DNA of 36,480 nt from Deltaproteobacteria bacterium (GCA_013151915.1 JAADHJ010000017.1:1-36480); one strand, 5' to 3'; shown: positions 1 through 36,480, counted from the stretch's first letter. Made by a program: numbers and translations. The notes: generated by a model from the sequence alone, not told the origin.

Positions 1-64
1 TTAAAACTTTTCGGACTTCGCGTTTTTTCCCCACCGTACACATGCACTGGCGATAACCTGCCAC
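1..64 (-). CDS. Partial CDS running off the left edge, unknown product
   Basis: A GTG codon at 64 begins an open frame of 21 codons that reaches the window edge without a stop. The visible N-terminus starts MAGYRQCMCTVG and then becomes basic. The codon is preceded by a purine-rich ribosome binding site (GGAAGGGGGG) about seven bases upstream, and a good sigma-70 promoter lies about 90 bases further upstream on the same strand. An internal ATG at codon 8 is an alternative start. Too little is visible to name a family. Promoter, binding site and open frame together make a real gene likelier than not. Confidence 0.45.
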   Translation of the reverse strand, partial: MAGYRQCMCTVGKKREVRKVL

Positions 65-153
65 GATATCACCCCCCTTCCGGAATTCACGCAAACATTA
101 CTGTGTAAAATTTGAAACTGCCTTAACGATTGCCCATTTAAAAGATGTGCTTC

Positions 154-182
154 TTAATACCTATCTTAATTTAATTTGTCAA
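154..182 (-). promoter_or_regulatory. Sigma-70 promoter for the leftward partial gene
   Basis: On the minus strand a perfect -35 TTGACA (182-177) is followed by a 17-base AT-rich spacer and a -10 TATTAA (159-154). It points towards the partial gene starting at 64. It lies downstream of the EamA gene on the same strand, so it would start a separate transcript. Confidence 0.6.
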
Positions 183-316
183 GTACAAAGGGTGTGATAT
201 GCGCACATACAATACCAACATGACAGGGGAATCGTTTTTCCTTCTGTTTTCCCGCTATGACAGGTGGAATGCAGGAATTGGGCTGTACGGAGATAAAGTC
301 TTGACAGGGTTTGGTG

Positions 317-1219
317 TCAAACGAACTGTGGTCGATTTACCAGATAAATTCCCACCGCAACACATCCCAGTCCGAGCCATAGCTGCAGGGGCAGGGGATC
401 CCCCTGCAGAATCCCTCCAAGCAGGACGCCGAACAGGGGCGCCAGAAATATAAAGGCGGCCAGACGGCTCACCGGATAGGTGTGAATCATCCAGAACCAA
501 AGCAGGTAGCTGAAGAATGCGACGATGATGACCTGGTAAAGCAATGCTCCAATAACGGGGCCGGTGAAGATCACCGGTTTGCCGAGGTCAAGAATGAGCC
601 AGCCCAAGACCAGGACCGGTATTGAGAAGAACAGCTGGGCGAACAGGGTCTGGTAATGGTTGATGGGACGCCTCCCGGCTACCCGTTTGATATAAAGGGT
701 GGTTGCCGCCCAGAAAAGGGCCGCCGTTACTTCCATCAGGTCGCCGATCCAGTAATTTGGGGGAAGGTTCCCGGATCGAACTCCGAAAACCAGGACCACT
801 CCGACGAAGGCGGTGAGCAGCCCCGAAATTTTAACCGGTGTCAGGCGGTCCCCCTCGAGGAAAAAATGGGCTCCCAGAGCCGCCCAGATGGAATGAGTAT
901 AGAGGAAGATGATGGCCCTGGAAGCGATTGTGAACGCTGTTCCCCAATAGAGAAAAAGAAAATCGAAACCGAACAGGATGCCGATAATAACGCCGTATTT
1001 AAAGTCCGGACCTTTTAACCAAACCGACTTTCCCCTCGACGCGACGAGTCCCCACAGTAAGAGAGCCGCCGCCGCGGATCGGATGGTGGCGGCAACCATG
1101 GGCGGAATACCCTGGTTGCTGAACTTGATGCTGACCATGTTTCCGCCCCAGACAAGGCATACGAGTATGAGCAGTGCTGCCCCGCCGAGTGGGATGGAAC
1201 TTTTGGATCGTGATGGCAT
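317..1219 (-). CDS. DMT/EamA family transporter
   Basis: This 300-residue protein is almost entirely hydrophobic and can be read as ten membrane-spanning segments in two five-helix halves, the normal size and layout of EamA (DUF6) drug/metabolite exporters. The first half opens with LVCLVWGGNMVSIKF, matching the WG-containing first helix of the family. The second half (from about residue 155) repeats the pattern with LMEVTAALFWAATTLYIKR. Members export amino acids, metabolites or toxins across the inner membrane; the substrate cannot be read from sequence. The gene stands alone on the minus strand. The ATG at 1219 has only a weak GGA binding site upstream, so the start is reasonable but not proven. 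Confidence 0.88.
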   Translation of the reverse strand: MPSRSKSSIPLGGAALLILVCLVWGGNMVSIKFSNQGIPPMVAATIRSAAAALLLWGLVASRGKSVWLKGPDFKYGVIIGILFGFDFLFLYWGTAFTIASRAIIFLYTHSIWAALGAHFFLEGDRLTPVKISGLLTAFVGVVLVFGVRSGNLPPNYWIGDLMEVTAALFWAATTLYIKRVAGRRPINHYQTLFAQLFFSIPVLVLGWLILDLGKPVIFTGPVIGALLYQVIIVAFFSYLLWFWMIHTYPVSRLAAFIFLAPLFGVLLGGILQGDPLPLQLWLGLGCVAVGIYLVNRPQFV

Positions 1220-1498
1220 GTTTCCGTACCAGGGGACGTAGTTAAGTTGTTAAGTTGTTTGGAATTGCATGTTCAGGCGATCTCGATGGTATCCTCAGGG
1301 ATAATGAGAGGTCAACGATAACTTGACGATTCCACTACGTCCTCCAAGGACCCTGCAGAGCAGTGAATGTTGCGGCAAGATCCAGGCACATCGTCCAAAG
1401 GAAAAATGGGGAGAAGCGAAGGAAAACTCTACTTTCAGGTGCCGCTGTTTTAGGGGAGATTTACCCGTTGAAGAGGAAAGAGCAATCTCGGGGAAAAG
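1220..1498. other. Intergenic stretch between eamA and hsp20
   Basis: No convincing gene is present here; the short frames lack ribosome binding sites and recognisable content. The only local structure is a duplicated TAAGTTGT element just upstream of the EamA start (about 1239-1260). The hsp20 terminator follows immediately on the right. Confidence 0.5.
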
Positions 1499-1525
1499 AA
1501 AAGGCCGCCCCTTTGGCGGTCTTTT
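1499..1525 (-). terminator. Rho-independent terminator of hsp20
   Basis: The 11-base arms AAAAGGCCGCC (1499-1509) and GGCGGTCTTTT (1515-1525) pair with one G-U wobble around a five-base loop. Read on the minus strand, the hairpin is followed by a T-rich tail (CTTTTCTTTTCC). It sits just beyond the hsp20 stop codon, in the right place to end that transcript. Confidence 0.75.
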
Positions 1526-1555
1526 CCGGCTTGCGCTCAGATTGCAACAATTCGT

Positions 1556-2062
1556 TTACGTGATTTCGAGCTTGGTCTCCCAGGCCTTTTCCTCATCGGT
1601 CTTGGGAAGGGTGATGTACAGGACGCCATCAACAAATTTCGCCGCTGCTTTATCGCCCTTTATCCTGGAAGGAAGGGTCAGGGTTCGGGAGAATTTACCG
1701 TATTTCCGCTCCATGAAGTACCTGTTTTCTCCCTTTTCATCCTCCTTTCTTTCGCCCCTTATGGTAAGGGCGTCGTCCTTCAGTATTACCTCCAAATTCT
1801 TCCTGTCGATTCCGGGCAAGTCGACTTTGACCTGAATGTTTTCCGCCGTATCCACGAGGTCCACGGCGGGACTTAGATAGCCGCCGCCGATTCCGGTGCC
1901 CCCCCAAAAATAATCGGCCAAGAGCCGGATCATCTCATCCTGAATGCCGCCCCTGCCGAAACCCGGCCCCCAGAGCCGGTTCATCTCATTCTGAATGCCG
2001 CCCCCGCCGAAACCTGGTTCCCAGCGCACATTCTCTTCTCTTGCGAAAGGTGAAATTGCCAT
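1556..2062 (-). CDS. Hsp20/alpha-crystallin small heat shock protein
   Basis: The protein is an ATP-independent cytoplasmic chaperone that holds unfolding proteins in soluble complexes. Of 168 residues, about 65-160 form the alpha-crystallin domain. It starts at SPAVDLVDTAENIQVKVDLPG and ends with the family's GVLYITLPK strand. The variable N-terminal arm is glycine-rich and contains two near-identical 17-residue copies of a PGFGxGGIQxEMxRL motif, encoded by a 51-bp tandem duplication. The ATG at 2062 is preceded by a purine-rich GGAAAGAGGG binding site. A sigma-70-like promoter lies about 90 bases upstream and a terminator follows. No clear sigma-32 or CIRCE element was found. Confidence 0.93.
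   Translation of the reverse strand: MAISPFAREENVRWEPGFGGGGIQNEMNRLWGPGFGRGGIQDEMIRLLADYFWGGTGIGGGYLSPAVDLVDTAENIQVKVDLPGIDRKNLEVILKDDALTIRGERKEDEKGENRYFMERKYGKFSRTLTLPSRIKGDKAAAKFVDGVLYITLPKTDEEKAWETKLEIT
1922..2023. repeat. 51-bp tandem duplication inside hsp20
   Basis: Positions 1922-1972 and 1973-2023 are adjacent, in-frame copies of a 51-base unit with only a few substitutions. They encode two 17-residue copies of a Gly/Phe-rich segment in the N-terminal arm of the Hsp20 protein. The high identity suggests a recent slippage or unequal-exchange event. Confidence 0.85.
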
Positions 2063-2153
2063 TTTATTTGCCCTCTTTCCTGCTTCACCGGGATTCTTTC
2101 CCCACCCGGGTGAGGGGACAACAACCGTGGGCGCAATGCCTTCCTATAATTTA

Positions 2154-2181
2154 AATTTAGCTCCGGCCACGCCCTTGTCAA
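2154..2181 (-). promoter_or_regulatory. Predicted promoter of hsp20
   Basis: On the minus strand, TTGACA (2181-2176) is separated by 16 bases from TAAATT (2159-2154), with further AT-rich sequence after it. The leader between this site and the hsp20 start also carries a near-palindrome around CACCCGGGTG. That could be an operator or mRNA structure, but it is not recognised as a known heat-shock element. Confidence 0.5.
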
Positions 2182-2240
2182 GTGCATGGGTACCTGAAAA
2201 TTCGATTGTCAGCTACGAAATTTCAAGGTATATTTTCTTC

Positions 2241-3401
2241 ATGGTTAAGAGGACAAAGGAAATACATTCTCTCGAAAGCCTACTGACACGCCATCCGGTT
2301 GTGGCGATCATCGGGGCCCGGCAGGTTGGGAAAACCACCCTGGCGCATGAACTTGCGAGGAAATGGAAGGGGCCATCCGAGTATTTCGACCTGGAGAATC
2401 CCGAAGATCTGGCTCGTCTGCAGGAGCCCATGTTGGCTCTGAAAGATCTCAAAGGACTTGTTGTTCTCGACGAGGTCCAGCGTCTGCCGGAGCTGTTTCA
2501 GGTCCTCAGGGTGCTTTCGGATCGTCCGGAATACCCTGCGGTATTCCTGGTCCTCGGGAGCGCGTCGCCGTCGCTGCTCAGACAGAGTTCCGAAACCCTG
2601 GCCGGTCGCATCTATTACCACGATCTTGGCGGGTTTTCAGCGGAAGAGGTCGGAAGCGGGATGATGTCCAGGTTATGGCTCCGCGGCGGCTTCCCACGTT
2701 CTTTCCTGGCGAGTTCCGACGAAGAAAGTTTTGAATGGAGGAGGGGATTCGTCCGGACTTTTCTCGAAAGGGACCTTCCTCAACTTGGCATTACGATCGC
2801 CTCGACGACAATGCAGCGTTTCTGGAATATGCTGGCCCATTATCACGGTCAAACATGGAACGCTTCCGAGTTATCCAGGTCATTCGGCGTGTCTGATAAA
2901 ACGGTCATGAACTATCTCGATCTATTGACTTCCACACTGGTCGTGCGCCAGCTCAAACCATGGTTTGCCAATATTTCAAAGCGCCAGGTGAAATCCCCGA
3001 AAGTTTTTATTGCGGATTCCGGCTTGCTGCACACTCTCCTGAATCTGAGGACCCAGGCGGATCTGGAAGGACATCCCAAAGTCGGCGCGTCCTGGGAAGG
3101 TTTTGTCATGGAGGAGGTCACCCGACGCCTGGGAGCCGAACGCGAGGAAATATTTTTCTGGGCGACCCATTCAGGCGCCGAGCTGGATCTCCTGGTCGTC
3201 AGGGGGAATGATCGATCGGGCTTCGAGATCAAGCGGACATCTTCGCCCCGAATGACCCCTTCCATGAGGTCGGCATTTGATGATCTGAATCTTTCGCGGC
3301 TGTATCTTATACACGCCGGGGAGAAAAGCTTTCCCCTGGGCGAAAACGTTCACGCTGTGGCGTTTTCCCGGATTTTTCAGGATCTCGAACCGCTGCACTG
3401 A
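2241..3401 (+). CDS. AAA ATPase with DUF4143 domain
   Basis: This is a COG1373-type ATPase: an N-terminal AAA domain plus a C-terminal DUF4143 domain resembling a restriction-endonuclease fold. The Walker A motif GARQVGKTT lies near residues 25-33 and Walker B (GLVVLDEVQ) near 76-84. The C-terminal part has the usual DSGLLHTLLNLR and AELDLLVV segments. Length from the ATG at 2241 is 386 residues, normal for the family. The frame stays open upstream to 1995, but that extension overlaps hsp20 and lacks family similarity, so the internal ATG is preferred. Physiological roles in this family are poorly known; members are often scattered, horizontally moved genes. An IS scar follows directly. Confidence 0.88.
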   Translation: MVKRTKEIHSLESLLTRHPVVAIIGARQVGKTTLAHELARKWKGPSEYFDLENPEDLARLQEPMLALKDLKGLVVLDEVQRLPELFQVLRVLSDRPEYPAVFLVLGSASPSLLRQSSETLAGRIYYHDLGGFSAEEVGSGMMSRLWLRGGFPRSFLASSDEESFEWRRGFVRTFLERDLPQLGITIASTTMQRFWNMLAHYHGQTWNASELSRSFGVSDKTVMNYLDLLTSTLVVRQLKPWFANISKRQVKSPKVFIADSGLLHTLLNLRTQADLEGHPKVGASWEGFVMEEVTRRLGAEREEIFFWATHSGAELDLLVVRGNDRSGFEIKRTSSPRMTPSMRSAFDDLNLSRLYLIHAGEKSFPLGENVHAVAFSRIFQDLEPLH

Positions 3402-3502
3402 TCTTTGGTGCCGCCCCTCGACACGTTCCGCTTGCTTCCCTCGGCAGGCTCGGGATCCCCCTGCGCCCATGGAATCTATCGGGGCTACGGGGGACAGGCT
3501 TC

Positions 3503-3568
3503 ATCCCTTCGACCCTTCGATCAAACTCAGGGTGGTGAGCATGGTCGAACCACAGGCTCAGGGCAGGT
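3503..3568. repeat. REP-like dispersed palindromic repeat
   Basis: This segment contains CCCTTCGA, CTCAGGGTGGTGAGC, ATGGTCGAACCAC and CTCAGGGC blocks. Their imperfect inverted arrangement is a form I know from many environmental proteobacterial genomes as a dispersed intergenic repeat. A related G/C-rich stretch with CTCGACA and CTCGGGA lies at about 3417-3455. I see no coding potential in 3402-3636. Confidence 0.45.
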
Positions 3569-3636
3569 GTCAATGCCAACTTAGATTTCCCCTTTTTTGC
3601 CAACTCGCAGATTCAAGTCCGAAATGCATAATTGCC

Positions 3637-3831
3637 TTCAGGAAGAAGATCTACCGGACTATCGAGGAACTCCAGCAAGATCTGGATGTCTGGATGTATC
3701 GCTACAACAACCGGCGGACACATCAGGGCAAACGGTGTCAGGGACGCACACCCATGGCGATGTTCAAAGAGAACCTTCCCATGGCTCAGGAGAAGATGAT
3801 AAACAGGGAGGAAGTGGCCTCCGTGGCTTAA
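3637..3831 (+). pseudogene. IS481-family transposase, C-terminal remnant
   Basis: About 64 codons survive, starting at FRKKIYRTIEELQQDLD and including YNNRRTHQGKRCQGRTP, the C-terminal end of the IS481/IS3-like DDE integrase core. The rest of the roughly 300-residue transposase, including the first two catalytic acidic residues, is missing. The open frame continues upstream to 3469, but that part is REP-like sequence joined to the remnant by a deletion or insertion. It cannot be functional. Confidence 0.85.
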
Positions 3832-3863
3832 GTAAAACACCGACTCCTCAGAAGGGTCGCCGG

Positions 3864-3889
3864 TGTCAGATCGGGTCTTAACTACTACA
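3864..3889. mobile_element. Probable right end of the IS481-family remnant
   Basis: The sequence TGTCAGATCGGGTCTTA follows the transposase remnant by about 30 bases and resembles the terminal inverted repeats of IS481 elements (TGTCAGAT...). No matching left end is visible, consistent with a 5'-deleted copy. Confidence 0.55.
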
Positions 3890-3938
3890 ATTCAATAACA
3901 CGATTTTAGAATTGTTTTGAGGGGGAAGGGGGTGTGCT

Positions 3939-4655
3939 GTGTACATAGGTCATTTAGCTGTGGCTTTTGCGGCGAAAAGGGTTGCCCCAAAAACATCCTT
4001 GGGAACGCTTATTGCCGCGTCCCAGATGGTAGACCTCATCTGGCCGATTCTGGTGTTGACCGGGCTTGAAGTGGTTGTCATAGACCCCGGAAACACAGTT
4101 GTAACCCCCCTTTATTTCAAGAAATATCCTTACTCCCACAGCCTTGTTGCGGTGGTCGGATGGGCTTCACTGTTTGCCTTGGCCTACTGGATTTTTACAC
4201 GTTACCGGCCGGGTGCGGTTATAGTATGGGTTGTTGTGATGAGCCACTGGGTCCTGGACGTGATATCTCACCGGCCCGATCTTCCGCTCTATCCCGGCGG
4301 AGAAAAACTGTTGGGTTTCGGGCTCTGGAATTCCCTTATGGCCACATTGCTCCTGGAGGGGGGGATGTTCGTTGCAGGTGTGGTGATCTATATGAAGGCA
4401 ACATCGGCCCGGGACCGGACGGGGAAGTTTGCCTTATGGGCATTAATCATTTTTCTCATTATGACCTATTTCGTAAACGTCTTCGGTCCACCCCCACCAC
4501 AGGGCAGTGAGCGGGTTGTGATTTTGACCAGTCTTTTGCTCTGGATACTCCTTCCATGGGGATACTGGATCGATCGGCACGGGCGGGCGAAGGCGCAAAA
4601 GGCTACACTAAATGCATATAACCCTTTGATCGTATTGGAGCAAGAAGAGGATTAA
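3939..4655 (+). CDS. YdjM-like membrane protein (putative membrane-bound hydrolase)
   Basis: This 238-residue protein has several hydrophobic helices and the polar signatures of the YdjM/'LexA-binding, inner membrane-associated putative hydrolase' group. These are an N-terminal GHLAVAFAAKR, a DLIWP motif, YSHSLV, and SHWVLDVISHRPD, whose His and Asp residues could bind a metal. The enzymatic role is a family-level prediction only. The best start is the GTG at 3939, preceded by a strong purine run (GGGGGAAGGGGG). It follows the IS remnant with no sign of co-transcription. Neighbours give no functional clue. Confidence 0.8.
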   Translation: MYIGHLAVAFAAKRVAPKTSLGTLIAASQMVDLIWPILVLTGLEVVVIDPGNTVVTPLYFKKYPYSHSLVAVVGWASLFALAYWIFTRYRPGAVIVWVVVMSHWVLDVISHRPDLPLYPGGEKLLGFGLWNSLMATLLLEGGMFVAGVVIYMKATSARDRTGKFALWALIIFLIMTYFVNVFGPPPPQGSERVVILTSLLLWILLPWGYWIDRHGRAKAQKATLNAYNPLIVLEQEED

Positions 4656-4788
4656 AACCGCCGACCTGCTGATTGGTTATTAGTGGGTACAGTAATATGT
4701 TTTGCTTACATTCCTGACTTCTTTTCGAATCCTGATCCCCACATAAAACCTGAACTAGCTTTCGTGGGAGAAAGGTCATTGGTATATT

Positions 4789-5823
4789 TCAGGTATCATC
4801 TGGCCGATTAGCCGGCGAACTCTCCGGATTGTCGTACCAGCTGAAATAGATTTCAGTTCCATCTCGGCCTGACTGCACCAGGTCTTTCTTTTTCTTGCTG
4901 CTCAGGTCGAAATCAGTTGTACGTACACCAAGGGTATCTATATAGATGGTTCGCTGCCAGTCATCGCTGTGGATGTGTTGACCATCCTGGGCGTTCATCA
5001 CTGTATCCATCAGGGCGTAGAGGTAATCGAAGAAGTCATCTACCTGGTGGTGAGGTGGCTCGGCTTGATCACGAAATACGGCGATCTCCTTAGCTGTATC
5101 CAGACGAAACCCCAGGGTTTCCTGGTTGAATACGTATTGACTGATATCTTTACCTGCCTTTTTCAGTTTCTTGTTGTGGCCTTTATAGTAGGGAGGTTCG
5201 GAAGAGTGTTTGTCTATATACTTCTTCCTGTCGAATAGTTTTATAGGATAGTTGTCCAGCAAGCCGCCATCAACGTAAACATCATCCCGAGGGCTTCTTT
5301 TCGCAGCGAAGAAGAGCGGGATAGACATTGAGATGCGTATCGCGTCGGCCACACACATACGGGGTGTGTGTTTAAAAGAAAAAACTTCCGCGAAACGTGT
5401 GGAGAGATTGGTCCCCACAAAGAACATGTCCAGGAAGCCCTTTTCCTCTTTCTGTTTATTAATATCCTTGAAAGTAGCTTCAGAATTACCAACCTTCGCC
5501 TCAATGATATCACCGATCCACTTGCGAAAATAATCACCCTTGTACCAGCCAAACCTGTTAATGAGACGGTCCATATCTCTCAATACGCCCCAGGAGTCAT
5601 CCATGAACTTCTTGAAATCGAGACTCTTTAGGATTTGCTCAACTTCATCAAGGGTGTAATTCAGCCCCAATAGAACAGCATTTATGGCTCCAGCCGATGT
5701 ACCACCAACTCTGCTGATGTTTTTCAGGACACCTTTTTCTTCTAAAGCCTGCAGGGCTCCCACATACGCGACCCCCTTGACTCCGCCCCCTTCAAAGACC
5801 AGATTTCTGAAATGGTAACTCAT
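4789..5823 (-). CDS. Patatin-like phospholipase
   Basis: The protein is a serine hydrolase of the patatin family, expected to release fatty acids from phospholipids or other acyl lipids. The 344 residues show the complete motif set: glycine-rich oxyanion loop GGGVKG at 12-17, nucleophile elbow GTSAG at 41-45 (Ser43), and the catalytic-dyad aspartate in DGG at 185-187. There is no signal peptide or membrane segment, so it is probably cytosolic or secreted by an accessory system. The C-terminal third is polar and ends in a Pro/Asp-rich tail. It stands alone on the minus strand. The ATG at 5823 has a GGAGGAAAAAG binding site. Confidence 0.92.
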   Translation of the reverse strand: MSYHFRNLVFEGGGVKGVAYVGALQALEEKGVLKNISRVGGTSAGAINAVLLGLNYTLDEVEQILKSLDFKKFMDDSWGVLRDMDRLINRFGWYKGDYFRKWIGDIIEAKVGNSEATFKDINKQKEEKGFLDMFFVGTNLSTRFAEVFSFKHTPRMCVADAIRISMSIPLFFAAKRSPRDDVYVDGGLLDNYPIKLFDRKKYIDKHSSEPPYYKGHNKKLKKAGKDISQYVFNQETLGFRLDTAKEIAVFRDQAEPPHHQVDDFFDYLYALMDTVMNAQDGQHIHSDDWQRTIYIDTLGVRTTDFDLSSKKKKDLVQSGRDGTEIYFSWYDNPESSPANRPDDT

Positions 5824-6083
5824 CTTTTTCCTCCTCCCCCCAATAACCTCATTGCTGCCTTACTTACTCTCTGGAATAATGGCCTGCAAAGTGAACAAGG
5901 CCTATACCCTCTTGATCGAGAAACGATCCGTTCAAGATCTTCTTGTGTGTACTAGTGAGCTAAGGAGGTCAGGACGTAAATTGTATATTTTTTAATTATA
6001 TCACAATCCACCGGGTCATTGCCCACATGCCCGGTTTCACTGGGTTTAAGGTAGTCGATATAGTATTATAAAGACAATTCTTT
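5824..6083. other. Divergent intergenic region between patatin and methyltransferase genes
   Basis: No gene is supported here. The stretch becomes strongly AT-rich from about 5980 onwards, with T- and A-runs, and ends in the methyltransferase promoter. The composition fits divergent promoters for the two flanking genes. Confidence 0.5.
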
Positions 6084-6113
6084 TTGAAAAACACTCGAGA
6101 AAAACGAGATAAT
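6084..6113 (+). promoter_or_regulatory. Sigma-70 promoter of the methyltransferase gene
   Basis: A -35 TTGAAA (6084-6089) is separated by 18 bases from a -10 GATAAT (6108-6113). The start codon follows about 30 bases downstream, giving a short leader. Confidence 0.6.
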
Positions 6114-6143
6114 TTAAAAACTGTAGAATAACTTGTTAGGGCT

Positions 6144-6833
6144 ATGATTATGAGACAGGATCTAAATAAAGTAGAAAACCAATACGATTCGATAGCAAAA
6201 GAATGGGCGAAAGCATTCTCTGGTGAACACGAAAAGAAACCGAAAGACCAAGAAATACTCCACAGATTCTCGCAAGAGATCGGGGACAAAAGGCCGGTCT
6301 GGGATTTCGGCTGTGGTCCTGGTAATACCACAAAATACCTGAAAAACCTTGGTATCGAAATCTCAGGGCTGGATCTGTCGGGAAAAATACTGGAAGAGGC
6401 AAGAATAATTCACCCGGAGATACACTTCCGAAAGGGAAATATTCTTAGGCTCGAATTTGAAAACGACTCAATAGCCGGTGTTGTAGCTTTCTACGCTATA
6501 GTTCACTTTACACAAGAACAAGTAGGGATAGCATTCCGTGAAATATATCGTGTGTTGCAGCCGGGTGGAATGTTCCTTTTCACGTACCACATTGGTGAGG
6601 GGACAATTCACTTAGACGAGTTTCTCGGCAAGAAAGTCGATATAGATTTCATGTTCTTCACTACGGATTTCATTTTCAGTTGTCTAAAGGACCGTGGATT
6701 TGAAGAGATAGAGATAATCGAGAGAGAACCATATCCCGGGGTGGAGTACGAAAGCCGAAGGGCTTATGTGTTTGCGACAAAGCCAGCCGTGCGAAAATCG
6801 CGAAGTTTAAAATCAGGATCTTTTGGTTTTTAG
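6144..6833 (+). CDS. Class I SAM-dependent methyltransferase
   Basis: The 229-residue protein has the Methyltransf_11/25 Rossmann layout. Motif I VWDFGCGPGNTTKYL is near residues 52-66, the acidic motif II ISGLDLSGKILEEA follows at about 73-86, and the post-motif region (YRVLQPGGMFLFTYH) is near 134-148. It transfers a methyl group from S-adenosylmethionine; the acceptor cannot be predicted. The start may be the ATG at 6144 or the in-frame ATG at 6150. Base composition here is more AT-rich than in the large operons to the right, as is that of the next gene, suggesting a separate origin. It appears monocistronic. Confidence 0.88.
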   Translation: MIMRQDLNKVENQYDSIAKEWAKAFSGEHEKKPKDQEILHRFSQEIGDKRPVWDFGCGPGNTTKYLKNLGIEISGLDLSGKILEEARIIHPEIHFRKGNILRLEFENDSIAGVVAFYAIVHFTQEQVGIAFREIYRVLQPGGMFLFTYHIGEGTIHLDEFLGKKVDIDFMFFTTDFIFSCLKDRGFEEIEIIEREPYPGVEYESRRAYVFATKPAVRKSRSLKSGSFGF

Positions 6834-6910
6834 GTCTCCTCTGCAAACCCTCTTTTAAAACCCTGTGGAGCAGCCTGCGAGGGGCTGTACTGTGGTAAAT
6901 TAGCTTTTGA

Positions 6911-6952
6911 CCTTCGGGATTGCTTCACTCAGTGGTCGGTTTGCAATGACAG
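6911..6952. repeat. REP-like intergenic sequence
   Basis: The stretch contains CTTCGGGATTGCTTC and, after a short spacer, GTTTGCAATGACAG, with ATTGC/GCAAT arms. It resembles common intergenic repeats with the pattern GGGATTGCTTC...GCAATGACA. It lies between the convergent methyltransferase and AlkD-like genes. Confidence 0.35.
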
Positions 6953-6972
6953 CAAAATAATAAAGGTACCCA

Positions 6973-7605
6973 TTAGCCGGATAAACCTGAATTTAAAAAT
7001 TTACCTGCAAGTTTATAAGTCTGTTCAATTCCTTTATTGGAAATATTCCAAGACTCAAGCTCGGCTCTAATCAAATCCTTGTGTTTTTTGCTGATATCTC
7101 GTAGAGCATTCCCAACGGATTTCCTAACGTACTCACTTTCATCATCCTTTAACCGGCTTAATAGTCTTACAGCAATCTCAGGATTATCCTTAAAATACTC
7201 TCTACCTGTCCATATCCTTAATCCTTCGGTTACGGCTCTTCTAACGTTGGGATTTCTATCTTTTAACCATTCTTCTATTATGGGCAAAGCATTTTTATAG
7301 CCAATATCTGAGCAGTACTTATCAAATGATTTTGCCAGAATTTCCTGCACCCGCCAATTCTTATCTCTGCTCACATTTTTCTTTAAAAAACTTAAAGACT
7401 CTTTTGATCTTGATGCAATTAACCCGAAAATAAAGGTCGCCAGCATTCTCGCTTGATAAGCACTGGAAGAAAATAGTTTATTTGAAAGGTCTATACAGTT
7501 CTTAATGGGATTATTTGCTGCAATTTTTTCGGCCTCTTTTTGTATGTCTTTAAATCCGTGCTCTGTTTTTTGCACTCTTCGAGTTAATTCCTCTATTGAT
7601 TTCAT
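6973..7605 (-). CDS. DNA alkylation repair (AlkD-like) HEAT-repeat protein
   Basis: The 210-residue all-helical protein is built from HEAT-like repeats. Its central motifs (NWRVQEILAKSFDKYC; NPNVRRAVTEGLRIW; ESEYVRKSVGNALRDISK) match the AlkC/AlkD DNA alkylation repair superfamily, whose members hold damaged DNA in a basic groove and excise N3/N7-alkylated purines. The catalytic Asp/Trp set of true AlkD enzymes cannot be confirmed by eye, so it could be a non-catalytic HEAT protein. The gene is AT-rich compared with the GC-richer regulator downstream, hinting at a different origin. The start at 7605 is the ATG beginning MKSIEELTRRVQK. Confidence 0.75.
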   Translation of the reverse strand: MKSIEELTRRVQKTEHGFKDIQKEAEKIAANNPIKNCIDLSNKLFSSSAYQARMLATFIFGLIASRSKESLSFLKKNVSRDKNWRVQEILAKSFDKYCSDIGYKNALPIIEEWLKDRNPNVRRAVTEGLRIWTGREYFKDNPEIAVRLLSRLKDDESEYVRKSVGNALRDISKKHKDLIRAELESWNISNKGIEQTYKLAGKFLNSGLSG

Positions 7606-7727
7606 CTTATTTTGTTTATGCCTCGGTTTTCTTTGAATGTTATCAAAATTACTCCTTAACTGATGATAAACTTTCCAGCTATCAGAGGTTTCGAAGGGCC
7701 TTGTTCATCCTGTGCCGGTAAAAGGGA

Positions 7728-9344
7728 TCAGGTGGGTTTTTCCAGCCCCATTTTCTTGATGCGGCTGATCAGTGTAGTCGGTTTTATCCCCAGGAGTTTC
7801 GCGGCTCCGTCCTCTCCGTACACTTTCCAGCTTGTCCGGACCAGCGCCGCGATGGTGTTTTCCCTCTGCCTCCTCACAATCTCCTCTTCGGGTACGACCT
7901 CGATCTGTCTTTTGTCAGACGTATTGGCTGTGTAAGTGGGAGGTGACGAGTGCCCGGGCAAGCCCCAGAGTTCGAAACCGTTCACCCCGGATCGTGCCTG
8001 GATCATCGCCCTTTCCAGGATGTTTTGGAGCTCCCTGATGTTGCCGGGCCAGTGGTAATCGAGGAGCTGCTTGAGATGTTTCTGGGTCAGGGTCGGAATT
8101 GGGGTGTTCATCTTCCTGGAGATCAGTCGAAGGAAATAATCGGTGAGAAGGGGGATGTCTTCCTTCCGCTCTCTCAGCGGGGCCACCTCCAGGGGAAAAA
8201 CGTTCAGACGGTAATAAAGGTCCTTTCGGAACTGGCCGCTTTCGACCCCTTTTTCCAGGGACCTGTTGGTCGCGGAGATGAACCGAATGTCCACCTTCTG
8301 GGTCTTCTCCTCACCGACCCTTTCGAACTCCCCTTCCTGAAGGATCCGGAGGAGCTTGCTCTGATGTTCCATGGGCGTTTCGCCGACCTCGTCCAGGAAC
8401 ATGGTGCCGCCGTCGGCGGCCTTGAGACGTCCCAAGCGGTTCCTCACAGCTCCCGTGAAGGCGCCTTTAACGTGGCCCAGGAACTCGCTGTTCCACAGCT
8501 CTTTGGGAACCGCAGCGCAGTTTACCTTGATCAGGGGTTTGTCCCGTCGATTGCTCTTCCGTTGAAGTTCCCTTGCGATCAACTCTTTGCCTGTCCCGGT
8601 CTCTCCCAGGACGAGAACGCTGGCGTTGGTCGGAGCCACGAGTTCGATCTGCTGGAGGACCTTCTGGTGGGCGGGACTCTGACCGATGAGCTCGCCGTAG
8701 GACTGGGCGGTATAGAACTCTTCCTTCAGGTAGATATTCTCGACCTCCAGCTGGCTTTTGAGCTGGTTTATCTTCTGAAAGGCGCGCGCGTTGCATATGG
8801 CGATTGCGGCGTGATCGGCCAGCATCCGAATCATCGGCAGAGTCCCCTCTCTGATATTCTTGCGGGAGAAAATGGCCAGGACCCCGAGGGTTTTTCCCCG
8901 GTATATGAGGGGTTGCCCGGCGAAGCTTTTGATCCGCTCCCGTTGAACCCAGTCAGGTTCAACGAAGGAGTTTTTTTGCTCCAGTGTGTTCATTATCTCC
9001 AGGGGTTTGCCGGAGCTGGCGATGCGACCGACCTTGCGGCCGCCTATGGGGAAACGTCGGAACTTCCCGTCGGTGCGTGCCCAATCCTCCTCCGAGTTTA
9101 TCGAATGTCCCGCACTGGCCATGAGGTGAAGGCATCTGGACCTGTCGCTGCACTCGTCGACCATGACGCAGGTAGAGCAGATGTCTCCCGGCCGTGCAAG
9201 CCAGAGACGGGCCAGAGCGACCTTCTCGAAGTCGGCGAGCCGCTGGACGATGAGGCTCAGGAGGTCGTCAAGGGACAGCTGCTGGGCCATTTCCAGCAGA
9301 AGCTTCTGTATGGCGACGTGGTTCTCGTCAGTAACGTTCGGCAT
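7728..9344 (-). CDS. Sigma-54-dependent GAF-AAA-Fis transcriptional activator
   Basis: This enhancer-binding protein activates RNA polymerase carrying sigma-54. A GAF sensor domain covers roughly residues 25-190. The AAA+ domain follows, with Walker A GETGTGKE near 247-254, the sigma-54-contacting GAFTGA loop near 294-299 and Walker B GGTMFLDE near 312-319. A C-terminal Fis-type helix-turn-helix ends in LLGIKPTTLISRIKKMGL. The GAF domain carries four cysteines (C-x2-C-x5-C-x5-C at about 56-71) that could bind a metal or Fe-S centre. It is divergent from the nitrogen-scavenging operon, which starts with a perfect sigma-54 promoter, so it almost certainly controls that operon. The chosen ATG is at 9344; a TTG at 9350 is possible. 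Confidence 0.95.
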   Translation of the reverse strand: MPNVTDENHVAIQKLLLEMAQQLSLDDLLSLIVQRLADFEKVALARLWLARPGDICSTCVMVDECSDRSRCLHLMASAGHSINSEEDWARTDGKFRRFPIGGRKVGRIASSGKPLEIMNTLEQKNSFVEPDWVQRERIKSFAGQPLIYRGKTLGVLAIFSRKNIREGTLPMIRMLADHAAIAICNARAFQKINQLKSQLEVENIYLKEEFYTAQSYGELIGQSPAHQKVLQQIELVAPTNASVLVLGETGTGKELIARELQRKSNRRDKPLIKVNCAAVPKELWNSEFLGHVKGAFTGAVRNRLGRLKAADGGTMFLDEVGETPMEHQSKLLRILQEGEFERVGEEKTQKVDIRFISATNRSLEKGVESGQFRKDLYYRLNVFPLEVAPLRERKEDIPLLTDYFLRLISRKMNTPIPTLTQKHLKQLLDYHWPGNIRELQNILERAMIQARSGVNGFELWGLPGHSSPPTYTANTSDKRQIEVVPEEEIVRRQRENTIAALVRTSWKVYGEDGAAKLLGIKPTTLISRIKKMGLEKPT

Positions 9345-9350
9345 GGTCAA

Positions 9351-9464
9351 AGGTTAGAGCGAAATATTGCTGTTTGTCAAACGATATTACGTTTTACACG
9401 AAAAATCGTTACCAAGTGTAGCGCTTGTGAAATGAATATGTCTTAATTAACAATAGGTTAGAGC
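9351..9464. promoter_or_regulatory. Candidate activator-binding region upstream of the sigma-54 promoter
   Basis: Between the divergent genes there is a 10-base direct repeat AGGTTAGAGC (9351-9360 and 9455-9464), a perfect palindrome GTTTGTCAAAC (9372-9382) and related near-palindromic sequence containing CGATATTACG (9382-9391). These are the obvious candidates for enhancer sites of the adjacent activator, at typical distances of 15-120 bases from the promoter. Which element is bound is not known. Confidence 0.4.
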
Positions 9465-9476
9465 TTGCAATAAAGG

Positions 9477-9492
9477 TGGCATATCCCTTGCA
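9477..9492 (+). promoter_or_regulatory. Sigma-54 (RpoN) -24/-12 promoter
   Basis: TGGCATATCCCTTGCA fits the consensus TGGCAYR-N4-TTGCW at every position, with the invariant GG (9478-9479) and GC (9490-9491) at the correct spacing. It faces the Sll0783-like gene, predicting a leader of about 65 bases. The adjacent divergent gene encodes a sigma-54 activator, which supports the assignment strongly. Confidence 0.9.
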
Positions 9493-9568
9493 AATTGTTT
9501 TATTGCATACTAACCGAGTTTCACCTGGCGAAGGATCCGGTGGGACGCAGACCAAAAGGGGAAAGAAC

Positions 9569-10054
9569 ATGGCAAAGGTTAATATTCAGAAACCGAAGGC
9601 AGGAGATTCCATTGTCAGCATGAACCAAAAACTGTTCGAGGATTACCAGGCCAGGCCGGGCGACAAGGCGTTGATCGCCATGCACACCGTGCCTTATGAG
9701 GGTTCGGTGGGGCTGATAAACATGCTTACCTGCACCAGGCTCGTGCGCAAGGGGTTTGATACGACCTTGATGCTCTACGGCCCCGGCGTCCTGATGGCTG
9801 CTTCCTCACGCGGCTATCCCAACGTGGGCGATGAGGCTTTCCCTGGGCACCTTGCCTTCAATAAGCAGATCCAGGTGATCATGGACGAGGGCGGAAAGGT
9901 CCTGGCCTGCCGCTTCGCACTGGCGGCCCTTTACGGCCATCGGGAAGAGGATGTGATGGACGGCGTGACCTTGATCGATCCTCTGGACGTTCTGGATTGC
10001 ACCATCGAGCATCAAAGGGCCGGGGCCCTGATGCTGGCTACCTGGACGGTGTAA
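9569..10054 (+). CDS. MSMEG_0572/Sll0783 family nitrogen-starvation protein
   Basis: This 161-residue cytoplasmic protein has the character of the Sll0783/MSMEG_0572 family, the usual first gene of Nit1C clusters induced by nitrogen starvation. Recognisable parts are [19 protein letters not shown], a glycine-rich [20 protein letters not shown] segment and [33 protein letters not shown]. The DsrE-like alternation of hydrophobic strands is only a fold suggestion. The biochemical function is not established; cyanobacterial members have been linked to nitrogen-starvation responses. The open frame starts further upstream at 9476, overlapping the promoter, so the ATG at 9569 with its GGGGAAAG binding site is the correct start. 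Confidence 0.88.
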
Positions 10055-10107
10055 CCCCTGCCGCAGCATTGTGAACCCGTGAACGTCGGTCAATATTGGT
10101 GACTTTA

Positions 10108-10135
10108 TAAAAAGCCATGAATGGACTTTTTACGA
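10108..10135. repeat. Dispersed hairpin repeat inside the operon
   Basis: This 28-base hairpin (TAAAAAGCCAT, GAA loop, ATGGACTTTTTA) is the reverse complement, with one difference, of the first hairpin of the 140-bp tandem repeats at 26389 and 26529. It sits in the 117-base gap between the Sll0783-like and amidohydrolase genes. An in-frame ATG at 10121 lies within it, an argument against using that ATG as the amidohydrolase start. It may act as an mRNA processing or stability element. Confidence 0.75.
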
Positions 10136-10171
10136 TCCTATATTGTCCGAACAAAAGAAGGAGGGGTGACC

Positions 10172-11041
10172 ATGGGACGTTTCAAGAAGGGAATGAAGGT
10201 CGGGCGCAAGGTTTTCGACGCCCATTGCCACATAGGGGGGATGGACAAGTTCCCCTATTACGGTCTTCCGGAACCGGTAAGTCCTACCGTGTTCGAGGAT
10301 CCTGACCGGGCCTCCAAAATAAAGCTTATGGATGAGCTCGGAGTGGACAGGGCCGTCGTCATGTCCAATTACGGGATCCCGGACCCGAACCAGCCCTTCG
10401 GGTTGAACCATGTGGTTCTGGAAGCCAGCAGCCATGATGACAAGAGGATCGTGGGAGGGATCTGGTTCTCTCCCATGGGCAAGATGAAAGTCGCGACCCT
10501 CGAAGCCCTCAAAGGAGCCGGTTCTCCGGGTATACAGGTTCTCAAGTCAACCTGTCTTCTGGGCGGCACCTGGGATTCGGAAGAGTGGGATGACGACACG
10601 AAGGAGAGTTGGGACGCCGTTCTGGCGACGGCCAGGGAGCACGACTACGTTCTGCACCTTCACACCAGCCCGGGCGGAGGTTCCGATGTAAGTAACTGCA
10701 TCAAGTTCGTCAGGAAGTACGGCAAGGAAGTGAAGGTGCACGTGGTCCACGCCGGTGGTGGCGTGTCGGGCCATATCAAGTTCATCCCGGAGTTCTTCAA
10801 CCTCATCCGCGAGGGGTATCAGGTTTACACGGACACCTCGTGGGCGGTGGGGTTCGGTCCGCGCTGGCTGTTCGACGAGATCGAGAAGCAGGGCATCGGC
10901 CACGACCGCGTTCTCTTCAGCTCTGACGAGCCCTGGAGCGATTTCTGGAGCGAGTACTATAAGATCGAGGGGCTTGAGATGTCCGAGGAGCTCAAGAACA
11001 ATGTGTTCTGGAACAACGCCGAGAGGCTGTACGGCGGGTAG
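10172..11041 (+). CDS. Amidohydrolase family protein (COG2159-like), operon-embedded
   Basis: The 289-residue TIM-barrel metallohydrolase shows the COG2159/Amidohydro_2 signature. It has an HxH metal-binding motif in FDAHCHIGG near residue 19, barrel-strand histidines in LHLHTSPGG and HVVHAGGG, and the catalytic aspartate in FSSDEPW near the C-terminus. Such enzymes hydrolyse or decarboxylate small ring or amide substrates. The start is the ATG at 10172, directly after a strong AAGGAGGGG binding site. It occupies the place of the nitrilase in typical Nit1C clusters, between the Sll0783-like and radical SAM genes, so it may perform the hydrolytic step there. The substrate is unknown. Confidence 0.87.
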   Translation: MGRFKKGMKVGRKVFDAHCHIGGMDKFPYYGLPEPVSPTVFEDPDRASKIKLMDELGVDRAVVMSNYGIPDPNQPFGLNHVVLEASSHDDKRIVGGIWFSPMGKMKVATLEALKGAGSPGIQVLKSTCLLGGTWDSEEWDDDTKESWDAVLATAREHDYVLHLHTSPGGGSDVSNCIKFVRKYGKEVKVHVVHAGGGVSGHIKFIPEFFNLIREGYQVYTDTSWAVGFGPRWLFDEIEKQGIGHDRVLFSSDEPWSDFWSEYYKIEGLEMSEELKNNVFWNNAERLYGG

Positions 11042-11111
11042 CTCTCTCGAAGACCGCTTGAGAGTGATTTTAACTGACAGCAAAAATCATATTCAGGAGA
11101 CCGTCAGGGTG

Positions 11112-12203
11112 ATGCAGGATAATTTCAGGGACCTTGTGGAGTTGCAAAGATGCGGCGTTCGGACCTGTAAAGACGGGATGTCCCGTCAGGGCGGTGCCGG
11201 ACCGACCGACGATAGGGCCCTGGTCTTTTCCAACGGCGTTACCCTGATGGTCCCCACCTTAAGCGAGAGCGCCGGGAACTCCGAGTATGTCCTGGAGGGT
11301 GTGGATGATCACCCTGTGCTTAAAAGAAACGGCAAGGTGGTCGACAAGGTTCGGATGGTCAGGAATCCGAAGTTTTACAGATACAAGACGGACGAGGGGA
11401 TCTCCTACAAGAAGATAGCCCGTCTCCACGGGTCCGAATGTCTCGCATCCACTGTTGTGCAGGAGTGCATCCGATACAATGATGTCTCCACGAGATGCCG
11501 TTTCTGCGCCATCGGCGTGTCTCTTGAACGGGGCGCAACGATTCACACCAAACGGCCGGAGCAGCTGGCGGAGGTTGCCTTGGCGGCCAGGAAGCTCGAC
11601 GGTGTTACTCACGTGACGTTGACCACAGGAACAACGGACCTGATGAACAAGGGGGCTGAGCACCTGGCGCGGTGCGCCTATTCCATCAAGCGCGAAGCGG
11701 GTCTACCGGTCCAGGCCCAGTGCGAACCCCCCGATGATGCAAACATCTTTTCCCACATGAAAAATATGGGCGTCGATGACCTGGGCATACACATTGAGAG
11801 CTTTGATCCGGAGGTGCGCCGTAAGTATACGCCGGGGAAAGCGTCCATCAGCATTGACGCCTATTTTGATTCCTTTGAAAAAGCGGTGATCGTATTCGGG
11901 AAAAACAAGGTCAGCACGTTTGTCATTCTCGGCCTGGGAGAGGACGAAGGGCTGACGCTCTCCCGATGCAGGGAGATCATCAGGATGGGGGTCTACCCCT
12001 ATCTGGTCCCGTTACGGCCGGTTTTGAACACTTTCCTGGTCAGGGCTGAGCCTCCCGATGGTGAGTATCTCTCTCGGATGTACAAGACTGTGGGAGCAAT
12101 GCTCCGGGAAAACGGGATGAGCGCCGAAAACAGCAGCGCCGGTTGCGTTAAATGCAAAGCGTGCTCGGTGCTTCAACTGACGGAAACCCGGAAGCATGCC
12201 TGA
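11112..12203 (+). CDS. MSMEG_0568 family radical SAM protein
   Basis: This 363-residue protein resembles the radical SAM partner of Nit1C clusters (Sll0785/MSMEG_0568). The Fe-S motif reads ECIRYNDVSTRCRFCAIG, with cysteines near 119, 129 and 132. This is C-x9-C-x2-C rather than the usual C-x3-C-x2-C. It is followed by the beta-strand/TIM-barrel segments HVTLTTGTTD, IHIESFDPEVR and STFVILGLGED. The extreme C-terminus carries a further C-x2-C-x2-C (about 345-351), which may hold an auxiliary cluster. It would generate a 5'-deoxyadenosyl radical to act on the pathway substrate. The ATG at 11112 follows AGGAGA at 11 bases; a GTG at 11064 is an alternative start. Confidence 0.88.
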   Translation: MQDNFRDLVELQRCGVRTCKDGMSRQGGAGPTDDRALVFSNGVTLMVPTLSESAGNSEYVLEGVDDHPVLKRNGKVVDKVRMVRNPKFYRYKTDEGISYKKIARLHGSECLASTVVQECIRYNDVSTRCRFCAIGVSLERGATIHTKRPEQLAEVALAARKLDGVTHVTLTTGTTDLMNKGAEHLARCAYSIKREAGLPVQAQCEPPDDANIFSHMKNMGVDDLGIHIESFDPEVRRKYTPGKASISIDAYFDSFEKAVIVFGKNKVSTFVILGLGEDEGLTLSRCREIIRMGVYPYLVPLRPVLNTFLVRAEPPDGEYLSRMYKTVGAMLRENGMSAENSSAGCVKCKACSVLQLTETRKHA

Positions 12204-12224
12204 AGGCTCCAGGAGCGTAGTCTC

Positions 12225-12740
12225 ATGTCCGAAATAACAACGATCAGGAACGTGGGAAGTTCGGAAACCACCGTACCTTACGACCTGTCACCGGAGATCG
12301 AGGTAAGGATCGCAATCGAACCCGATGAAGTCGAGGCACACTTCGAGCTCCGGCACCAGGTGTTCGTCCAGGAGCAGGGGATCTTCCCGGAAACGGACCG
12401 GGACGAGCACGACGAAAACGGCATCCTCCTCATCGCCTGCCGCCGCGGCCGGGTTGTAGGGGCGGTGAGATGCTATCCCGTGACCATGAGCGTGTGGTAC
12501 GGGGGCCGTCTTGCCGTGCACCCGGATTACAGGAAGTACGATATCGGCGTACGTCTCGTTCGGAAGGCCGTCGAAACCGTTATGAACGATCCTGGCGTCA
12601 AGCATTTTCTGGCCACGGTTCAGATACAGAACGTCCGGTTTTTCAAGAGACTGGGGTGGATCAGCATCGATCAGCCGTTTCTGATGAAAGGCAGGCGGCA
12701 CCAGTTGATGGAGAAACCGCTGAATCGGTGTTCGCAGTGA
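12225..12740 (+). CDS. MSMEG_0567/Sll0786 family GNAT N-acetyltransferase
   Basis: The 171-residue protein is a GNAT acetyltransferase of the nitrogen-starvation (Nit1C) type. After an N-terminal extension, the segment EAHFELRHQVFVQEQGIFPETDRDEHD is characteristic. The acetyl-CoA binding region is VWYGGRLAVHPDYRKYDIGVRLVRKAVE, and NVRFFKRLGWI forms the usual C-terminal helix-strand. It would acetylate an amine, possibly an intermediate or toxic by-product. It follows the radical SAM gene by 21 bases, and its stop codon overlaps the OsmC GTG start (GTGA), so the two are translationally coupled. Confidence 0.9.
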   Translation: MSEITTIRNVGSSETTVPYDLSPEIEVRIAIEPDEVEAHFELRHQVFVQEQGIFPETDRDEHDENGILLIACRRGRVVGAVRCYPVTMSVWYGGRLAVHPDYRKYDIGVRLVRKAVETVMNDPGVKHFLATVQIQNVRFFKRLGWISIDQPFLMKGRRHQLMEKPLNRCSQ

Positions 12741-13132
12741 AGATCGAAGCGAGGTTCCTGGAAGGCTACAAGTTCGAGATGGTTTCAGAGCGGCTCTCCA
12801 TCACCTCGGATCAGGTGCCCATGTACGGCGGCGAAGGTGCCGGACCGATGCCCAGTGAGCTGTTCCTGTGGTCCATCGCCTCCTGCCTGGGACAGTCCGT
12901 TGCGCACGTCATGGGAAAGGTCCGGGAGCGCATCGCCGATCTGATACTGACGGTGGAGGGGGAAAAGCACCCCACCGAGTTCAGGTACAAGAAGATAATT
13001 ATCAACGTCGCGGCAGATTGTCCCGAGGACAGACTCACCGAGATCGTAGGAATAGCCAGGAAGGGTTGCTTCATATCGAACTCCCTGGCTGATGACATTG
13101 AGCTTGAGGTAACCGTGGATGGAGCAAGATGA
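12737..13132 (+). CDS. OsmC family protein
   Basis: The 131-residue protein is of the OsmC/Ohr superfamily, thiol peroxidases or thiol-handling proteins that act as domain-swapped dimers. The two cysteine positions expected of the fold are present: Cys50 in LWSIASCLGQSVAHVMGK and Cys111 in RKGCFISNSL, with an additional Cys95 in the ADCPED turn. It starts with GTG at 12737, overlapping the GNAT stop; the longer open frame upstream runs inside the GNAT gene and is not real. Its stop overlaps the AllG start as ATGA. OsmC is not part of typical Nit1C or oxamate clusters; it may detoxify a reactive sulfur, peroxide or cyanide-like product. Confidence 0.88.
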   Translation: MKIEARFLEGYKFEMVSERLSITSDQVPMYGGEGAGPMPSELFLWSIASCLGQSVAHVMGKVRERIADLILTVEGEKHPTEFRYKKIIINVAADCPEDRLTEIVGIARKGCFISNSLADDIELEVTVDGAR

Positions 13133-14532
13133 TCGACCTTGACCGTGACATCAGTGTCCTGAACATCGGTCTGGAAGGGTTTTACACAGAGCTCAGATCC
13201 CTGGGAGTCCCTGTCGTGCATGTGGACTGGCGGCCCCCTGCTGGAGGGGACAAGCGTCTCGGCAAGGCACTGGCCGCTCTGAGGGGGGCAAAATACGACA
13301 GGGCCAACGCCAACACTGTGGCGAGGATGGTCAAGAGCAGTCCCCGTTGGATCGACGTTGATACCGCACTGAACGTGATCCCGGGTATGAAGCCTAACCA
13401 CATACTTCATTCCGGCCCCCCCATCGATTTCGAGGATATGTGCGATCCGCAGCAGCGGGCAGTGGAAGGGGCCGCGGTATTCGAGGAGTGGGTGAAAAAC
13501 AGGTCGGAACTCAGAAGGAAGCTTCGAAACTCCGAGATCATCCTTGCGCCGAACTATTCAACCGGAAGCATCGGTCCCATGTGCGGCGTCATCACCCCCT
13601 CGATGAGCGTCATAGTCACCAGAAACACGACCTATCGGAACAGGTCCTGGTCCACCTTCAACGAGGGGAAGGGGAACGTCTTGTGGATGGGCACCTACGA
13701 TGAGGGGACCATACGGCGGCTCAAGTGGATAAAGGAAGTCATGGGGCCCGGGTTGAAACAGGCCCTGAAGAGGTCCGAAGGCGGTATAGACCTGTTCGGG
13801 ATCCTCTCGGAAGCCATCCAAATGGGAGATGAGGCACATGCCAGAAGCGCTGCTGCCACATTGCTGCTGCTCCGGCATCTTTTCCCGCTTCTTCTTCAGA
13901 CCGACCTGAACAGGAAAGAGATCCAGGAGATTGTCGCGTTCATCGGCGGCAACAACCACTTTTTCCTGAACCTCACCCTGACCGCATGCAAAGTCACCGC
14001 CGACGCGGCCCACGGTGTGAAAAACTCCACCGTCGTCACCGGCATGAGCAGGAACGGGGTCGAATTCGCCCTCAGGGTGGGTGGGGCCGGTGACAGGTGG
14101 TTCATTTCCGATACCGCCCCCATGGACGAGGCGATCTACTACACGGGGTATTCCCCGGAGGACGCCGCGGGGGATATCGGGGACAGCGCCATCGTCGAAA
14201 CCGTGGGGCTCGGTGGCATGGTTATCGGGGCCGCCCCAACCATAAGCTCCTTCGTGGGGGGATCCATGGCCGATTCCGTCCAGGCCATGAAGACCATGAA
14301 AAGCATCTGTGCGGGCACCAACCCCAAATTCGCTCTTGCTGCAGTGGATTTCATACCCGCTCCCCTCGGCATCGACATCCGGAAGGTGGTGAAAACCGGT
14401 GTCACACCAATCATCAACACGGGTGTAATCCACAGATCCTTGGATGTGGGGCAGATTGGAGCAGGGATCGCCCGGGCTCCCATGGAACCTTTCGTTCAGG
14501 CCCTGAAGTATATGGAGGAAAACGATGACTAA
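13129..14532 (+). CDS. allG: DUF1116 protein, oxamate carbamoyltransferase subunit AllG/YlbE
   Basis: The 467-residue protein belongs to DUF1116 (YlbE/YahG). In E. coli this subunit works with FdrA (AllF) and AllH in oxamate carbamoyltransferase, which phosphorolyses oxalurate to oxamate and carbamoyl phosphate. Visible signatures are VVHVDWRPPAGGD near residue 30, LHSGPPIDFEDMCDPQQRA near 90, and FIGGNNHFFLNLTLTACK near 265. Near 385-410 there is a glycine-rich GGMVIGAAPTISSFVGG. It is coupled to OsmC by an ATGA overlap and overlaps the carbamate kinase start by eight bases. That strict coupling and the FdrA and AllH genes downstream support the assignment. Confidence 0.9.
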   Translation: MIDLDRDISVLNIGLEGFYTELRSLGVPVVHVDWRPPAGGDKRLGKALAALRGAKYDRANANTVARMVKSSPRWIDVDTALNVIPGMKPNHILHSGPPIDFEDMCDPQQRAVEGAAVFEEWVKNRSELRRKLRNSEIILAPNYSTGSIGPMCGVITPSMSVIVTRNTTYRNRSWSTFNEGKGNVLWMGTYDEGTIRRLKWIKEVMGPGLKQALKRSEGGIDLFGILSEAIQMGDEAHARSAAATLLLLRHLFPLLLQTDLNRKEIQEIVAFIGGNNHFFLNLTLTACKVTADAAHGVKNSTVVTGMSRNGVEFALRVGGAGDRWFISDTAPMDEAIYYTGYSPEDAAGDIGDSAIVETVGLGGMVIGAAPTISSFVGGSMADSVQAMKTMKSICAGTNPKFALAAVDFIPAPLGIDIRKVVKTGVTPIINTGVIHRSLDVGQIGAGIARAPMEPFVQALKYMEENDD

Positions 14533-15475
14533 GCCAGTAGCGGTTGTGGCTTTCGGTGGCAACGCGATCCTCAGTTCCAACGAGGACATGTCCTTTGAAA
14601 CTCAGCTGAACAATGCCAAGGAAACGTGCAGGCAGATGCTGGGCATTTTGCGGAAACGCTATGAGATGGTCATCGTACACGGCAATGGGCCGCAGGTGGG
14701 AAACCTCCTCATACAGTTCGAGAGCGCGCGTGACATTATTCCCATCCCCCCCCTCGACGCGGCAGTGGCCTCTTCCCAGGGACTCCTGGGACACATGCTG
14801 CTTATAAGCATGCGTACGATGCTCGAGGAAGAATGCCTCCAGAAAGAGGTGACAGCGATCCTGACCCAGGTTGTGGTGGACGAGGAGGATCCGGCTTACC
14901 TGGAGCCCACCAAGCCGATAGGACCCTTTTACAGCAGGGAACGGGCCGAGGTACTCAAGAAGGAGAAGGGGTGGCACATGGTGGAGGACAGCAACCGCGG
15001 ATACCGCCGTGTGGTCTTCTCACCCCGTCCCCGGAAGATCATGGCCCTGAACGTGATCAGGCGGCTGATCGAGAGCGGGACCGTGGTCATTGCCTGCGGT
15101 GGAGGAGGGATCCCGGTCAATCACAAGACGGACAAGGTTATCGGGACGGAGGGCGTCATCGACAAGGATTTTACAGCCGCACTTCTCGCCTACAACCTCA
15201 ACGCGGAACTTTTCCTGATCCTGACGGCAGTCAACAAGGTCTGCGTGAATTACGGCAAGCCGGACCAATACGAAGTGGACGTCATGAGCGTTGCCGAGGC
15301 AAAAGCGTGGTTGAAGGAAGGCCATTTTCCACCGGGCAGCATGGGCCCGAAGATCGAAGCTGCCATTGAGTTCGTCGAAAGGGGCGGAAAGGAAGCCATC
15401 ATCACGGGAGAGAAAAACCTCCTGGCAGCCTTAAACCACGGGGTTTGCACCCGGATCATCGGCGAATACCCGTAA
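14525..15475 (+). CDS. arcC: Carbamate kinase
   Basis: The 316-residue enzyme of the amino-acid kinase fold makes ATP from carbamoyl phosphate and ADP, leaving carbamate that decays to ammonia and CO2. Family motifs are complete: AFGGNAILSS at the N-terminus, VIVHGNGPQVGN near 50-61, ACGGGGIPV near 190-198, and LTAVNKVCVNYGKP followed by GSMGPKIEAA in the C-terminal half. Its place between allG and fdrA matches the role of E. coli AllK/YbcF in oxamate fermentation rather than the arginine deiminase pathway; no arcA or arcB is present. The start overlaps allG by eight bases. Confidence 0.95.
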   Translation: MTKPVAVVAFGGNAILSSNEDMSFETQLNNAKETCRQMLGILRKRYEMVIVHGNGPQVGNLLIQFESARDIIPIPPLDAAVASSQGLLGHMLLISMRTMLEEECLQKEVTAILTQVVVDEEDPAYLEPTKPIGPFYSRERAEVLKKEKGWHMVEDSNRGYRRVVFSPRPRKIMALNVIRRLIESGTVVIACGGGGIPVNHKTDKVIGTEGVIDKDFTAALLAYNLNAELFLILTAVNKVCVNYGKPDQYEVDVMSVAEAKAWLKEGHFPPGSMGPKIEAAIEFVERGGKEAIITGEKNLLAALNHGVCTRIIGEYP

Positions 15476-15496
15476 CCGGATTATCAGGACCTGACC

Positions 15497-17005
15497 ATGA
15501 CGATGCAGGCGATTGTAAGGAAAAATCAGTACCACGACTCCGTTCGGCTTATGACCATTTCCAGGCAGGCCGGTTCCCTTGAAGGGGTTAACAAGATTCT
15601 GGCGCTGATGGGTACGGAGGGGAACAAGAAGGTCCTGAAGGACCTTGGGCTATACAACGAGATGGTGGATTCCGCCACCCCCAACGATCTTGTCGTCTGC
15701 GTTGACGCGGATACCGGGGATGGTTTCAACAGCGCCCTGAAAAAGGTGGACGATCTTCTGAAATCGCGCACGCACGGTGGTCCGTCCGAGGACAGAGCCG
15801 CCCGGTCCCTGGAAGAGGCTGTGGAACAGATGCCGGACGCCAACTTCGCCCTCATCTCGGTCCCGGGTGAATTCGCCGCCCTCGAAGTGATGGGAGCACT
15901 GGAGAAGGACATTAACGTCATGCTTTTTTCCGACAACGTCTCCATCGAGGACGAGGTTTTTCTGAAGGACCTGGCCATGAGGAAGGGGCTGCTGATGATG
16001 GGGCCCGACTGTGGAACGGCCGTGATCAACGGCATCCCTTTCGCCTTCGCCAACATGGTTAGGCGGGGGGATGTGGGTATCGTCGGCGCCTCGGGAACCG
16101 GAATACAGGAGGTCTCCTGTCTCATCCACAGACTGGGAGGAGGCATCTCTCATGCCATCGGGGTGGGAGGGCGAGACCTGAGTCTGGAGGTGGGCGGGCG
16201 GATGATGGTGACGGCCATCAGGAAGCTTGCCGGTGACCCCTCTACCAAATCCTTGGTCCTGATCTCCAAATCCGGCGCGCCGGATTCGACCAGACGTGTG
16301 CTCACAGAGGCGAAAAAGAGCGGGTTGCCCACAGTAATCTGCCTCCTCGGGAAAGGAAATCTGCCCGGGGACGGTGGAGGGTTGACCTTCGTCAACACCC
16401 TGGAGGACGCGGCTTACAGGACCGCCGGCAAGGATAAGCCCGAATATGGCGCCGACGAGGACCTGACCGGAGAGATCGGCCGGCTGTCCGAAGAGAGGAA
16501 ATACCTGCGGGGGCTCTACTCAGGAGGCACCCTTTGCTACGAAGCCCTCCTCATCTTCAAGGAGGCGATGAAGGTCCATTCCAATATCGGGACCGGCAGG
16601 AAGTATACCGCGAACGGTCCGCGCAACTTCCATTACTGCCTCGATCTGGGTGATGATGAGTTTACCCGGAGCCGCCCTCATCCCATGATCGACTCGACGC
16701 TGCGCCGGGAATTTTTCATCCAGGCATACTCGGATCCGAAGACCAGGGTCGTCCTTCTGGACGTGGTGCTGGGGTACGGGGCGAGCGCGGACCCTGCCGG
16801 GGACATGGTGGCCGCCCTGGGAAAAGCTCGGGCTCACGCCTTCGGCGAAGGGCCGGTCGTCATGGCGCACGTCTGTGGTACCGACGAGGACCCGCAGTCC
16901 ATGAAAGATCAGGAAAGCAAATTGAGGGAGGCCGGTGTTTTCCTCTTTTCCACCAACGCCGAGGCGGCTCGTGCCGCTATGGCTGCTATCATTTCGTTAT
17001 CATGA
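15497..17005 (+). CDS. fdrA: FdrA family protein, oxamate carbamoyltransferase subunit AllF
   Basis: The 502-residue protein resembles succinyl-CoA synthetase alpha/beta fusions of the FdrA type. An N-terminal CoA-binding Rossmann region runs through MGPDCGTAVINGIPFAFANM and GIVGASGTGIQEVSCLIHRLGGG to HAIGVGGRDLSLEVGG. A ligase-CoA-like domain follows in the second half (SGGTLCYEALLIF; VVLLDVVLGYGA). E. coli FdrA is part of the carbamoyl-transferring oxamate complex rather than a known acyl-CoA ligase. It lies 21 bases after carbamate kinase. The start is the ATG at 15497 or the nearby ATG at 15503. The protein is somewhat shorter than E. coli FdrA (about 555 residues). Confidence 0.92.
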   Translation: MTMQAIVRKNQYHDSVRLMTISRQAGSLEGVNKILALMGTEGNKKVLKDLGLYNEMVDSATPNDLVVCVDADTGDGFNSALKKVDDLLKSRTHGGPSEDRAARSLEEAVEQMPDANFALISVPGEFAALEVMGALEKDINVMLFSDNVSIEDEVFLKDLAMRKGLLMMGPDCGTAVINGIPFAFANMVRRGDVGIVGASGTGIQEVSCLIHRLGGGISHAIGVGGRDLSLEVGGRMMVTAIRKLAGDPSTKSLVLISKSGAPDSTRRVLTEAKKSGLPTVICLLGKGNLPGDGGGLTFVNTLEDAAYRTAGKDKPEYGADEDLTGEIGRLSEERKYLRGLYSGGTLCYEALLIFKEAMKVHSNIGTGRKYTANGPRNFHYCLDLGDDEFTRSRPHPMIDSTLRREFFIQAYSDPKTRVVLLDVVLGYGASADPAGDMVAALGKARAHAFGEGPVVMAHVCGTDEDPQSMKDQESKLREAGVFLFSTNAEAARAAMAAIISLS

Positions 17006-17070
17006 GTCCGGAAAGCGCCGCCCCTGCCGGAAGGGACAGCGATGTTCAAGCGGCTGTGTAAGGAGGGGTG

Positions 17071-18519
17071 ATGAACAGGAGGACCTGCGAAAGACTCAAT
17101 GGCGGCCTTGCGGAGAGGGTTTCCTTTGATCCAGAGGTTCTGGCCACTTACGATCACGATCTCGGCGAGATGCCCGCCCTTGTGATGTCTCTTATCAACA
17201 ACCGTCCCGAAGCTGTAGTCGTTGCCCGGTCCGTCGAGGATGTGAGGCAAGTGTTGTTGACCGGGGCTGAATTCGGGGTTCCTGTAACCCCCAGAGGGCA
17301 GGCCAGCTCCGGTTACGGGGGCGCCATTCCAACCGGAGGAGGGATTGTCCTGGACCTGACCGAGATGAACGGCGTCCTCGGTGTGGACAGGGAGAACATG
17401 ACGGTGGACGTGGAACCCGGGATCGTATGGAACGAACTGTCCCGCGAACTGAAGGGTGTCGATCTGGACAACCGCATCGTCCCTACCAGCGCGCCCTCAT
17501 CCACCGTCGGAGGATGGTTCGCCATGGGCGGGGCGGGGCTCGGGAGCCTGCTGTACGGAAACATGAGAGACGTGGTGACGGAGATCGACGTGATGGGACT
17601 CGACGGGGAGGTCATGACCTGCACTGGACAGGACCTGGACCTGCACTACCAGGCGTGCGGCACCCTTGGAGTGATCACGAGGCTCCGTCTCCGGTGCCGG
17701 GAGGCAGAGAAGCTTGTCCCCTTCGCTGTTGCCTTTCCTGACGCCGGCGCCTGTCATCGGTTCTCAAAGACCCTCTGTGACGAGATGGAGCCCTACTCCA
17801 TCTCCTTTCACTCTCCAGGGTACATCAGGATGAAAAAAGAACTCGGCGGCGATGAATCGATTCCAGAGAATTCGTTTCTGGTCGTCATGGCCATTCCCGA
17901 GAGGGCCGCGGACAAAAAAACACTGGAAGAGATCGCCGGCCGTTTCGATAGCCTGCTCCTCGATCACGAAACCGCGACTCATGCCTGGGAGGACCGTTTT
18001 TATCCCATGCGTATCAAGAAACTGGGCCCCTCCATCCTGGTGGGGGAGTTCTACCTTCCGTTGGACAAATTCCGCGAGGCCTGGGGTGAGATCGAGGCCG
18101 ACCTGTCCAGGGATCTCCTGGGCATGGAGGCTTTCGTTGTCCAGAACGGGCAGTTGGCCATCCTTGTGTACATCCTGGACGATGCCGGAAGTTTCTTCTA
18201 CCCGTTCCGCATGGCCAAGGCGTTAAGGCCCATCAGCATCGCCGAGCGACACGGCGGGACCCTCTATAATGCAGGCCTGTGGTTCGCATCCCGGTCACGC
18301 CGGGTTCTCGGTAAGAGCAGGTATGCCGCCTTTATGAAAAAGAAGAAGATCGTTGACCCGAAAGGGCTGCTCAACCCCGGCAAGATCGTCCCGCCGAAGG
18401 TGAAGTTTCTGCCGTTCATGGATGTCAGTTCTCTCCTTTACCTGTCGTCCTGGATAGCGTCGCCCATATCGAGGCTCCTCGTTTCCAGGCGGCCTTTCGT
18501 AAAGAGAGTGGGGAGCTAG
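17071..18519 (+). CDS. FAD-binding oxidoreductase, GlcD-like
   Basis: The 482-residue protein is a vanillyl-alcohol-oxidase-fold flavoprotein of the GlcD/lactate dehydrogenase type. The FAD-binding PCMH domain is seen as AVVVARSVEDVRQVL, PRGQASSGYGGAIPTGGGIVL and APSSTVGGWFAMGGAGLGSLLYGNM in the first 170 residues. The family C-terminal end KGLLNPGKIVPPKVKF is also present, with a short hydrophobic tail. It should oxidise a 2-hydroxy acid or related alcohol and pass electrons to the Fe-S subunit encoded 4 bases downstream. A strong AAGGAGGGG site supports the ATG at 17071 (or GTG 17068). Its insertion between fdrA and allH suggests it acts on an ureidoglycolate-like intermediate. Confidence 0.9.
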   Translation: MNRRTCERLNGGLAERVSFDPEVLATYDHDLGEMPALVMSLINNRPEAVVVARSVEDVRQVLLTGAEFGVPVTPRGQASSGYGGAIPTGGGIVLDLTEMNGVLGVDRENMTVDVEPGIVWNELSRELKGVDLDNRIVPTSAPSSTVGGWFAMGGAGLGSLLYGNMRDVVTEIDVMGLDGEVMTCTGQDLDLHYQACGTLGVITRLRLRCREAEKLVPFAVAFPDAGACHRFSKTLCDEMEPYSISFHSPGYIRMKKELGGDESIPENSFLVVMAIPERAADKKTLEEIAGRFDSLLLDHETATHAWEDRFYPMRIKKLGPSILVGEFYLPLDKFREAWGEIEADLSRDLLGMEAFVVQNGQLAILVYILDDAGSFFYPFRMAKALRPISIAERHGGTLYNAGLWFASRSRRVLGKSRYAAFMKKKKIVDPKGLLNPGKIVPPKVKFLPFMDVSSLLYLSSWIASPISRLLVSRRPFVKRVGS

Positions 18520-18523
18520 AAAA

Positions 18524-19705
18524 ATGGGAAAAGGCAGAATGGACTCATGGAGCAAAGTGGACAATCAGGGTGATCTGTCCTTTTCCGTTGATACTTGCGC
18601 CCGGTGCGGATTCTGCAAGCCGGTGTGCACGACTCACCCCTTTGGAGGGGGGTTCGAGGCGTTCTCGCCGCGGGCGAAGGTGCACTACATCAAACAGGTA
18701 ATGAGGGGGAAGGAAAAGCTTACGCCCCAATGGGTGGACCGCCTATACCAGTGCACGACCTGCGAGAGGTGTGTGGAGGTCTGCCAGACTGAGATCCCGC
18801 TGGTCCATCTCTGGGAGGAGCTGCGGGCCGAAACGGTCAGGCGTGGTATCGGACCCATGCCGATGCACAGGAAAATGGGGGAGGCGGTTGACGAGCACAA
18901 CAACCCCTACGGTGAACCTGCAGAGGAGAGGAGCCGCTGGATGCTTCCCCACCACAGGCCCACTGAAGGGGCTGAATTGTTGGTGTTCGGCGGGTGCACC
19001 GGTTCGTACCGGATGACTGCCATGCTCCAGACTGGAGTCTCCATCCTCCAGCGGATGGACATCCCGTACTATTATGCGGGAGGTAAGGAGGTGTGCTGTT
19101 CGAGTCCCATGATCCGTACGGGTCAGCTCGAGTCGGCCGCCCGGCTCATCGGAAGCAACATCGACCTGTTCAACGATCTGGGTGTGAAGACGATCGTCAC
19201 ACCCTGCGCCGGCTGCTCCAAGACTATGAAATCGGACTACCCGGTGTGGGCCGGGAAGCTGGGGAAGGAGTGGGCCGTCGAGGTCAGGCACTTCTCCGAG
19301 CTCTACGTCGAACTGCTGCGTGACGGCAGGATCAAACCTGTGCGCAGGATCGGGAAGAAAGCAACCTACCACGATCCTTGCCATCTTGGCCGATCCCAGA
19401 GGATTTTCGACGAACCCAGGGAGATCCTGTCGGCCATACCCGGATTAACGCTGGTGGAGATGGAATATTCCCGCGACAACGCCAGATGCTGTGGAGCGGG
19501 CGGCGGGTTCAAGGGGCACTACCCTATGATGGCTGAGGAGGTCTCAGACAAGAGAGTCCTCGATGCGGTCCACACGGGGGCTGAACTGCTCGTCACCATG
19601 TGCCCTTTCTGCCAGGCGAGCTTCTCGCAGTCCATCGAAAAGCTTGGTTTGAGTATCAAGCTGATCGGGGTGGAGGAGCTCCTTCTCCAGTCGGTCGAGG
19701 GCTGA
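18524..19705 (+). CDS. Fe-S oxidoreductase, GlcF/CCG-domain subunit
   Basis: The 393-residue electron-transfer partner of the flavoprotein has two 4Fe-4S ferredoxin motifs (CARCGFCKPVC near 26-36 and CTTCERCVEVC near 78-88). Two CCG domains follow, including a CCSSPMIRTGQ turn with TPCAGCSKTM in the first and DPCHLGRSQRIF, ARCCGAGGGF and MCPFCQASF in the second. CCG domains bind a further Fe-S centre, as in GlcF, LutA and heterodisulfide reductase subunit B. The electron acceptor is probably membrane quinone or a soluble carrier; no transmembrane helix is seen. It is four bases after the glcD-like gene and one base before allH. Confidence 0.92.
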   Translation: MGKGRMDSWSKVDNQGDLSFSVDTCARCGFCKPVCTTHPFGGGFEAFSPRAKVHYIKQVMRGKEKLTPQWVDRLYQCTTCERCVEVCQTEIPLVHLWEELRAETVRRGIGPMPMHRKMGEAVDEHNNPYGEPAEERSRWMLPHHRPTEGAELLVFGGCTGSYRMTAMLQTGVSILQRMDIPYYYAGGKEVCCSSPMIRTGQLESAARLIGSNIDLFNDLGVKTIVTPCAGCSKTMKSDYPVWAGKLGKEWAVEVRHFSELYVELLRDGRIKPVRRIGKKATYHDPCHLGRSQRIFDEPREILSAIPGLTLVEMEYSRDNARCCGAGGGFKGHYPMMAEEVSDKRVLDAVHTGAELLVTMCPFCQASFSQSIEKLGLSIKLIGVEELLLQSVEG

Positions 19706-19706
19706 A

Positions 19707-20567
19707 ATGGAGTCTGGGTCCATCGGCTGCGCCGCCGTCGAGTTGATGCGGTCATGTGCCACAGGACGGGTAACGGCGGTTTTTGAAAGATCAGCTCACC
19801 TTGAACTGGATGGAGTCATCCTCACCCTCGGGAACCTTGACCTCCCGGGCCATCCGTACACCATTCGGTGCCCCGAGTTCCCCCGAGGTCTTCGGAGGGG
19901 ACAGGAGTTCAAGGTCGAGGAAGATGCAGTCATCATACCGGGATGCCGCCGCCTGGAACTCGGGCAGATGGATGTCTTCCGATCCAGGGTGAAGGTCGGC
20001 GCCATGGCCGGTCTGGAGGAGATGCAGCAGGCCCTGCAGGCGGTTCGCTACACGGTCGCCACCGCCTCGTTCAGGGACGGTTTTCATTCCTTCGTCATCG
20101 CGAGTCTTCATCACGGTATGATGACTCAGGCGGTTCTGCCCGTGATCCAACGGCTCACCGTTGCCATCCGGGAGGGCGATTGGGAAGCGATGGTCGAAGC
20201 CGGGGTGGATCTGGCGGGAGTTGGAGAGGGGTTGACGCCTTCAGGGGATGATTTCCTGGCGGGGCTGGTGGCCGCGCTGCGTTTCCACCGCACCAGCGGC
20301 GGACCCGGTCCGGAAAACCGACAGCTCGAATCCCTGGCTTCACGGGCACGTGGCCGCACGTCCGCTTTTTCGGCCCAGAATATAGCTTCGGCCGCCAGGG
20401 GCCTGGTGTCGGACGCGGTGTCGGAATGGCTCGAACACTTCCACCTCGGTGATTCAGATGCCCTGGTGGATTCTACGCGCCGGCTCCTGGATTTCGGTCA
20501 CTCGAGCGGAGTGGACACGATCGCAGGGATGACCACCGGCCTGGCCGCGGTCCTGGAGCGGTGGTGA
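19707..20567 (+). CDS. allH: DUF2877 protein, oxamate carbamoyltransferase subunit AllH/YlbF
   Basis: The 286-residue protein matches DUF2877 (E. coli YlbF/AllH), the third subunit of the oxamate carbamoyltransferase complex. The characteristic segments are GVGEGLTPSGDDFLAGLVAAL near residues 170-190 and LLDFGHSSGVDTIAGMTTGLAAVL at the C-terminus. Finding it beside FdrA and DUF1116 makes the three-subunit set complete, though the gene is separated from fdrA by the glcD/glcF-like pair. The start ATG lies one base after the Fe-S gene stop, and its stop TGA overlaps the next start, so it is translationally coupled on both sides. Confidence 0.88.
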   Translation: MESGSIGCAAVELMRSCATGRVTAVFERSAHLELDGVILTLGNLDLPGHPYTIRCPEFPRGLRRGQEFKVEEDAVIIPGCRRLELGQMDVFRSRVKVGAMAGLEEMQQALQAVRYTVATASFRDGFHSFVIASLHHGMMTQAVLPVIQRLTVAIREGDWEAMVEAGVDLAGVGEGLTPSGDDFLAGLVAALRFHRTSGGPGPENRQLESLASRARGRTSAFSAQNIASAARGLVSDAVSEWLEHFHLGDSDALVDSTRRLLDFGHSSGVDTIAGMTTGLAAVLERW

Positions 20568-21529
20568 TGAAACCGACCGACCTGTCTGAACTTGCAGATC
20601 ATATCCGGCGTTCGCCTCAGTTCCAACAGAAACGGATCATTGCCCCCACTCTGGGCGGCGCCGGGTTCAGGGCTGCGGCGATGGGCTTCGTCAACGGTGA
20701 CGACGCAGCCGCGATACCCGACGGCGACGGTTTTCTTCTCCTGGCCGCGGAGGCGATCACCCCGTCCCTGGTTCGCCGCGACCCGTTCCTGGCCGGCAGG
20801 AGCGCAGTCCTGGCCAACGTCAACGACATCTACTCCATGGGCGGCCGACCAGTGGCCATCGTCGATGTCATTCTCGCCGAAGACACCGGGACATCCGCTG
20901 AAATATTCAGGGGGGTTGCCGATTTTTCAATGCGGCTGCAGGTTCCGGTGGTAGGAGGTCACACCACCGTCGCCGAAGGCCCTCCTTCAGTATCTCTTGC
21001 CATCCTTGGAAAGGCCGCCAGGCTCATAACCAGCTTCGATGCACGGCCGGGCGATCGCATGGCTCTGGTCTACAACTCGGATGGTGAGTGGCTTGAGGAC
21101 CTGGGATTCTGGAACTCGCTTCCGGGAAGGACAGGTGCGGAGCATGTCGCTGACCTGGAACTCCTTCCCATGGCCGCGGAATCGGGCCTGGTCAGGGCCG
21201 GGAGAGACGTAAGCATGTGTGGGATAGCGGGTACGGCTCTGATGCTCCTGGAAGCATCCCGCGTGGGCGCCCGCGTGGAACTGGAGCGTATCACGATCCC
21301 GGAAGGGGTTCATCCCGGGCGGTGGCTGTTGGCGTATTTTTCCTACGGCTTTATCCTCGCGGTGGGTGATAAGCAGTGGAACGATGTCGTGGACCTGTTC
21401 GGGGCCAGGTCTCTTCAGGTCCTGCAGATCGGGACCTTCTTGTCGGGATCGCAGCTGATCCTGTCGGCCGGCGGCCGGCAAGAGGTTCTGTGGGACTGGT
21501 CTGCGAAACCGTTCCTGGGGTTCAGGTGA
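20567..21529 (+). CDS. Sll0787 family AIR-synthase-like protein
   Basis: The 320-residue protein has the two-domain PurM/ThiL-like (AIR synthase) ATP-binding fold and belongs to the Sll0787 family of Nit1C clusters. Signatures are FVNGDDAAAIPDGDGFLLLAAEAITPSLV, SAVLANVNDIYSMGGRPVAIVDVIL and VPVVGGHTTVAEGPPSVSLAILG, followed by the C-terminal domain around SMCGIAGTALMLLEAS. Relatives phosphorylate or cyclise substrates with ATP (PurM, ThiL, SelD, HypE). The exact reaction here is unknown. The preferred start is the ATG at 20567 that overlaps the allH stop; GTG codons at 20561 and 20564 are possible. The downstream gene starts within its stop codon. Confidence 0.88.
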   Translation: MKPTDLSELADHIRRSPQFQQKRIIAPTLGGAGFRAAAMGFVNGDDAAAIPDGDGFLLLAAEAITPSLVRRDPFLAGRSAVLANVNDIYSMGGRPVAIVDVILAEDTGTSAEIFRGVADFSMRLQVPVVGGHTTVAEGPPSVSLAILGKAARLITSFDARPGDRMALVYNSDGEWLEDLGFWNSLPGRTGAEHVADLELLPMAAESGLVRAGRDVSMCGIAGTALMLLEASRVGARVELERITIPEGVHPGRWLLAYFSYGFILAVGDKQWNDVVDLFGARSLQVLQIGTFLSGSQLILSAGGRQEVLWDWSAKPFLGFR

Positions 21530-22305
21530 GGGAGTGCGCCCGACCCTCGTGGGGCGTGTCAAGCAGGTTTTTCCTGCCCAATGAGGACGCCCGGATGGTT
21601 CGCGAGGCGATAGCCGCACTCGACGATCCCCCGCTGCGCCCGGTCTTTGTCGGAGGGTCCGGGTTCCTGCCGGTGGAAGCGGCCAGGTCCCTCCCGGAGG
21701 GCGTGAGACCCGTATACGTGGACATATCCTCCTTCCAGGTGAAATTTTTCCGGCGCTTTCTGAAGGCTCTTGTCGACAGTGACACGCCGGAACAATTGAG
21801 GAACTGGTTTTCCAGGGATGTCTATCCCGTGTTGAAGGAGCATTACCGGAAGTACCGGGGCCGGTTTTACAGCCGGAACCAGGTCTTCACCGCCCTTGAA
21901 AAGCTGTTCCGGATCGATTTTTTCTTCCAGGCGGAGGCCCTTCAGGAGGCCAGGAGAATTGCCGGGTCGATGGTCGACGTCCAGCAGGACATCAGGACTT
22001 ACCTGTCCGAATCCGGGCGGTGTCATGATTTCATTTGCCTGAGCAACGTACTGGACTACCTGCCGAGGGAGGAACTGGTCCCCATGTTCGGGGCCTGCCG
22101 GGCATCGGGCGCATCCGTCTACGCCCTTATGACGGAAGCCTGCCGCCACCCCCGTGATGTGACCGAGGCCTGGGAACGAGCGGGGTATTCCCTCCACCCA
22201 CTGGCGGATGAACTTACGGTGAGAAACCGGGGGCTCGGTTCATGGACGCTGGGGCGCAGCTGGAACCGGTCGGGAAATATCAGGCTTCTGGTTCCGGGCG
22301 CCTGA
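21526..22305 (+). CDS. Unrecognised protein, coupled to the operon
   Basis: This 259-residue protein starts with GTG at 21526, overlapping the preceding stop (GTGA), so it is certainly expressed with the operon. I do not recognise the family. It has a beta-alpha layout with PVFVGGSGFLP near 45-55, VRPVYVDISSFQVKFFRRFLKAL near 70-90 and HDFICLSNVLDYLPREEL near 165-185, which ends like a SAM-methyltransferase-type Rossmann fold (an acidic residue after strand 2, SNVLDYLP at strand 4). The middle is rich in basic and aromatic residues (about 105-140). A distant relation to SAM-dependent amino-carboxypropyl- or methyltransferases is possible but unproven. There is no signal peptide or membrane helix. 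Confidence 0.8.
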   Translation: MRECARPSWGVSSRFFLPNEDARMVREAIAALDDPPLRPVFVGGSGFLPVEAARSLPEGVRPVYVDISSFQVKFFRRFLKALVDSDTPEQLRNWFSRDVYPVLKEHYRKYRGRFYSRNQVFTALEKLFRIDFFFQAEALQEARRIAGSMVDVQQDIRTYLSESGRCHDFICLSNVLDYLPREELVPMFGACRASGASVYALMTEACRHPRDVTEAWERAGYSLHPLADELTVRNRGLGSWTLGRSWNRSGNIRLLVPGA

Positions 22306-22363
22306 TCCGGAGCCGGGAAAGTGAGACCTTTCCCCCGATAACACTTACGAGAAAGGGACATGA

Positions 22364-23353
22364 ATGAAGAAAATTGCTCTTATCGCGACATTTATCGTGC
22401 TTACCGCAGTGGCGATCTTCCAGATAAGAAATATGGTTTCAAGCAGAGATCAGCCTTTACCGGAGCCCGTCAGAATGGCGTATCTGCAAAATGACATCCA
22501 TCATCTCGCGCTATGGGTCGCTCTGGATAAAGGCTTCTTCAGGGATGAGGGTGTCGATGTCCAGATAAGCGGTATTTTCAGGGCCGGGCCGGAGATCATG
22601 AACGCCTTTTCCGCCGGTGCCCTGGACATGGCCTACGTGGGCGAGGCGCCTTCGACCTTCGCGGTGGCCAACGTGAAGAGCGACGTGAAGGTGGTGGCAC
22701 AGGTCAACACGGAGGGGTCGGCCCTGGTGGTGGCCGCCGGCCAAACGGATATAGAGGACGTTTCAGCCCTGAAGGGAAAGAATGTGGCAATCCCGGGCCA
22801 TGCGACGGTCCAGGATTTTCTGCTCAAGAAGGCGCTCACAACAGCTGGGGTGGACCCGTCGGAGGTCAACCTTATCATCCTTAAGCCGCCCGAGATGATC
22901 GGTGCTCTACGCTCCGGCCAGATAGACGCGTTCATCGCCTGGGAACCATATCCCTCCAAGGCGTTTATAGCCGGTGTCGGCAGAGTCCTGGCCGGCTCCC
23001 ACGATATCTGGCCTGATCATCCCTGCTGCGTCCTGGTGTCAGACACCGCCTTTATGGAGGCCCACCCCGCCAGGGTGGCAAAGGTCCTCAGGGCCCACGT
23101 CCGGGCAACGGATTTCATAAAGGCGAATCCAGAGGAGGCGTTGCGTGTGGGGGTCAAGTACACGGGAATGGATAAAGCCACGGTGCGCAAGGCCCTCAGA
23201 TCGGTGACTTATACCTACATCCCCAGCATCGAGGGTGAGAAGGAGTACGTCCGTTTCCTGTCTGAACTCGGATATATCAAAGTCTCCGACCCTGACTCCT
23301 TCGTCTCCGGATTCATCAAGTCGGGTCTCCTGGACAGGATCGAGGACAGATGA
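22364..23353 (+). CDS. ABC transporter substrate-binding protein (SsuA/TauA/NMT1-like)
   Basis: The 329-residue periplasmic binding protein begins with an N-terminal hydrophobic signal or anchor (about residues 4-22). The NMT1/SsuA signatures follow: MAYLQNDIHHLALWVALDKGFFRDEGVDVQ, then AGPEIMNAFSAGALDMAYVGEAPSTFAVAN and DAFIAWEPYPSKA. Family members bind sulfonates, taurine, nitrate, cyanate, bicarbonate, thiamine precursors or aromatic nitrogen compounds. With no lipobox cysteine it may be soluble or anchored by an uncleaved helix. It opens a three-gene importer following the catabolic genes and presumably delivers their substrate. Its stop overlaps the permease start (ATGA). Confidence 0.9.
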   Translation: MKKIALIATFIVLTAVAIFQIRNMVSSRDQPLPEPVRMAYLQNDIHHLALWVALDKGFFRDEGVDVQISGIFRAGPEIMNAFSAGALDMAYVGEAPSTFAVANVKSDVKVVAQVNTEGSALVVAAGQTDIEDVSALKGKNVAIPGHATVQDFLLKKALTTAGVDPSEVNLIILKPPEMIGALRSGQIDAFIAWEPYPSKAFIAGVGRVLAGSHDIWPDHPCCVLVSDTAFMEAHPARVAKVLRAHVRATDFIKANPEEALRVGVKYTGMDKATVRKALRSVTYTYIPSIEGEKEYVRFLSELGYIKVSDPDSFVSGFIKSGLLDRIEDR

Positions 23354-24105
23354 GAGGAAAGCAGCTGATCCCGCTTCTCCTTCTGATCCTTGCCTGGCAG
23401 GCCTTGAGTTCGCTGGGCGGAGTCCCGTCCTACAAACTGCCCTCGCCGCTCCAGGTTCTCGCGGGCCTCATGGATCTGATAAAAGTGGGTCTGCCGCCTG
23501 GGCACCGCCTGCACATGCACATCCTGTATAGCCTACATAGGGTTTCTCTGGGGTACCTGTTCGCCGCCGTGACTGCGATTCCCATGGGACTCGCGATGGG
23601 CTGGTCCAGGAGGTTCCGCAACATGATTGGACCGCTGCTGGAGCTGTTCAGGCCCATCCCCCCGCTGGCCTGGATCCCCATCGCCATCCTGTGGTTCGGT
23701 ATCGGGACAAAGTCAGCAGTGTTTATCATTTTCCTGGGCGCTTTCTTTCCGATCCTGCTCAATACAGCCTCCGGAGTCCTGGCGGTGGACCCCCTCCTGG
23801 TGGAAGCGGTCCTGACGCTCAACGGCCGTAACAGGGACGTCATTTTGAAGGTCCTCATTCCCGGTGCAGTCCCCTCGATCATGACCGGCTTGAGGATCGG
23901 CGTCGGCCTGGGATGGATGACCCTGGTGGCGGCGGAGTTCTCCGGCGTCAAGCAGGGTTACGGTTTAGGGTATATGATCATGACGGCCAGGGATATCCTG
24001 CGTCCGGATGAGATCCTGGCGGGGATGTTCGTGATCGGATTGATCGGACTCACCATAGACGGCGGCCTGCGGCTGCTTGAAAAGAATCTCGTCAAATGGA
24101 GATAG
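23350..24105 (+). CDS. ABC transporter permease (SsuC/TauC-like)
   Basis: The 251-residue inner-membrane protein has about six hydrophobic helices and the BPD_transp_1 fold. It contains the SLGYLFAAVTAIPMGLAMGWSRRFRN and FRPIPPLAWIPIAILWFGIGTKSAVFIIFLGAFFPILLNT segments typical of nitrate/sulfonate/bicarbonate permeases. The coupling EAA-like loop reads LTLNGRNRDVILKVLIPGAVPSIMTGLRIGVGLGW. The start codon overlaps the binding-protein stop and the ATPase gene follows after 16 bases, so the transporter is a single unit. Confidence 0.93.
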   Translation: MRGKQLIPLLLLILAWQALSSLGGVPSYKLPSPLQVLAGLMDLIKVGLPPGHRLHMHILYSLHRVSLGYLFAAVTAIPMGLAMGWSRRFRNMIGPLLELFRPIPPLAWIPIAILWFGIGTKSAVFIIFLGAFFPILLNTASGVLAVDPLLVEAVLTLNGRNRDVILKVLIPGAVPSIMTGLRIGVGLGWMTLVAAEFSGVKQGYGLGYMIMTARDILRPDEILAGMFVIGLIGLTIDGGLRLLEKNLVKWR

Positions 24106-24121
24106 GAAGCAGAGAATAACA

Positions 24122-24877
24122 ATGGCACTGAGCCTTACACTGTCCAACATGACCAAGGTGTACCCGGAGAACGACTCATCCCGGCAGGTCCGGGTCCTCG
24201 ACGGGATTGACTGCCACATTGAAAAAGGGGAGTTTTTTTCCGTCGTCGGACCCAGTGGGTGCGGGAAAACAACCCTGTTGAGAATTCTCGCCGGTTTGGA
24301 AAGCGCCACAGGGGGCCGCTGTCTGGTCAACGGGGACGCCATTGTCCGAAACGATCGGCGGGTGGGGATGATCTTCCAGGAGTTTGCCCTTTTGCCCTGG
24401 AGGACAACGGTGCAGAATATCGAGGTGGGGTTGGAGATCCTGGGTGTCCCCAGGAAGGAAAGGCAGGTTGAAGCTCTCCGATACATCAATGAGTTCGGAC
24501 TCGAGGGTTTCGAGAACACCTATCCCAGGATGCTGTCCGGCGGCATGAAGCAGAGGGTGGCCATAGCCAGGACCCTTGTCACCAACCCCGAGGTTGTGCT
24601 GATGGATGAGCCCTTCGGCTCACTGGACAGCCAGTCCAGGATGGAGATGCAGAACTTCCTGCTCGACGTCTGGGACCGGCGCAAAATGACGGTGGTATTT
24701 GTCACCCATAGCGTGAACGAGGCGGTCTATCTGGGCGACAGGGTGATGGTCCTGTCCAAACGGCCATCGAGGCTCATGGACATCATCGATGCCAGGATTC
24801 CCAGACCCAGAGACCGGACAAGTCCTGAACTGATGGAGCTCAAGAAGGAGATCCTGGAACTGTGCACGGCCCGCTGA
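24122..24877 (+). CDS. ABC transporter ATP-binding protein (SsuB/TauB-like)
   Basis: The 251-residue ATPase drives the importer encoded with it. Walker A is GPSGCGKTT near 43-51, the Q-loop lies in MIFQEFALLPWRT, the signature is LSGGMKQRVAIART near 139-152 and Walker B is VVLMDEPFGSLDSQ. All catalytic elements are intact. The open frame extends back into the permease gene, but the ATG at 24122 with GGAAGCAGAG upstream gives the family's normal length. It is the last gene of the operon, and a strong terminator follows after about 100 bases. Confidence 0.93.
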   Translation: MALSLTLSNMTKVYPENDSSRQVRVLDGIDCHIEKGEFFSVVGPSGCGKTTLLRILAGLESATGGRCLVNGDAIVRNDRRVGMIFQEFALLPWRTTVQNIEVGLEILGVPRKERQVEALRYINEFGLEGFENTYPRMLSGGMKQRVAIARTLVTNPEVVLMDEPFGSLDSQSRMEMQNFLLDVWDRRKMTVVFVTHSVNEAVYLGDRVMVLSKRPSRLMDIIDARIPRPRDRTSPELMELKKEILELCTAR

Positions 24878-24931
24878 CCGCTTTCCCCTTCGCTAAAGCT
24901 TCGGGTGACAAGTTGGAGGACAGGCTTCATT

Positions 24932-24970
24932 GAACCGGGTGGCCTGGCGGCCATGCGGTTCTCACCCGGT
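24932..24970. repeat. Inverted repeat downstream of the operon
   Basis: GAACCGGGTG (24932-24941) and CACCCGGT (24963-24970) form arms around an inner GGCC-TGGC-GGCC hairpin. There is no T-tract, so it is not an intrinsic terminator by itself. It may protect the 3' end of the message. Confidence 0.45.
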
Positions 24971-24976
24971 CCAGAA

Positions 24977-25018
24977 GCACCAGTAAAAAAAAGCCCCCAA
25001 AAGGGGGCGTTTTTTTAC

Positions 25019-25024
<6 letters not shown>
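24977..25024. terminator. Long-stem bidirectional terminator between the operon and tRNA-Phe
   Basis: Two 22-base arms (24977-24998 and 25003-25024) pair with only one mismatch around an AAAA loop. The GC core CCCCC/GGGGG is flanked by A8 and T7 runs, so the hairpin can terminate both strands: the plus-strand operon and the minus-strand tRNA. The outer part of the right arm, ACTGGTGC, is the 3' end of the tRNA gene including its encoded CCA; the left arm carries the mirrored GCACCAGT. Confidence 0.88.
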
Positions 25025-25094
<70 letters not shown>

Positions 25095-25248
25095 TGATGT
25101 AAAGGCTCCAAATCCGGTTGCCGTGGGAAACCTCTATCTAGTCCAAAAGGGCCTTCGTGTCAAGGCTGTGAATGTTTCGTAAGCGCCATGACAGCCATGA
25201 TGGATCCTGCATGCTCAGCGGGTGGTTCATCAGTTGCCGTAATGGGCG

Positions 25249-26367
25249 TCATCGTCCATCGTCGTATTTGCGCTTCCCTTTTGTTTTCTTCCCGCCATTC
25301 CAGTGTCCATACGGGATGTCCTCGAATGATTCGTCCCTGAAATCGTCCGGGAGGGCCTTAATCGCGCCGGGGATTTTCCTGCCCCTGATCAGGTTCCACG
25401 GCCCCTTGAAAGAGCCGCCGAGATACCAGGCTTCATGGCGCCGCATGTACCAGCCGCCCTTAAAATAGACGATGTCCCTGGATATTCCGGGAACGTAGTA
25501 AATTTTGCGGTGTTTCATATAGTGAACCCTGGCGGGTCTTTGAAGATTGAGCTCCGGGAGCGTGGTCGGTGCCTCCCGCTTTTTCGCGATCCCGTTTTCG
25601 TCGGGTTTATGCCTGACCGCAGGGGGTTTCATTCCCCCACGGGGCCTTTTCCACTCCGCCCGCGGTTTTTGTTCCGTATTTCCAGGCCTCTTCCACGCGC
25701 CGTAAGGGACCCTTTCGTACCTTTTCATATCCTTCCGGTAGTCCGGCCCCAGCTCCCACAGTTTTCGGGGGACCTTGCTCTCCTCAAGGTAGGCCCAGGG
25801 ACCGGAGTAGTGGGGTCCCATGTACCATACGCCCTTGTATCTGTTGTACCAGCCTCCGTTGTAAAATACGATATCGGCCGAAATACCGGGAATGATATAG
25901 ACGTTGAGATTGGGGACGCGGTACATATGAGTAGGATGCCTGTATCGGACCTTGGGGGGAGGTTCCTGTCTTCGTTTCTTCCAGTGGCCGTAGGGGACGC
26001 GGTAGTATCTGGAGCGGTACCTGGCCCTGTAGTCGCGGGGGAGTTGTCTAAGGGGCCTGGGGATGACCCTTAACTCCGCGTATGTCCACGGTCCCCTGTA
26101 GCTCGTTCCCCAGTACCATCTCGTCCCGAGGCGATAGTACCAGCGCCCCCCGTAGAAGAAGATCTCTGCCGAAGCGTTGGGGACGAAGTAGACGGACAGG
26201 CTTGGAATCAGGATCAGGTAGCTTGGCTGAGAAACCGTTACAAACGGTGGCGCCGGCGCCCTGGTTTCATAGGGATGTGATGGGGGAGGACCTGCGTAGT
26301 ACGTTGTGCAGCCGGAGACCGCCGCAAAAACCGTGGCGGCCGACAGAACCAGGATCATTTTTTTCAT
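25249..26367 (-). CDS. Lipoprotein with three copies of an aromatic-rich domain
   Basis: The 372-residue protein begins with a lipoprotein signal peptide ending in the lipobox AVSGC (Cys20). Three related domains of roughly 70-85 residues follow (about 55-130, 150-225 and 285-360). Each reads Y-VP-x-S-x-[DE]-I-x-[FY], then GGWY and W-Y, then GPW, then P-x-x-[LIK]-x-x-LP-x-D-[YF], and ends with VPYGHW. They are joined by Pro/Lys/Arg-rich linkers, so the protein is very basic. The function is unknown; the aromatic, surface-exposed repeats suggest binding to cell wall, glycan or an extracellular partner. An AAAGGTGG binding site supports the start at 26367. The upstream leader is occupied by the 140-bp tandem repeats. 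Confidence 0.88.
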   Translation of the reverse strand: MKKMILVLSAATVFAAVSGCTTYYAGPPPSHPYETRAPAPPFVTVSQPSYLILIPSLSVYFVPNASAEIFFYGGRWYYRLGTRWYWGTSYRGPWTYAELRVIPRPLRQLPRDYRARYRSRYYRVPYGHWKKRRQEPPPKVRYRHPTHMYRVPNLNVYIIPGISADIVFYNGGWYNRYKGVWYMGPHYSGPWAYLEESKVPRKLWELGPDYRKDMKRYERVPYGAWKRPGNTEQKPRAEWKRPRGGMKPPAVRHKPDENGIAKKREAPTTLPELNLQRPARVHYMKHRKIYYVPGISRDIVYFKGGWYMRRHEAWYLGGSFKGPWNLIRGRKIPGAIKALPDDFRDESFEDIPYGHWNGGKKTKGKRKYDDGR

Positions 26368-26380
26368 CTCGAACCACCTT

Positions 26381-26682
26381 TGTTAGGGTCGTAAAAAGTC
26401 CATTCGTGGCTTTTTACTTAACGGAAAGCAAAAAGTGTCATTTTCACTTTCCTCACAAATCTTCGATTTACGCGCCCGTAAGTGGGCGCGTTGATGACTT
26501 CTTAACGAAGTCATCTTGTTTGTTAGGGTCGTAAAAAGTCCATTAATGGCCTTTTACTCCACGGAAAGCGAAAAGTGTCATTTTCACTTTCCTCACAAAT
26601 CTTCGATTTGCGCGCCCGTAAGTGGGCGCGATGATGACTTCTTACGAAGTCATCTTGTTTGCTAGAGTCGTAAAAAGTCCAT
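26381..26682. repeat. 140-bp tandem repeat with multiple hairpins
   Basis: Units start at 26381 and 26521, and a truncated third begins at 26660 and ends near 26682, giving a period of 139-140 bases. Each full unit holds four inverted repeats in order. These are GTAAAAAGTCCAT with its mirrored partner, AAAGTG...CACTTT, CGCGCCC...GGGCGCG and GATGACTTC...GAAGTCATC. The copies are about 93-95 percent identical by eye and differ partly by compensating changes in loops. There is no open frame of note. The first hairpin also occurs, inverted, at 10108-10135. Confidence 0.9.
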
Positions 26683-26778
26683 CAGCATCGGAAATGAAAA
26701 AATTTTCAAAATAAGCATTTTCTCCTACACATCTTATGACACAGTTGGGGTAATAAAGGTTTAACGGGAGAAACTAGG

Positions 26779-26796
26779 ACGTCCCTGACGGGACGT
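26779..26796. repeat. Short hairpin in the intergenic region
   Basis: ACGTCCC and GGGACGT form a perfect 7-base stem around TGAC. It is followed by a low-complexity stretch with repeated GTATGGG units (26797-26827). Nothing else in 26683-26860 looks coding. Confidence 0.5.
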
Positions 26797-26860
26797 GTAT
26801 GGGTGTATGGGAGTAAGGAAGTATGGGGATGCCCAAACTTCAAACATGGAACGTGGAACA

Positions 26861-26884
26861 TAAAACCTGAGGAGCGAAAGCTCC
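26861..26884 (-). terminator. Probable terminator of the liv-hyu operon
   Basis: Read on the minus strand, GGAGC-TTTC-GCTCC is followed by TCAGGTTTTA, a short stem with a stable tetraloop and a weak T-tract. It begins about 20 bases after the hyuB stop codon. The weak tail makes the call moderate. Confidence 0.5.
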
Positions 26885-26902
26885 GAGCATCCGGACACGG
26901 CT

Positions 26903-28465
26903 TTATTTATGTCCATACCCCCCTCCACCCGGTGTTTCAATCCTTATTATGTCGTCCTTCTGAAGAGTGGCCGAGAACTTGCCGCCCTTCTCAATCCACT
27001 TGCCCGAATGCTGGACGATATTCCTCCCGGCAGCACCGGGCTCCCCTCCGTAAAGGCCGTACGGCCGATGTCTTCTCCTTTCCGATAGAACGGTGATCTC
27101 CGCTTCAGACAGCAGATGGATCTCCCTGACAAGGCCTTCACCGCCCCTGTAGAGTCCTCTGCCGCCGGTTCCTCGGCGTATGGAATACTCCGTTACGAGA
27201 AAGGGGAAACTGTATTCCAGGGCCTCTATCGGCGTGTTGAGTGTATTCGTCATGTGTGAGTGGACCGCGCTCTCTCCATCGTTTCCTGCCGCAGCCCCCA
27301 TGCCACCGGCGATAGTTTCGTAATAAGCGAAGGGCTTCCCATTCCTGGGATCGATACCCCCTATTGTTATATTGTTCATGGTCCCTTGACTGGCGGCTGG
27401 AATTTTTCCCGGCAGAGCCTGGGAGAGGGCGCCGAACACCACATCTACTATGCGCTGAGATGTTTCCACATTCCCGCCCGCCACAGGGGCCGGGATGCGG
27501 GCATCCACTATTGTGCCCTTATCGGTAATAATCTCCAGGGGCCTGAGGCAACCGGCGTTTGTGGGAATATCCCTTCCAACAAGGGTACGGAATACGTAAA
27601 GAACCGCCGAGAGTGTAATAGCATATACCGCGTTCACACATCCCCTGGCCTGCTTGTCAGACCCTCTGAAGTCGATGGTCGCTTCGTCGCCCTTTATGGT
27701 TACGGAGACGGCGATTTTGATTTCCTCCTCACTGATCCCATCGTCGTCCATGTAGTCCTCAAAGGAGTAGGTGCCGTCAGGTATGTCCCTGATCGTAAGA
27801 CGGGTGATTTTCTCGGCGTAGTCCATCAGGCTTTTCGCGTAAAATTCCACGGTCTTGAACGAATATTTCTCTACCAGTTCCGAGGTTCTGCGAACTCCCG
27901 TCATATTGCTCATGATCTGGGCGGCGAAATCCCCCTCTCTTTCGGTGGGCGTCCGGACGTTATTCAGGATGAACGTCATCAGCTTTGCATCAATGCTTCC
28001 TCCCTCGACGATTTTGAGGGGCGGGATGATAATACCCTCCTGAAAGATGGAACTTGAAAGCGGCATGGAGCCGGAGCTCATGCCCCCGACATCGGCATGG
28101 TGAGCCCTGTTGGCTACGTAGAAGGCGGGCGCCTTTCGGCCTGCGTACACAGGAGCGACGATTGTTATGTCCGGCAGGTGAGTGCCGCCCTTGTACGGGT
28201 CGTTGAGGATCACCATATCTCCCTCCTCTAACGTAGCGCTTTCAATGGCCGACATTACGGACATAGGCATGGAGCCGAGGTGAACGGGTATGTGAGCCGC
28301 CTGTGCTATCATCTGGCCTTCCGCATCAAAGACGGCGCAGGAAAAGTCCCTCCTCTCCTTTATGTTCGGCGAGAATCCCGTTCGCATCAGCGTCACACCC
28401 ATTTCCTCGGAGATGGAGGAGAATCGGTTTTTGAATACTTCTATTAAGATAGGATTAATGTTCAT
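26903..28465 (-). CDS. hyuB: Hydantoinase B/oxoprolinase family protein
   Basis: The 520-residue protein is the beta subunit of an ATP-dependent lactam/hydantoin-opening enzyme (HyuB, or the C-terminal part of 5-oxoprolinase). Signatures are an N-terminal RFSSISEEMGVTLMRTGFS, the metal-site region ILNDPYKGGTHLPD with NRAHHADVGGMSSGS, and the C-terminal glycine-rich RIETPGGGGYG. It works with HyuA, encoded nine bases upstream, which activates the substrate with ATP. The family covers 5-oxoproline, N-methylhydantoin, caprolactam and acetone/acetophenone carboxylation, so the exact substrate is open. It is the last gene of the liv-hyu operon. Confidence 0.93.
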   Translation of the reverse strand: MNINPILIEVFKNRFSSISEEMGVTLMRTGFSPNIKERRDFSCAVFDAEGQMIAQAAHIPVHLGSMPMSVMSAIESATLEEGDMVILNDPYKGGTHLPDITIVAPVYAGRKAPAFYVANRAHHADVGGMSSGSMPLSSSIFQEGIIIPPLKIVEGGSIDAKLMTFILNNVRTPTEREGDFAAQIMSNMTGVRRTSELVEKYSFKTVEFYAKSLMDYAEKITRLTIRDIPDGTYSFEDYMDDDGISEEEIKIAVSVTIKGDEATIDFRGSDKQARGCVNAVYAITLSAVLYVFRTLVGRDIPTNAGCLRPLEIITDKGTIVDARIPAPVAGGNVETSQRIVDVVFGALSQALPGKIPAASQGTMNNITIGGIDPRNGKPFAYYETIAGGMGAAAGNDGESAVHSHMTNTLNTPIEALEYSFPFLVTEYSIRRGTGGRGLYRGGEGLVREIHLLSEAEITVLSERRRHRPYGLYGGEPGAAGRNIVQHSGKWIEKGGKFSATLQKDDIIRIETPGGGGYGHK

Positions 28466-28474
28466 GAGATAATC

Positions 28475-30451
28475 CTACGGTTTCACATCCAGCATGATGT
28501 TTCCATATGCATCCACCGTACCTTTGGCGAAAGGCGGAACGACTATGGTGGAGGAGTACTCCACAACTATGCAGGGACCCGAGAATCTGTTGCCGTTTTT
28601 CAGTTTATCTCTTGCAATAATGACGGTTTCCAGCTCTTTGTGGTCGAAGGTGGCTCCCCTCCTGGCCAGAATTGCTTCCTGCGGAAGTTCTTTTCCTGCG
28701 ATTTCAAACTTCATGAATTCCGGTTTTTCGGGGACGCCTCTGGAACGGAGCCTTATGTTTACTATTTCGACACCTTTGTCCTCATTTCGGTAGCCGTACT
28801 TTTTCTCGTGAAGGTCATGGAAATTCTCGATGTAATCGCCTGCAAATGGAACAATAATTTCGTAGGACTGACCTTGGTAACGCATGTCGAGATATCGTTC
28901 CATGCTTATGGAATTACGGTCAATGCCCTCGACCACTAGCTCTGAGATCCCCTTTTCCTCCAAGTCGGAAAACAGTGCTATCAGCTCACCCCTGGTTACG
29001 GCGTGCTCCTTTTTCATGACCGTATGGGAATAATCCTTGATGACATCGGCCATGAGCATGCCGATAGCCGAAAGAATACCTGGATTCCGCGGAATGATAA
29101 CTTTAGGGATATTTAATAGCCCTGCCAGAAATGCCCCGTGAAGGCCCCCTGCGCCACCAAAGGAAAAAAGTACGAACTCGCGAGGATCGAACCCTCTCTC
29201 TACGGAAATGACACGGATAGCTTTCTCCATAGTCGTATTGGCGACCGTGAGAATACCTTCGGCGAGTTCAATCGGGGAAAGGCCCGCCTTTTCCGACATA
29301 TCGATGAAGAAGTGCTCCAGCCTGTCGGTGTAAAGTTTCATGTTCCCGCCTAGGAAGTATTCCGGGATCAGCCTGTTAAGATAAAGATTTGCGTCAGTAA
29401 CCGTGATTCCATCACCCTTGCCGTAACAGATGGGCCCGGGGTCGGCGCCGGCACTGTCCGGACCGACTTTCAGGGAACCTCCGATATCGATGGAGGCGAT
29501 GGAACCGCCTCCCGCTCCCACAGTGTGGATGTCGATCATGGGAACCTTTATCGGATAGCCGGATATTTCCGACTCGACAGTCAATGAAAGATCGCCGTCA
29601 ATGAGCGACACATCTGTAGAGGTACCTCCCATATCGAAGGTGATGAGCTTGTCGTGACCTGCTGATTTTCCTATCTCTAAAGCGCCTACCGCGCCCCCGG
29701 CGGGCCCGGACAGAATGGTTCGAACGGACTCACTCATGGCCGTATGGGCCGAAATGCTGCCTCCGTTGGACTGCATTATGCTGAGGCTGTCATCCTCCGT
29801 CAGTTTGTCGATAAGGCAACTGATGTATTTCTGCATTTTCGGAGATACGTAGGCGTTCAGAACTGTGGTTGAGGTTCGCTCAAATTCCCTGAATTCGGAG
29901 AGTATTTCGTGGGAGAGAGAAACAGGAATATTCAGCCCGCCGAGGATCTCGCGCATTTTAAGTTCGTGCAGCGGGTTCACGAAAGAAAAAAGGAAGCAGA
30001 CGGCCACCGATTCAGCTTTTGCCTCGCCGATTTTTTTTGAAACCTCCTCGGCTCCATGCTCGTGGAAGGTTTCAATCTCCTGTCCATCCTGCAACATCCT
30101 TCCGGCCACTCCGAACCTGAGGTCGCCGGGAACTATGTGCGGTTCCCTGCGATAGGCCAGGTCATATAATCTTCTTCTGTTCTGCCTCCCTATTTCGATG
30201 ACGTCCTCAAAGCCCTTGTTGGTTATGAGGACTGTTCTGGCTCCCTTTCTTTCGAGTATTGAATTTGTGGCAACTGTTGACCCGTGGACAATTTTTTTGG
30301 CCCTGTCGGCTGCAATATGGCCAAGTCCTTTGAGCACAGCTTCAGCGGGGTTGGCAGGCGTTGACAGCACCTTGTGCACTTTCCAGCGGTCTCCATCCTG
30401 ATATATGAAGTCTGTAAAAGTTCCTCCCGTATCTACACCGATGGTTATCAT
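28475..30451 (-). CDS. hyuA: Hydantoinase A/oxoprolinase family protein
   Basis: The 658-residue ATP-binding subunit has the ASKHA-like fold of HyuA. It shows the phosphate loop GVDTGGTFTDFI at residues 4-15 and the second loop FDMGGTSTDVSLIDG near 270. HTVGAGGGSIA, PGPICYGKGD and FSFGGAGGLHG follow. It phosphorylates the carbonyl of a lactam or hydantoin, or a ketone, so that HyuB can open or carboxylate it. Length is standard for two-subunit systems; bacterial OplA-type 5-oxoprolinases fuse both parts. It lies two bases after livF in the same operon, linking the transporter to the catabolic reaction. Confidence 0.94.
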   Translation of the reverse strand: MITIGVDTGGTFTDFIYQDGDRWKVHKVLSTPANPAEAVLKGLGHIAADRAKKIVHGSTVATNSILERKGARTVLITNKGFEDVIEIGRQNRRRLYDLAYRREPHIVPGDLRFGVAGRMLQDGQEIETFHEHGAEEVSKKIGEAKAESVAVCFLFSFVNPLHELKMREILGGLNIPVSLSHEILSEFREFERTSTTVLNAYVSPKMQKYISCLIDKLTEDDSLSIMQSNGGSISAHTAMSESVRTILSGPAGGAVGALEIGKSAGHDKLITFDMGGTSTDVSLIDGDLSLTVESEISGYPIKVPMIDIHTVGAGGGSIASIDIGGSLKVGPDSAGADPGPICYGKGDGITVTDANLYLNRLIPEYFLGGNMKLYTDRLEHFFIDMSEKAGLSPIELAEGILTVANTTMEKAIRVISVERGFDPREFVLFSFGGAGGLHGAFLAGLLNIPKVIIPRNPGILSAIGMLMADVIKDYSHTVMKKEHAVTRGELIALFSDLEEKGISELVVEGIDRNSISMERYLDMRYQGQSYEIIVPFAGDYIENFHDLHEKKYGYRNEDKGVEIVNIRLRSRGVPEKPEFMKFEIAGKELPQEAILARRGATFDHKELETVIIARDKLKNGNRFSGPCIVVEYSSTIVVPPFAKGTVDAYGNIMLDVKP

Positions 30452-30453
30452 TT

Positions 30454-31170
30454 CTACAATCCCAGATAAGCCGACCGGATGGTGCTGCTGGCAAGAAGCT
30501 CCTCGCCCGTGCCTTCCGCCATGATTTCCCCGGTCTGAATTACGTAGCCCCTGTCGGCAAGGTCCAAGGCCTCTCTTGCATTCTGTTCCACAAGGATGAT
30601 TGTAATGCCACCCTCCCTGAGGCGCCGTACAGTATCGAGAACTTCGTCAACGAGCATCGGCGCAAGGCCGAAGGAAGGCTCATCGAGCATTAAAACGGTG
30701 GGATTGGACATCAAACCGCGCCCGATGGCCACCATCTGCTGTTCGCCGCCGGAAAGTGTGGAGACTGCCTGTGTGCGGCGTTCATGCAGGCGCGGAAAAA
30801 GCCCGTAGACATACTGAAGGTTTTTCTCGATCTGATCCCGATTTTTTAAGGTATAAGCCCCAAGGACCAGGTTTTCTTCAATGGAAAGGGGGGCAAACAG
30901 CATTCTCTCCTCGGGGACACAGATAATTCCGAGGTTCACTATTTCCTCGGTCCTGAGGCGGCTCAGATCCTTGTCCATGAACATGATCCTTCCCTCAGAT
31001 ATCTTCTGGACCCCCATTATTGCTCGCAGAAGCGTGGATTTGCCGGCACCGTTGGCTCCAAGTAAGCAGACCGTCTCACCCTTCTCAACGTGCAGTGAAA
31101 GGCGGTGTATTACCTTAAGGCCCGAGTACCCTACAGAGATATTATCTATATGAATGAAATGCCGATTCAA
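30454..31170 (-). CDS. livF: Branched-chain-type ABC transporter ATPase LivF
   Basis: The 238-residue ATPase is of the LivF type, one of the two nucleotide-binding subunits of HAAT-family importers. Walker A GANGAGKST is near 38-46, the signature LSGGEQQMVAIGRGL near 138-152 and Walker B VLMLDEPSFGLAP just after. All are canonical. The start codon is a TTG placed immediately after the livG stop codon, and no nearer ATG is available. The protein is cytoplasmic and docks on LivH/LivM. Co-transcription with hyuAB suggests a substrate other than branched-chain amino acids. Confidence 0.93.
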   Translation of the reverse strand: MNRHFIHIDNISVGYSGLKVIHRLSLHVEKGETVCLLGANGAGKSTLLRAIMGVQKISEGRIMFMDKDLSRLRTEEIVNLGIICVPEERMLFAPLSIEENLVLGAYTLKNRDQIEKNLQYVYGLFPRLHERRTQAVSTLSGGEQQMVAIGRGLMSNPTVLMLDEPSFGLAPMLVDEVLDTVRRLREGGITIILVEQNAREALDLADRGYVIQTGEIMAEGTGEELLASSTIRSAYLGL

Positions 31171-31920
31171 CTATTGGGCCACTCCTTTTATATGTTCGCG
31201 GACATATCGTTCGCCCAGATATGCTTTTATAACTTCCGGGTTCGATGCAACCGCTTCCGGGATGTCCTCGGCTATCTTTTTTCCGTAGTCCAGGACGATA
31301 ACTCTTTGGCTGAGATTCATGACCATTTTCATCACATGCTCAATCAGCATTATGGTCACCCCCAGTTCACCGTGAATATATTTGATATCGGCAATTATTT
31401 CCTCGATCTCGCTCGAGTTCAAGCCTGCTGCGACCTCGTCAAGAAGCAACAGCGTAGGTTCGGTCCCCAAGGCGGTGGCCATGGTAACCCTCTTCTGGGC
31501 CACCACCGGCAGCTTACTGACAAGGTTTCCCGACACGTCAAGTAGATTAAGTTCATCCATGATCCGTATGGCCCGATCCCTTGCGCTGGAGGTTGAACGC
31601 GTACGCATGAAGCATCCCACCATTACGTTTTCTTCCACCGTCAGATCTCCGGAAGCGGCATAGATCTGGAAGGTCCTTGCTATCCCGAGCTGTGCGGATT
31701 CGTGGGCTTTTTTCGCCGTAATGTCCCTGCCTTCGAAAATAATTCGCCCTGATGTAACAGGCAGCAAACCGGAAAGGCAGTTAAAAAGTGTGGTTTTTCC
31801 GGCCCCGTTCGGACCGATGATACTGAGGAGTTCGCCCTTTTTCAACGAGAAAGAGATATCGTTGTTGGCCCTGAGACCGCCGAAATCCTTCGTCAGGTTC
31901 TGGACTTGGAGGCACTGCAT
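31171..31920 (-). CDS. livG: Branched-chain-type ABC transporter ATPase LivG
   Basis: This 249-residue ATPase has an intact Walker A (GPNGAGKTT, 36-44) and Walker B with catalytic glutamate (LLLLDE, 157-162), plus the LivG C-terminal segment VIKAYLGERY. The ABC signature is unusual: LPVVAQKR at 137-144 replaces LSGGQQR, so both signature glycines are absent. In paired ATPases one degenerate site is tolerated, and LivF is canonical, so an asymmetric transporter is possible. The start ATG overlaps the livM stop by one base (TAATG). Confidence 0.92.
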   Translation of the reverse strand: MQCLQVQNLTKDFGGLRANNDISFSLKKGELLSIIGPNGAGKTTLFNCLSGLLPVTSGRIIFEGRDITAKKAHESAQLGIARTFQIYAASGDLTVEENVMVGCFMRTRSTSSARDRAIRIMDELNLLDVSGNLVSKLPVVAQKRVTMATALGTEPTLLLLDEVAAGLNSSEIEEIIADIKYIHGELGVTIMLIEHVMKMVMNLSQRVIVLDYGKKIAEDIPEAVASNPEVIKAYLGERYVREHIKGVAQ

Positions 31921-32927
31921 TATTTTCCTCTCCTCTGGCGTATTTTCTCAATAATGCCCCATATGCCGCGTGGTTCGAAAGCCGATATTAACATGATGAT
32001 AAGTGCATAGAGGATCAGATCTATTCCGACGAACCCGACCTGAGCGCCAAGATATTCTTTGAGGTAACTTTTGAGCGGTATGAGGACGGCTGCTCCTATT
32101 ATAGGACCCCAGAGAGAGCCGGCTCCGCCAAGCATAGCCATGAGCGCGATCAGTATGGAGAGGTCGAGGTTCATGGTGTCTTCCGGCTCGATATTCTTTA
32201 TGTAGCAGGCGTGAAAAGATCCGACCATGCTTACGAAAGCGGTAGCGACGGCATAGGTCTTGATCTTCGCCCAATGTACATTTATTCCAAGAGAACGCGC
32301 GACATCTTCGTTGTCCTTTATAGAGCGCAGTTGGAATCCCAGACGGGATTTTCTGAACCAGTTTACATAGAAAATTCCAATAAAGAAAAAGGCCAGTATG
32401 ATGTAATAGTAGTACATGTCTTCCTTGAAGATCAGCCGAAGGAAGTCGGGCGAAGTGTATTTTATCGGCGAGATCTCCAGACCTCGAGCCGCCCCCACAA
32501 AATCCCAGACTTCGAAGATATCCTTCAGAATCAGTGAAGTGGCTATAGTAGCAATGGCAAAATAATGTCCGGTAAGGCGGAACAGCGGATAGCCGATAAT
32601 GAAAGACCAACAGATGGCAAGGAACATCCCGGTGGGCATGGAAACCCAGAAGGGGATATCCCACCTGATCAGCATTACGGCTGTTGTAAAAGCTCCAATG
32701 CCGACGTATTGGGCCTTGCCGAGGTCAACCTGTCCGCCATAACCTCCGATAGTATTCCAGCCCATACCGTAAAGCGAGAACATGAGAAACTGGATCAGTG
32801 TCGACATCGCAAATGAGGAATGGGGCAGAAGGGGAAAGAGCAGGAGGAAAATTGCTGTCGAACCTGCCACAAGGAGGTCAAATCTTTGGAAGTCGGAGAA
32901 ATTGAAAGCCTGCTTTAATGCTTCCAT
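31920..32927 (-). CDS. livM: Branched-chain-type ABC transporter permease LivM
   Basis: The 335-residue multi-helix permease is of the LivM type. It shows the family segments SLYGMGWNTIGGYGGQVDLGKAQYVGIGAFTTA, TGHYFAIATIATSLI, SIKDNEDVARSLGINVHWAKIKTYAVATAFVSMVGSFHA and MLGGAGSLWGPIIGAAVLIPL. The open frame extends upstream to 33023, inside livH, but the ATG at 32927 beginning MEALKQAFNFSDF is preferred. It still overlaps the livH stop by 13 bases, implying coupled translation of the permease pair. Confidence 0.92.
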   Translation of the reverse strand: MEALKQAFNFSDFQRFDLLVAGSTAIFLLLFPLLPHSSFAMSTLIQFLMFSLYGMGWNTIGGYGGQVDLGKAQYVGIGAFTTAVMLIRWDIPFWVSMPTGMFLAICWSFIIGYPLFRLTGHYFAIATIATSLILKDIFEVWDFVGAARGLEISPIKYTSPDFLRLIFKEDMYYYYIILAFFFIGIFYVNWFRKSRLGFQLRSIKDNEDVARSLGINVHWAKIKTYAVATAFVSMVGSFHACYIKNIEPEDTMNLDLSILIALMAMLGGAGSLWGPIIGAAVLIPLKSYLKEYLGAQVGFVGIDLILYALIIMLISAFEPRGIWGIIEKIRQRRGK

Positions 32928-33829
32928 CCGAAAAGTCCCCTGGGCCGCAACACCATGATCACGAAGTACGTCAGATACACCCACATGTATTTTAAGGACG
33001 TCATTGGTACGTCCGCCATCCATCCAACGTTGAAGGTATATGTAATAAAATCCCAGAAACCTGGAATTTCGGTGATAAGTCCAACTATGATCCCCGCAAA
33101 AAAAGCTCCTGGAATGCTGCCGAAGCCGCCAAGAGCCACGATGGTAAAGGCGATCATGGTAAACAGTATCCCTACGAAGGGGTTTACGGGCCAGAAATTA
33201 ACTATGAGAGCGCCTGCTATAGTGACTGTGGCCACTCCTATTCCCCATGCGAGGGCGTTCATCCGTTCCGTTGGGATACCCATATATCTTGCACCCTGGG
33301 CATTGAGGGCGGTTGCGGTCAGGGCTTTGCCTACTCTGGACCTGTTCATGAACAACCAGATTGCCAGGAACGCTACTACAGAAAGACCGGCTACTACTGC
33401 CTTCGTGGCAGGTATTATGACACCCATTCCGAGTTCGAAGCTCTTGCCGACCAGTATGCCTTTGTGTAGTGCCCTGTCTTCAGAACCGAAGATCATCAGG
33501 GCAAGATTCCTGAGGAGCAGCATAAGCCCGAATGTGCCGAGGAGTTGGGCCAGTATTGGACCCCTGAGAAGAAACCGAATGAATCCGTAGTAGCATATTA
33601 CGCCCAGGGAAAAACCCACGAGGGCGGCCACAGGCAACGTCAGCAGGGGATCGATCCCCGTTGCCTGGGCAGTAAACAGACCGGTGTACATGCCGATCAT
33701 GAGAAATTCGCCGTGAGCGAAGTTTACAATGTCCATCACGCCGAAGATTATCGTCAGCCCGAGGGAGATAAAGGCCAAGACCATCCCGAACAGTAGTCCG
33801 GCGACTATAGAACTTAAAAGTATGCTCAT
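32915..33829 (-). CDS. livH: Branched-chain-type ABC transporter permease LivH
   Basis: The 304-residue permease is of the LivH type, with LLFGMVLAFISLGLTIIFGVMDIVNFAHGEFLMIGMYTGLF as the conserved N-terminal helices. The coupling loop region is RMNALAWGIGVATVTIAGAL, and the C-terminal FTMIAFTIVALGGFGSIPGAFFAGIIVG is characteristic. The start at the ATG at 33829 gives MSILLSSIVAGLLFG; the longer open frame from 33877 adds a polar stretch not expected in the family. It overlaps livM by 13 bases. Confidence 0.93.
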   Translation of the reverse strand: MSILLSSIVAGLLFGMVLAFISLGLTIIFGVMDIVNFAHGEFLMIGMYTGLFTAQATGIDPLLTLPVAALVGFSLGVICYYGFIRFLLRGPILAQLLGTFGLMLLLRNLALMIFGSEDRALHKGILVGKSFELGMGVIIPATKAVVAGLSVVAFLAIWLFMNRSRVGKALTATALNAQGARYMGIPTERMNALAWGIGVATVTIAGALIVNFWPVNPFVGILFTMIAFTIVALGGFGSIPGAFFAGIIVGLITEIPGFWDFITYTFNVGWMADVPMTSLKYMWVYLTYFVIMVLRPRGLFGWKH

Positions 33830-33921
33830 TGCGATTAAAAAATTATCAGAACGAAAAGAACCATCCTGCCCATCCAATGTTCGAAGACATGAGAGATAGA
33901 CAGGATGGTATCAGATGCGTT

Positions 33922-35235
33922 TTAGAAACCGGGCAAGGGGAAGATCATGTCGGCGGATGATACATCAAACGGATAGATGATCTCCAGCCCCATGCTTCCG
34001 TCCGCCTGTTTCTGATACTGACCGATTAGGCCGGACCCAAGAACATTCTGTCCCAGCTCCTCGCCGGAAGTAGAGAATTTGATGCCGGCCCAGGGCACTA
34101 CAAGTTCATTGCCGGGTATGTTTATGGAATTGGCCGCACGCTGTATGTCGGCAGGTTTCGTGGAACCGGCTTTCTCCAGGATATAAACCCAGGTTTGCAG
34201 GCCGGTGAAGGCCCTGGCCGAAGCGCCGCCCAGGTCGTTGCCGGTCTTTGCCTTGTACATGGCGTTTACCTTCCCGGCAAGCGGTTTTATTTCAACCAAC
34301 TTCGGCAGAAAGACGGTTCGAGTCAATATACCCTCGATACTACTTCCCAAGGTATTGCGAAATTCAGGCTTCTCGAAACCAGCGTCCTGGCCCCATATAA
34401 TCTTCGGATGTGCCTTCTGGGCCTTGAGTGTATTAACCATCAGTATGGCGTCCGATGCATACGAGGCGAAAAGCATCACGTCGGGTTTGGCCGCCTTAAG
34501 GGAGCGCACCTCACTGGAAAGATCCGTGGACTTGGCTGTATAAAGGAGAGATTTTTTCAGATTGAACCCGTATTCTTTAGACATGTCTTTAATCAGGCCC
34601 GAGACGTGAGAGCCCCATTCCGTCTTCTCACAGGCCGATGCGATGTTTTTGATCTCCTTTTTGGATACGCCTTTTACACCTCGTACTTTGCCCTCGGTAA
34701 TACCTTTGAGGAGCTCGAAAAGGTCCTTTGTGAACCACTTGTCATGTGGGGTGGTCCGCCAGAACCATTTGAATCCCCTTTTTGTAAGGGAGGGGGATGT
34801 GGAAGAGCCGTTAATCATCGGCACACCGTACTGTTCAGCCACGGCGCTGACGGTCTTTGTTACGGAGCTGAAATAGCATCCCAGAATCCCGTCAACCTTA
34901 TCGTCAAGAATCAGCTTTTTGGCAAGGTCTGCTCCCAGGGTCGGATTACCTTCATGATCCTTGAATATCAGCTTGATCTTGGCGCCGCCCAGACTTTTGA
35001 TTCCTTCGTTTTGTGCCATTGTCATGGGTATGTCGGCGAAGACACCATTAGCCAGTTTGGCGGCCAGCTCCGCTCCGGCTCGAAGTTCACGGCCGGCAGC
35101 AGCGGCTCCGCCGGTCAGCGGATAAATTACCCCGATCTTGATCTCCTTGGCCGCCATTACATTGGTCGGTCCAAATAACCCCGTAACCATTAGCAGACAA
35201 AGAACGAATACATTAATCTTAACCAATGATCTCAT
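33922..35235 (-). CDS. livK: ABC transporter substrate-binding protein (LivK-like)
   Basis: The 437-residue periplasmic binding protein has an N-terminal signal peptide (about 1-27, ending near NVMA-AKE) and no lipobox. The type I fold starts at IKIGVIYPLTGGAAAAGRELRAGAELA. GILGCYFSSVTKTVSAVAEQYGVPMINGSSTSP follows, and the ligand-site serine/threonine cluster is typical for amino-acid or amide binding. The start at 35235 follows an AAGGAGGGAGCGAG binding site; the extra 18 codons upstream are ignored. As first gene of the operon it sets transport specificity, probably for a cyclic amide or amino-acid derivative given hyuAB. Confidence 0.92.
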   Translation of the reverse strand: MRSLVKINVFVLCLLMVTGLFGPTNVMAAKEIKIGVIYPLTGGAAAAGRELRAGAELAAKLANGVFADIPMTMAQNEGIKSLGGAKIKLIFKDHEGNPTLGADLAKKLILDDKVDGILGCYFSSVTKTVSAVAEQYGVPMINGSSTSPSLTKRGFKWFWRTTPHDKWFTKDLFELLKGITEGKVRGVKGVSKKEIKNIASACEKTEWGSHVSGLIKDMSKEYGFNLKKSLLYTAKSTDLSSEVRSLKAAKPDVMLFASYASDAILMVNTLKAQKAHPKIIWGQDAGFEKPEFRNTLGSSIEGILTRTVFLPKLVEIKPLAGKVNAMYKAKTGNDLGGASARAFTGLQTWVYILEKAGSTKPADIQRAANSINIPGNELVVPWAGIKFSTSGEELGQNVLGSGLIGQYQKQADGSMGLEIIYPFDVSSADMIFPLPGF

Positions 35236-35449
35236 CTCGCTCCCTCCTTCGCATCTCAGGTTAAAGTGCGACGCCCCACCTGCTTTCACCTCAAGCCGGG
35301 GAGAAGAAAAAACAAGACTGAGCTACCCTCTCAGAAACGACAGGGTAAATATCATTTGATTAAGGAATGGGGCGCTGTAACAGGAATACACAAGAGTTGA
35401 CGAACGATCTGCAGTTAAGGCGGACAAGCCCATTCACTCCCTGGTGACA

Positions 35450-35478
35450 ACGCTATCATACGGCAATAACCTGGTCAA
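35450..35478 (-). promoter_or_regulatory. Predicted promoter of the liv-hyu operon
   Basis: On the minus strand, TTGACC (35478-35473), a 17-base spacer and TAGCGT (35455-35450) form a plausible sigma-70 promoter about 215 bases upstream of livK. The leader 35236-35449 holds no obvious gene. It may carry regulatory structure, though no known riboswitch is recognised. Confidence 0.4.
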
Positions 35479-35538
35479 GTCCCGGGATCCGTAATGTTTT
35501 GAACAGCCCACCGTTGGGGGAGGGGAAGCCATCCCACG

Positions 35539-35573
35539 CCTCGCAAAACGGCTCGAAGAAACTTTTTGCGAGG
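35539..35573. terminator. Inverted repeat after the DUF1445 gene, possible terminator
   Basis: CCTCGCAAAA (35539-35548) and TTTTGCGAGG (35564-35573) form a perfect 10-base stem with a 15-base loop, just past the stop of the minus-strand DUF1445 gene. The loop is long and there is no clean T-tract beyond the stem, so its role as terminator is tentative. It may instead bind a regulator. Confidence 0.4.
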
Positions 35574-35582
35574 TTGTCATCA

Positions 35583-36365
35583 TCAGAGGAGTGTCAAGTG
35601 TTCATCCTTTATGTCCGATATGAACATATGCCCCGGAGAGTGCGTAATTATAATGGGCAGTTGGGTCGATGTGGCGGCTAGCGTAGATGTAACACCACAG
35701 GCCCAGAAAACCGGGACCTCATCCGGATGAATTGAAACAGGGTCTCCGAAGTCGGGCTCCGCAAGATTTCCTATTCCGATCTCTTCCGGTGCGCCGATAT
35801 GAACAGGGGCCCCATGAGTGAGATTGAACCTTGTAGTTACCTGTACGGCCCTGATGGCCTGTTCCGGATTCATCGGCCGCATTGTGACAACCAGAGGAGC
35901 TGAAAAGGGGCCTGCAGGCAGGCACTCACGGTTCGTTATGTACATGGAGACGTTTTTCCCCTCGTCCAGGTTTCTTACAGGCACGCCGGCTGCGAGAAGA
36001 GCATTTTCAAAAGAGAAGCTGCATCCGAGTAGAAAACTCACGGTATCTTCGCTGAAAAGATCATATACATCGAGAGGTTCCTCTGCGAGTTTGCCATCCC
36101 TGTAGACGCTGTAACGGGGCAGGTCCGTCCTCAGGTCGGCTCCGGGGGCGATCCGGGGTGCGGTCCGGCCGGGTTCAAGGACATCCAGAATTGGACATGG
36201 TTTTGGGTTCCGGGTGCAAAACAGAAGAAAATTGAACGCTTCTTCCTTCGGAAGCATGACCAGGTTTGCCTGGACGTTGCCTGGAGCGGCTCCAGATGTT
36301 GGAGACGACCATTTTCCTGACCTTATAACAGCCCTTAATCCCTCAGGAGACAGCGGCTGATCCAT
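35583..36365 (-). CDS. DUF1445 / D-glutamate cyclase-family putative hydro-lyase
   Basis: The 260-residue protein belongs to the DUF1445 'putative hydro-lyase' family, to which mitochondrial D-glutamate cyclase (D-glutamate to 5-oxo-D-proline) is related. Family segments are PGNVQANLVMLPKEEAFNFLLFC near 30-52, LLGCSFSFENALLAAGVPVRN near 115-135, PLVVTMRPM near 160, and the C-terminal VPVFWACGVTSTLAA with ITHSPGHMFISD. The start is the ATG at 36365, six bases after AAAGGA; two upstream ATGs sit in or before that site. It precedes the liv-hyu operon on the same strand with a 347-base gap. Its presence suggests that 5-oxoproline or D-glutamate is handled here. Confidence 0.88.
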   Translation of the reverse strand: MDQPLSPEGLRAVIRSGKWSSPTSGAAPGNVQANLVMLPKEEAFNFLLFCTRNPKPCPILDVLEPGRTAPRIAPGADLRTDLPRYSVYRDGKLAEEPLDVYDLFSEDTVSFLLGCSFSFENALLAAGVPVRNLDEGKNVSMYITNRECLPAGPFSAPLVVTMRPMNPEQAIRAVQVTTRFNLTHGAPVHIGAPEEIGIGNLAEPDFGDPVSIHPDEVPVFWACGVTSTLAATSTQLPIIITHSPGHMFISDIKDEHLTLL

Positions 36366-36480
36366 ATGCATTCCTTTCAAGTAATTAGAGAATGTTTAAT
36401 GTTGGCCGGGCCTTGAAGAATTTAACACATAGCGGAAATGAAGTTCCAGCCAATAAAATAATGATCTGTGGAAACCGGCT

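Follow-up and report, generated by a model that had tools for sequence, protein, structure and literature searches.

The location of a GlcD/GlcF-like pair among the genes of an oxamate carbamoyltransferase in a deltaproteobacterial genome raises the question of what such a pair would oxidize and how its reaction would relate to carbamoyl transfer. We have addressed this question in the window, the whole stretch of 36,480 nucleotides that was analysed (JAADHJ010000017.1). A first-pass annotation of this DNA had described the pair as a plausible replacement of AllD. We find it to be part of an operon of 16 genes of the nitrogen (sigma-54) type, which combines the Nit1C core minus its nitrilase with a carbamoyltransferase, a carbamate kinase and the pair itself. 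The case is nearly balanced, falling slightly short of even, for the pair acting as a two-subunit FAD/Fe-S dehydrogenase in a sigma-54-controlled nitrogen-scavenging operon that constitutes a nitrilase-free variant of Nit1C.

Gene order and control region

Between positions 13129 and 20567 of the window, the genes follow each other on the plus strand throughout with small or negative gaps. AllG, a subunit of oxamate carbamoyltransferase (13129..14532; PF06545, 252 bits), precedes the carbamate kinase ArcC/AllK (14525..15475; TIGR00746, 370 bits at a cut-off of 358), FdrA/AllF (15497..17005; NF004760, 491 bits at a cut-off of 433 and PDB 3dmy, 293 bits), the GlcD-like FAD dehydrogenase (17071..18519; FAD_binding_4, 116 bits and FAD-oxidase_C, 31 bits), the GlcF/TfrB-like Fe-S protein (18524..19705; CCG, 117 bits, together with 4Fe-4S) and AllH (19707..20567; PF11392, 80 bits). 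The placement of the pair between fdrA and allH, as described in the first-pass annotation, is borne out by intact open reading frames and by close junctions, with gaps of 65 bases between FdrA and GlcD, 4 between GlcD and GlcF and 1 between GlcF and AllH, followed by –7 between AllH and NitF. The carbamoyltransferase genes had also been described as split by the pair, which applies to FdrA and AllH, and they are split further in that AllG and ArcC precede FdrA.

Upstream of allG, the plus strand encodes NitB of the MSMEG_0572/Sll0783 family (9569..10054; TIGR04044, 218 bits, cut-off 110), an amidohydrolase occupying the slot of the Nit1C nitrilase (10172..11041; PF04909, 69 bits), the radical SAM protein NitD of the MSMEG_0568 family (11046..12203; TIGR04043, 429 bits, cut-off 304), the GNAT N-acetyltransferase NitE (MSMEG_0567/Sll0786; 12225..12740; TIGR04045, 137 bits, cut-off 68) and an OsmC-like protein (12743..13132; PF02566, 53 bits). 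Downstream of allH, the same strand carries the AIR-synthase-like NitF of the sll0787 family (20561..21529; TIGR04049), a protein without assigned family that displays a weak methyltransferase-like signal (21526..22305) and the three genes of an SsuA/SsuC/SsuB-type ABC importer (22364..24877; TIGR01728, 189 bits, above cut-off, with permease and ATPase matches). The hairpin GCCCCC-AAAA-GGGGGC (24993..25008), which is flanked by runs of T on either side and resembles a bidirectional terminator, is located 3' of ssuB. While NitB, NitD and NitE score above the cut-offs of their NCBIfam models, NitF falls just below (317.8 bits, cut-off 321.3), and the respective identities to the annotated nit1C cluster of Burkholderia are 56% (NitB), 45% (NitD), 41% (NitE) and 41% (NitF). 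Searches of PDB sequences returned no relative of the amidohydrolase and no significant relative of NitB.

The surroundings of the carbamoyltransferase set thus resemble the Nit1C cluster (NitA-NitBCDEFGH, the Sll0783-type nitrogen-starvation cluster) in the divergent sigma-54 regulator and in the same relative order of NitB, NitD, NitE and NitF. Unlike that cluster, the operon contains no Nit6803-type nitrilase, no MSMEG_0570 protein and no MSMEG_0569 flavoprotein, and it adds the amidohydrolase, OsmC, AllFGH, the carbamate kinase, the GlcDF-like pair, a possible methyltransferase and the importer. Among the tested window proteins, we found no counterpart of the nitrilase, the glycosyltransferase or the MSMEG_0570 and MSMEG_0569 proteins of Burkholderia nit1C. 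A Nit1C nitrilase (TIGR04048), which has been described as strictly tied to the Nit1C core (PMC1199592), is absent from the cluster, and the best match in the genome, a carbamoylputrescine-amidase-like protein, reaches 47 bits compared to a cut-off of 502.6. A search of PMC returned no report of nit1C joined with allFGH, and the Nit1C-type surroundings had not been mentioned in the first-pass annotation.

The NitA-like sigma-54-dependent regulator (7728..9350, minus strand; Sigma54_activat, 229 bits and GAF, 48 bits, both Pfam) contains a GAF domain and an AAA+ domain with a GAFTGA motif and is divergent from nitB, as is NitA in the nit1C cluster of Pseudomonas, where Nit1C has been linked to the assimilation of cyanide nitrogen (PMC11049912). 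Upstream of nitB, a motif scan located the –24/–12 sigma-54 promoter element TGGCAT-N5-TTGCA on the plus strand (9477..9492). Allowing for one mismatch, this element is one of two –24/–12 matches found in the 36 kb compared to 0.69 expected, both within the gap between nitA and nitB. The –24/–12 site suggests control of the nitrogen-scavenging type.

Conservation in a second genus

The same gene order is found in a second genus, which belongs to the same family and is represented by MAG isolate PFL40, where it extends across two contigs with the break inside nitD. This genome contains a divergent NitA at the same place (832 bits), an amidohydrolase in the same slot (580 bits) and the TGGCAT/TTGCA element upstream of nitB. 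GlcD and GlcF are 64% and 78% identical between the two genomes, AllG is 77% identical, compared to at most 47% identity to other AllG proteins in our survey, and the protein at 21526-22305 is 55% identical to its counterpart, which is a weak match to Methyltransf_25 (E=4e-4). At codon positions 1, 2 and 3, the identity amounts to 73, 84 and 45% in GlcD and to 83, 89 and 50% in GlcF; across the compared genes of the operon, it ranges from 41 to 50% at third and from 68 to 89% at first and second positions. This combination of low third-position and high first- and second-position identity points to purifying selection on the proteins and, together with the gene order kept in the second genus, indicates that the arrangement reflects more than chance. 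The hydantoinase-like and Liv genes found further downstream in the window are not conserved beside the second operon. The junctions, promoter element, hairpin and conservation of the operon in the window suggest that its 16 genes are expressed as a single transcript.

No third case of this hybrid was found in 386 sampled genomes, in 82 genomes of one phylum or among the best plasmid matches listed. A scan of the whole collection based on the GlcD alignment recovered only the second genome, although its peptide patterns perform poorly and provide no gauge of rarity across species. The hybrid is seen in two genomes of one family only.

The GlcD/GlcF-like pair and the question of AllD

In the proposed replacement of AllD, the pair would convert ureidoglycolate to oxalurate for AllFGH, either in allantoin breakdown or on imported ureidoglycolate. 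Such a role would agree with the adjacent AllFGH and carbamate kinase genes, which are co-conserved with the pair, with the chemical nature of ureidoglycolate as a 2-hydroxy acid and with reports of nitrifiers that carry allFGHK but no upstream allantoin genes (PMC12625717). The claimed absence of allD extends to the entire genome, and a member of PF02615 is found in none of 12 genomes of the family. However, we identified AllG in 43 of the 386 sampled genomes, and among 43 allG loci outside the window, a few of which are cut by contig ends, a homologue of AllD is a neighbour at one and GlcDF at another, the latter being that of the second genus, while 41 have neither. The suggested mutual exclusion of allD and glcDF beside allFGH gains no support from this survey, where the absence of allD appears as the normal state and is thus uninformative. 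A molybdenum hydroxylase adjoins 24 of the 43 loci. The genome also offers no recognizable source of ureidoglycolate in searches for allantoinase (AllB) and allantoate amidohydrolase (AllC): its two Amidohydro_1 proteins appear to be an adenine deaminase and a dihydroorotase, and the M20 protein that scores best does not correspond to AllC.

The active site of the GlcD-like protein provides a further argument. In human D-2-hydroxyglutarate dehydrogenase, Zn2+ is coordinated by His434, His441 and Glu475, and His476 has been proposed to act as the base; replacing any one of these residues abolishes activity, and all four are strictly conserved in D-lactate dehydrogenase and GlcD (PMC7801405). 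The equivalent positions are H/H/E/H in the ordinary GlcD of the same genome, in E. coli GlcD and in YdiJ, but V/Q/L/Y in the GlcD-like protein of the window and L/R/L/Y in its counterpart in the second genome. As judged from this alignment, the protein lacks the metal-binding and catalytic residues by which GlcD-type enzymes oxidize 2-hydroxy acids, which argues against a plain conversion of ureidoglycolate to oxalurate, and the site may not support the oxidation of a C-OH group at all. With this loss, with neither AllB nor AllC found and with neighbours belonging to the Nit1C core instead of allantoin genes, nothing supports a link of the pair to allantoin breakdown, and we consider its role as a stand-in for AllD rather improbable. 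What stays reasonable from the initial proposal is an oxidation step tied to carbamoyl transfer, as the genes for both are apparently co-transcribed and are co-conserved and the FAD domain and Fe-S ligands are intact.

Another assignment would regard the pair as an ordinary glycolate or D-lactate dehydrogenase that resides in the operon by chance, given that it has the FAD_binding_4 and CCG domains of GlcD and GlcF. Like GlcDEF, D-lactate dehydrogenase and the D-2-hydroxyglutarate dehydrogenase YdiJ, it combines an FAD domain with a CCG Fe-S part, which is either separate or fused in these enzymes, but it differs in the missing His/His/Glu metal site and catalytic His, in the absence of GlcE and in a distinct conserved motif, HxWxxRF...K..GPS. 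The GlcD-like protein is only 28% identical to GlcD of its own genome and scores 92 bits with TIGR00387 (cut-off 568), and its place in the operon is conserved in the second genus. In a tree of 14 rows, it joins longer GlcD-GlcF fusion proteins (support 96/97), apart from GlcD and YdiJ (99/98). The pair thus does not group with ordinary glycolate or lactate oxidases, a grouping that the first-pass annotation had named as part of what would refute its proposal, and we reject such an enzyme on the basis of motif and tree. With the sequence already largely refuting it, this assignment is scarcely credible.

The fusion proteins, which encompass about 880-1058 residues, share the domain order and the motifs HxWxxRF and K..GP[ST] with the pair, but they consist of a single polypeptide instead of two subunits. 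Their position as nearest relatives supports the two proteins acting as one functional complex. The arginine of HxWxxR may replace the carboxylate-binding Arg386, from which it is offset by one alignment column. In the GlcF-like protein, exactly 18 cysteines account for two [4Fe-4S] clusters and two complete CCG motifs (CX31-39CCX33-38CXXC). Genes of rnfC and rnfD are found beside one fusion and AFOR genes beside others, so a quinone, a ferredoxin or an Rnf-linked acceptor would each be possible for the pair; at the eight fusion loci that were read, neither Nit1C nor AllFGH genes are present. AlphaFold models of the GlcD-like protein and of the protein at 21526-22305 are of low confidence (mean pLDDT 46).

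A possible pathway

For a nitrogen-scavenging operon, we envisage that SsuABC would import a nitrogen-rich compound, which would be reworked by the NitB/NitD/NitE/NitF core and the amidohydrolase. The GlcD-like subunit would then oxidize an intermediate on its FAD, and the GlcF-like Fe-S subunit would relay the electrons to either a low-potential carrier or a quinone. This oxidation would yield an N-carbamoyl compound similar to oxalurate, which AllF/G/H would phosphorolyse to carbamoyl phosphate, from which carbamate kinase would generate ATP, ammonia and CO2. The enzymes of the last two steps have been characterized in E. coli (PMC11326118, PMC9843812), where AllFGH is a proven oxamate transcarbamylase (PMC11326118), and we assume that AllFGH acts in the known direction on an oxalurate-like compound. 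The preceding steps are suggested by gene content and control, and we infer the catabolic direction, the order of steps, the electron acceptor and the class of substrate. Only tentatively do we propose that a GlcD-type dehydrogenase devoid of the metal site oxidizes an intermediate provided by the Nit1C core, which would allow AllFGH and carbamate kinase to harvest energy as well as ammonia. If correct, this scheme would identify the kind of product that is made by the Nit1C core. The combination of a nitrilase-free Nit1C variant with a carbamoyltransferase of known reaction narrows the possible products of the core and delimits the proteins that merit assays. Annotating the pair as glycolate oxidase or AllD stand-in would be misleading.

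When described in 2005, the Nit1C core was found to be conserved across phyla with no reaction assigned at that time (PMC1199592), so the operon could also be biosynthetic. Carbamate kinase and AllFGH would then operate in reverse to carbamoylate an intermediate, GlcDF would set its oxidation state and the product would be rich in nitrogen. Genes for radical SAM, GNAT and AIR-synthase-like proteins and for possible methyltransferases often occur in biosynthetic clusters, and the kinetics of E. coli AllFGH were determined using carbamoyl phosphate and oxamate as substrates, hence in the carbamoylating direction (PMC11326118). Conversely, the Km of 37 mM for oxamate determined in these experiments (PMC11326118) characterizes a low-affinity reverse reaction that would be poorly suited for making a product, the importer genes come after the enzyme genes and the control appears to be of the nitrogen-scavenging type. 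We thus regard a biosynthetic role as unlikely.

Returning to the catabolic scheme, its carbamoyltransferase resembles the product of the E. coli allFGHK operon in that AllF, AllG and AllH are all present and linked to a carbamate kinase. It differs from this operon in the missing context of AllB, AllC, AllD or AllA type and in the interruption of the subunit genes by glcDF. In addition, the N-terminus of AllG includes a stretch matching the final 50 positions in the model for E. coli FdrA, so that this C-terminal part of FdrA is found on AllG and the boundary between the two proteins is shifted.

AllG loci outside the window

Within the stretch fetched per locus, a molybdenum hydroxylase large subunit is encoded at 24 of the 43 allG loci outside the window (L061-L097, L011-L016), a hint that purine-type pathways are the usual setting of AllFGH. 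A genome of the window's own genus (G001) contains a separate allFGHK locus (L011), unlike that of the window, whose AllG shares only 42% identity with the window AllG and which also includes genes for a TRAP transporter and for a gamma-glutamyltranspeptidase-like protein. The window AllG begins with a stretch (13129-13290) that aligns to the last 50 positions, at the C-terminus, of the model for E. coli FdrA.

Minus-strand genes of the window

The minus-strand genes at 26903-36380 encode a hydantoinase/oxoprolinase pair resembling CapA/CapB, a Liv-type ABC transporter with all its components, and a putative DUF1445 protein (35583-36380, family assigned by eye). Together they apparently constitute a second nitrogen-compound unit. 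This unit is not conserved next to the hybrid operon, the 16-gene Nit1C-type cluster, in the second genome with the same gene order (G011).

NitD-type proteins and GlcD-GlcF fusions

Outside the family, the NitD-type radical SAM proteins that pass the TIGR04043 cut-off come from three genomes (G053, G198 and G330; L116-L118), with no other nit1C genes nearby. GlcD-GlcF fusions of about 880-1058 residues, which lack the metal site of 2-hydroxy-acid dehydrogenases, are widespread, with rnfC/rnfD adjoining one of their genes and AFOR genes adjoining others (L133-L140, L158-L166). The three genomes with the NitD-type protein also encode the shorter type of fusion (L138-L140), located elsewhere in the genome than the NitD-type gene.
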